Shown here piece by piece: positions 1 to 43,886 of a stretch of 43,886 bases of DNA; the stretch's first letter is position 1, and each line of letters starts with the position of its first letter. Source of the stretch: a virus; IMG/VR virus record IMGVR_UViG_3300027730_000932, positions 1-43,886 of that record; one strand, 5' to 3'. The translations under genes and the position numbers were made by a program. The notes below the pieces were generated by a model. It saw only the letters and a list, made by a program, of their open reading frames with translations. It did no database searches and was not told the origin of the DNA.

Positions 1-2
1 AA

Positions 3-212
3 CAAGGAGAAAAGTATTTTGTGGCTAAAATCACATCTGATTTATTAGATAGTGAATCGGGTAAAGTAAAAAAAACAAGAGAAGAAAAATTAGTTAAAGG
101 GTATTCACCTACAGATGTTGAAGCCAAAGTTACTAAAGTTTATGAAAATTACACAATGGATTGGAGAATAACTTCAATTACCGAAAGTAAGATTGATGAA
201 GTGATTGAATAA
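3..212 (+). CDS. DUF4494-like small protein, left end cut by window
   Basis: The frame is open from the window edge to a stop at 210-212, so this is probably the C-terminal part of a slightly longer gene. A GTG at 21 with AAGGAGA ten bases upstream is the alternative start and would give 63 residues. The pattern YFVAKI, a basic KVKKTREEKLVKGYS segment, then TDVEAKVTKVYE and ITSITESKIDEVIE resembles the DUF4494 family of short Bacteroidota proteins (WFECKI...KKVTEPYLVDALSFTEAEARI). That family has no established function that I know of. It is followed by a strong terminator and precedes the scaffold and capsid genes. The family match is from memory and not searched. Confidence 0.6.
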   Translation, partial: QGEKYFVAKITSDLLDSESGKVKKTREEKLVKGYSPTDVEAKVTKVYENYTMDWRITSITESKIDEVIE

Positions 213-235
213 AATAACAACTTTTATTTAAAAAA

Positions 236-270
236 TAAATGGAAATGATTAAGTTCATTTCCATTTTTTT
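236..270 (+). terminator. Rho-independent terminator
   Basis: The arms ATGGAAATGA (239-248) and TCATTTCCAT (255-264) are perfect complements around a 6-base loop. The stem is extended by A:T pairs and followed by a run of T to 270. It separates the DUF4494-like gene from the scaffold/capsid operon. Confidence 0.85.
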
Positions 271-312
271 TGCATCTATACCAAAATAACTGAACTTTTT
301 TATTTTATCAAG

Positions 313-319
313 TATTTAT
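313..319 (+). promoter_or_regulatory. Late-type promoter motif TATTTAT before scaffold gene
   Basis: AAGTATTTATTTG lies 25 bases before the scaffold ATG, just after the preceding terminator. The same core precedes most operon starts in this window and is the reverse complement of the T4 late promoter core TATAAATA. Assignment to the gp55-like sigma factor is inference. Confidence 0.5.
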
Positions 320-344
320 TTGAATAAACATCACAAAATAAAAG

Positions 345-1955
345 ATGATAAAAAACAATTCAGTTATTGAGGACGCACTTTTCCAGATTAAAAATTTGGA
401 AGAATCCCTTAACAAAAACGCACAAGGAATACTTTCTTCAACTATGAGGAAAGAAATTGGTTCATTAGTAAAAGAATCTCTCTTAGAACAAGATGAGGTT
501 GAGGATGATGAGGATGTTGACGTTGATGTATCTGCCATGGATGATTTGGAGGATATTGATGCCGATACTGATAATTTAGATGATATAGATGATGAGGACG
601 ACTTTTCATTAGACGTGGATGACACAGAAGATGATTTAATGGACCTACCAACTATGGATTCAGATGAAGACACAATCGATTTAACCGGAGCATCAGATGC
701 TGAAGTTTTAAGAGTATTTAAAGCAATGGGAGACGAAGATGGTGTAATCGTAAAAAAAGAAAACAATATGTTACATTTATCAGACAACGAAAATGATACA
801 GAATACCTAATCCAACTTGGTGAATCCGATGACGCATTGGTTGCTATGGACGAACTTAAAGAGTTTGGTCAATCAGAATTTGATATGTATGATTTTCATC
901 ACCCTAGAAAAGGAAGACATCACGATGAAGATGAAGATGATTTGTCAGATATAATGGGTATGTCTATGATGGGTGATGATGATGATTACGAAGATGATTT
1001 TTCATTTGAAGAATTTACAGAAATTGAGGACTTAACTCAACAATCTCTTGAAAACGATAAAAAAGAGATGGGTGAAGAAACAATCTATGAGTTAGAATTA
1101 GAGGATGACGGAATGTCAGGCGACAGACACCCAATTGAATTTATGGAAATGGATGATTTTGATATGTCCGGTAATGAAGACAGATATATGGGAGTGGAAG
1201 ACGATGAACTATACTCTGATGAATTTCAAGAAGGATGGATGAATGAAGCCAAAATGAAAGCCAAAATGAAAGCCAAAGGAATGGGTATGGGTAACGCATC
1301 TAAATTCAAATACGATAAAAAACCAAACCAATCTGGTGGTTTCAAAACAACTATGAAACAAGGTACCAGAGGTGTTGGAATGGGTAAGGCGAAATTTGAA
1401 TATAAAGAGGAAGTTAACGACGAAGGTTTCGGAATGAAACCAAAAGCTAGAGGAGAATTTAAAGAGGCTTCTAGAACTTTGGGTAACGGTAAAAGATGGG
1501 GTAGAGAAGGTTTGGATAAACCAAAAGCAGCACCAAGACATTTAAGAAAAGAAAGTACTGAAGAGTTAGATTTATTAAGGGCAAAAAACGGAGAATACCG
1601 AAAGGCTCTTGACCTTTTCAGAACTAAATTAAATGAGGTTGCAGTTTTCAATTCAAACTTGGCATACGCAACTCGTTTATTTACTGAACACTCAACAACA
1701 AAACAAGAAAAGATTAATATTCTAAGAAGATTTGACAACGCTGAAACTTTAAAAGAATCTAAAAATCTTTACAAATACATTAAAGGAGAACTTTCTGAAG
1801 TAACTTCAAAAGGAGATGGTACAATAACAGAATCAGTACAAAGAACAATTTCTAGAGTTCCTACAACAGGATCGGCAGTAAATTTAATTGAATCTAAAAC
1901 GTATGAAAATCCTCAGTTCTTAAGAATGAAAGATTTAATGGGAAAATTAAAATAA
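345..1955 (+). CDS. gp22: Prohead core scaffold protein (gp22-like)
   Basis: This is the probable internal scaffold of the prohead, needed for capsid assembly and then degraded by the head protease. The 536-residue protein has a very acidic region (about residues 50-220, many D and E runs), a basic Met/Lys/Gly-rich middle (about 300-400) and a helical C-terminal region. That region, LNEVAVFNSNLAYATRLF followed by INILRRFDNAETLKESKNLY, matches the C-terminal helices of T4-type gp22 (LNxxNLLNAKLLYxNKLF...FDKAxxVxEAK). Its place 29 bases upstream of the capsid gene is the T4 order gene 22-gene 23. The leader is A-rich with no Shine-Dalgarno sequence. It is longer than T4 gp22 (about 270 residues), mainly because of the acidic and basic blocks. 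A LLE site before the acidic block could be a head-protease site. Confidence 0.8.
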   Translation: MIKNNSVIEDALFQIKNLEESLNKNAQGILSSTMRKEIGSLVKESLLEQDEVEDDEDVDVDVSAMDDLEDIDADTDNLDDIDDEDDFSLDVDDTEDDLMDLPTMDSDEDTIDLTGASDAEVLRVFKAMGDEDGVIVKKENNMLHLSDNENDTEYLIQLGESDDALVAMDELKEFGQSEFDMYDFHHPRKGRHHDEDEDDLSDIMGMSMMGDDDDYEDDFSFEEFTEIEDLTQQSLENDKKEMGEETIYELELEDDGMSGDRHPIEFMEMDDFDMSGNEDRYMGVEDDELYSDEFQEGWMNEAKMKAKMKAKGMGMGNASKFKYDKKPNQSGGFKTTMKQGTRGVGMGKAKFEYKEEVNDEGFGMKPKARGEFKEASRTLGNGKRWGREGLDKPKAAPRHLRKESTEELDLLRAKNGEYRKALDLFRTKLNEVAVFNSNLAYATRLFTEHSTTKQEKINILRRFDNAETLKESKNLYKYIKGELSEVTSKGDGTITESVQRTISRVPTTGSAVNLIESKTYENPQFLRMKDLMGKLK

Positions 1956-1984
1956 ACAAATAAATAAAATAAAAAACCAAAAAA

Positions 1985-3841
1985 ATGGGAGCATTATTAG
2001 AATCAGGTCTTGTAGGTAACATCGGGTTAAAACACCTTAAAGTTATCAAAGAAGACACTATAAACAAATGGGACAGATTAGGGTTCCTTGAAGGTCTTAA
2101 AGGCCACCTAAAAGAAAACGTAGCACAGTTATATGAAAACCAAGCTTCTTTCTTGATTAACGAAGCAACTTCAGAAGGTTCTAACGGAGCATTTGAAACA
2201 GTTGTTTTCCCTATCGTAAGAAGAGTTTTCTCTAAATTGTTGGCTAACGACATCGTATCTGTACAAGCAATGAACTTACCTATTGGTAAATTGTTCTTCT
2301 TTGTACCTAAAATCCAAGGTTACCAATCGGCAGGTGCCACTGGTGGTGAACATTATGCACCAATCGGTTCTCCAACTGCGGTTAACAGTGGTACTAACGA
2401 TCCTAACCAAGGTTATGGTACGGCATCAGTAACAAACTTCCCTTACGCAAAAAATCTTTATGATTTATTTTATGAAGGTGGTGAAGCTGGTTTAGATCCT
2501 CCAGGATTATTTGATTACTCTAAAGGTCAGTGGACTGCGGTTACTGCTCTTACAGACATCCAAGTATGGTCTAGTGGTAATCTAGTTGATTCGGCAGCAC
2601 CAACAGGTAATATCAGAAAAATGATTTTGAAAATTTCAGGATTCAGAACTTCAGGAGCTGGTAAATTAGTAGGTCCTGATGGTAATGAAATGGATTCAGA
2701 AACATTCTTATCTGACCTTAAAATTATTGCAAATCAACCAACTTTATCCGCATCTACAACACCTTGTAATGTACTTGCAGACGAAAACGGTACTCCAATT
2801 CCATTGTTATTTAGAGTTGTTACTCAACAATATGGTAAAGGAATTGTTCAATACGGTAATCAATCGGCAACGGTTTTTGCAACAAATGGAAGTAACGCAG
2901 GTAATGGTGGTTCTTACTACGATATCTGTGATGCTAACGGTTATATCTACGTTGAGGTAGATTTATCTTGTCCTGTATGTGCTGACTGTAACTCAACATC
3001 TTTAGATGGTTACACAGGTACTACAATTTATTCAGGAGCATCAGGTGATTCATTTACTTCAGTATACAGAACTTACAAAAATATGGAGTTTGAAGACCAA
3101 ATTGGTGAAGTTTCTTTTGATTTAGAATCAGTAACTGTTTCTGTATCTGAAAGAAAATTAAGAGCACAATGGTCTCCAGAAATGGCACAAGACGTTGCAG
3201 CATTCCACAACATTGACGCTGAAGCTGAATTGACGGCTTTATTGTCAGAACAAGTGGCTGCTGAAATTGACCGTGAAATTTTACGTGACTTAAGAAAAGG
3301 AGCGGCTTGGAACCTACGTTGGGATTACAACGGATGGAGAAGAATTGCTCAAACTACATCTTATACTCAAAAAGATTGGAATCAAACTTTAATTACGGCA
3401 ATCAATCAGTTGTCAGCACAAATCCACAAATCTACTTTAAGAGGTGGAGCTAACTGGATTGTTGTTTCTTCTGAGGTTTCTGCAATATTTGATGATTTAG
3501 AATACTTCCACGTATCTAACGCATCTCCTGAACAAGACCAATACAACATGGGTATTGAAAGAGTTGGTACTCTTGCAGGACGTTACCAAGTTTACCGTGA
3601 CCCTTACTTCCCACCAAACACAGTTTTGTTAGGACATAAAGGAACATCATTGTTAGACACAGGTTACATCTACGCACCGTACGTACCTCTACAATTAACA
3701 CCTACAATGTATAACCCGTTCAACTTTACTCCGATTAAAGGAATAATGACGAGATACGCGAAAAAAATGGTAAATAATCGCTTTTACGGAAGAATTACTG
3801 TTGATGGTGTTAGAACATTCGATTTAAGAGAATTGAGATAA
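1985..3841 (+). CDS. gp23: Major capsid protein (gp23-like)
   Basis: This T4-type hexamer-forming shell protein has 618 residues, against about 520 in T4. Diagnostic stretches are ENQASFLINEA near residue 51, the VRRVFSKLLANDIVSVQAMN block near 78, and the helix ...SPEMAQDVAAFHNIDAEAEL leading into LLSEQVAAEIDREILRDL. A probable prohead-protease site, I-N-E60|A61, matches the T4 rule (I/L)xE and would remove the N-terminal propeptide. The region around residues 225-360 is an insertion with a CPVCADC cysteine cluster, unusual for a gp23. It shares an operon with the scaffold gene and ends at a strong terminator. Confidence 0.95.
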   Translation: MGALLESGLVGNIGLKHLKVIKEDTINKWDRLGFLEGLKGHLKENVAQLYENQASFLINEATSEGSNGAFETVVFPIVRRVFSKLLANDIVSVQAMNLPIGKLFFFVPKIQGYQSAGATGGEHYAPIGSPTAVNSGTNDPNQGYGTASVTNFPYAKNLYDLFYEGGEAGLDPPGLFDYSKGQWTAVTALTDIQVWSSGNLVDSAAPTGNIRKMILKISGFRTSGAGKLVGPDGNEMDSETFLSDLKIIANQPTLSASTTPCNVLADENGTPIPLLFRVVTQQYGKGIVQYGNQSATVFATNGSNAGNGGSYYDICDANGYIYVEVDLSCPVCADCNSTSLDGYTGTTIYSGASGDSFTSVYRTYKNMEFEDQIGEVSFDLESVTVSVSERKLRAQWSPEMAQDVAAFHNIDAEAELTALLSEQVAAEIDREILRDLRKGAAWNLRWDYNGWRRIAQTTSYTQKDWNQTLITAINQLSAQIHKSTLRGGANWIVVSSEVSAIFDDLEYFHVSNASPEQDQYNMGIERVGTLAGRYQVYRDPYFPPNTVLLGHKGTSLLDTGYIYAPYVPLQLTPTMYNPFNFTPIKGIMTRYAKKMVNNRFYGRITVDGVRTFDLRELR

Positions 3842-3864
3842 TCAAAATCTTAAAGAATAACACT

Positions 3865-3892
3865 AAAGGGACAATTTATTGTCCCTTTTTTT
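3865..3892 (+). terminator. Rho-independent terminator after capsid gene
   Basis: AAAGGGACAA (3865-3874) pairs with TTGTCCCTTT (3879-3888) across a TTTA loop, followed by a T run. It closes the scaffold-capsid operon. Confidence 0.9.
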
Positions 3893-3939
3893 ATGTGTCT
3901 ACATTAACTATATGTTTTTTGGTCAAATAACTTATATTT

Positions 3940-4626
3940 ATGTATATGAGAAAAATAGAATTAACAGAATTGCAAGTTAAGGAAATAATAAAGTTATACA
4001 CTGAAGATTTATTAGGTTCCCCCACTATTAGTGAAAAATTAAAAATACATAAAACAATTATCTTAAATACTCTTAGGGATAATGGTATTGTCCTTGGACC
4101 ATCAGGTAGAAGAAATATTGGTGGTAAAAAAGTTGCCGATAAAAAATGGAGAGATTCTAATAAAGAGTATATGTCTAATAAATCCAAAACTTGGTATGAA
4201 CAAAACAAAGAACATCGTAAAGAATACCTTAAAGAATACCGTGAAAAAAATATAGATAATATTAGAAAAACAAAACGAGATTACGAAAGAAATCGTAAAG
4301 CAAGAGACCCCATCTATAAACTAATATCTAATTTCAGGACCGCAATATACCAGGTATTAAAGGAGAGTAATGTAGAAAAGAACAATCATTACTTTGACAT
4401 ACTACAATACACACCTGAAGAACTAATAACACATTTAGAATTACAATTCAAGGACGATATGAGTTGGGATAACTATGGAATTTGGCATGTTGACCATAAG
4501 TTACCTATAACATCATTTGATATACAGGAGATGGGAGACAAAGAATTTATGTCTTGTTGGGCCTTAGATAACCTCCAACCAATGTGGGGTATTGAGAATA
4601 TACGTAAATCAAATAAAACCGAATAA
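3940..4626 (+). CDS. HNH homing-type endonuclease
   Basis: This 228-residue protein starts at ATG 3940; an in-frame ATG at 3946 is equally possible. The N-terminal ~45 residues (LTELQVKEIIKLY...ISEKLKIHKTIILNTLRDNGI) look like a helix-turn-helix. The middle is rich in Lys/Arg/Tyr, typical of DNA contact. The C-terminal part carries an HNH core: WHVDHKLPITSFD, then CWALDNLQPMW and a final ENIRKSNK. It probably nicks or cuts DNA to spread itself. It sits as a separate cassette directly after the capsid gene, with a terminator on each side, as free-standing homing endonucleases often do beside conserved phage genes. The target is not visible. Confidence 0.88.
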   Translation: MYMRKIELTELQVKEIIKLYTEDLLGSPTISEKLKIHKTIILNTLRDNGIVLGPSGRRNIGGKKVADKKWRDSNKEYMSNKSKTWYEQNKEHRKEYLKEYREKNIDNIRKTKRDYERNRKARDPIYKLISNFRTAIYQVLKESNVEKNNHYFDILQYTPEELITHLELQFKDDMSWDNYGIWHVDHKLPITSFDIQEMGDKEFMSCWALDNLQPMWGIENIRKSNKTE

Positions 4627-4627
4627 G

Positions 4628-4660
4628 AAAAAAGGAGATAAGTAATTGTCTCCTTTTTTA
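4628..4660 (+). terminator. Rho-independent terminator after HNH gene
   Basis: AAAAAAGGAGA (4628-4638) pairs with TCTCCTTTTTT (4649-4659) around a 10-base loop, ending in T residues. Confidence 0.8.
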
Positions 4661-4732
4661 ATATATGCTAATTCATAATACCAATATACACAACCAATTT
4701 AATTAATTATTGACAATAAATAATTTTGTAAG

Positions 4733-4739
4733 TATTTAT
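4733..4739 (+). promoter_or_regulatory. Late-type promoter motif TATTTAT
   Basis: AAGTATTTATTAATAAA lies 17 bases before the ATG at 4757, directly after the HNH cassette. It matches the motif before the scaffold gene over at least ten bases. Confidence 0.5.
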
Positions 4740-4756
4740 TAATAAAATGATCACCT

Positions 4757-6838
4757 ATGAAAAATTCACTATTTATTTTTTTTGTAATACTAACAAGTTT
4801 TTTTGTTAGATCACAAGTAAGTTCTTATACGTTTGGAACATCAACCGGAACATACACACCAATAGTTGGTGGGGTCAATTATAATAACTTTACAAGTTGG
4901 TCAAATACCAACTTTTTAGATGATAATAATTCGGCGGTATTAGAATCAATCGGATTTAACTTTGTTTATAATGGAACAACGTATACCCAATTTGGGGTTA
5001 ATGCTAATGGATTTATATCACTGGGGTCATTACCAACTAGTAGTTATTATCCATTATCAATAGGTACGTCAAATAATGTAATATCGGCAATGGGTGTTGA
5101 TTTAATAGGACGTGGGTCGTTATTAGCAAATAGAACAACTGGGAGTGCGGTAATTACAATTACAGGTGGAGACATATCTCTAATATCGGTTGGGGATAAG
5201 GTAAGTGGTACGGGTATTCCTGCAGGCGCCACAGTATTATCTAAAACCGCAACTACAGTTACAATTTCTGCAAATGCAACAACTTCGGGTACCGGATTTC
5301 ATTTTAAATTTAGTAGGTCAACATTTGGTATTAGATTTCAAACAATAGGAACATCACCAAATAGGACATTAGTGGTCCAATGGACAGGATGGCAAAGATA
5401 TACCACATCAAGGTTTTTTGGTGAATTATATAATTTTCAAATAAAATTAAACGAAACAACAAATACTATCGTGTTTGTTTATAATATATTAGGTCCTGGT
5501 TTAGGTCCTGACAGTGCTACGCCAACAACATTTCAGATAGGTTTAAGAGGAACCTCAAATACCAATTTTAATAATAGAACAACTACAACAAATTGGTCGT
5601 CAACTACGGCTGGAACATTAAACAGTTCAACAGTTACATTATCAAGTACGGTTAAACCAACTGCAGGATTAACATATACGTGGACACCGCCCGTTATTCC
5701 CGTTTGTTCAGGAACACCAAATCCAGGAAACACACTTTCTTCTTCATTAACATCACCACCAAACGGAACCGTAAATCTTTCACTACAAAACACCACAACT
5801 GGTACAGGGGTAACTTATGTGTGGGAGAGTAGTACAGATAATTCAACATGGACAACCTTTGGTTCCTCATCGGCTACACAAACATCACCACCAATCACAT
5901 CACCTACTTGGTTTAGATCTACCGTTACTTGTTCAGGAAATAGTGGGATATCAACACCTATTCAAATAACATTATCATATTGTACATATAATATAACTAA
6001 TAATGATCCTACAGGTATTACTTCTGTAACGTTTGGTACAATATCAAATACAAGTATTGGTGGTCCATCCTACAGTGATTTTACCACACAATCAACTACC
6101 GTAGAACAGGGTGGAATTTATCAATTAAATGTTAATGTGAACACAGATGGTAATTGGACGGTAAATACAAAGGTTTGGATAGATTGGAATCAAAATTACA
6201 TATTTGAAGTAGAAGAAGAGTATTCTTTAGGTAGTGCGTTAAACACTACTAATGGAATTACATCATTATCCCCTTTAAATATAACTGTACCAACTGGAGC
6301 AACTTTAGGAGAAACTAGAATGAGAATAGTATCAGTTGAAGCCAGTGATCCTGCACCACTAGCGTGCGGTACACAACTTTACGGCGAAGCTGAGGATTAT
6401 AAACTAACAATAACACCACCAACAGGACTTCCTGTAGAGTTACTATATTTTGATGGTATTACATATCCTTTGTTTAACTCACTTAAGTGGTCAACCGCAT
6501 CGGAACATAACTCAGATTATTTTGAGGTAGAGAGAAGTGTTGATGGTGAAATATGGAAGGTTGTTGGTAGTAAATTGGCTTCAGGTAATAGTACGGTAGT
6601 TATTAATTATAGTTATTTAGATTCTTTTGATGATTTGGTAATACATTATTATAGATTAAAACAGGTTGATTATGATGGTCAATATAAGGTGTACGGACCT
6701 ATTGGTTTAGATAATACAAAATCAGTTAAAAAAGTTGTTAAATACATTAACATTTTAGGTCAAGAAGTAAGTTCAGAAACAAACGGGTTTATTTTTGAGG
6801 TATATGAAGACGGTACAACTAAAAGAGTTATAAAATAA
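4757..6838 (+). CDS. Secreted chimeric surface protein with GEVED-like domain and T9SS C-terminal signal
   Basis: The 693-residue protein starts with a signal peptide (MKNSLFIFFVILTSFFVRSQ, Bacteroidota-type cleavage before Q). The N-terminal half is a beta-rich domain. It contains a TGTGIPAGATVL...VTISANATTSGTG stretch of a kind I associate with phage fibre proteins. Around 400-555 lies a GEVED-type domain (VWIDWNQNYIFEVEEEY ... ETRMRIVS ... YGEAEDYKLTI). An FN3-like segment follows (PVELLYFDG...LKWSTASEHNSDYFEVERS). The end (about 655-693, YINILGQEV ... FEVYEDGTTKRVIK) matches flavobacterial type A T9SS sorting signals. Such signals send proteins across the outer membrane to the cell surface. 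I infer that the infected host displays or secretes it. The role is unknown; adhesion, superinfection exclusion or a host-derived cargo gene are options. Confidence 0.8.
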   Translation: MKNSLFIFFVILTSFFVRSQVSSYTFGTSTGTYTPIVGGVNYNNFTSWSNTNFLDDNNSAVLESIGFNFVYNGTTYTQFGVNANGFISLGSLPTSSYYPLSIGTSNNVISAMGVDLIGRGSLLANRTTGSAVITITGGDISLISVGDKVSGTGIPAGATVLSKTATTVTISANATTSGTGFHFKFSRSTFGIRFQTIGTSPNRTLVVQWTGWQRYTTSRFFGELYNFQIKLNETTNTIVFVYNILGPGLGPDSATPTTFQIGLRGTSNTNFNNRTTTTNWSSTTAGTLNSSTVTLSSTVKPTAGLTYTWTPPVIPVCSGTPNPGNTLSSSLTSPPNGTVNLSLQNTTTGTGVTYVWESSTDNSTWTTFGSSSATQTSPPITSPTWFRSTVTCSGNSGISTPIQITLSYCTYNITNNDPTGITSVTFGTISNTSIGGPSYSDFTTQSTTVEQGGIYQLNVNVNTDGNWTVNTKVWIDWNQNYIFEVEEEYSLGSALNTTNGITSLSPLNITVPTGATLGETRMRIVSVEASDPAPLACGTQLYGEAEDYKLTITPPTGLPVELLYFDGITYPLFNSLKWSTASEHNSDYFEVERSVDGEIWKVVGSKLASGNSTVVINYSYLDSFDDLVIHYYRLKQVDYDGQYKVYGPIGLDNTKSVKKVVKYINILGQEVSSETNGFIFEVYEDGTTKRVIK

Positions 6839-6845
6839 AAATCTA

Positions 6846-6880
6846 TTAAGGTCCTTATTATTTTTCAGATAAGGACCTAA
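6846..6880. terminator. Hairpin between convergent genes, possible bidirectional terminator
   Basis: AGGTCCTTAT (6849-6858) and ATAAGGACCT (6869-6878) form a perfect 10-bp stem with a 10-base loop. It lies just past the stop of the surface protein and overlaps the last codons of the leftward 70-residue gene. The T tracts are weak on both sides, so termination is less certain than for the other hairpins. Confidence 0.55.
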
Positions 6881-7070
6881 TGGATTTAGAAATAACTTCT
6901 GATTCACCAATAGTGTATGTTCCTCTAATATATGCGCACTTAACCGCCTCCACTAAATAGTATATTGCATGCTCTCTATCCATAGTGGATAGTATAACTT
7001 CCAGGTGTTCTTCGTTAAACAAATCAATTGTTCCGAATAAATTACCAAATAACTCTTCTTTATTTTCCAT
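6858..7070 (-). CDS. Hypothetical 70-residue protein
   Basis: I chose the ATG at 7070 (MENKEELFGNLFG...). The longer frame to 7193 would run through the divergent promoter and into the next gene. The product is small and acidic and probably all-helical: FNEEHLEVILSTMDREHAIYYLVEAVKCAY, then IGESEVISKSIRSLSEK. I recognise no catalytic motif and assign no function. It is divergent from the gene at 7109, with 38 bases between the two starts. Confidence 0.7.
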   Translation of the reverse strand: MENKEELFGNLFGTIDLFNEEHLEVILSTMDREHAIYYLVEAVKCAYIRGTYTIGESEVISKSIRSLSEK

Positions 7071-7086
7071 TTTATTTAATATAAGA

Positions 7087-7094
7087 TATTTATA
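7087..7094. promoter_or_regulatory. TATTTATA motif in divergent 38-bp intergenic region
   Basis: TATTTATA on the top strand reads TATAAATA on the bottom strand. It is the only such core between the leftward gene starting at 7070 and the rightward gene starting at 7109, 14 bases before the latter, so it may serve one or both. Confidence 0.45.
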
Positions 7095-7108
7095 ATTATA
7101 ATTAAATA

Positions 7109-8428
7109 ATGAACATAAATCAAATTCTAAGAAAAATTTTAAAAGAAGCCACTTCTGATAGTTCTGGAAGTAGGGGGTCGTATATTGCACCACTACAACC
7201 GGGTATTAGAATCTTCAAGAAAAACGAAATGGAACCATTTACAATACCCACTTCCAAATATGATAGTCCTATGTTAGAATTTGATAGTTATGATGGGAAA
7301 ATGGACGAAACAAAGAAACAGATTAAGAATATTGAATCTAAGGCTAAAAAAGTTTCCAACTATATAAAGAATCACCCAAACTCAACATTTAGTGATGAAG
7401 ATGGTAATGTAATTAATCAATACCCAGGAAAAAGTAAAAAAATAGTACCGGTTAATGAAACAACAACGTCCGTAAGTGCTGGTGAATATAATGGTCCTAT
7501 TGAAATAGGATTAAGGAAGTGGAAAAATTATCATTTAGAACCATTTATTTATGAGGTGGGTCACGAAATGAATCGCATTAGTAAACAAAAAACACTTAAA
7601 AATAATATATCTCGTGTTGTTGGTGTATGGGATAAAAATAGAAATGGGTCTTACGATTATGAAGTACACGATGTTCACACAATTAAAGAAGATCTTGCGG
7701 TATGGTTTGGTGATAAGAAAAAATCAAAAGGTTCATCAGAACCACAAGGTCCGTGGGTAAACATATGTAGCAATAAAAAAGGTGGAGGTCATCCACCTTG
7801 CGGTAGACCGGATTCAGATTCAAAAGGTTATCCTAAATGTAGGGCGGCTGGAGTCGCGGCAAAAATGACAGACGCACAAAAAAAATCAGCATGTCAACAA
7901 AAAAGAAGTGCTGAGAAAAAAGACACCCAGACGGGTAAAGGTCAAAAACCAACTATGACCACATATAAACCAAGAACAAATGAAAATATGAAAAGAAAAA
8001 TTATCACATTAACCGAAAACGATTTAATGAGAATTGTTAAAAGAGTTATAACAGAACAAACCGCACCTAAAGGTAAAGTAATTAACCTCTTTTGTCAAAA
8101 TGATATAAGAGATGATTCATTTAGAGAAAATGATTTAATCTTCAGAAGTGAACAAGATATGTATGGAGGAATAAATGGTAAGGGGTTTAAAAGATTATTC
8201 TTAACCCCGTCAAACTCATTAATTCCTAGAGAAACATATGAAGATGATACGTTTGTATTGGATATAATGCCAGCCAACAAATTAAATAAAGATTTTTTAA
8301 ACCAAAGTGAACTTGACGATCCTAACGCAACAATTTATTTTATTGGTACTAAATTTAGTTCACCATACTTTTGTCGTATAGATTCTGGTACTGATCCGGA
8401 ATGGGAAACTTATCTGAATACCTTTTAA
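7109..8428 (+). CDS. Two-module protein with capsid-targeting-like peptides, probable internal virion protein
   Basis: The 439-residue protein starts MNINQILRKILKEA, a short amphipathic peptide ending in L-K-E|A. This resembles the capsid-targeting leaders of T4 internal head proteins, which are cleaved after (I/L)xE. A second similar peptide, LTENDLMRIVKRVITEQ, lies inside at about residue 300, beginning at an internal MKRK, as if two leader-plus-cargo units were fused. Between them (about 205-285) is a Lys/Gly/Cys-rich segment: GPWVNICSNKKGGGHPPCGR, YPKCRAAGVAAKMTDAQKK and GQKPTMTTYKPR. It resembles a small basic domain recurrent in marine T4-like phages. The C-terminal 130 residues (KVINLFCQNDIR...YFIGTKFSSPYFCRI) are not recognised. 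Packaging in the head is inference. Confidence 0.65.
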   Translation: MNINQILRKILKEATSDSSGSRGSYIAPLQPGIRIFKKNEMEPFTIPTSKYDSPMLEFDSYDGKMDETKKQIKNIESKAKKVSNYIKNHPNSTFSDEDGNVINQYPGKSKKIVPVNETTTSVSAGEYNGPIEIGLRKWKNYHLEPFIYEVGHEMNRISKQKTLKNNISRVVGVWDKNRNGSYDYEVHDVHTIKEDLAVWFGDKKKSKGSSEPQGPWVNICSNKKGGGHPPCGRPDSDSKGYPKCRAAGVAAKMTDAQKKSACQQKRSAEKKDTQTGKGQKPTMTTYKPRTNENMKRKIITLTENDLMRIVKRVITEQTAPKGKVINLFCQNDIRDDSFRENDLIFRSEQDMYGGINGKGFKRLFLTPSNSLIPRETYEDDTFVLDIMPANKLNKDFLNQSELDDPNATIYFIGTKFSSPYFCRIDSGTDPEWETYLNTF

Positions 8429-8688
8429 TTTTTAAAATTAGGAACAACAATCGGTTCTTTAGGGATTCTAATGTTACCTCTAGTGTAAGCAAAAGTTTTA
8501 AACCATTCTTTTCTTTCGTTAGACCAAGTTGACATCTCAGTAGAGTACTCTGAAGTGAATTTATTAAGGTCGTACCCAATCGTATCACTATAAGTAACAA
8601 CATTTGATGTTTGTTCAGTATTATTTGTTGTTTGAGATAACAAATTAGAAGTTATAAAAAGAGCTAAAGTTAAAAAGATTGTTTTCAT
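8425..8688 (-). CDS. Small secreted protein with signal peptide
   Basis: I chose the ATG at 8688 because it opens a clear signal peptide (MKTIFLTLALFITSNLLSQ, cleavage before the TTNN tail) and lies downstream of a host-like promoter. The longer frame to 8769 would include the promoter and a terminator. The product is 87 residues. The mature part is polar (EYSTEMSTWSNERKEWFKTFAYTRGNIRIPKEP) with no recognised domain, and is probably periplasmic or surface-exposed in the host. Its stop codon overlaps that of the convergent 439-residue gene by a few bases. It may be an early host-modifying gene; this is inferred from the promoter only. Confidence 0.7.
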   Translation of the reverse strand: MKTIFLTLALFITSNLLSQTTNNTEQTSNVVTYSDTIGYDLNKFTSEYSTEMSTWSNERKEWFKTFAYTRGNIRIPKEPIVVPNFKN

Positions 8689-8712
8689 AATGTTTATTTT
8701 TAATTGTTTATA

Positions 8713-8743
8713 CAAATATAAGTATTTTATTCTAACCACCAAA
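8713..8743 (-). promoter_or_regulatory. Host-like Bacteroidota promoter (TTTG-N19-TAnnTTTG)
   Basis: On the bottom strand, TTTG (8740-8743) is followed after exactly 19 bases by TATATTTG (8713-8720), the Bacteroidota primary sigma consensus (-33 TTTG, -7 TAnnTTTG). It lies 24 bases before the ATG at 8688. The -33 box is inside the preceding hairpin. Confidence 0.7.
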
Positions 8744-8758
8744 ATTTTTGGTGGTTTT
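8735..8758 (+). terminator. Rightward terminator hairpin
   Basis: ACCACCAAAA (8735-8744) pairs with TTTTGGTGGT (8746-8755), with T residues following on the top strand only. It would stop rightward transcripts passing 8428 before they run antisense through the leftward small genes. Confidence 0.6.
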
Positions 8759-9190
8759 TTATTTACCAACGCGATTCTCTAATTTTTCTAATACGTGTTC
8801 TAAAGAGTTTTTAATTTGAGAACTAACTTCTTGTTCTGTCTCTGAACGTCTTTTTTCTGTTTCAGTATCAAAGATAAACGTTAATCTTTGCCAATCTCTA
8901 TCCGATAATTTAACGTTATAATTAAAAACGTGATTTGTGATTTCAACTCTACCATAATCCATAGTAACAAACATCTCAAACGTATTATTTCTAATATAAC
9001 GTTTATTAGACATGGGGGCAATCATAAAATCAGAATGGGGACTTGATATTAGTTTAAGACATATCTTAAAACAAGTTTTTTCGTATGACGAAATTTCTTC
9101 TTGGTAAGTTTTCATAAATGATGAACGTTTTGACCAGAGATAAAATCTCATTTTAAATCTTTTAAAGAATCTAATTATTTTTTTTTTCAT
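8759..9190 (-). CDS. Hypothetical 143-residue basic protein
   Basis: It starts MKKKIIRFFKRFKMRF, a strongly basic amphipathic N-terminus that could contact membrane or nucleic acid. A compact alpha/beta core follows (MIAPMSNKRYIRNNTFEMFVTMDYGRVEITNHVFNYNVKL), then DRDWQRLTFIFDTETEKRR and a helical tail. I do not recognise a named family. It has its own host-like promoter immediately upstream, which suggests expression early in infection by unmodified host polymerase. Confidence 0.7.
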   Translation of the reverse strand: MKKKIIRFFKRFKMRFYLWSKRSSFMKTYQEEISSYEKTCFKICLKLISSPHSDFMIAPMSNKRYIRNNTFEMFVTMDYGRVEITNHVFNYNVKLSDRDWQRLTFIFDTETEKRRSETEQEVSSQIKNSLEHVLEKLENRVGK

Positions 9191-9213
9191 ATATGTTTAT
9201 TTTTAATATATGA

Positions 9214-9244
9214 CAAAGATAATCAAATTTATTTAACTCACAAA
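9214..9244 (-). promoter_or_regulatory. Host-like Bacteroidota promoter (TTTG-N19-TAnnTTTG)
   Basis: On the bottom strand, TTTG (9241-9244), exactly 19 bases, then TATCTTTG (9214-9221). The -7 box ends 23 bases before the ATG at 9190. Spacing is identical to the promoter at 8713-8743. The -33 box lies between the arms of an inverted repeat. Confidence 0.7.
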
Positions 9245-9263
9245 CAAAATCTTTAAATAAATT
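9226..9263. repeat. AT-rich inverted repeat around the -33 box
   Basis: AATTTATTTAA (9226-9236) and TTAAATAAATT (9253-9263) are perfect 11-base complements with a 16-base gap. The gap holds the TTTG box of the promoter reading left, and the right arm overlaps the stop codon of the 154-residue gene. It could be an operator, a weak terminator, or chance in AT-rich DNA. Confidence 0.5.
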
Positions 9264-9726
9264 AACAATAAGCTCCCGAACAATGTTTTTTACCGTCTAA
9301 ACCTTTAATTTTACCTTTACATACTTGTACTGCGTGACCGTTTGCATATGCGGAGGGATACACATCGTATTTTGCCTTTGCCGATGCCTTACCTCTCGCA
9401 CAAAGAGGGGTACCGGTTTTTTTACGACCTTCCATCATAGTCATATCCTTGTCATCCATATTCATAGACATTTCCATACCATCTTTTTTGGATTCATTCA
9501 TTAAAAAGTCAAATACTTGGTCCATATTATTTTTGGCTTCTGAAATATGGTCTTGTGCCCAATCGTGACCGTCATCAAGAATTTGTTCAATCATAGATTG
9601 GTCTAAATCCAATAGTAGGTCACACTGTCTTCTCATTTGTTCTAAATTAGAAAAGAACATATATCTTTGGGATCCCCGTTCTTCTTCCAGTAAAACTTTT
9701 TTAATTAATCTATCTAAATTTCTCAT
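9262..9726 (-). CDS. Probable internal virion protein with capsid-targeting-like leader and Cys/Lys C-terminal domain
   Basis: The 154-residue protein opens MRNLDRLIKKVLLEEE, an amphipathic leader ending in L-L-E, a possible head-protease site like those of T4 internal proteins. A helical acidic middle follows (NLEQMRRQCDLLLDLDQSMIEQILDDGHDW), then a Met-rich linker (MEMSMNMDDKDMTMM). The C-terminal ~50 residues read KKTGTPLCARGKASAKAKYD ... YPSAYANGHAVQVCKG and end in KKHCSGAYC. That PLCxRGKAxAKxK...YPSAYANxxAxxVCKG pattern recurs in T4-like environmental phages without a known function. It is translated from the same short operon as the 55-residue gene upstream. Confidence 0.65.
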   Translation of the reverse strand: MRNLDRLIKKVLLEEERGSQRYMFFSNLEQMRRQCDLLLDLDQSMIEQILDDGHDWAQDHISEAKNNMDQVFDFLMNESKKDGMEMSMNMDDKDMTMMEGRKKTGTPLCARGKASAKAKYDVYPSAYANGHAVQVCKGKIKGLDGKKHCSGAYC

Positions 9727-9736
9727 TTTTAAAATA

Positions 9737-9904
9737 TTACGAATTTAATCCATCAGGACCTCCAAGAACTACCATATTCAATTGAGTTACCGTACCTCCT
9801 GTTAAATCTGACCATACTGGATGAGGTGGTGTCACTGACACCACTGATCCGTCACATAACGGAATACATATTGTAACTTCGGTATTTGCGCTTACTTCTC
9901 CCAT
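9737..9904 (-). CDS. 55-residue stand-alone copy of a neighbour's C-terminal module
   Basis: A short ATG-to-TAA frame encodes a 55-residue protein containing VTICIPLCDGSVVSV and QLNMVVLGGPDGLN. The last ~50 residues of the adjacent 674-residue protein read VDICIPLCDGSVVSV ... QLNMITLGGPNGLN, so this is clearly a duplicated module. The copies differ at both DNA and protein level but keep frame and length, which argues for a selected gene rather than debris. A TATTTATA promoter motif lies 15 bases before its ATG. It may be an assembly partner or tip cap of the larger protein; the role is unknown. Confidence 0.75.
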   Translation of the reverse strand: MGEVSANTEVTICIPLCDGSVVSVTPPHPVWSDLTGGTVTQLNMVVLGGPDGLNS

Positions 9905-9919
9905 TTTTATTTGTTTTTA

Positions 9920-9927
9920 TATAAATA
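9920..9927 (-). promoter_or_regulatory. Late-type promoter motif TATTTATA
   Basis: The bottom strand reads ATATATTTATATAAAAAC, 15 bases before the ATG of the 55-residue gene and just after the stop of the 674-residue gene. Confidence 0.5.
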
Positions 9928-9933
9928 TATTGT

Positions 9934-11958
9934 TTAATTGTTTAATCCATTTGGACCACCTAATGTTATCATATTTAATTGTGTTACTTGGGTTCCATAT
10001 CCGTCAGTCCATTCAGGGTGAGGGGGATTTACAGATACTACTGATCCGTCACATAATGGAATACATATGTCAACTTCCGCACCCGCATTTCTTGGTTGTC
10101 TGGTATTGTCAAAAACACAATCATCACAATTAAAGTAAAAATTAAGAATATTAATTTCTGGATAATCTCCGTTTATAAGACAAGTACCATTAATAACATA
10201 ACATTTACTATATTGTATAATATTAAATGTGGTATACCCAAAATTATAAAACGTAAAATAATCATTTAAAGAAACACTAACATATTGTTGGTTTGATCCA
10301 TCACATTCGGAGATAGAAATATTAACCCTTGAACTTAATAAACATTCATCGCAAATTTGGTAAGCGTCGTTTGTTAATGAGTTATATATTGGGTAAAAAC
10401 CCATAGATGGGTCATAAGGACTTATTAAGGTGTAACAATCAAAATCAACTGATCCCCATTTTACTCTAACTCCGTCTCCAGAAATAAACCCATTTGTAGT
10501 TGTTATTATTGATTGTTGACCTGTACTACAACTCTCTCCTAACCAAACAAAATTATCAGAAAAATCACAAGTTTCACAATCTATTAATGAATTAAAACTA
10601 TATATTTGATATCCACCTATAGGATTTGAATACGACGTAATCTCAACACAATCGTCTAACCACGGAACATATAACGTGGTACCAATGGGGTTTTCAATAT
10701 ATTGATAAGATACAATTGAATCTTCATTCACTACATTCTGTACCGTAATAATAATGTCATCATCAGGACTAATACCACCAATCTCACTACCTAAAAGCGT
10801 TATGGTATCACCAACATCATATAAAATACCAAGATTAGGTAATCCGATTGAAGATATTGTATTTGATTCTACTACAACTTCAAATAACGCATATTGACCA
10901 CTACCATCAGTGTTACCCGTTACGTAATACGTACCATCTGTTAATACCGAAATGGTAGTGTCACTATAATTAAATCCCCCTATTGGTCCTGTGCCGCTAC
11001 AAGTTGAATAATAATACTGAATACCTGTACACTCAACACAATCCGTACAAGAAGGTTGGGGTTCAAAATTTAAAAATGATGATATTGTTACACCACTTTC
11101 AGTTAAATCCCCAATATCGTAACAACCAAGTTTGTATGATAAATTACTAAAATCTTCTGATTCTAATAATGTTGATGCCCAAACAACTTGTTCTGTTCCG
11201 TTTATACAATTTGTTATTATTCTTTTATCGGCAACTTGACCTAAACATTCCTCACATTGGGATGGGTCAATAAATGGACCTAAATCAGCAACTAATGTTA
11301 CGTCTGGACTTGATCCCTCATCCACAGCCCCAACAACACCACAAAATTGTTGAAATAATAATGGGTCATAATAGGTAATTAAATTACCAACATAATCATC
11401 ACTTGGTAATTGAACATATTTAGTAAATCCATCAAGACAATCAATAACCGTATATACAAATGAGTTTTCTGCAATACAAGTTTCACAACTATCTTCTAAT
11501 GGTGATATACTAATTACTTGACCAACGTCTCCGTCATATTCCGTTAAAAAAGAATTAATATTAAAACACCAAGTTATTGGATTACCACCAATATATATGA
11601 ATGAAATATAATAAGTTTGTCCAACATCTAATGTCCCCGTAAATGCAGATATTGGTAAAGGAAATAAATTAGAATTTCCACTTGGTGGACAAAAACCAAC
11701 TAAAACATATTGCGAACTACCATTAATACAATCTAAACAATCTGTATAACTGTCCCCTAATATCATATTTGGGGTTCCTGAGTCAGGAGTAATTTTACTT
11801 GGTAAGGTATAACAACCTGATGGTATACGACCACCAAATACACTTTCAAAATAGTAAGTACCACCAGAGGTTATTGCCGATAATGGGTCATCAACAAGAA
11901 ATGAGTATTGAAGTCCGTCACTACACCCTGATACGTTAAATTTTAATATATTTGCCAT
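9934..11958 (-). CDS. Modular Cys-rich (CxxC) structural protein
   Basis: The 674-residue protein is built from about seven related beta-rich modules, each joined by a CxxC pair followed roughly 12 residues later by a single Cys. Examples are CLDCINGSSQYVLVGFC, CETCIAENSFVYTVIDC, CEECLGQVADKRIITNC, CETCDFSDNFVWLGESC and CDECLLSSRVNISISEC. One module carries an inserted segment (nt about 10745-10915: GILYDVGDTITLLGSEIGG, then SPDDD) related to inserts in the 808-residue fibre. The last ~50 residues are duplicated as the separate 55-residue gene. It sits first after the baseplate genes and shares a 1-base stop/start overlap with the next gene upstream. A virion surface or tail-associated role is likely. 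Whether the cysteines form disulfides or bind metal cannot be told. Confidence 0.7.
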   Translation of the reverse strand: MANILKFNVSGCSDGLQYSFLVDDPLSAITSGGTYYFESVFGGRIPSGCYTLPSKITPDSGTPNMILGDSYTDCLDCINGSSQYVLVGFCPPSGNSNLFPLPISAFTGTLDVGQTYYISFIYIGGNPITWCFNINSFLTEYDGDVGQVISISPLEDSCETCIAENSFVYTVIDCLDGFTKYVQLPSDDYVGNLITYYDPLLFQQFCGVVGAVDEGSSPDVTLVADLGPFIDPSQCEECLGQVADKRIITNCINGTEQVVWASTLLESEDFSNLSYKLGCYDIGDLTESGVTISSFLNFEPQPSCTDCVECTGIQYYYSTCSGTGPIGGFNYSDTTISVLTDGTYYVTGNTDGSGQYALFEVVVESNTISSIGLPNLGILYDVGDTITLLGSEIGGISPDDDIIITVQNVVNEDSIVSYQYIENPIGTTLYVPWLDDCVEITSYSNPIGGYQIYSFNSLIDCETCDFSDNFVWLGESCSTGQQSIITTTNGFISGDGVRVKWGSVDFDCYTLISPYDPSMGFYPIYNSLTNDAYQICDECLLSSRVNISISECDGSNQQYVSVSLNDYFTFYNFGYTTFNIIQYSKCYVINGTCLINGDYPEINILNFYFNCDDCVFDNTRQPRNAGAEVDICIPLCDGSVVSVNPPHPEWTDGYGTQVTQLNMITLGGPNGLNN

Positions 11959-13421
11959 TATTTTTTATTTACAATTTGGAATTTTATTTGTTTTTTATAA
12001 GTATTAATCTCACCTGTGGAAATAACTTTTAAATCTACATAATATTCATTTGGTATTTTATCTCTTGTATCAAAAATAAAATAATACTCATTTGTTGTTC
12101 TATTTAATTTTGTCCAATCCTGAACTTGAACTTCTGTTTGACCCTCTCTAACATAAACACGATAAAAACCTTCCACTTTTGGTAATTGTTTATTGGTTGT
12201 AAATGCCTGTTTAATTATTACACTAACTTTTCTAATATCAGTATTTAATATTTTTTCATCTTGTTTAATTCCATAAAAATCAAAACCGTATGTCGATGGT
12301 TCATTAGTTGTTGTAATAAGTTGTATAGATTTTTTAATTGGATAAATAACAAACTCGTTAACCACATTAGGTAATGAAAACCCATTTAATTTTAAATTAG
12401 ACCAAGTATCTGTAAATATACAAGGAGTATGATATCCGATAAGTGGTGGTATTGTAACCTCATAAACCCCTTGAGTTCTTTGGCATGTAGGTAGATTAAT
12501 TAATCCTGGGATTGCAGTTCCGGTTTGGTCTTTAATAGTAACAAAAGGATTTTCATCGAGATTTTGAAAACTACCATCCTCAAAAGAGTAAAGGTAAAGT
12601 TTGTTTGTTTTACCTAAAGAAAAACTATTTCTATCATCCTCGATTAAATCATCATATATTGTTTCTAATCTTGGTTCATAAAATGTCTGAGTATGTCTTG
12701 AAAAGAACCCAACATAGTAAGGTGCAGTTGTTCCAGTTAAATTTTCTAATTGAGGTAAATACGAAATCCCCCACCCAACAGGGTTAACATATCCTCCTTC
12801 TATAATTGAATTTATCTCATCTGTCATATCAAACTCAATGTTCTCATCCCCAAATTCAAAATGTTGCATGTCAACAATAGTTAATGCTGAAAATGGAAAA
12901 ATACCATTATTAGTATTGTCATAAATACCTTGTTGTTCCCAATCATATAAAGTTTCTCTTTGAACCCAGTTAGACGGTCTTATTGAATAGTTTCTATCTC
13001 CGGGGGATGATTGTACATCTGTGAAATCATAACCAACCCCTTCATCCCAGGTTTGTGGTTTTGTTTCGTTAAAATCCTCATAAGGTATTCTCCACAAAAT
13101 TAAATCAAATGAAGTTGCTCTTTCCATTTCTGATGAGGTCTTTGTGTTTAAAAAATCTCTATCAAAAAAAGAGGTGTTAACCATCCTTAAAATGTGTTTA
13201 ACATTATCAAAACAGGTCACACCTGTTGTAATAATTCCTTGTTGATATTTTTCCTGCAATTCTGTAAGGTCTATATTAAATATAAATCTTGAGAATCCAA
13301 TTGGAACTTTAACGTCACCGTCACCATAGTACAACTCAACAATAGGGTTTCTTCCCGTATTTGTTAAACCACTGTAGACGATAGTGTTATTCCTACTAAA
13401 ATAAGAGTTGTGAATTGACAT
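11958..13421 (-). CDS. Probable tail/baseplate structural protein, unassigned
   Basis: The 487-residue beta-rich protein has no signal peptide or membrane segment. The N-terminus reads MSIHNSYFSRNNTIVYSGLTN and NPIVELYYGDG. Later stretches rich in Tyr, Phe and Trp (DLILWRIPYEDF, GWGISYLPQLENL, GFFSRHTQTFYEPRLETIYDD) are typical of phage fibre-network or baseplate proteins. Its stop codon overlaps the start of the Cys-rich protein and it follows the gp5-like gene, which supports a tail role. A TATTTATA motif precedes its start. I recognise no named family. Confidence 0.6.
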   Translation of the reverse strand: MSIHNSYFSRNNTIVYSGLTNTGRNPIVELYYGDGDVKVPIGFSRFIFNIDLTELQEKYQQGIITTGVTCFDNVKHILRMVNTSFFDRDFLNTKTSSEMERATSFDLILWRIPYEDFNETKPQTWDEGVGYDFTDVQSSPGDRNYSIRPSNWVQRETLYDWEQQGIYDNTNNGIFPFSALTIVDMQHFEFGDENIEFDMTDEINSIIEGGYVNPVGWGISYLPQLENLTGTTAPYYVGFFSRHTQTFYEPRLETIYDDLIEDDRNSFSLGKTNKLYLYSFEDGSFQNLDENPFVTIKDQTGTAIPGLINLPTCQRTQGVYEVTIPPLIGYHTPCIFTDTWSNLKLNGFSLPNVVNEFVIYPIKKSIQLITTTNEPSTYGFDFYGIKQDEKILNTDIRKVSVIIKQAFTTNKQLPKVEGFYRVYVREGQTEVQVQDWTKLNRTTNEYYFIFDTRDKIPNEYYVDLKVISTGEINTYKKQIKFQIVNKK

Positions 13422-13433
13422 TTACTTTTTTAA

Positions 13434-13441
13434 TATAAATA
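13434..13441 (-). promoter_or_regulatory. Late-type promoter motif TATTTATA
   Basis: The bottom strand reads TTGATATTTATATTAAAA, 12 bases before the ATG at 13421, in the 20-base gap after the gp5-like gene. Confidence 0.45.
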
Positions 13442-14944
13442 TCAATTAATCCGAATATTTTGATTTAAAATTGTTTTTTCTGCATTTGCCAATGCGGTTG
13501 TTATGTCTGAAATTTTGACCCCTTGTAATGGTTCTTGTATTGGAGCCTCATTAATGTTGTGAGTATGAGCCTGAATAAACCCAACAATTAGTTTTAGAAA
13601 ATCTATAAGTTCCTCACCTCTAACCATAGAACTTGTGTTTGGTTTTATATCATCAAGGATTTTCTCCTGAGATATTCCATATAAAGTATCTTTTAAATTA
13701 AAAATATTTCTATTTGGATTTTCCGCCCTGTGAGATAATAAATAAAGATAATCACCACCCATTAAACCATATGTTACAGGTCTCTCAAGATATTTTATTT
13801 TTTCTACAATAGTTTCCTTAGAAACTTTTTGAGGTCCTACAGTATCTTTGTCCCAAACAACGGCAAACCCTGATTCACTATTAACTTCATTTAATTTTAT
13901 ACCATTAAAAACTGTTGTTATTAAATTAGATACTATTACATCATTACTTAATAATTTTTCATTTGTACTTACATTTGGACCAAAAACAAAAGGAAATTGT
14001 TGATTCATTATTCCATTGTTAGGATAATCTTTATATCCGGGTATTATAACTTTACCCCTATTGAATCCTCTAATATATTGGTTAACCAAAGAAATTACTT
14101 CTAATGTTGTAAATCCTGTGAATTCCATTTTTGATCCTGGAACAGGAATACAATTAGATGTTGTTCCGGTATTAATTGCAAAATTTAAAACTTTTGTTGA
14201 CTCTGTCGGTTTAACGGAATTTGTTTGAACATACCCGCTCATAATATTTAAAGTGGTGTCTACTCCGGTTATTGACCACTCAACAAAGTTTTTTACTTCT
14301 TGGTCAACATAAAAATCAACATTTAAACTCATTGACCCATCATCAACCCTTTCTAAAGTATAATTTGATAGTTGGACAAACGACCTAAGATCATTTGATG
14401 TTGGTATTTCTTTATTTGGTGATTTAGTATATTTTCCAGATCTTAAAATAACATCCTCTTGTTTTATTAAAATATCTGAAGTACCTCTACCTAAAATTGC
14501 ATTATCTCCAGGTTCCGGATATATCCCTTTTATGTTTACATCAATTTCTCCGGTAAGTTTGTTCCTAACATCCTTTGCTTGTTTTATGTAAACCCCATTG
14601 TCTAACATAGATTGAGAGTTGTCATAAGATTCAAATGAGTTGTTCCAAGGACGACTTATTGGACCTTGTATGTAGAATTTGTTTGCCCCTCTTATTTCAT
14701 CACGAGTCGCATACATAACGTGAACATATTCACCTACTCTTGGGACCTGACTAATGTAGTACGGTATTAATGGTAGAAAAACAAAAGGGTCTTTATATGT
14801 CCATATATCTTTAGATGCATTCCAATCTACAGGGAGTGATTGTAATTGATTATCAATTTTTGGTAATACTCTAAGCCTACCCAACATTAGTGGGTCTACA
14901 TTATCTAAAACTTTACCGGATATTATAATTCTCTTATCTTCCAT
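13442..14944 (-). CDS. Baseplate hub/spike protein with gp5-like N-terminal OB-fold
   Basis: The 500-residue protein begins with a segment typical of the OB-fold of phage baseplate hubs (T4 gp5 N-terminal domain): GKVLDNVDPLMLGRLRVLP, then FVFLPLIPYYISQVPRVGEYVHVMY and NKFYIQGPI. There, the pattern of "note the deviation, DPxxLGRxRV, then P..P.VGE.V" is conserved. The T4 gp5 lysozyme domain is absent. The C-terminal part has a helix LIDFLKLIVGFIQAHTHNI carrying an HTH (His-x-His) motif; such motifs occur in spike proteins, but here the role is unknown. It probably sits at the centre of the baseplate. It overlaps the small gene upstream by 11 bases. Confidence 0.72.
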   Translation of the reverse strand: MEDKRIIISGKVLDNVDPLMLGRLRVLPKIDNQLQSLPVDWNASKDIWTYKDPFVFLPLIPYYISQVPRVGEYVHVMYATRDEIRGANKFYIQGPISRPWNNSFESYDNSQSMLDNGVYIKQAKDVRNKLTGEIDVNIKGIYPEPGDNAILGRGTSDILIKQEDVILRSGKYTKSPNKEIPTSNDLRSFVQLSNYTLERVDDGSMSLNVDFYVDQEVKNFVEWSITGVDTTLNIMSGYVQTNSVKPTESTKVLNFAINTGTTSNCIPVPGSKMEFTGFTTLEVISLVNQYIRGFNRGKVIIPGYKDYPNNGIMNQQFPFVFGPNVSTNEKLLSNDVIVSNLITTVFNGIKLNEVNSESGFAVVWDKDTVGPQKVSKETIVEKIKYLERPVTYGLMGGDYLYLLSHRAENPNRNIFNLKDTLYGISQEKILDDIKPNTSSMVRGEELIDFLKLIVGFIQAHTHNINEAPIQEPLQGVKISDITTALANAEKTILNQNIRIN

Positions 14945-15146
14945 TTCTTGAGTTGTACTCTTTTAATAAACCATTATAAGTTGTTTCTAACTTATCTAAA
15001 TGTTTTGTCATTTTTAAAACCGCATTTTTTGTTTTTTCAAAATCTTCATTAATAAAATCCATAGCAATTTCAAGATCTTTTTTAGGTCTTACTTTATATT
15101 CTACTATGATGTCCGCAATTTTTGTTGTTTCTATATTATTTTCCAT
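14934..15146 (-). CDS. Small hypothetical coiled-coil protein in baseplate operon
   Basis: I chose the ATG at 15146 (MENNIETTKIADIIVEYKV), one base after the upstream stop; a GTG at 15164 would overlap that gene. The product is 70 residues. It is helical with charged heptad-like stretches (RPKKDLEIAMDFINEDFEKTKNAVLKMTKHLDKLETTYNGLL). It is coupled on both sides to baseplate-type genes and may be a chaperone or minor baseplate component. No family is recognised. Confidence 0.65.
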   Translation of the reverse strand: MENNIETTKIADIIVEYKVRPKKDLEIAMDFINEDFEKTKNAVLKMTKHLDKLETTYNGLLKEYNSRNGR

Positions 15147-15147
15147 A

Positions 15148-17148
15148 TTATAATTTTTTACCAAACACTACTTTGGGGATTGTTTGACCAATAGGTGTAG
15201 TTGACAATAAATCAACCGCAACTTGTACTTGACCGTTTTGTGATTCTTCTTTGTCAATCCCATCAATAACCGCTTTAATTGATGCCATAAATTTATTTGG
15301 CGACCCATCTGACATAGGTCCGGTAGGAATACCTAATTTTTCAAACTCCTCAATTACATTTAAAAATGCTCTGGTTGATGAGAATCCACTTAAAAATCTT
15401 GATGCTAATAACAAAGGTAAAGGAACTTGATTCCCAAATCCTTTTGATGCCAATTTTAATAAGTTTTGTAAATCGTCAATAACGCTTTTACATTCTCTAA
15501 AATCTTTAACCAATTTGGCAATTGCCAATATTATTTGAGTTAATGCCAATATTATTGACAATTTTTTATTAACTTTTTCATTTGCAATATCAATAGTGAT
15601 TGTTTGTAATAATTGTTTTATATCTTCTTTAATAGAATCAAAAATAATTTTAATAAAAATTGCACCTATTTTAGAAACAACACTAGTGAAAAAGGTTTTT
15701 AATTTTTTTATAAAATCAACGTATGAAAATACTTCATCCATTACATTTTGATTTACCGCCTTTAATACAATACCAAGAGGTAATAATGTTTTTGGTGATA
15801 ATAAAGATAAAACAACTGATTTAGGAAATTCCTTAATAAACGACGCATCTAAATTTATTTGTAATGGTAACCAATCTGGATTTTTAGTTATTGTGTCAGT
15901 TATATTCGTGGCATCCTCAAGGGTGTTACTATTACTTGTCCCCGGAACAAAAACCAAATTATTAATTGAGTTTACGATTGCGGTAGTATTAATTGGTAAT
16001 TGAACATTATTACATTCCTCAAATGTTGCAACACCATTAATAATATCCGAAACATTTTGGTCAATAAAATTTAAATCAATTTCGGTGAATTCAAAAAAAG
16101 AGTCATCAATATTGTCGTTTTCGGAAACTTTTGCGGTACCAGAAACATCAATCTCTTTAGTGTTATCGTAACATAATCCCATTATTCTTTGTAGGAGTAT
16201 AAACACTTTTTGTAGTGCCTCAAGATCGGACTTACCATCACCCTTTTCAATTGATACGGCTCCGGTTAGTTGATTCATTAGATTAGCAAAAATATTTTTA
16301 AAATCAATAACCTCAATTGTTGAGTAATAATCTTTTAAAAATTCTTTTATCTTGTTCCCGGTTAATCTGTTAGATAAATTAACTTTATAAAAATTACCGG
16401 TAACGTTATTACCAAATGAGTCAACGTAATTCTCAACATAAGTTATGTCAAATAAATTTTGTCCTGATTTTCCTTGGTAGTTTGAAGAATATTGAACGGA
16501 AAATGGTTGGTTAATATTCTGAATCCTATTATACAATTCTTTATTCATTGCAAACGGACTTCCAGGATAAGAAAGAGTTTTATCTTCATAAATTATTTGA
16601 CCAACATTATTATTAGGATCAACCATTAACTGACCTAATAAATCAATAGATTTAACTTTTAAATATAAATCTTGGTTTGGGGTGTATGTTTGGTCTTGGG
16701 AACAACCTGCGGCATTTAAAATTTCTTGTTCTATTAACTCAAGAATTTTAGGTTTTAATTCATTAAGCGCAGTTACAAATTTATTAATTATATATTTTTG
16801 TGTGCTATTTTTACCTTTTATTTTAAGTCCAGGTATTTTATTATATTTTGAATCTTTTAACTTTTTAAAGTTACCACCCATTAAATCATCTTTTGATGGT
16901 AAATCATCTCCGGAATCTAATTTAAGTTTCATCAAATTATCTATCTGACTGTTTGCACTTTTTTGATATTTTTGTTTTTTCTTTTTTGCATTATTGAGAG
17001 TTTGGGTTATTGACTTCTTATTTTTTTCATAAGAACTACCCGCTTTCTTTTTTAGTTTTTTATAATCTAAAGATATTTGTTTATACGTTTTATTCTTAGT
17101 TATAGAATTACCAATAGATTCATAACCATCCTCAATATCAATAGCCAT
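15148..17148 (-). CDS. Large structural protein with helical hydrophobic C-terminal half
   Basis: The 666-residue protein has a very basic coiled-coil N-terminus (YKKLKKKAGSSYEKNKKSITQ ...). A central alpha/beta region follows (about 150-430). Then come long hydrophobic helices at about 480-590 (FFTSVVSKIGAIFIKIIFDSI, LSIILALTQIILAIAKLVKDF). Size, position between the gp5-like gene and the sigma factor, and tight coupling suggest a baseplate or tail-tube-associated protein. The hydrophobic helices might insert in the host membrane or pack in a tail lumen as in tape-measure proteins, although 666 residues would be short for a T4-length tail. The C-terminus ends in VVFGKKL. No specific homologue is recognised. 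Confidence 0.6.
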   Translation of the reverse strand: MAIDIEDGYESIGNSITKNKTYKQISLDYKKLKKKAGSSYEKNKKSITQTLNNAKKKKQKYQKSANSQIDNLMKLKLDSGDDLPSKDDLMGGNFKKLKDSKYNKIPGLKIKGKNSTQKYIINKFVTALNELKPKILELIEQEILNAAGCSQDQTYTPNQDLYLKVKSIDLLGQLMVDPNNNVGQIIYEDKTLSYPGSPFAMNKELYNRIQNINQPFSVQYSSNYQGKSGQNLFDITYVENYVDSFGNNVTGNFYKVNLSNRLTGNKIKEFLKDYYSTIEVIDFKNIFANLMNQLTGAVSIEKGDGKSDLEALQKVFILLQRIMGLCYDNTKEIDVSGTAKVSENDNIDDSFFEFTEIDLNFIDQNVSDIINGVATFEECNNVQLPINTTAIVNSINNLVFVPGTSNSNTLEDATNITDTITKNPDWLPLQINLDASFIKEFPKSVVLSLLSPKTLLPLGIVLKAVNQNVMDEVFSYVDFIKKLKTFFTSVVSKIGAIFIKIIFDSIKEDIKQLLQTITIDIANEKVNKKLSIILALTQIILAIAKLVKDFRECKSVIDDLQNLLKLASKGFGNQVPLPLLLASRFLSGFSSTRAFLNVIEEFEKLGIPTGPMSDGSPNKFMASIKAVIDGIDKEESQNGQVQVAVDLLSTTPIGQTIPKVVFGKKL

Positions 17149-17149
17149 A

Positions 17150-17521
17150 TCACTTATTTAATTTGTAATTTTTATCTGACGTATCTTTGTCAATTAAGTT
17201 TTTCATCACATCATCATCTAAATCCAAATCAGAAAGTGTAAAATTATCATCTTGTCTTTCTTGAGATTTTTGCCAAATTTGTGCTTGTAACTTTGAGAGG
17301 GATAATTTTTTCTCCACACAATCATTAATTATTTTTTGTTGTTTTTCAATAACTGGACCAATAAGAGTCATGTCTTCTGGTTCCTTCATCATTGTTAACA
17401 TTTTATTTTGGATTCTAATTGCAGTATTTCTTTGTTCCACTAATTCGTTGTAGATTTCTTGCATCAAAGACAACATAGAATCTTTGGTTAAATTAATTTC
17501 TTTTTTTGGTGGTCTTCCCAT
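17150..17521 (-). CDS. Small coiled-coil protein next to late sigma factor, candidate gp33-type co-activator
   Basis: I chose the ATG at 17521 (MGRPPKKEINLTK). A TTG at 17536 adds five residues and overlaps the sigma gene. The 123-residue product has an AT-hook-like GRPPKK start, a long helix (MLSLMQEIYNELVEQRNTAIRIQNK) and an acidic C-terminal stretch (DDNFTLSDLDLDDDVMKNLI). In T4 the late co-activator gp33 works with gp55 and uses an acidic-hydrophobic C-terminal tail to bind the sliding clamp. Position beside the sigma gene makes a comparable role conceivable, but there is no sequence proof. A terminase small-subunit-like or structural role is also possible. Confidence 0.5.
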   Translation of the reverse strand: MGRPPKKEINLTKDSMLSLMQEIYNELVEQRNTAIRIQNKMLTMMKEPEDMTLIGPVIEKQQKIINDCVEKKLSLSKLQAQIWQKSQERQDDNFTLSDLDLDDDVMKNLIDKDTSDKNYKLNK

Positions 17522-17532
17522 ATTTATAAATA

Positions 17533-18282
17533 TCAATCTTTTAAAATCTCTTGAATAAGTTCTAAATATAATTTTTTATATCTTTTCATAGAACTCCTAA
17601 TTTCTTTTGTTGATAAGTTGGTCATCTCCCTTAACTCAAATAAAATTACGTTTTTATTAAACTTATTATTATTTGTATCAGGAAATATTGATCCATAATT
17701 TTCAAAAAGGTCAGAGATTGCTTGACCTAATTTTACCTCTTGTTCGGTTATTTTATTATCATCCATACTATCTTTTAACTTACCTAAAAATTTTTTAATA
17801 ATTTCTTCTGTAGTTAACTCTTCATTATCAATGTAATAAATCATATCAGGACTATGTTGTAAATCAGATGAAATGTCCTCGTATGAAATTTTACGATTAG
17901 TTTCCTTCTGGTCTTTCATAATTTGACCCATAAGATAATTCTTACAGATAGTCCCAAAATATGAATACGCTTTTTTTTCTTTTGATGGTTTAAATTTATC
18001 AATTTTTGTCATCAAAAATGAATGCGTATCAACATGAATTTCATCGTAACTCATATCTTTTCTATATAATTTATATCGTCTTATTATTGACGATATCATC
18101 TTATCCAAAGGAAACTTTAAAAACTCATTATATATTTTATTCTTCTCCTCAAAAGTAGTTGCGGTTAGATATTCTCTAACCGCATTTTCTTCTCGTTCTG
18201 CAAAATAATTTGTTGTTTTTGGTTTTCTTCCTTTCTTTTTCTTTTCATCACAATTTTCACAAGTTTGTTCATTTTCTAACAT
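17533..18282 (-). CDS. Late-transcription sigma factor (gp55-like)
   Basis: The 249-residue protein carries a sigma region 2-like block: a helix with SIIRRYKLYRKDMSYDEIH, then FKPSKEKKAYSYFGTICKNY and LMGQIMKDQKETNRKISYED. This fits the F.P.....AYFxxIxxN.....K pattern of T4 gp55-type sigma factors, which redirect host RNA polymerase to late promoters. The C-terminal helices (LFELREMTNLSTKEIRSSMKRYKKLYLELI) resemble a region 4-like helix-turn-helix, which T4 gp55 lacks. The N-terminus has CENCDEKKKKGRKPK, a Cys pair plus an AT-hook-like basic patch. Its stop and start codons are coupled to its neighbours by very short overlaps. The likely target motif, TATTTATA, recurs in the window. Confidence 0.75.
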   Translation of the reverse strand: MLENEQTCENCDEKKKKGRKPKTTNYFAEREENAVREYLTATTFEEKNKIYNEFLKFPLDKMISSIIRRYKLYRKDMSYDEIHVDTHSFLMTKIDKFKPSKEKKAYSYFGTICKNYLMGQIMKDQKETNRKISYEDISSDLQHSPDMIYYIDNEELTTEEIIKKFLGKLKDSMDDNKITEQEVKLGQAISDLFENYGSIFPDTNNNKFNKNVILFELREMTNLSTKEIRSSMKRYKKLYLELIQEILKD

Positions 18283-19088
18283 TAAACTTCTTGTGGTTCA
18301 TATTTTATATCTCTATCTTTAATATATAGATATTCTTTTTTTGCTGACTCAACCCAGAACTTAACCTCATCTTCAGAAAGCCTATCATCACCATTTTTAT
18401 AATTCCAAAAAATTGACCCTTCTCTTAAATTCATATGTTTGTAACCAATTTTAGGGATTGCCATAAATTTAAGTGAATTATGTGTCATTCTTAATAAGAA
18501 CTCATAACCAAATGTTAATCTAAAAGATGGTTTAATCATACCAAATTTAACATATTTTTCTTTTTTAATTAACATTCCTGAGATTTGGAAGTTTTGATAT
18601 GTAAGTAATGTTTCGTTAGTTAAAATTCCCATTTCCGATGTGAAGTTTGCGGCAAATGTGGCTTCGTTTGTAAATCCTACAAACACCCCTTTATCGTTAA
18701 CGTCAACAACTATTGGTAAAAATGCGTCCACATCTCCATAAATTCCCATATAGTTTTTTGCATTTTTAAACCAAATGTTGGAATACTCATCATCAAATTC
18801 TAAAATAGATACCCATTCAGAAGTTGCTTTCTCAATTCCGTAATTAACTTGAGATGCAAAATTAGGGTCTTCATCATATTGTTCGATAATAACGTTTAGT
18901 CCTTCAAAATTAAAGTCCTTTACAAAATTTAAGAATGTAGATTCTCCGGTATGAACAATTATTAGTTCGTCAACCAATCCAGTTTGGTTTTTAAGTGAGG
19001 CGATTGCTTTAGTGAAATAATCATCAAAGCCGAATACATTACCTGATTTAATTGGTAAGATAACCGAAATAGTGTTTTTTGTTTCCAT
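18282..19088 (-). CDS. Family 2-type glycosyltransferase
   Basis: The 268-residue GT-A fold protein starts TISVILPIKSGN, then AIASLKNQTGLVDELIIVHTG, and has WVSILEFDDEYS in the place of the metal-binding DxD motif. These are features of GT2 transferases, which move a sugar from a nucleotide donor to an acceptor. Later YQNFQISGMLIKKEKYVKFG and SFRLTFGYEFLLRM fit the acceptor-side fold. It shares TAATG coupling with the sigma gene downstream. Donor and acceptor are unknown; a virion protein or host glycan is the reasonable guess. Confidence 0.8.
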   Translation of the reverse strand: METKNTISVILPIKSGNVFGFDDYFTKAIASLKNQTGLVDELIIVHTGESTFLNFVKDFNFEGLNVIIEQYDEDPNFASQVNYGIEKATSEWVSILEFDDEYSNIWFKNAKNYMGIYGDVDAFLPIVVDVNDKGVFVGFTNEATFAANFTSEMGILTNETLLTYQNFQISGMLIKKEKYVKFGMIKPSFRLTFGYEFLLRMTHNSLKFMAIPKIGYKHMNLREGSIFWNYKNGDDRLSEDEVKFWVESAKKEYLYIKDRDIKYEPQEV

Positions 19089-19089
19089 A

Positions 19090-20151
19090 TTATTCTATTG
19101 TTTCAAATTTAGTTAATTGTTCTTCAAATGTTCTCATTCTTGTTTCTACCATATTTGAAAATACTTCCAAAACGCGAGATTCAAACTTTGACATATCTGA
19201 ATATTCAGACGAGGTTTTTTCCATAAAAGTATATAATTCAGGGTTAACGTTATCCTCTAACCAATTTTGGACAAAATCTGAAATAACATCCACCATTGAG
19301 TTTTTATTGACTAACCATAGTCCGTTATCTTCATTTAACCATTCCGGTTGCAGATTAGGTACTAGACCAATTACCGGAACTCCCATCTTCATTGATTCAA
19401 GAGGGAAGGTACCAAACCCACTAGTTTCATCTACCCAGACAGATAAGAAACTATCTTTAAGTGCATTTGCAAATTCAGTTTCAGTTAGACCTCTTAAATC
19501 TCTAAATGTTATCCATCTATATTGTGGGAATCTAACGTAGAATTGTTTTATGATGTTAGCGGTATCTCTTTGGTCTCTAGTGTGAATTGAGATGATTGTT
19601 TTAGGTGGGAACTCTGATTTTTCAAAAACCTGAGAGATAACTGGTTCAATAACATCAAATGAAATTTTTCTCATTAGAGTATCAATATGTTCTTTCTGTT
19701 TTTCTGATGTTGTAATACATTTATAAAAACTCATCTGAGTCCAACTTTGACCAGGTTGTAAAGTTTCAAAAATATGGTCATATGCTTGAGTTAAAACAAC
19801 TTTACCACAAGGTAAATTTTTAACTTGTTCCATAATGTAACCAAATATTTCTGGAATAATTATAAGATCGTCTGGAGAAATTTCCAAGTTTCCATCATCA
19901 ATTGATTTATGTGGGAGTTCGGACATATATTCTTCACCTAACCAACTACCAACACCAAAGTATTCTTTATTTTCGTGTAATATAATTGGGTTATATCCGT
20001 TTTTCTTAAGGGTCATTGCCATCTGATAAATATATCTAACAGAAGCTCTAGCATTTCCTTTAGTGTCTTGTACTATAAAATACAAACGAGATTTCTTATC
20101 CTTCATACTTTGGATTGATTTCTCTAGTTTTTTTACTTGTTCTGAGGTCAT
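19090..20151 (-). CDS. GT-B fold glycosyltransferase (GT4-like)
   Basis: The 353-residue protein has an N-terminal Rossmann-like half (SRLYFIVQDTKGNARASVRY, QMAMTLKKNGYNPIILHE). The C-terminal half contains ALKDSFLSVWVDETSGFGTF followed by PLESMKMGVPVIGLVPN. This is the donor-binding E-rich loop of GT4-like enzymes, where the second Glu contacts the nucleotide sugar. The linker KTIISIHTRDQRDTANIIKQF is also typical. It is one base from the downstream GT2 gene, so the two are translationally coupled and may act in sequence. Sugar specificity cannot be read. Confidence 0.8.
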   Translation of the reverse strand: MTSEQVKKLEKSIQSMKDKKSRLYFIVQDTKGNARASVRYIYQMAMTLKKNGYNPIILHENKEYFGVGSWLGEEYMSELPHKSIDDGNLEISPDDLIIIPEIFGYIMEQVKNLPCGKVVLTQAYDHIFETLQPGQSWTQMSFYKCITTSEKQKEHIDTLMRKISFDVIEPVISQVFEKSEFPPKTIISIHTRDQRDTANIIKQFYVRFPQYRWITFRDLRGLTETEFANALKDSFLSVWVDETSGFGTFPLESMKMGVPVIGLVPNLQPEWLNEDNGLWLVNKNSMVDVISDFVQNWLEDNVNPELYTFMEKTSSEYSDMSKFESRVLEVFSNMVETRMRTFEEQLTKFETIE

Positions 20152-20155
20152 AATT

Positions 20156-20410
20156 TTATATTTTGTTTATTATTTTATTCATCAATAATGTGTTGAATGC
20201 AATTTTAAAAGGGATAGATAGTTCATTACTTTTCATCCCTAAATTTTCATCCACTTCATTACTTTCGGTTAATACGGTTTCCAACATCGATTTTACAATC
20301 TCATATTTTACTAAATGTATTTGAGTTTCTCCGGACTCCCCGTCAAATTGGACATATTGGTCAATAACCTCTAAGTCCACATAGTAATTTTCGTTAAATA
20401 CTTGAAACAT
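20156..20410 (-). CDS. Hypothetical 84-residue protein
   Basis: A small acidic protein starting MFQVFNENYYVDLEVIDQYV, with a beta-rich first half and a helical second half (VKYEIVKSMLETVLTESNEV, then IPFKIAFNTLLMNKIINKI). No family is recognised. It overlaps the start of the pseudo-HAD gene's 3' end by 17 bases, so the pair is co-translated and may work together. Confidence 0.6.
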   Translation of the reverse strand: MFQVFNENYYVDLEVIDQYVQFDGESGETQIHLVKYEIVKSMLETVLTESNEVDENLGMKSNELSIPFKIAFNTLLMNKIINKI

Positions 20411-21080
20411 ACTTTTTAATTTTTTCTAAAGTTTCTTTGAATTCAGAAAGGGATGATACCTCGTATTCTGATTCAACGTGTTTATTATAATCTGTTGTAA
20501 ATTTTACAACAATTTTATCCTTTGGTTTTTCTAATAATAAGGTAGGATTAGCCGTAAGTAAAACGTCAACGTCATTCCACATATTATTTTTAGTTATTTC
20601 ACTATAAAAAAGTACCTTTTCAAGTAAACATCCAAACTTTGATAAGAAAAATAATGAAGATGGTTTTGATTTACCAATCTCATCCGATACAATTAATAAA
20701 TCATACTCATCTCTTAATTCATAATACAAATCATTTAATATATTAAATGTTGACATCTCTGTTGATGGTGCGTGACCAAATAATTCCATGGTATATTCTT
20801 CATACATAAAAGAATAAAGACCATCTTTTGATGGAAAAGAAAAATGATTTAATAAATCCAAAGATGTAACATCACTTAAAATTTTATATTCAAACAAATT
20901 AGAATCAACATTCTCATTAATGGAAACCACTTCATCAGTATCTCCAGAAAATTCTAATTCATATGTTTTATCCGTTGATTTATATTCGTGACTATCAAGT
21001 AAATGTTTTTCATATATTTCTATGAATTTACCAATAGTATCCCTAAGAACTCCATTAATCTCAATCCCTATTTTCATCAT
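20394..21080 (-). CDS. HAD-like protein with degenerate catalytic motif
   Basis: The 228-residue protein starts MMKIGIEINGVLRDT; the second Met may be the true start. Active HAD phosphatases and 5'-nucleotidases have DxDGxxRD here, with the first Asp as nucleophile. In this protein the two acids read E7 and N9. The later YDLLIVSDEIGKSKPSSLFFL fits motif II/III positions (Ser, Lys), and NDVDVLLTANPTLL fits the motif IV region. The fold therefore looks kept while the nucleophile is lost, so it is probably a binding or regulatory pseudo-enzyme. It overlaps phoH by 20 bases and lies within the sugar block. Confidence 0.6.
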   Translation of the reverse strand: MMKIGIEINGVLRDTIGKFIEIYEKHLLDSHEYKSTDKTYELEFSGDTDEVVSINENVDSNLFEYKILSDVTSLDLLNHFSFPSKDGLYSFMYEEYTMELFGHAPSTEMSTFNILNDLYYELRDEYDLLIVSDEIGKSKPSSLFFLSKFGCLLEKVLFYSEITKNNMWNDVDVLLTANPTLLLEKPKDKIVVKFTTDYNKHVESEYEVSSLSEFKETLEKIKKYVSSI

Positions 21081-21801
21081 ATTTACTTAGTATTTTACTT
21101 ATTAATGGATTTCTAACATTCTTAGCGTCCCTAAAATCATAAACACCAATATCTGGTACGTCCTTGAATCTTTGGATGGCATCATATAGTCCCGATTGTT
21201 TTTTATCTTTATATCTATCAGTTTGTTCTAAATCTCCAGAAATAAAGAACTTACTATTATATCCAATTCTTGTTAACAATAATTTCATTTGATTTGGTGT
21301 TGAGTTTTGGGCTTCCTCAAAAACTAAGATTGAATTGTCAATATTCATACCCCTCATAAAAGCCAAAGCAAATACTTCAATAACTTCTAAGTCCTTTAAT
21401 TTTTCTCTAGCTTCTTTACCAATAATTTTATTTAATAGATAATAAGATGGAAAAATATAAGGATCTAATTTTTCCTCAAGATTACCAGGTAGAGAACCTA
21501 ATTTTTCCTCTGCCTCAACCGCCGGTCTTACAATGATAATTTTTTCATAAGAATTGTTTGGGTCCATTAATAAATCAACCGCCGCTTTCATTGCAATATA
21601 TGATTTACCAACACCTGCTGGTCCTGACGCAACCGTAATTTGATTATTTTTAAGAATATTATAATACTCTTCTTGATGGTTGGATAAAAATTTATTTTTT
21701 TGTTTTTTCTTTATTACAGAATTTATTAAATCTTTTTTTGAAAACTGTGGTTGTGGAGACGTTTCATCGTCTTTTTGTATTGGTTTTTTTCTAGCTGTCA
21801 T
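21061..21801 (-). CDS. phoH: PhoH-like ATPase
   Basis: The 246-residue protein is the phage-type short PhoH. Walker A is ASGPAGVGKSYIAMKAA (G60-S67); Walker B is ILVFEEAQN (158-166), followed by the sensor region LLLTRIGYNSKFFISGDLEQ. A basic N-terminal tail precedes the ATPase core. PhoH proteins are ATPases, some associated with RNA helicase activity; their role in phage infection is unsettled, and the name does not imply phosphate control here. It is common in T4-like phages. It overlaps the HAD-like gene and abuts the fucose synthase gene. Confidence 0.95.
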   Translation of the reverse strand: MTARKKPIQKDDETSPQPQFSKKDLINSVIKKKQKNKFLSNHQEEYYNILKNNQITVASGPAGVGKSYIAMKAAVDLLMDPNNSYEKIIIVRPAVEAEEKLGSLPGNLEEKLDPYIFPSYYLLNKIIGKEAREKLKDLEVIEVFALAFMRGMNIDNSILVFEEAQNSTPNQMKLLLTRIGYNSKFFISGDLEQTDRYKDKKQSGLYDAIQRFKDVPDIGVYDFRDAKNVRNPLISKILSKYDENRD

Positions 21802-22713
21802 TTATTTTCTTAAAAAGGTATAGTTTTTTTCAAAATATTCAATAGTTTCTTTAAGTCCTTCGTACAATGGAGTGAATTTAAAGTTGGGTAAGTAATTTTT
21901 AATCTTACTATTATCACTTGGTTTTCTAAATTGTCCGTCAGGTTTTGAGGTGTCCCATTTAACCTCACCTTTAAAATTCATTAACTCTACAATAATATTT
22001 GTAACATCTTTTATTGAAATTTCTTCTGATGTCGATAGTATTATAGGTTCGTTCTCATTATAATTGTGGAGTACCCATTCAGTTAACTTAGCAACATCTC
22101 TACTAAAAATAAACTCTCTTAGTGGTTTACCTGACCCCCATATTGTAAGAGGAGTTTTATTTTCTCTAGCCAAATAACATTTATGTATTAAAGACGGTAA
22201 CACGTGTCCATTTACAAGGTTGTAGTTGTCGTTAGGACCATAAATGTTACAAGGTATTACTGATTTATAGTTTAAACCATATTGTTCTTTATATGCTCTA
22301 ATTTGTATGTCCGCCATTCTTTTAGCGTACGCATAAGCATCATTTGAGTTGTGGGGTGATCCTAAATGTATTTTTGATTCTGTTAACGGATATTCAACAC
22401 TATCAGGAAAAACACAAGTAGATAAAAATGATACTAAATTTTTAACTCCTGACATTCTTGCTCCTTCAATAACATTAGTATTCATCATAATGTTATCATA
22501 AAAAAACTCACCCTTAAAATTCATATTACCGCCAATACCACCAACCTTAGCAGCACAATGAATAATACCATCAAATTGTTTTAACATTAATCTGTTAGCG
22601 TCTTCAGTTTTACGTAAATCGTATGATTTTGAGGTTGGTTTAAAATAATTATCACCAATAAATTCGGATCCAACCAATCCATTTCCACCTGTAACTAATA
22701 TTTTATTTTCCAT
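21802..22713 (-). CDS. fcl: GDP-L-fucose synthase
   Basis: The 303-residue short-chain dehydrogenase catalyses epimerisation and NADPH reduction of GDP-4-keto-6-deoxymannose to GDP-L-fucose. The Rossmann motif VTGGNGLVGSEF lies at residues 7-18. The catalytic set is present as S98 with C100 (SFLSTCVFPD) and Y127-x3-K131 (DAYAYAKRM), matching the known S, C, Y and K of the family. WGSGKPLREFIFSRDVA near residue 195 is the substrate-binding loop. It is coupled by an 11-base overlap to the dehydratase that makes its substrate. Length is normal for the family. Confidence 0.95.
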   Translation of the reverse strand: MENKILVTGGNGLVGSEFIGDNYFKPTSKSYDLRKTEDANRLMLKQFDGIIHCAAKVGGIGGNMNFKGEFFYDNIMMNTNVIEGARMSGVKNLVSFLSTCVFPDSVEYPLTESKIHLGSPHNSNDAYAYAKRMADIQIRAYKEQYGLNYKSVIPCNIYGPNDNYNLVNGHVLPSLIHKCYLARENKTPLTIWGSGKPLREFIFSRDVAKLTEWVLHNYNENEPIILSTSEEISIKDVTNIIVELMNFKGEVKWDTSKPDGQFRKPSDNSKIKNYLPNFKFTPLYEGLKETIEYFEKNYTFLRK

Positions 22714-23680
22714 AATATTCTATCCAATATTGAATCATCTCATCTAACATTGATTCAAATGTGTATTTTGGTTTCCAACCTAATTCATTTGTAAGTTTGG
22801 ATGAATCTCCTTTTAAATTTTCTAATTCTTCTGGTCTAAAATGTTTTTTATCAACAATAACATAATCTCTAAAATCTAAACTTAATTTAGAAAAAGTGTA
22901 TTCACATAGGTCTTTTACTGAATGAGATATTCCTGTTGCACATACATAATCGTCAGGATTATCGGTTTGTAACATCATCCACATTGCTTCAACATAATCT
23001 TTAGCGTGACCCCAATCTCTTGTTGAGTCAAGGTTACCTAAATGTAAATTGTCCTGTAATCCTAAACTAATTCTTACTGCCGACTTCACAACCTTATTGG
23101 TTACAAAGTTAGTTCCTCGTCTTGGTGATTCGTGATTAAACAAAATTCCATTCCATATTTTCATACCATAAGAATTTCTATAGTTTCTACAAATATTATA
23201 TGAAAATACTTTTGCACAACCATACGGTGACACTGGACTCATTGGTGTTGATTCTCGTTGGTATCCGTCATTATCTATATTATTTCCAAACATTTCTGAA
23301 GAAGATGCTTGATATATTTTTGAATGTGGTGATACCATTCTTACTGCCTCTAATAAATTTAATACCCCTAAACCTGTTGCATTTGCGGTATAAATTGGTT
23401 GGTCAAAACTAACTCTTACGTGAGATTGTGCCGCTAAATTATAAATTTCATCAGGTAGTACTTTTTGTAATACCCTAACTAAAGATGCCATATCAGTAAG
23501 GTCAGCATATTCTAAATTAATTTTATTATTCTTATGTAGATGTTCAATTCTTGATGATTGAGTTTCAGAAACTGAATTTCTTTTTACTGTTCCCCAAACC
23601 TCATAATTTTTTTTCACCAGTAATTCCGCAAGGTAAGACCCATCCTGACCATTAATACCGGTAATTAGTACCTTTTTCAT
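22703..23680 (-). CDS. gmd: GDP-mannose 4,6-dehydratase
   Basis: The 325-residue enzyme converts GDP-D-mannose to GDP-4-keto-6-deoxy-D-mannose. The NADP-binding motif ITGINGQDGSYLAELL is at residues 6-21. ASSSEMFG (125-132) holds the catalytic Ser/Glu, Y153-x3-K157 (SPYGCAK) is the proton relay, and LFNHESPRRGTNFVTNKV is the family signature. It carries the full set of active-site residues and normal length, so is probably active. With fcl it gives a complete GDP-mannose to GDP-L-fucose route inside the phage; GDP-mannose must come from the host. Confidence 0.95.
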   Translation of the reverse strand: MKKVLITGINGQDGSYLAELLVKKNYEVWGTVKRNSVSETQSSRIEHLHKNNKINLEYADLTDMASLVRVLQKVLPDEIYNLAAQSHVRVSFDQPIYTANATGLGVLNLLEAVRMVSPHSKIYQASSSEMFGNNIDNDGYQRESTPMSPVSPYGCAKVFSYNICRNYRNSYGMKIWNGILFNHESPRRGTNFVTNKVVKSAVRISLGLQDNLHLGNLDSTRDWGHAKDYVEAMWMMLQTDNPDDYVCATGISHSVKDLCEYTFSKLSLDFRDYVIVDKKHFRPEELENLKGDSSKLTNELGWKPKYTFESMLDEMIQYWIEYYGK

Positions 23681-23687
23681 GTTTTTT

Positions 23688-24308
23688 TTAAATTAAAAAC
23701 TGTTTATTTTCAAAAATTAAATTAGCCCATTTCTCGTCTTCTTTTAAATGGTGTTTTAGTGTAAAATTATTGGATTCAAAAAAATTTAAAATTTTATCAC
23801 ACTTACCTTCGTTTTCGTATAGATTTTCTTCATTTTTGGTTAAAAAACATTCCAGTTGTATTTCTTTAATGTTTTGTATATTATTACCTAATGATTTTAC
23901 AACATCTAAATCACTCCCTTGTGTGTCTATTTTTAAAAAACTTATAACTTTACCCAATAAGTCGTTTTCTATTAAAAATGTTGATAACTTATAAACTTTT
24001 ACGTTAATAACATTTACTTGGCGTAATGATACCTTTTTATCCCAATCATCTTTATACTTGGTAAATGGTTTTAGTGAACTAGTGTAGTGAGGTTCATTTA
24101 TATAAAAATCTTCTATACCGTCATTATTGTTTATTGCATAATTAAAAACTTTTATGTTTTTGTGATTTAATTCTAAAGATTTTAATTTTTCATATAAATG
24201 TGGTACGGGCTCAAAGGCAAAAATCATATTCTTTTCATCATATAAATATTGACGTAAAAATGATCCCTCATTAGCCCCAACGTCTATTATAATATTCATT
24301 TTTTTCAT
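23688..24308 (-). CDS. FkbM-family methyltransferase
   Basis: The 206-residue SAM-dependent methyltransferase has its SAM motif at the start: IIIDVGANEGSFLRQYL, then MIFAFEPVPHLYEKL. ISFLKIDTQGSDLDVVKSLG is the FkbM motif (KxDxQGxE-like), and IKEIQLECFLTK follows. FkbM enzymes mostly O-methylate sugars or polyketides. An alternative start is the second Met at 24299. It overlaps the next gene by ATGA. Context makes a glycan the likely acceptor. Confidence 0.88.
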   Translation of the reverse strand: MKKMNIIIDVGANEGSFLRQYLYDEKNMIFAFEPVPHLYEKLKSLELNHKNIKVFNYAINNNDGIEDFYINEPHYTSSLKPFTKYKDDWDKKVSLRQVNVINVKVYKLSTFLIENDLLGKVISFLKIDTQGSDLDVVKSLGNNIQNIKEIQLECFLTKNEENLYENEGKCDKILNFFESNNFTLKHHLKEDEKWANLIFENKQFLI

Positions 24309-25246
24309 AGTTTATTATTAATAATTTTATTTAATTCTTGATTACCAATTAACTCAGTTTTACTTCTGTTTCCAATTTTAAATTCTTCAATTTCATATAA
24401 GTTATCTGGACAAGCCAGTATAAAACCGTCGTATTGAAAAGATTCATTATCAAAATCACACGAACATAAAATTTTATATCCATTTTTTTTCAAAAAAGAA
24501 ATACACTCGTAATGAAGTGAATTACTGTGTGTGCTAATAAATAAATATTTTATTTTTTTCTCAGAAAGATAAGGTTGTATCATATCCAACATCTCAACCT
24601 CATATCCTTGAATATCGCTATGTAGTATATCTATTTTTTCTAAGTTATTTTTTAAAAAAAATGTTAGAGGGTTAAAATCAGATTTAGATATTTTACCCTG
24701 TATAAAATTTGGTTTTAATTCGTTAATTTCAAAATTTTTGATTCCGACTCTCATATTATTAGCGTCAGGTTCAATACAGTAAGATATAGAATCTTCAATT
24801 GTTTTCATAAACCATATTGAGTACATTGACCAGTAACTACCTAATTCAATCATAATAGAACCTTTGTTTAGTTTACTTAAAACTTTTTGAAATGCTCTTT
24901 CTTCGGATGGTTCGTGAACACCTAAATTATATTTTAATATCTCAATAAAGTTACCGTAATATTCAGTACTAAGTTTTATACCATTATGTAAAGTAATAAT
25001 TCCGTTTTCAACAGTACCTGCATTTTCTACTCTATTAATATACAAATTGTTTGGGTCAGATATAATATCTTTAAATCTATTAAAATTATCTTCAGGACTA
25101 TTAAATCCCCCTTTTAAGTTATTTATTGATTCATCTTCTAATAAATCAAAAATATTGTCCGTATAGAAGTCCTCGTCATACGTTTTTTCAGATGTGTTAT
25201 AGTTTTTAGAATTTAGTTTTTCTATTAAAGATTTGTGTGGATTCAT
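24305..25246 (-). CDS. FkbM-family methyltransferase, second copy
   Basis: The 313-residue protein has an N-terminal extension of ~110 residues (DEDFYTDNIFDLLEDES...) with no known motif. A methyltransferase core follows: GSIMIELGSYWSMYSIWFMK, then ISYCIEPDANNMRVGIKNF, and IDILHSDIQGYEVEMLDMI. The glycine-rich SAM loop reads ELGSYWSMYS rather than DVGANxG, a divergent form. It is more likely sugar-modifying than DNA-modifying, given the gmd/fcl neighbourhood. Confidence 0.82.
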   Translation of the reverse strand: MNPHKSLIEKLNSKNYNTSEKTYDEDFYTDNIFDLLEDESINNLKGGFNSPEDNFNRFKDIISDPNNLYINRVENAGTVENGIITLHNGIKLSTEYYGNFIEILKYNLGVHEPSEERAFQKVLSKLNKGSIMIELGSYWSMYSIWFMKTIEDSISYCIEPDANNMRVGIKNFEINELKPNFIQGKISKSDFNPLTFFLKNNLEKIDILHSDIQGYEVEMLDMIQPYLSEKKIKYLFISTHSNSLHYECISFLKKNGYKILCSCDFDNESFQYDGFILACPDNLYEIEEFKIGNRSKTELIGNQELNKIINNKL

Positions 25247-25281
25247 TTTATTATTATTTAAATGTTTATGTGGTTTTATTA

Positions 25282-25911
25282 TTATTTTACAAAAATTAAG
25301 TTTTCACCGTTTTGGTGTATTAAATTCATATTGAATTTTTGACAATAATTAACAAAAAGTTCTTTTTGTTTGCCATTAAACTCAACACAAACAACCTCAC
25401 AATTTACTTTGTTTAAATCAATTTGATTAAGAACTATATAATCCATTCCTTCAATATCAATACTAATTATGTTAAAACTTTGTTCCGTAAGATTGTATCT
25501 CTCTAAAAAAGAATTCCACGTTAAACAATCCACCTCGTGTTCTTCAAAAGTTACACCACTACGTCTCCACCTAATGGTTTCATCCATAATAAGAGTTGAT
25601 ACTAACCCCGTGTCCCTTAATCCAAGAAGATCGCCACTTTCATAAAATTTTAATTTACAATTTTCAGAACCCAACGCAACATTATAACATTTACTATTTC
25701 CTAAAACGTTTTCAACTAATTTATCAAAAGGTTTTTTTCCCGCCTCAACTAAAAAACCTTGCCAACCAAGATCCCTAAAAAATTTTGAGTTACTAAGGGT
25801 TATTCCATCATTTGCCCCAATTTCTAAAACAGTACCAATATAATCTGGTCCGTGTTTTTCCAAAATATAATCATTAATTATTTTGTCTTCATTATTTTGT
25901 CCGTAATACAT
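25282..25911 (-). CDS. FkbM-family methyltransferase, third copy
   Basis: The 209-residue protein opens MYYGQNNEDKIINDY, then GTVLEIGANDGITLSNSKFF and WQGFLVEAGKKPFDKL. NIISIDIEGMDYIVLNQIDL is the FkbM acidic motif. The QNNEDKII start and EIGANDGxxxSNS pattern are typical of FkbM enzymes in polysaccharide clusters. It is separate in sequence from the two copies next to it, so the three are not recent duplicates. The predicted role is methylation of a transferred sugar. Confidence 0.88.
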   Translation of the reverse strand: MYYGQNNEDKIINDYILEKHGPDYIGTVLEIGANDGITLSNSKFFRDLGWQGFLVEAGKKPFDKLVENVLGNSKCYNVALGSENCKLKFYESGDLLGLRDTGLVSTLIMDETIRWRRSGVTFEEHEVDCLTWNSFLERYNLTEQSFNIISIDIEGMDYIVLNQIDLNKVNCEVVCVEFNGKQKELFVNYCQKFNMNLIHQNGENLIFVK

Positions 25912-25913
25912 CT

Positions 25914-26594
25914 TTATTTAATATTAAAATTGTTTATAAATCTTTTTTGGTAAATGGTTTCATCACCACTTACATTGTTTTTTATGTAAGTTTCATCATA
26001 TTGATTATGTACATCTTTTGTAATATCTGGATGAAAATGTTTAATTATACAAGTATTAAAATATGTTTGTTTGTTTAAACTTTTAGCAACTAACATAAAT
26101 TCGTTGTCGGCATAAAAAGAAACATAACTAGGATGGTAAATGTAATTAAAACGTTCATAATATTTTTTACCCAAAATACTAAGAGTGTTTAAATCACTTC
26201 TATATCCATCATAATACCATAAAACACCATCAGTATCCGGGTAAAATTCATTCATATTATTTCTAATGATACTATCGTAACCTTTAACTTGTGGTATCAT
26301 ATCATCAGAAGCTAATAAAATAATATCATAATCATTATGTTTATCTAAATCTGAATTTACCGCCTCTATTTTTGTTTTAGAGTTACCAAAATAAAAAAAT
26401 AAATTTTTATAACTTTCTAATTTTTTTATAACAGATTCGTTATTCATTTCTTCGTCGTCTAAATCACAAGTAACAACAAATTTTGTATTATCAATATCGT
26501 CTAATAATTCATAATACTTATCAAGTACTTTAAAAAAAAGTTCTTTTCTTCCCCTTGTTGGAAACTTTATTAGTAGGTTAAATTTTTTTTCCAT
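25914..26594 (-). CDS. Glycosyltransferase (GT-A, family 2-like)
   Basis: This 226-residue GT-A-like protein starts FNLLIKFPTRGRKELFFKVL, then TKFVVTCDLDDEEMNNESV. The DYDIILLASDDMIPQVKGYD segment holds the acidic metal-binding motif (SDD). WYYDGYRSD and HPSYVSFYADNEFMLVAKSL fit acceptor-side residues. A terminal IKHFHPDI has His typical of GT2 enzymes. The first motif departs from canonical GT2, so family placement is tentative. Confidence 0.72.
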   Translation of the reverse strand: MEKKFNLLIKFPTRGRKELFFKVLDKYYELLDDIDNTKFVVTCDLDDEEMNNESVIKKLESYKNLFFYFGNSKTKIEAVNSDLDKHNDYDIILLASDDMIPQVKGYDSIIRNNMNEFYPDTDGVLWYYDGYRSDLNTLSILGKKYYERFNYIYHPSYVSFYADNEFMLVAKSLNKQTYFNTCIIKHFHPDITKDVHNQYDETYIKNNVSGDETIYQKRFINNFNIK

Positions 26595-26611
26595 TTGTAA
26601 CGTATTTTTAT

Positions 26612-27388
26612 TTATTTATTTTTAAATTTATTTTCCACTTTTTTTATGGTGTGTAGTACACAGGGAATCCCACCCCATAAAACTTTATTTGGGTACTCCC
26701 AGTTATCAAAATAATTAACTAACTTATTTATATTTTCTTTAAAATTAACAAATGCCGAACTGTTCTCTAATTTTAATCTAATGTTGTCTCTTATATACGA
26801 CCCGTGATGCATCTCAATATCATTTCTATTAAATATAACTGGATTAATAGAATTAGACATTCTTCTGGTTGGGTCTACTAAAACTGGTGATGGGTATCCT
26901 AAAATATATTTTGAGTTTGGATTTATTTTATAAATTAAAGACACGTAGTATTCTTCTGGAGGGTCTAATTGAAACTCCCAACTTTTATAATAAGTTTTCA
27001 TTTGACAAAATGACGAATCAAATCCATAACTATCAATTATTTTTTTGATAAACTTAAATTGTTCAATATCATAATACTCGTCAGTGTCCATAGACATATG
27101 ATGAGTACACCCATTCTTTTTTGATAATTCTAAACCAATGTTCCTTTTTGTGATTTCATTTGTGTGAGGACTTATACCAAAAGGTTCATACTTTTCAATA
27201 TGGTCAATTAATTTATTTGATAATAAAGTTTCTAATAAATCAACTAAAGTTTTATTACACTCATTACCCAGATTGGATTTTGTTTGATATACAACACTTA
27301 TGTAATCAACCTCACTTTTAATTTGTTTTATTGAATCTTCTAATAGTTCTTCCCCATCAAATACGTTATAACTTATTCCTAATTTCAT
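26612..27388 (-). CDS. Glycosyltransferase (GT-A, GT2/GT92-like)
   Basis: The 258-residue protein begins MKLGISYNVFDGEELLEDSI, then DYISVVYQTKSNLGN. The stretch ISPHTNEITKRNIGLELSKK is followed by CTHHMSMDTDEYYDIEQFKF, whose DTDEYY matches the DxD-E metal and sugar-nucleotide site of GT92-like and related transferases. A later MHHGSYIRDNIRLKLENSSA region is typical of the acceptor half. The acceptor is unknown. It lies in the sugar block without overlap. Confidence 0.78.
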   Translation of the reverse strand: MKLGISYNVFDGEELLEDSIKQIKSEVDYISVVYQTKSNLGNECNKTLVDLLETLLSNKLIDHIEKYEPFGISPHTNEITKRNIGLELSKKNGCTHHMSMDTDEYYDIEQFKFIKKIIDSYGFDSSFCQMKTYYKSWEFQLDPPEEYYVSLIYKINPNSKYILGYPSPVLVDPTRRMSNSINPVIFNRNDIEMHHGSYIRDNIRLKLENSSAFVNFKENINKLVNYFDNWEYPNKVLWGGIPCVLHTIKKVENKFKNK

Positions 27389-27407
27389 ATTTTTGTTTTT
27401 ATATTAT

Positions 27408-28919
27408 TTATTTACTTTGATAAAAAAATTTTTTTAATTCTTTAACGTGATTAATCATAAACGGATAAAGTAATTCCTTATAATCAATTATTTCTTTCTC
27501 GTTTTTTTCTGTGTCTTTTTTTCTTGTTTGACTTTCTAAATGGTAAGAAACTGAAGAACTATCACAATAATTAATATAACCCTTTATGATACATTTTGCA
27601 TTTAATTCCACATCTTCAAAACACGTTTGGTAACTCTCATTAAAAAATCCACAAGATTCAAATAAAGTTTTTCGTATCATCATTAACGCTGCGGTATTAC
27701 CAATAACCGGATTAACTCCTGTGGAATAATTATAATAATTTCTTAAACCAATGTGAGATAATTGTATAAGTTTGTTTGAGTCAAAAAAGGCCAATATCCC
27801 ATTATGTTGAATTGTACCATCCTCAAAATGAAGCCTAGCACCAACTGTTCCAGTTTTAGGGTAAGTTTTAAAAACCTTTAACATTCCATAAATAACATTA
27901 TTCAATATTTTAATATCGTTATTACAAAAAAGTAAAAATTCATATTCTTTACCAATATGGTTTTTAACTACATCATTATTTATTTTTGCAAAATTATAAT
28001 AGTCATATTCAATTAATTTTATATTCCCCATTGGGAGTATTTTTTCTTTTATCCATTCTTTTTCTTCATTTGTTGATCCGGTATCTGCAATGAAAACATC
28101 AAATAATTTTGAATCACATTGTTGGTAAAATGAATTAACACAATCAAATAACATTTGAGTATTACCTTTTGTTGGTATTATTATTGCAATCTTACCAACA
28201 TTTTTTATTTGTTTTGTTTTAATTGTTGGTACGTATGGAATCTCAGGTTTTAAATCTAGAGGTAAATTATTACCCCACTTCTCAACAAATTTTTCCTTAC
28301 TTTCCCAGAACTCTTGATTTGGTTGACCAACAGATTCGTGAGTAATTTCAAAAGATGAAGTCACCCCAATTTTTACTCCATCTATATAATTTGGAATACA
28401 AAATAAATGGTCATAAAAGTGAAATTTACCAATTGACTCGTCAAAGGTGTGTTTTATTTTTGTTTTATTAAACGAAATAAAAAGACCATCAATTGTTACA
28501 ACTGGAATTAAAAATGGTAATTTAGATGAGTATTTACTTAACCATTTATTATGACCTTTAGGGTGATGATAAACTTGTCCAACCATAGTTTGTTTTAATT
28601 TTTCCCAGTAAACTCCTGACTCAGGAAAATAACAAGAACCAGCCTTACCAATAATACCGTAGTCGGAGTTATCTTCAAAATCCCTTAGTAATTTTTTACC
28701 CCAACCTTTCTCAAGTTTAATGTCGTTATGACAACAAACTACAATGTCATTTATAGATTCACTAATACCTTTGTTATATAGTTTGGAAAGAGAATATTCA
28801 TTATGGTTAACATATTCTAATATCTGAATGTCTTTCACTCCAGAGGTTTCTAACAAATGTTGTTTAAATTTGTTATTGTAATCTTGGTCCTTGTGTGTTG
28901 AGTATACTATTGTAATCAT
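27408..28919 (-). CDS. Bifunctional-looking glycosyltransferase, two tandem GT2 domains
   Basis: The 503-residue protein has two GT-A domains. The N-terminal one (1-235) has MITIVYSTHKDQDYNNKF, LSKLYNKGISESINDIVVCC and HNDIKLEKGWGKKLL. The C-terminal one (about 245-500) has KIAIIIPTKGNTQMLFDCVN, DVFIADTGST, FLLFCNNDIKILNNVIYGML and the family-typical FFNESYQTCFEDVELNAKC. Both have an ND[IV]-type acidic motif in the metal site. Two domains suggest that it adds two sugars in succession or that one domain is structural. The stop overlaps dut by four bases (ATGA). Confidence 0.85.
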   Translation of the reverse strand: MITIVYSTHKDQDYNNKFKQHLLETSGVKDIQILEYVNHNEYSLSKLYNKGISESINDIVVCCHNDIKLEKGWGKKLLRDFEDNSDYGIIGKAGSCYFPESGVYWEKLKQTMVGQVYHHPKGHNKWLSKYSSKLPFLIPVVTIDGLFISFNKTKIKHTFDESIGKFHFYDHLFCIPNYIDGVKIGVTSSFEITHESVGQPNQEFWESKEKFVEKWGNNLPLDLKPEIPYVPTIKTKQIKNVGKIAIIIPTKGNTQMLFDCVNSFYQQCDSKLFDVFIADTGSTNEEKEWIKEKILPMGNIKLIEYDYYNFAKINNDVVKNHIGKEYEFLLFCNNDIKILNNVIYGMLKVFKTYPKTGTVGARLHFEDGTIQHNGILAFFDSNKLIQLSHIGLRNYYNYSTGVNPVIGNTAALMMIRKTLFESCGFFNESYQTCFEDVELNAKCIIKGYINYCDSSSVSYHLESQTRKKDTEKNEKEIIDYKELLYPFMINHVKELKKFFYQSK

Positions 28920-29473
28920 AATCCTGTACTTCCAAAACCTTTATCGGACCTATCTTTATCTTCTATGTTATTAACTTTAACCAGGTTAATCCATTTACCT
29001 GAAACTACAGGAGTAAGAACTGCCTGAGCAATTTTTTGATTCTTTTTAATATTAACAGGATGTTGATTAACGTTAAAGATAATAACTTTTATTTCTCCTG
29101 TATATCCTTGGTCAACAGTTCCTGGTGAATTTAAAACCATTAACCCTTCTTTAATTGCCAAACCACTTTTTGACCTAATTTGTATTTCGTAATTTTCTGG
29201 AATATCAAAATGAACTCCAGTTGGAACTAAAACTCTACCGAAAGGGTCTACATCAATATCTTCGGTTGAATATAAATCCATACCTGAATCTGTTGGGTAT
29301 GCGTATTGAGGTGTAATTGCGTTCTCATTTGAGAATGAGAACCTTAAATCCATTGTGGGTTGATAAATACCCATATCCTTCTCAAGTTGTTTAACATCAA
29401 GACCGTACTCCTCAATTATTTGATTGTAGTCAGTGTCCTCTATTGAATCTTCAAACAAATCTTCTATTCCCAT
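28916..29473 (-). CDS. dut: dUTPase (deoxyuridine triphosphatase)
   Basis: The trimeric dUTPase hydrolyses dUTP to dUMP, keeping uracil out of DNA and supplying dTMP precursor. Motifs in order: YPTDSGMDLYSTED (59-72), RSKSGLAIKEG (100-110), the PGTVDQGYTGEI (117-128) water/Tyr site, and the C-terminal P-loop-like RSDKGFGSTG. The acidic N-terminal ~45 residues (EDLFEDSIEDTDYNQIIEEY) are an extension absent from ordinary ~150-residue enzymes. All catalytic residues appear intact. It is embedded in the sugar block with 4-base and 1-base overlaps. Confidence 0.95.
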   Translation of the reverse strand: MGIEDLFEDSIEDTDYNQIIEEYGLDVKQLEKDMGIYQPTMDLRFSFSNENAITPQYAYPTDSGMDLYSTEDIDVDPFGRVLVPTGVHFDIPENYEIQIRSKSGLAIKEGLMVLNSPGTVDQGYTGEIKVIIFNVNQHPVNIKKNQKIAQAVLTPVVSGKWINLVKVNNIEDKDRSDKGFGSTGL

Positions 29474-30192
29474 TATTTTAATTCTTTTAATTTTTTTATA
29501 GTGTCAATCAAAACATTAACATCTTTTTCACAGTATTCTGAAATCTCGTCTAATTTATTTTCATTCCAGTAAGCGTGATGTACTTTATCTCCGGTTACTT
29601 CACCATCTTTTGGTGTTGGTATGTCAAGACAAACACACATAAGATCCAAAGAACCAATTGATGTATATGCTCCGTATTGCCATATTTCTTTAGTATCAAT
29701 TGCTTTTACTTCCCAAGGTTTTGTGTCATAAGAAGGAAGTATCTTTGAAGGCATAATTCCATTTATAATCATTCGTTTTGCTAACATTGGTATGTCAAAG
29801 TTTTTAAGATTGTGACCACAAAGATAAAAATCTAACTTGTGACATCTATCTAAAAGATTTCGTACATCACTTAAAAGTTTTTTTTCATCATCACCAGAAA
29901 AAGTTTGTTTTTTAATTTCACCATTGTCCATAACAAATGCCATAGAAACACATACTATTTTTGCGAACTCAGGAACCAAAGCCGCTCTTTTTACAAACAC
30001 TGTATTTTTTAATTGATTTTCATCTTGGTTGTTTGAATTATCTTCAGGAAATCTTTTTAAGAACCAATCAAAGTATTTGTTAAATTGTTCCGCAACTCCA
30101 GGATTATTTTCTTGACAAGTTTCCCAGTCCTTACATCCACCAACTGTTTCTATATCAAGAAACAAAATTTTTGTTATAGGTATATTAATCAT
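29473..30192 (-). CDS. DEDD 3'-5' exonuclease (PolB-exonuclease-like)
   Basis: The 239-residue protein carries an RNase H-like exonuclease core: KILFLDIETVGG (D13, E15), FYLCGHNLKNFDIPMLAKRM (Asp of the second motif), and SEYCEKDVNVLIDTIKKL (final Asp). This arrangement matches predicted 3'-5' exonucleases related to the proofreading domain of B-family polymerases (DNA_pol_B_exo2-type). It probably trims DNA ends in replication or repair. Its stop/start overlap with dut suggests a small nucleotide/DNA metabolism unit inserted in the sugar region. Confidence 0.88.
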   Translation of the reverse strand: MINIPITKILFLDIETVGGCKDWETCQENNPGVAEQFNKYFDWFLKRFPEDNSNNQDENQLKNTVFVKRAALVPEFAKIVCVSMAFVMDNGEIKKQTFSGDDEKKLLSDVRNLLDRCHKLDFYLCGHNLKNFDIPMLAKRMIINGIMPSKILPSYDTKPWEVKAIDTKEIWQYGAYTSIGSLDLMCVCLDIPTPKDGEVTGDKVHHAYWNENKLDEISEYCEKDVNVLIDTIKKLKELK

Positions 30193-30195
30193 AAA

Positions 30196-31410
30196 TTATT
30201 TTATTAAAGATTTGTAAAAAGATGCACGTTCTGCCGTCACAAAATTAAGATTATATTTAACACTTACCGTTTCATACAACCTCTCACCAAGATCAACAAT
30301 CATATTTGGATTGTCAACCAGTTTCTTAATATTTTTTGCCCAATCACTATGGTTATTACTTTCATTAACTAATAAAGCATTACCGTCAGTAAATTGTCCT
30401 TTATCTAATGCGTGTTTTAAATCAATGGTATATGGTCCAACATTTGAAGCGATTAGTGCTTTTTTATAGAACCCAGCCTCAATAACTTTTAATTGTGATT
30501 TCATTCTATTAAAGATGTGATTTTTAATAGGGGCTATTGATATATCAAACTTGGAATAGTTTTTTGCGTATGTGTTAACAGGACGAGTCCAAACACGAAC
30601 ATAATTTTCATTTTCAACACCAGAGTAATCATTCTCAACAAAAGTATTAAGATAATCTTTATATGTTGGTGTTATTATTTTATAATCATTAGTAAATATT
30701 TGTTCATATTTAACCCAAACGGTTTCTTCAGGTTTAATAGGTCTTTGAGTTTTTTCTCCTGTTTGTTGATTTATTTCGGTAATGGTTCCCCTTATATCAA
30801 ACCCACAAAGATAAAATTGTAACTTATCTTGTTGTTGTGATAGTTTTGAAACTGTTCCATCGAGTAATTTTAAATCGTGTAAATGTGATGAACCACCTAA
30901 CCAACCAACTCTAATTTTTTCTGAAGGTAATGTTGGTTCATTAAACTGTGGGTCACTTGGGTCTATTGCGTTTGGTAATACAATAACATTTTTATTAAAT
31001 TTTCTTATTTCATTGGCAAAAATTTCTGTTGTCGTAATAACATAATCAGCAACTTTTAAATTAGCAACAATTTTTTCGTGTAATTTATTTTGAATGATTA
31101 ATTGGTGAATTGGGTGTTCTTTTGTTGGTAACCAGTAATCATCTATATCACCAACAACAACAATCCCCATATCTTGTAATTGCTTAATAAGCATAGGTGT
31201 GTTATCGTAATCAGACCCAATTGTTCTATGGAAATGTACAATTTGATACTTTTTCCAAAAATTAATGTCATTTACATTTGGTTGATACTCAATATCCACA
31301 TGGAAATCATCCGGATACATATTCTGTAATTTAATGTGAGGGTCAGTTGACCTAAATTTACCAACACCTGATTGGTCTGAAGGGAGTACTAATACATTGA
31401 TTTTTTCCAT
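30196..31410 (-). CDS. GT-B glycosyltransferase (GT4-like)
   Basis: I chose the ATG at 31410 (MEKINVLVLPSDQSGVGKFR). The upstream frame to 31482 runs through the terminator and leader. The 404-residue product has an N-terminal acceptor-side domain (VHFHRTIGSDYDNTPMLIKQ, VVVGDIDDYWLPTKEHPIHQ). The C-terminal donor domain shows IRVGWLGGSSHLHDLKLL, ISIAPIKNHIFNRMKSQLKV, and IEAGFYKKALIASNVGPY, the EAG...K.A.I.S motif of GT4-type enzymes. It also has ANLKVADYVITTTEIFANEI, typical of the family. Specificity is unknown. Confidence 0.85.
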   Translation of the reverse strand: MEKINVLVLPSDQSGVGKFRSTDPHIKLQNMYPDDFHVDIEYQPNVNDINFWKKYQIVHFHRTIGSDYDNTPMLIKQLQDMGIVVVGDIDDYWLPTKEHPIHQLIIQNKLHEKIVANLKVADYVITTTEIFANEIRKFNKNVIVLPNAIDPSDPQFNEPTLPSEKIRVGWLGGSSHLHDLKLLDGTVSKLSQQQDKLQFYLCGFDIRGTITEINQQTGEKTQRPIKPEETVWVKYEQIFTNDYKIITPTYKDYLNTFVENDYSGVENENYVRVWTRPVNTYAKNYSKFDISIAPIKNHIFNRMKSQLKVIEAGFYKKALIASNVGPYTIDLKHALDKGQFTDGNALLVNESNNHSDWAKNIKKLVDNPNMIVDLGERLYETVSVKYNLNFVTAERASFYKSLIK

Positions 31411-31470
31411 AAAATAATAAATTCTATGGAAAATATACTTAAATATTGTAAATATATCAACCCATAAAAT

Positions 31471-31500
31471 AAAAAATCCCAAACTTAAAAAGAATGGGAT
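31471..31500 (-). terminator. Rho-independent terminator (leftward)
   Basis: On the bottom strand, ATCCCA (31500-31495) pairs with TGGGAT across a 17-base loop, followed by a T tract to 31471. It ends the 34446-31520 operon; the sugar block starts anew after it. Confidence 0.7.
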
Positions 31501-31519
31501 AAATTAATTTTAGGTAAAT

Positions 31520-32155
31520 TTATTTGGCGACTTTCTTAACACTCGTTAATTTACCTTCAAACAAATGTTGACCTACTTTAAATTTAAAAAGTTCGTTACT
31601 TTTTGATGTGGACTCAATTAAAAGACCGTTCTCTCTTAACACATCCTGAACAGTTTCTCTTACAATACTTTTAATATCATTAACATTAACAGAATTAACT
31701 GACGAATTTTGTTGTTGTTGTTTTTTAATCGGAGCATTTTCTATTAAACTACCATTTGGTTTTGTATTCATTAATCTAGATGCTCTTTCTATCAAATCAT
31801 CAGACAATGTTGCACTTGTATTAACTCCCATAGTTGGTTGTTGTATTGGGTGTTCCATCATTAATCTTTTTATTTCATCCGGTAATCTAGAGTTTTTAAT
31901 TGCATCCGTAGTTGGTAACCCAACAGGTTTAGTATTTTCTCTTGGTAATTCAGATAAATAAGGTTGTTGTGTTTGTTCAGATTCTTGTAAATATTCTTGG
32001 GGAACGTTATATTTTGCGTTAACTGGTTGATATTCCTCAACCACAGGACGGTCCATATTTACTGAACCTCCATTTCCTCTACCCATTTCATTATGTTTTT
32101 CCATAATTTTTTTGGATATCATTAATTTTTGTAAAAATTGGTCTTCGTTATTCAT
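31520..32155 (-). CDS. Hypothetical 211-residue virion-associated candidate
   Basis: A low-complexity protein: helical start (MNNEDQFLQKLMISKKIMEK), then a Pro/Gln/Asn-rich disordered region, then VNDIKSIVRETVQDVLREN and KFKVGQHLFEGKLTSVKKVA. The C-terminal part is well defined (helix plus beta hairpin). No enzyme motif is visible. It is the last gene of a five-gene operon of small proteins, probably structural or head-associated. Function not recognised. Confidence 0.55.
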   Translation of the reverse strand: MNNEDQFLQKLMISKKIMEKHNEMGRGNGGSVNMDRPVVEEYQPVNAKYNVPQEYLQESEQTQQPYLSELPRENTKPVGLPTTDAIKNSRLPDEIKRLMMEHPIQQPTMGVNTSATLSDDLIERASRLMNTKPNGSLIENAPIKKQQQQNSSVNSVNVNDIKSIVRETVQDVLRENGLLIESTSKSNELFKFKVGQHLFEGKLTSVKKVAK

Positions 32156-32159
32156 ATAA

Positions 32160-32540
32160 TTAAAATACTGCGTTTATAATGACTTTAGTCATACTTTTAT
32201 CACCAGACGGATTATAATTTGGTCTTGCCTCATTAAATGTTTCGGTTGTTGGTTTAAAAGTAATTACCTTGTCTACTCTAAATAATCTCCAACTCGGTAG
32301 TGGTTTTTTACCAAGATAAGCCCTGTGAGAAGCCCCTTCTAAATCCCAAGCTCGTAAAACTGGATTACCCGCTTTACTATAACCAAAACAAACAGGTTCG
32401 ACAATTCTTAATCCTTTTCCCCCCGGTTCATCTCCCTCATAATAAACAATAACACGCTGCCTTTTCTTAATAGCGTCTACAATATTATTTATTGAGGCTA
32501 TTTCAAGAATAAGTTTATTATAGTTATTGTAAAGTTTCAT
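32160..32540 (-). CDS. Stand-alone WYL-like domain protein
   Basis: The 126-residue protein starts MKLYNNYNKLILEIAS, a leader with an I-L-E site. A WYL-like Sm-fold core follows: IVDAIKKRQRVIVYYEGDEP, LRIVEPVCFGYSKAGNPVLR, AWDLEG, and PSWRLFRVDKVITFKPTTET. WYL domains bind ligands or nucleic acid and usually sit behind a helix-turn-helix in transcription regulators. Here there is no DNA-binding part, so it is a free sensor or a virion protein. The start codon overlaps the neighbour's stop (TAATG). Confidence 0.7.
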   Translation of the reverse strand: MKLYNNYNKLILEIASINNIVDAIKKRQRVIVYYEGDEPGGKGLRIVEPVCFGYSKAGNPVLRAWDLEGASHRAYLGKKPLPSWRLFRVDKVITFKPTTETFNEARPNYNPSGDKSMTKVIINAVF

Positions 32541-32827
32541 TATGCTGATGGGGTAGTATAAGGTTTGTCTATTTGATATTCGTTAATTTTAATTTCATTA
32601 ATTCTTTCTAATGTATCAACAGAAGAACCCCCATTCGCAGTATCTAAGAAAATACCGGTACCTTTACCAAACTCATCACCATCACCAAGAGCGTCAGGAT
32701 TTGTTGCTGAATATTTATTTTGTTCTTTATAATCATTCTTTGGAAATAATTTTTTTCTTTGCTCTTCACCAATTTGACCTAAATCATTCATTGGTTGACT
32801 AAAATCTAATCTTTCACTAGTTGCCAT
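32540..32827 (-). CDS. Small hypothetical protein
   Basis: A 95-residue polar protein (MATSERLDFSQPMNDLGQ ... LERINEIKINEYQIDKPY), low in hydrophobic residues and probably partly disordered. No family is recognised. Start/stop coupling on both sides indicates it is translated with its neighbours and may be a minor structural or assembly factor. Confidence 0.55.
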   Translation of the reverse strand: MATSERLDFSQPMNDLGQIGEEQRKKLFPKNDYKEQNKYSATNPDALGDGDEFGKGTGIFLDTANGGSSVDTLERINEIKINEYQIDKPYTTPSA

Positions 32828-32828
32828 T

Positions 32829-33299
32829 TTAAAGTAGTTTTTGCATTATTTTGTTTATTTTTTTTAGTGTTTCGGTGATTCTTATATCATCCGTAAACTT
32901 ACTATGTTCTTTAGATGGTCTATTCATATCTGCTAACCACCCCATATCGTCATATACTTTACCATCAATTGGTTCTGGCATATGTTCAGTTTCAATTCTT
33001 TTTGTGAATGAATCTCCATTTCTCATACTCTCTAGAGTCCTATCGGTCCAACTTCTCATATAATCCGCACCATTTAAAATATACGGGGCATCTTTTCCGT
33101 CACCATCATAATTATCAAACCAATGTTTAATTCTTCCTAATTGTTGATAAGTAACATACCCAGTGTCCCTTAATTCTTGATTTCTTTTATGACCTTCAAT
33201 TGAGGTGTCAGAATTAGGTAGGTGGTTAAAACAAACCCCCAGGTATTCAACTATCTCCTTTGGTAGATAAATAACTTGTCCGTATAAATCTTTATTCAC
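32829..33299 (-). CDS. Hypothetical 156-residue protein
   Basis: An alpha/beta protein starting MNKDLYGQVIYLPKEIVEYL. It has EGHKRNQELRDTGYVTYQQL and GRIKHWFDNYDGDGKDAPYI, then a polar region and a C-terminal helix (DDIRITETLKKINKIMQKLL). Internal residues around DNYDGDGKD resemble an acidic metal loop, but no known family is recognised. It overlaps the next gene by 8 bases. Confidence 0.6.
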   Translation of the reverse strand: MNKDLYGQVIYLPKEIVEYLGVCFNHLPNSDTSIEGHKRNQELRDTGYVTYQQLGRIKHWFDNYDGDGKDAPYILNGADYMRSWTDRTLESMRNGDSFTKRIETEHMPEPIDGKVYDDMGWLADMNRPSKEHSKFTDDIRITETLKKINKIMQKLL

Positions 33300-34446
33300 C
33301 TTCTTTTAAATGTTTTATTAATTTATTTAAATCAATACCTTCTTTTTCCGCAATTTTTTTAATCGATTCTATATTTCTTAAAAGTATTTTACTTATTGGA
33401 GATTCATCGTCTTCATTAGAGTCCTTTTTTACAACATCCCCAGATTTTTTCTTTTTATTTAATAAGATTTCATCAATCATTTTTTTCATCTTATCTTTTC
33501 TAAGTTCGTTGATTCTCATTTTAACATCACAATCCTCACACTCACCATATTCTTTTTCTTGTTCAAGTTCCACATCAAGTTCAGGGTCGTAACCAAAACT
33601 CATACATCTTTCGTATCTTTCAAATGGATCTTTTATCTCCAACTTTTCAAAAACTTCTAAACACTCATTAAATGAGTTTACATTTTCCATTTCTTTAAAA
33701 CCATAAGTTTCTGAATAATCTTCTTCCTCTAATGGTCTTTTATTTTCTTTTGATTCACCATAAAATATTCTAGCTCTTTGAGGAAACATACCGGTAGCGT
33801 TTCTAATTAATGCCGCTCTCTGGTCTTGTGTCCATTGAGTGTGTTGTCCCATATCTAAAATTGGTATGTTTGAAGAAGAAAAACTTCCATCCGCATCAAC
33901 AAATTCATCTAATTCACCACCTTCTTTTTCTTTCTTTTTATATTTCTCTGGTATTTTACTATTTAATCTAATACCCGCTTTATCCGCTAATGAAACTATG
34001 AATGGAGTTGCAATAGTTGACCCTGGAACCAACTGAAAAACAATTATAGGGATTAATTTTAAAATATCTTTTGATTGTGATTTTATAAAATCAACGTCCT
34101 CTTTATCTAATTTAAAATCACCCTCTTTAACAAATGAACTAATTGACCTTGAAAGTATCTTACCTAATAGTTTTGTTTCAACCACTTCTTCTTTAGTTGA
34201 TGAAACTAATTTTTTTAAATTTTTAGTTATAGAATCTAAACTTATTTTCCTACTATCTTTAAGGGTTTTTGAAATAAAATTTTTAACATTTTTTTCTTCT
34301 TTTTTAGGGAAGTCAATTTTATTATCTTCTTTCTTTGCTTCATTTAAATTTTCAGAAACAGAATAATGTAGGGATATTTTATTTCCCCTATCCTTTAAAA
34401 AGAAATAATATGGTTTATTAAAATATTCTTTTTCAAACTCAATCAT
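33292..34446 (-). CDS. Protein with LETM1-like hydrophobic segment
   Basis: The 384-residue protein has a charged N-terminal half, then ISSFVKEGDFKLDKEDVDFI followed at 130-170 by LIPIIVFQLVPGSTIATPFI and GIRLNSKIPEKYKK. That pattern (helix, LxPxxVFxxxPGxxxxxPxxx, then xLPxxF-like loop) resembles the conserved core of LETM1-type proteins and of a LETM1-related group in flavobacteria. The C-terminal half is charged and helical with a CEDCD cluster near 295. It may touch membrane, but could be a head or neck component. It is the first gene of the leftward operon behind a TATTTATA motif. Not certain. Confidence 0.5.
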   Translation of the reverse strand: MIEFEKEYFNKPYYFFLKDRGNKISLHYSVSENLNEAKKEDNKIDFPKKEEKNVKNFISKTLKDSRKISLDSITKNLKKLVSSTKEEVVETKLLGKILSRSISSFVKEGDFKLDKEDVDFIKSQSKDILKLIPIIVFQLVPGSTIATPFIVSLADKAGIRLNSKIPEKYKKKEKEGGELDEFVDADGSFSSSNIPILDMGQHTQWTQDQRAALIRNATGMFPQRARIFYGESKENKRPLEEEDYSETYGFKEMENVNSFNECLEVFEKLEIKDPFERYERCMSFGYDPELDVELEQEKEYGECEDCDVKMRINELRKDKMKKMIDEILLNKKKKSGDVVKKDSNEDDESPISKILLRNIESIKKIAEKEGIDLNKLIKHLKEGE

Positions 34447-34459
34447 AATCAGTTTTTCA

Positions 34460-34467
34460 TATAAATA
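34460..34467 (-). promoter_or_regulatory. Late-type promoter motif, leftward
   Basis: The bottom strand reads AAAGTATTTATATGAAAA, 13 bases before the ATG at 34446. It shares AAGTATTTAT with the motifs at 313 and 4733. Confidence 0.5.
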
Positions 34468-34480
34468 CTTTGATTTGTTG

Positions 34481-34488
34481 TATTTATA
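34481..34488 (+). promoter_or_regulatory. Late-type promoter motif, rightward
   Basis: GTTGTATTTATAAATAAA lies 10 bases before the ATG at 34499, back to back with the leftward motif at 34460-34467. Confidence 0.5.
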
Positions 34489-34498
34489 AATAAAAAGT

Positions 34499-36685
34499 AT
34501 GGCACAACAAAATATTAACCAATACGTTTATAAAAAATATAATCTTAATATGATTTCTGATAGTATGGATATGTCCCTAACTTCAGATGAAAGGGATTAT
34601 TATGAGGAGGTTATATTTTCACCATATTTAATTGCAGAAACATATGGTGATAGGTTGCCGGTATACTTTGATATTGATAACCCATTAACTGCCCAAGATT
34701 TAACATTAACATATAAAAACTTTAACCCAAACAACATATTTGTTTCTCAAAATTATTATAACCCAAAGAAAGAAAATTTTTGTAATTATTCGGCATCAAC
34801 CGTTTGTGATATTGGGTTAACAGGTATTGATAATGGTTTGGTTAATAAAATGTCTGGAGAAGAATTATTTTTTACAAATGGTTTGTTTGACGACACTCTT
34901 AAATTTGATAGGTTACACGTTGATAGAAGGTTAAAGTTAATACAAGTAACTGGTTATACTGGTGAATATAATAAATTTTCTGGTATATCTAATTATACAT
35001 TATATGAGGTTGTTAGTAAGATAGACCCAACTGCGGGTAAATATCACGAATTGTATGGTGGATTCTATCAGGGGTTTTATAAACTTTTTGGGTATGATTA
35101 TGAAATTTTACCAGAAAGAATGAATAAGGGTTGGTCTGTTGAGGTGATTTTAAAACCAAGATTCTGTGATGAGTTTGGTCCGTCAATTGGGGAAACTACT
35201 TTAAATTTAATTTATCCGGAAAACAAAAATACTTTTTTTTATTTAGGAACTAGAGCGGAAAATAAGTTTTATCATTACGCCGATGGAACACCAAATTGTT
35301 TTACCGGTTATACTAGAGTTACTACTCCTTTATCCGATTGTTTACAAACTTGTGCTTGTTGTAATGAAACTATAACAAATAGTAGATGTATTTTTGTATA
35401 TCCACCAAGATCAAAAGACGGTCAATATGACCCTCATTTAAATTACGGTTGTGATAAATGTGGTGGATTAACTGAAAAAAAATTAACTTGTGGTTGTGGA
35501 TGTGGAGATTCATCTTGTTTAACTTGTGGGTGGGAATGTTTTAATCACCCTTGTGTGACAATAATACCTCCTACACCAACTCCAACCCCAACACCAAGTC
35601 CAATACCAACTTGTGACCATATTGTTCCGGTTTGTACCCCAAGTTGTACTGTTTGTGAAACTTGTTTGGATTGTTTGAATTGCTCCCCAACAGGATACAC
35701 TTCAATTGAGGATACTTGTGAGAAAGACCCTTTATATGATTCTATGTCAAATAACATTTCATTTAAATTATGTGGAGACCCTAAAAATCCTGGTATTGGA
35801 ATTAAAGTTCTTAAGTTTACCGGAGATTGTATTACAACAGGAACGACAATAACAGGTCAAACATTTGTTACAGGTTATACAATACAAGAATGGTGTTCTC
35901 CTCCAATATACTCTTATTGTGAAAATATTAATCCAGAATTTTTAAATTTAGAACATTGGTTTTTACTTGATGTTGTGTGGGAAAGATATACATATTTGGA
36001 TTATTGTGATTTATGGTACAGAGGTGGGTTAGGTGATATTACAAAAACAGAACCTTTAGAAAGTTTATCAAACAATACGGTCGCATTAATTAAACCACCT
36101 TATACTAATGGAACAAAGGTTGAATCAAGTGTTGAGATTGTTAACCTTAATAATAAATGGATTGAGGATAAAAAATTTAGGGAGGGTAGATTAAAAATAT
36201 ATGTTAATGGTAAACTACACCATACAATTGAAAACTTTGAGGAGGTGATACCAAGAGCTTTAAATACTGATAAAGAAAAACAATTAGGGGTTCCTTTTAA
36301 TATATCTTGGGGTGGAGGAACTCAAGGACTTCACGAAAATTTAACATTCTCTTCTTGCACTCTTCCTTATAGTGATTATATCCAAGACCCAGAATGTTTT
36401 CCAACATCAATTTTGTCCGGAACGTCATTATCCGGATTAACAACAAATATTTTATTAGAAAAAGAATTTGGGGGTACTTTTGAAGGTGGTATATCACAAT
36501 TTAGAATGTATGTTGATCCAATAAACGCTTCAGAAATAAGACACAACTTTAATTTATTAAAGGATAAATTTAGAATGTTTAACCCGTTTTGTCCTGATTG
36601 TGATATAATAGTTTGTGAACCAAATGATTTTACTTACACTATTGGGGATTATACTACAACCACTACAACAAGTTTTTTAATATAG
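34499..36685 (+). CDS. Large Cys-rich structural protein
   Basis: The 728-residue protein has a conserved-looking N-terminal domain (VYKKYNLNMISDSMDMSLTS, PYLIAETYGDRLPVYFDI). A beta-sandwich-like region at about 155-260 follows. A cysteine-dense insert spans about 280-405: CLQTCACC, GCDKCGG, CGCGCGDSSC, and a PTPTPTPTPSP linker followed by CTPSCTVCETCLDCLNC. A second beta-sandwich (about 420-700) holds FREGRLKIYVNGKLHHTIEN and GGISQFRMYVDPI, similar to laminin-G/concanavalin-like folds that bind sugars. It ends in a Thr run. Position before the fibre genes suggests a tail-tip or fibre-attachment protein. Confidence 0.65.
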   Translation: MAQQNINQYVYKKYNLNMISDSMDMSLTSDERDYYEEVIFSPYLIAETYGDRLPVYFDIDNPLTAQDLTLTYKNFNPNNIFVSQNYYNPKKENFCNYSASTVCDIGLTGIDNGLVNKMSGEELFFTNGLFDDTLKFDRLHVDRRLKLIQVTGYTGEYNKFSGISNYTLYEVVSKIDPTAGKYHELYGGFYQGFYKLFGYDYEILPERMNKGWSVEVILKPRFCDEFGPSIGETTLNLIYPENKNTFFYLGTRAENKFYHYADGTPNCFTGYTRVTTPLSDCLQTCACCNETITNSRCIFVYPPRSKDGQYDPHLNYGCDKCGGLTEKKLTCGCGCGDSSCLTCGWECFNHPCVTIIPPTPTPTPTPSPIPTCDHIVPVCTPSCTVCETCLDCLNCSPTGYTSIEDTCEKDPLYDSMSNNISFKLCGDPKNPGIGIKVLKFTGDCITTGTTITGQTFVTGYTIQEWCSPPIYSYCENINPEFLNLEHWFLLDVVWERYTYLDYCDLWYRGGLGDITKTEPLESLSNNTVALIKPPYTNGTKVESSVEIVNLNNKWIEDKKFREGRLKIYVNGKLHHTIENFEEVIPRALNTDKEKQLGVPFNISWGGGTQGLHENLTFSSCTLPYSDYIQDPECFPTSILSGTSLSGLTTNILLEKEFGGTFEGGISQFRMYVDPINASEIRHNFNLLKDKFRMFNPFCPDCDIIVCEPNDFTYTIGDYTTTTTTSFLI

Positions 36686-36743
36686 TCATATATAAAATTT
36701 TTGTTTTTTTTTGTAAAAATTCTTTGTTTATCTTTTGTTGTAA

Positions 36744-36750
36744 TATTTAT
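36744..36750 (+). promoter_or_regulatory. Late-type promoter motif before fibre genes
   Basis: GTAATATTTATCTAG lies 43 bases before the ATG at 36794, in the 108-base gap after the structural gene. Its distance to the start codon is the longest of the set, so support is weaker. Confidence 0.4.
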
Positions 36751-36793
36751 CTAGTAAAAGAAATTAAATAAACATTAAAAACAAACAAACAAA

Positions 36794-39700
36794 ATGGCTT
36801 TTGTAATAATTAACGATTTAACTGGTGGAACTACATCTACCGTTAGATGTTCACAAGGAAATTCAGCAACTGCGGTGTATTCAACGGTAAGTGGAGGTAG
36901 ATCAAATACTTCAAACCAAGAATATTCAACAATTGCCGGAGGAAGATTAAATACCTCAAATGGTTGTTATTCTTCTATTAACGGGGGATATGGAAACATA
37001 ACTACTGGAATATTCTCTTCTATTAACGGGGGATGTACTAATAAATCATCAGGTAAATCGTCTGTTGTTGATGGTGGTACTCAAAATACCGCAACATCTG
37101 ATTATACTTTTGTTGGTGGTGGTTATTGTAATACCGCAATTAATTTAAAATCAATAGTATTAGGTGGTGATAGAAACACTTCATTATCTGGATCAACAAT
37201 TGCAGGAGCTGATAATAGTATTGCAAGTGGTTTGAAAACATTTATTGGTAATGGTTTTTGTAACACTACAACCGGAAATTACTCATCAATACCTGGGGGG
37301 TATAAAAATACTGCAACTGGACCATATTCTTTTGTTGTTGGTTTATGTAATTCAGCAACAGGTTCTGGTACCGTTGTTTTAGGAGGACAAAATGTTATTG
37401 GTACTCAATCAAACACAGTATATGTACCACAATTAAATGTTGATACTGTCGGGTCAACAACATCTCTAAATAATTTAGGAATAGATTTAAATGGAAACGT
37501 TGTTGTTGGTAATGATGTATTTGCAACAGGTCTTACTTTTAACAATAACACAGGTTTATTAACTTTGAATAATAACAACGGCGTTAATCTAACAACAGGA
37601 GGATTTATTACTCAAGATGTATTTGCAACAGGTTTTACTTTTGACACTAACACTGGTTTATTAACTTTAGATAACAACAATGGAGTTAGTTTAACAACTG
37701 GAGGATTTTTAACACAAGATATTTTTGTTACCGGAGGTACGTTAGATTATAATACACAAACATTAACATTAGATAATAATAATGGTAGTAATGTTATTAT
37801 TAATGGACTACAAGATTATTTCTTAACTGGTTTAACTTTTGATAATAGTGGATTTACATTAACGGCATCCGTTAACGATGGTAATTCTTATAGTGTAAGT
37901 TTAGGTATTTTAGCAACCGACTTAGGTTTAACCGGAGGTACTTACAACCCTAATACGGGTGTTGTTACGTTTACTAATACTTCTGGACAAACAGTTGATG
38001 TCTCAGGTTTTACAACGGGATATACTGACGTTTTCTTAACTGGAGGTACTTTTACTGGTGGAACTTTAACTTTAACAAATACTAATGGTTCAACAGTAAC
38101 AATTACAGGATTTACCGCATTAGATTCATACATAACAGGAGGAACATATGATAATAACACCGGTACGTTAACTTTAGATAGTCAAATACAATCTGTTTTA
38201 ATAACCGGGTTTACAACAGGGTTTACGGACATTTATGTTACCGGAATGACTTTTGATACTTTTAATTATGATTTAACAATAGAAAGAAATGACGGATTTA
38301 CCGATACGGTTAATTTAGGTATACTTTCTTCAGATATGACAATTACTGGAGGTACTTATGACCTTAACAGTGGTACCGCAACATTTACAAATAGTTCAGG
38401 AGGTACATTTAATGTTACCGGTTTCTTAACTGGATATACTGATGTTTATGTAACTGGAGGATATTACACCCCAGCAACCGGAATTATAACAATCCAACAA
38501 CAAAATGGTAATGTTAATATTTCTGGTATCACAGATGCGGTAGTTATCCAGGGGTCCGGATTTCAATCGACAGTTAGAAAAAATAATAATAACAACGCTT
38601 CCGCACAATATTCAACGGTAAGTGGTGGATATAATAACGGAGCAACACAATATGGTGCAACCGTTGGTGGTGGTGTATCCAATTTTGCTACCAGTACTAA
38701 TGATACCGTTGCTGGTGGTTTGTCCAATTTTGCACAAGGACAATATTCATTTATTGGTGGTGGTTATAGTAACCAAACACAAGGATATATGTCATCAATA
38801 TCTGGTGGTTGGGCAAATAGAACTACTGGACAACAATCTTCTATCGGGGGTGGTTGTTATAATACATCAGGGGGATTCCAAAGTTTTGTTGGTGGAGGAC
38901 AGTTTAATACAACTGTTGGATCACATTCATCAATTAATGGTGGTTATTTTAATAAGACAGGTCAATGTAATGGATCAACAATCGGTGGTGGTGGTACAAA
39001 CACATCTTGTGGTGTATCAACAACAGTTGGTGGTGGATATAGAAACGTTGCCTCAATATGGAATTCAACAATCGGTGGTGGAGCATGTAACACATCATTA
39101 CCAACCGCTTGTGGTTCAGTAATTTCTGGAGGTAGATTAAATACAACATCTGGATTATATTCAATGATTCTTGGAGGATTTCAAAATACTGCGGTTGGAA
39201 CTAGAAGTGCGGTTGTTGGAGGACAAAATATTATATCAACAAATAACGACACTGTTTACGTACCATATTTAAACATTCAAACGGTCGGATTAACAACACC
39301 AGTTTCAAACTTGGCGGTTGACGCTTCAGGTAATGTTGTTGTTGGTTCGTCAACAACAGATTATTTCTTAACTGGATTAACTTTTGATACTAGTGGATTC
39401 ACATTAACGGCATCTGTTAACGACGGGAATGATTATACAGTAAATTTAGGAATTTTAGCAACTGACTTAGGTTTAACTGGTGGTACATATAATTCTAGTA
39501 CAGGTGTTGTAACATTTACAAACACATCTGGACAAACAGTTAATGTGTCAGGCTTTACAACAGGTTATACGGATGTTTTCTTAACTGGAGGTACTTTTAC
39601 TAACGGAGATTTAACTTTAACAAATACTGACGGTTCATCTGTTTTAGTGACAGGATTCACAGATTATTATGTGACTGGTGGAACATATGATTCTAATACT

Positions 39701-40882
39701 GGAGATATAACCTTAGATAGACAAAACGGTCAAGTAACAATATCTGGTATATTTGATACCGATACTTATTTAACCGGAGCTACATATAGTGCATCAACCG
39801 GAGTATTAACATTATCTCAAAATAATGGACAACCAGACGTTAGTGTCTTAGGATTCCAAACATTAAATAATTTTGTAACAGGAGCAACATATTCTAACGG
39901 AACTTTAGATTTATCGTTAAATAATGGAAACGTTGTAACCGCAACTGGTTTCTTAAATAATGATTATTATGTAACTGGTGGTACATTTGATAATAATACT
40001 GGTATATTAAACTTAGAAAGACAAAACGGAACAGTTTCTATTGGTGGAATTACATTTACTGGATTAACTGGTGTTATAGTTACAGGAAGTGGGATACAGT
40101 CAGCGGTTAGAACCGGAACAGGAAGTATTGCAACCGCACCTAATTCATACTCGTTTGGGTGTCTTAATTATAGTTGTGGGGACGGATCTTCAATATTAGG
40201 AGGATATACTAATGTTATTTCCACATCTGCGTCCTCATCGGTCATTGCTGGAGGTATGAATAATAGATCTTTTGGTCAAAATTCGTTTATAGGTTCAGGT
40301 AACTTAAACACAACGTCTGGATTATATTCAATCGTTGGTGGTGGTAGGTCAAATACCGCAAACAACACTTACTCAACAATTATCGGAGGTCAATCTAACA
40401 TATCCTTAACTAATTGTTCGTCAATAGGTGGAGGTCAATCAAATCAAATTTTATCTCCAGCATCTTTTGGTAGTATATTTGGTGGTTGTGGAAATAAAGT
40501 TTGTGGTCAGTATGGTTATATTGGTGGTGGTAGATCTAACGTTGTTAGTACACCATCAACAAATGGTACCGTATCTGGAGGTTTCTCTAACACATCAGTA
40601 GGTTTAAACGCTACTGTTGGTGGAGGAACTCTTAACACATCGGCAGGAGATTTCACATCAATTATCGGAGGATGTTCAAACAAAGCGACTTGTATTCACT
40701 CACATATTGTTGGTTGTAATATAACTTCTGATAGACCATATCACACATATGTTAATAACTTTACTGTAAGTGGAGGTGGACAACCGACTACTGAAGTAAG
40801 AATGGCTGGTTTACCAACTACTGATCCTGGGATAACCGGATACGTATGGAATGATAGTGGTACATTAAAAATATCTCTTTAA
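36794..40882 (+). CDS. Long tail fibre with YadA-head-like repeats, triplicated unit
   Basis: The 1362-residue fibre is built of GGxxN repeats of about 16 residues (YSTVSGGRSNTSNQEYST...), the Hep/Hag or YadA-head type, forming a trimeric beta-roll. Three blocks of these lie at about residues 12-195, 593-820 and 1105-1310. Each opens with an S(T/A)VR leader. The first two end in a TVYVPxLN neck and are followed by stalks of GGTYDxxTGxLTL repeats every ~28 residues. The tip (about 1316-1362) reads LPTTDPGITGYVWNDSGTLK, a common phage fibre end. The N-terminus (MAFVIINDLTGG) is shared with the next fibre and probably anchors both. It lies downstream of the large Cys-rich gene. Confidence 0.85.
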   Translation: MAFVIINDLTGGTTSTVRCSQGNSATAVYSTVSGGRSNTSNQEYSTIAGGRLNTSNGCYSSINGGYGNITTGIFSSINGGCTNKSSGKSSVVDGGTQNTATSDYTFVGGGYCNTAINLKSIVLGGDRNTSLSGSTIAGADNSIASGLKTFIGNGFCNTTTGNYSSIPGGYKNTATGPYSFVVGLCNSATGSGTVVLGGQNVIGTQSNTVYVPQLNVDTVGSTTSLNNLGIDLNGNVVVGNDVFATGLTFNNNTGLLTLNNNNGVNLTTGGFITQDVFATGFTFDTNTGLLTLDNNNGVSLTTGGFLTQDIFVTGGTLDYNTQTLTLDNNNGSNVIINGLQDYFLTGLTFDNSGFTLTASVNDGNSYSVSLGILATDLGLTGGTYNPNTGVVTFTNTSGQTVDVSGFTTGYTDVFLTGGTFTGGTLTLTNTNGSTVTITGFTALDSYITGGTYDNNTGTLTLDSQIQSVLITGFTTGFTDIYVTGMTFDTFNYDLTIERNDGFTDTVNLGILSSDMTITGGTYDLNSGTATFTNSSGGTFNVTGFLTGYTDVYVTGGYYTPATGIITIQQQNGNVNISGITDAVVIQGSGFQSTVRKNNNNNASAQYSTVSGGYNNGATQYGATVGGGVSNFATSTNDTVAGGLSNFAQGQYSFIGGGYSNQTQGYMSSISGGWANRTTGQQSSIGGGCYNTSGGFQSFVGGGQFNTTVGSHSSINGGYFNKTGQCNGSTIGGGGTNTSCGVSTTVGGGYRNVASIWNSTIGGGACNTSLPTACGSVISGGRLNTTSGLYSMILGGFQNTAVGTRSAVVGGQNIISTNNDTVYVPYLNIQTVGLTTPVSNLAVDASGNVVVGSSTTDYFLTGLTFDTSGFTLTASVNDGNDYTVNLGILATDLGLTGGTYNSSTGVVTFTNTSGQTVNVSGFTTGYTDVFLTGGTFTNGDLTLTNTDGSSVLVTGFTDYYVTGGTYDSNTGDITLDRQNGQVTISGIFDTDTYLTGATYSASTGVLTLSQNNGQPDVSVLGFQTLNNFVTGATYSNGTLDLSLNNGNVVTATGFLNNDYYVTGGTFDNNTGILNLERQNGTVSIGGITFTGLTGVIVTGSGIQSAVRTGTGSIATAPNSYSFGCLNYSCGDGSSILGGYTNVISTSASSSVIAGGMNNRSFGQNSFIGSGNLNTTSGLYSIVGGGRSNTANNTYSTIIGGQSNISLTNCSSIGGGQSNQILSPASFGSIFGGCGNKVCGQYGYIGGGRSNVVSTPSTNGTVSGGFSNTSVGLNATVGGGTLNTSAGDFTSIIGGCSNKATCIHSHIVGCNITSDRPYHTYVNNFTVSGGGQPTTEVRMAGLPTTDPGITGYVWNDSGTLKISL
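37814..38116 (+). repeat. Fibre internal duplication, copy 1
   Basis: This ~300-base stretch encoding DYFLTGLTFD... through ...VTITGFT is nearly repeated, in frame, 1545 bases (515 codons) downstream at 39359-39661, with mostly third-position differences. It shows that the stalk was duplicated as part of a larger unit. Confidence 0.85.
39359..39661 (+). repeat. Fibre internal duplication, copy 2
   Basis: Second copy of the stalk segment at 37814-38116, offset by exactly 515 codons. Residues differ at a few positions (for example SVSL versus TVNL), so the duplication is not fresh. Confidence 0.85.
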
Positions 40883-40888
40883 CAAAAT

Positions 40889-40915
40889 AACCCCCAGGGA
40901 AACTTGGGGGTTTTT
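40889..40915 (+). terminator. Rho-independent terminator between fibre genes
   Basis: AACCCCCA (40889-40896) pairs with TGGGGGTT (40905-40912) across an 8-base loop, followed by T residues. The next fibre starts 30 bases later with no clear promoter motif, so some read-through is likely. Confidence 0.85.
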
Positions 40916-40944
40916 AAAAATAAAAAATTAATAAAAAAATAAAA

Positions 40945-43371
40945 ATGGCATATGTTATTATAAACGATCCTACTGGTGGTTTAACATCAACAGTAAGATG
41001 TGATAATCAAAACACCGCAACTAAACAATATGCAACAGTAACCGGTGGTTATCAAAATACATCATCAGGAAAATATTCATTTGTTGGTGGTGGACAAAAT
41101 AACACATCATCTTGTTATAACTCAGTTGTTGGCGGAGGGTTTTCAAATACATCTTCAGGGTTTTGTTCAGGAATTCTTGGTGGTTCATTAAATGTTGCCA
41201 ATGGTGAGTTTTCATTTATTGGTGGTGGAAAAAATAATACCGCCTCAGATTCTTTATCAGTTGTTGCGGGTGGGACATTTAATGTTTCTTCTTGTGAATG
41301 TACTGTAGTTGGTGGTGGTGAAAATAACACGGTTAATTCTTATTATGGGATTATAGGTGGTGGTTTAAACAATACATCTATTGCTGACTTCTCAATTGTT
41401 GGTGGTGGTTGTAATAACGCAAACTTAGGAAGTTCTTCTGTTGTTGGTGGAGGTAACTCAAACACATCGGTATCAAACTTTTCTGTTGTTGCTGGTGGTA
41501 CAAGAAATCAAAACTACGGAACTTACGCCACAATATCTGGAGGTATTTGTAATAAAGCCTATTTAGATGGTGTAACAATTGGTGGTGGTTCATTTAACAC
41601 CGCATTAAAATATAATTCAGTTATCGCGGGAGGTTATGGAAATACTGTATCAGGATATGGGTCAACCGTATCTGGGGGATATACAAATACCGTAATTGGT
41701 GATTACTCAGTGGTTACTGGAGGTGAAGGTAATTTTACTGGTGTTATTGGTGGAATTGATATTCTTAATAATCCTGTTGTGTCAAGTGCAAATACAATTA
41801 GTGGATACTTTAATGATATTACACCATCATCTACTCTTTCTGGTTTTGGATTTGGTGGTCAAGTGAATTTTAATTTTACGTCTCCTGGAACTTTAAGTAG
41901 TTATTATTTAGTAAGTAAAGGTAGTGATTATGTAAATAATGATACATTAACTTTTTTAGGGTCTAAATTTGGTGGTACATCCCCATCGGATGATGTTACT
42001 CTTGAGATAACAACAGACAACTACGGTGATTTTGTTGCTATTGGTGGGGGTAGTGTCAATTCATCTAGAAAAAATCATAGTACAATAAGTGGTGGTTATA
42101 GTAATACAATTGACGGAAACTGTTCTACAATTGGTGGTGGATGTTGTAATACAATAACAAGATGTTCTCAATACTCAACAATAAGTGGTGGTAGGAGAAA
42201 CTGTACTTACGGTAATTATTCTACAATTTCAGGTGGACGATGTAACAACGCTGGATCTTATGGTACGGTAAGTAGAACTTATAACTCAGTATATACTGGA
42301 GGAACATTAAACGGAACGTTTCTTTCTATAAACCCAACATCAACCAATTCATTGTATGGTTCAGGTGGACAGTTCGATTTTGGTTTCATCACAGGATTAT
42401 TAGTTAATATAAGGATACCATACGGAGGACAACTTTACCAAGGAGGAGATAGATTATTTTTTGATGGTTCTTTGTTTGGAGGTGTGACTGGTACTGATGA
42501 TGTTACATTCCAGGTAAATACTAGTAATTTAGATTATGCGACTGTTGGTGGTGGATGTCGTAATACCGCCTCATCAGAGTACTCAACAGTAAGTGGTGGT
42601 TATGAAAATACCATATCAACTATATCTAATTACTCAACTATTGCCGGTGGTGCAGACAACACTATAAGTGGTTATTACTCAACTGTTGGCGGGGGTGAAT
42701 TTAATATTATAGATGGTAATAATTCAACAATTAGTGGCGGGTATTATAACACAGTAAGTTCATCCTGTTCAACAATTAGTGGAGGTATTTGTAATACTGC
42801 AAGTTCTTTATACTCAACAATTGGTGGAGGTCGTAATAACATAACATTGTGTAATGGATCAACCGTAAGTGGTGGATATCAAAATACTGCCGTTTCAGTT
42901 TATTCTTTTATTGGAGGTGGAAAAACAAATACGGTTTATGGTGATTGTTCTTTTATTTTATCTGATAATTCTATATTAAGTGGAAATAGGTCCGCAATTA
43001 TTGGGGGTTCTGGAATTACAGGGACAACCGATAATACGGTTTATGTTCCTAACTTATCAATAGGAGGTAGTTTAAGTAAAAATTCAATTACTGTTGATGC
43101 GTTTTCCGATCCAGGATTAACATCTACAGATAATATTGTTTTCTTTAACGCATCTACCGGTGGTGGTACAATTTATTTACCGTTACCTGTTTTAGGAAAA
43201 GAAATTATATTAATTAGATATTCAACCACTAATACCGCAATTTTAGGTACAACCGGAGGGGCAACAATTAATGGTTCATCTACTAAAGGATTAAGCACAC
43301 CGTTATATACTATAACCAGAGTTATTAGTAATGGGTTTGATTGGTTTGCAAACGAAGGTATTCCATTATAA
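40945..43371 (+). CDS. Second tail fibre with YadA-head-like repeats and two inserted modules
   Basis: The 808-residue fibre is a paralogue of the one before it. It shares the start MAYVIINDPTGG and TSTVRC and then has about 30 GGxxN repeats. The array is interrupted twice, at nt about 41740-42030 and 42270-42530. The inserts carry the pattern YxxGGxxYxxGDxLxFxGSxFGGxxxxDDVTxxV; the best example is GGQLYQGGDRLFFDGSLFGG. It ends with a TVYVPNLSIGG neck and a tip domain (SDPGLTSTDNIVFFNASTGG ... ISNGFDWFANEG) of the type seen at the ends of phage fibres, presumably receptor-binding. The Hep/Hag beta-roll predicts a trimer. Confidence 0.85.
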   Translation: MAYVIINDPTGGLTSTVRCDNQNTATKQYATVTGGYQNTSSGKYSFVGGGQNNTSSCYNSVVGGGFSNTSSGFCSGILGGSLNVANGEFSFIGGGKNNTASDSLSVVAGGTFNVSSCECTVVGGGENNTVNSYYGIIGGGLNNTSIADFSIVGGGCNNANLGSSSVVGGGNSNTSVSNFSVVAGGTRNQNYGTYATISGGICNKAYLDGVTIGGGSFNTALKYNSVIAGGYGNTVSGYGSTVSGGYTNTVIGDYSVVTGGEGNFTGVIGGIDILNNPVVSSANTISGYFNDITPSSTLSGFGFGGQVNFNFTSPGTLSSYYLVSKGSDYVNNDTLTFLGSKFGGTSPSDDVTLEITTDNYGDFVAIGGGSVNSSRKNHSTISGGYSNTIDGNCSTIGGGCCNTITRCSQYSTISGGRRNCTYGNYSTISGGRCNNAGSYGTVSRTYNSVYTGGTLNGTFLSINPTSTNSLYGSGGQFDFGFITGLLVNIRIPYGGQLYQGGDRLFFDGSLFGGVTGTDDVTFQVNTSNLDYATVGGGCRNTASSEYSTVSGGYENTISTISNYSTIAGGADNTISGYYSTVGGGEFNIIDGNNSTISGGYYNTVSSSCSTISGGICNTASSLYSTIGGGRNNITLCNGSTVSGGYQNTAVSVYSFIGGGKTNTVYGDCSFILSDNSILSGNRSAIIGGSGITGTTDNTVYVPNLSIGGSLSKNSITVDAFSDPGLTSTDNIVFFNASTGGGTIYLPLPVLGKEIILIRYSTTNTAILGTTGGATINGSSTKGLSTPLYTITRVISNGFDWFANEGIPL
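41000..43010 (+). repeat. 48-base coding repeat array (GGxxN units)
   Basis: Degenerate repeats of about 48 bases (16 codons) recur through this fibre, with GGTGGT and AATAC/AACAC elements in each unit and a run-on codon pattern. It is interrupted by the two inserts. Being coding and diverged, it is not a CRISPR or satellite, but it is a likely site for slippage and recombination. Confidence 0.75.
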
Positions 43372-43392
43372 TAAAAAATTAAAAATATAATT

Positions 43393-43420
43393 AACCCCTC
43401 CCACAAAGAGGGGTTTTTTA
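43393..43420 (+). terminator. Rho-independent terminator after second fibre
   Basis: AACCCCTC (43393-43400) pairs with GAGGGGTT (43408-43415) across a 7-base loop, then a T run. Confidence 0.9.
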
Positions 43421-43459
43421 TTTAATACACTTTTATATTTGATTTTTTATATTTAAGGT

Positions 43460-43886
43460 ATGTTTGTAAGTGTTTGTAATAAAGATTATTTAATTGGGTT
43501 TGAGGTAATGTTAAAATCATTAATTGATAATAACCCAAGAGTTGTAAATGAAAATATCCCATTTGTTATAATTAGTAACGATTTAAACCCTGAAGATTTA
43601 ATTACCTCAAGAAAAATATACAACAATATTCATATAAAAAGGTTTGATACTGAAAAATATTCTGAGATAGAAAAATTAAAAGACCAACAAAGAATGTTTG
43701 GTGATTATACAAAATATGAAATTTTTTCATTAACCGAATTTAAAAAGATTATTTTTTTAGATTGTGACATTGTAGTGTTAGGTAACATAGATTATCTGAT
43801 TGATTATGAAAAACCATTTGGTGCGGTAAGAGAACTTTATATTGACCAATATAACACTGGAGTTATGGTAATTAGTAAAGAATTTT
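43460..43886 (+). CDS. Family 8-type glycosyltransferase, 3' end beyond window
   Basis: An open frame from ATG 43460 runs past the window end (142 codons seen). MFVSVCNKDYLIGFEVMLKS starts a GT-A fold. LTEFKKIIFLDCDIVVLGNI has the DxD metal-binding motif (DCD) in the context typical of GT8/glycogenin-like transferases, and YNTGVMVIS matches their acceptor-side NxGVMVI pattern. It is the seventh glycosyltransferase in the window, and the only one next to the fibre genes, so a fibre is a sensible acceptor candidate. Length and C-terminus are unknown. Confidence 0.85.
   Translation, partial: MFVSVCNKDYLIGFEVMLKSLIDNNPRVVNENIPFVIISNDLNPEDLITSRKIYNNIHIKRFDTEKYSEIEKLKDQQRMFGDYTKYEIFSLTEFKKIIFLDCDIVVLGNIDYLIDYEKPFGAVRELYIDQYNTGVMVISKEF

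Follow-up and report, generated by a model that had tools for sequence, protein, structure and literature searches.

A 55-residue module with a hypervariable loop, encoded alone and as the C terminus of larger proteins, is a candidate recognition element of T4-like phages

PAAR proteins and T4 gp5.4 are small, conserved proteins that are encoded near a gp5-like hub, occur in stand-alone or extended form, and contain conserved Cys and His residues. In DGR variable proteins, the variable region lies near the 3′ end of the gene, and several targets per genome can share a variant. Segments of high variability are also found in the T2-type gp38 tip adhesins, such as those of phages PP01 and S16, where hypervariable and length-variable stretches alternate with conserved glycine-containing motifs (PMC12892980). 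T4 Hoc presents a conserved C-terminal domain after a string of beta-domains that varies in number; its capsid-binding domain comprises ~96 aa arranged as a sheet and a three-helix bundle, and some phages possess a second, shorter Hoc-like protein (PMC10385173).

The window, which is the whole stretch of viral DNA analyzed here (43,886 nt; positions 1 to 43,886 of IMG/VR record IMGVR_UViG_3300027730_000932), is a piece of a T4-like phage genome, since it encodes a gp23-like major head protein (1985-3841), with Flavobacterium phage immuto among the best cultured relatives of this protein (~40% identity), and yields a weak match to a gp55-like late sigma factor (17533-18282). The genes of interest are ordered, along the minus strand, 666 aa, 500 aa, 487 aa, 674 aa, 55 aa, and 154 aa (Table 1), and in most relatives the 154-aa gene forms the other boundary of the locus. 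Weak but repeated matches of the neighboring families suggest a tail or baseplate setting. The 500-aa family resembles gp5-type hubs (phrog_430 in 10 of 33 members, best E 3e-4; Phage_base_V in 2 members; T4 gp5 itself at E 0.8). For the 666-aa family, the resemblance is to tape measure proteins (phrog_167 in 9 of 31 members, best E 1e-4).

Several other genes were noted in the window. A cluster for a nucleotide-sugar epimerase, a methyltransferase, and a glycosyltransferase is located upstream of the tail genes (19090-31482, minus strand). On the plus strand, an 808-aa protein (40945-43371) matches an antifreeze-type beta-roll at a sub-threshold level (PF21300, E 8e-6), and a 693-aa protein (4757-6838) with relatives in loci L010 and L016 combines a signal-like N terminus, a GEVED domain (PF20009, E 3e-19), and a C-terminal tail that resembles, by eye, a type IX secretion sorting signal (ILGQEV...NGFIFEVYEDGTTKRVIK). 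These features of the 693-aa protein suggest a Bacteroidota host.

Table 1. Position of the module genes, their parts, and their neighbors in the window.
Feature	Position	Strand
154-aa conserved downstream gene (phrog_27331 motif)	9262..9726	-
Core gene of the system, encoding the C-terminal module alone (55 aa)	9737..9904	-
Conserved scaffold half and C-terminal end of the 55-aa protein, PHPVWSDLTGGTVTQLNMVVLGGPDGLNS, with stop codon	9737..9826	-
Hypervariable loop (around residues 9-26 of the 55-aa protein), EVTICIPLCDGSVVSVTP	9827..9880	-
Promoter-like element TATTTATAT, 23 bases ahead of the 55-aa ATG	9919..9927	-
Second module copy (674-aa protein, residues 620-674), with stop codon	9934..10101	-
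674-aa protein, optional fused form	9934..11958	-
487-aa partner gene, directly preceding the module gene(s), with a predicted beta-rich product	11958..13421	-
500-aa protein, from a family with weak similarity to the gp5-type baseplate hub and OB domain	13442..14944	-

A first-pass annotation of this DNA had described the 55-aa frame as a separate gene that matches the C-terminal ~50 residues of the neighboring 674-aa protein, and both statements are borne out. The ORF is intact and begins with ATG, and residues 5-55 of its product align without gaps to residues 624-674 of the larger protein, with a local score of 197 compared to a mean of 32.5 (SD 4.7) and a maximum of 56 for shuffled sequences (n = 1000). 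A search of the whole record returned 71% identity over the same residues (E 1e-22). The likeness is far from chance. The codon-substitution comparison that the annotation had proposed indicates purifying selection. Because pN remains below pS between the two copies in the window (0.31 versus 0.64) and in all 276 pairs of stand-alone module genes, and because dN/dS is ~0.17 between the 55-aa gene and its ortholog in L001, the nearest relative, both copies look like selected coding sequence.

Relatives were collected in two surveys. Viral contigs were searched with the 55-aa protein and then with the family alignment, yielding ~80 related loci; a second, independent survey used the 487-aa protein as the only bait and yielded 79 loci, new or re-centered. 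A protein ending exactly in the module is encoded directly downstream of the 487-aa gene in 78 of the 79 bait loci, which are all of the readable ones, and in the remaining locus the contig end falls inside the body of such a protein. In every one of 114 distinct module proteins, the module extends to the last residue. The small gene is kept and intact in the loci examined, but the annotation's view of this gene as a copy of the larger protein's tail that would cap or compete with the latter is not supported, since many relatives contain a stand-alone gene (55-65 aa) directly after the 487-aa gene and no 674-aa protein. The 55-aa gene thus does not require the 674-aa gene. L001 and L002, the nearest relatives of the window (95% identical), lack the 674-aa gene and have an intact 55-aa gene, ahead of which they retain an 18-codon scar corresponding to the 3′ end of a 674-type gene (QVTQLNMVTLGGSDGLNN; 6016-6054 in L001). 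In L121, a 51-aa ORF represents an internally deleted remnant of a 674-like gene. The scar, the remnant, and the loci devoid of a 674-aa gene indicate that the big gene is gained and lost while the module stays; the 674-aa gene is an optional accessory to a core formed by the 55-aa gene. No relative of the module or of the 674-, 487-, or 500-aa proteins was found among cultured phage records, no confirmed relative in bacterial genomes, and no family holding the module in Pfam or PHROG.

The N-terminal bodies that precede the module change in size by steps of a ~72-residue, Cys-bearing repeat that is predicted to be mostly beta. These tandem repeats usually number 0, 1, 2, or about 7 and give no Ig fold match. 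Module proteins of 55-65 aa contain none, those of 123-138 aa contain one, and those of 195-209 aa contain two; in large proteins of 598-758 aa usually five to eight repeats are detected, and in the largest form (911-929 aa) five to seven, together with a long insert. The 674-aa protein consists of seven detected repeats with an insert at about residues 310-395 (weak phrog_6005 match at 330-410), followed by the module. Bodies of other types also occur: in L009 and L012 the module ends a 437-aa protein without the ~72-aa repeat that appears, by eye, to be a propeller of 'DGKILVGG' repeats, and in L060 it ends a 726-aa protein with leucine-rich repeats, again by eye, at its start. In L099, the gene for a module-less protein of 1699 aa (7496-12829) separates the 487-aa gene from a 75-aa module gene; the 1699- and 75-aa proteins are possibly a split fused form.

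Structure prediction for a repeat plus the module (mean pLDDT 87, pTM 0.59) produced an all-beta module, and the model had no match in the PDB or BFVD at E <= 0.001. Structure and fold searches returned no match pointing to the ligand of the module. A degenerate body repeat as the source of the module was rejected (profile comparison probability of 1.1% only), and a FliC flagellin match of the module profile (E 0.05) was judged to be due to chance. For the 487-aa protein, the model (pLDDT 69) matched only generic beta-domain proteins at low TM, and these matches were not used for structural identification.

A late-type promoter of its own had been assigned to the 55-aa gene in the 29-base gap that separates it from the 674-aa gene, and this assignment survives in part. 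The exact T4 late box (TATAAATA) is present in the gap on the opposite strand only (9920); what the coding strand contains ahead of the 55-aa ATG is TATTTATAT. The same class of element occurs ahead of the 487-aa gene of the window (at about 13441). Across relatives, 48 of 67 loci contain it ahead of the 487-aa gene, and 36 of 101 module genes are preceded by it, compared to 0.5% of random 60-mers, and it is absent before the 666-, 500-, and 154-aa genes (0/57, 0/67, and 0/78; 0/202 upstream regions). Given this recurrence and absence, TATTTATAT is a credible promoter-like element, albeit not the T4 consensus, and its enrichment before module genes means that the 55-aa gene probably has its own transcript start. 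Further TATTTATA(A/T) sites, which correspond to the reverse complement of the T4 late box and constitute a candidate promoter element of the phage group, are found in the window at 13441, 17532, 24248, 34467, and 34492 on the minus strand and at 7087, 17521, 26725, and 34481 on the plus strand; several of all sites are located just before genes.

Conservation within the module covers residues 5-8 and 27-55; between these stretches, residues 10-26 form a loop that is hypervariable in sequence and length (column entropy of 2.0 bits versus 1.0 in the C-terminal half). The conserved half follows the pattern PHPvWsD..G..VtQLNm..LGGpnGLN-COOH. In genomes with two modules, the mean within-genome loop identity is 0.659, compared to 0.359 with partners shuffled (0/5000), and the corresponding values for 16 less related genomes are 0.723 and 0.376 (0/10000). 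Between genomes, proteins with bodies that are 77-94% identical differ in their loops, which are only 35-41% identical across the compared pairs (window 674-aa protein and L044_677, body 87% and loop 39%; L070_602 and L075_604, 94% and 41%; L030_675 and L015_676, 86% and 35%). The loop of the window's 674-aa protein is, however, 88% identical to that of the 55-aa protein in its own genome, and in several genomes loops match that of an unrelated same-genome neighbor at 82-100%. Loop type follows the genome, not the protein body. Like loops in both copies are not obligatory, since L119, L030, L017, and L015 retain two module copies with clearly different loops.

Traces of conversion are visible at the DNA level. 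In L058 and L070, the loop codons are identical in both genes while the flanks differ, and in L035 the two loops are distinguished by a single amino-acid change with no synonymous difference; in these three loci, 8-11 synonymous differences fall outside the loop and none in the loop codons. Many copies share conserved DNA on either side of the loop (CCAAGAAGTGCAAATAC before, CCAGTATGGACTGATGGTTATGGAAC after). In L117 and L090, the loops are alike in protein despite 5-9 synonymous differences, a pattern that argues for selection as well as conversion.

Loop variation was also compared with that of the neighboring proteins. Spearman coefficients are close to zero for the 487-aa (0.06), 500-aa (0.04), and 154-aa (-0.02) proteins, with slight covariation for the 666-aa (0.10) and 143-aa (0.24) proteins. 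487-aa proteins that are 98% identical (L103/L105, L044/L058) can adjoin loops with identities of 22% or 43%. Conversely, loops as similar as 87-96% adjoin 487-aa proteins that are only 57-67% identical. Docking of the loop onto the 487-, 500-, or 154-aa protein was rejected on these grounds. Because the loop does not covary with neighboring phage proteins, a ligand outside the phage, of which the host surface is the simplest case, would fit it better than a phage partner. It is important to note that homogenization alone could be neutral gene conversion between neighboring repeats; the ligand reading draws solely on the very high between-genome diversity and the lack of covariation.

Based on these data, we favor, with slightly better than even confidence, an exchangeable, tail-associated recognition module in which a conserved scaffold presents a host-ligand loop. 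The 55-aa protein would be the minimal form of this small, all-beta, virion-associated module. Its conserved half would serve as the scaffold that fixes the module to the tail or baseplate assembly of the 500-aa (gp5-like) and 487-aa genes, and the hypervariable loop would face outward and recognize a host ligand. The module could function alone or with an optional N-terminal body (other folds, or beta repeats numbering 1, 2, or ~7) that would serve as an extender or as a second adhesin. Recombination via the conserved DNA flanking the loop would swap loop types between phages and spread a single type to both module genes within a genome, and the two copies would thereby usually retain one specificity. 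We infer the tail location from the weakly gp5-like and tape-measure-like neighbors, and the function of the module from evolution and position. A more far-reaching proposal, to which we give somewhat less than an even chance, is a hitherto undescribed recognition system based on a 55-aa receptor-binding cassette that has its own gene and is the universal C terminus of interchangeable adhesins; loop types would circulate between phages and, by copying, reach each of a genome's module genes, such that all copies change host specificity together.

Alternatively, the module may be a docking tag that anchors N-terminal display bodies, with the stand-alone gene filling or stabilizing the same sites bodiless. 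The bodies are optional and exchangeable, and a conserved C-terminal module behind a variable string of beta-domains, sometimes in two proteins per phage, is the arrangement of Hoc (PMC10385173). However, an anchor interface should be conserved or covary with its partner; the loop, in contrast, is hypervariable and does not follow the neighboring proteins. The bare module stands alone in many phages, and the locus is on the strand opposite to that of the window's capsid gene, which together leave this reading unlikely in our view.

We regard it as improbable that the module caps the central hub spike in the manner of PAAR or gp5.4, with the C-x2/3-C motif and His as metal ligands and the fused forms as extended tips. 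The module is always present at least once and adjoins a gp5-like gene, and its loop is built on C-x2/3-C, with Cys13, Cys17, and His28 being nearly invariant. Yet some members have Asn or Lys in place of His28, the Cys pair is missing from one form (L077_79), and searches of Pfam and the PDB detected no PAAR domain or other similarity. Moreover, a piercing tip offers no obvious reason for swapping the loop or for two homogenized copies.

The first-pass annotation had also considered that the small protein caps, competes with, or co-trimerizes with the 674-aa protein. Although within-genome loop identity would likewise be expected if both modules shared one oligomer, the stand-alone gene exists in many phages without the big protein at the locus, and long contigs with a stand-alone module contain no second copy elsewhere; we consider this reading quite improbable. 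A neutral tandem duplication, in which a terminal repeat of adjacent genes without shared function is kept alike by frequent gene conversion, would account for the visible conversion tracts and could, through single crossovers between repeats, explain the deletions in L001 and L121, but it is very improbable in light of the purifying selection on the small gene, the module protein in every readable locus, and the loop proteins of L117 and L090, which stay alike despite synonymous change.

The gene for this putative recognition module is below usual size cut-offs yet universal at its locus in a large T4-like phage group, and the searched records of cultured phages contain no relative of this locus. 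Should the loop determine specificity, a stretch of 16-22 residues would serve as a marker of host range for metagenome-only genomes, and the paired copies would represent a natural case of gene conversion keeping adhesin specificity in step.

Compared to the described systems, the loop differs from DGR variable regions in that its length varies. A DGR origin was rejected: reverse transcriptase (PF00078) was detected in 0 of 21 related records, which may be fragments (control genomes were positive), and long contigs contain just the one or two gene copies and no third, template copy. Like PAAR proteins and gp5.4, the module is small, near a gp5-like gene, and equipped with conserved Cys/His residues; it gives no PAAR match, and its length, motif, and variability differ. 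With gp38 it shares a conserved scaffold, a hypervariable and length-variable segment, and the association with the tail, which for the module is inferred. In contrast, gp38 is larger and forms a poly-glycine II sandwich with several loops, whereas the module is a 55-aa beta domain whose one main loop sits between conserved flanks, only one of which (LGGxNGL) is glycine-rich, and which occurs both stand-alone and as the C terminus of very different proteins. With Hoc it shares the position of a conserved C-terminal module behind a variable number of beta domains, but it has 55 aa, is predicted to be all-beta, contains a hypervariable loop, and is encoded next to hub-like genes. Membership in either group is rejected because the homology tests failed, with no sequence or fold match to gp38 (PGII sandwich) and no Pfam, PHROG, PDB-sequence, or PDB-fold match to the Hoc capsid-binding domain. 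The module system appears to work like gp38 and Hoc at once while being a member of neither, and it constitutes a new family of the modular phage surface protein type.
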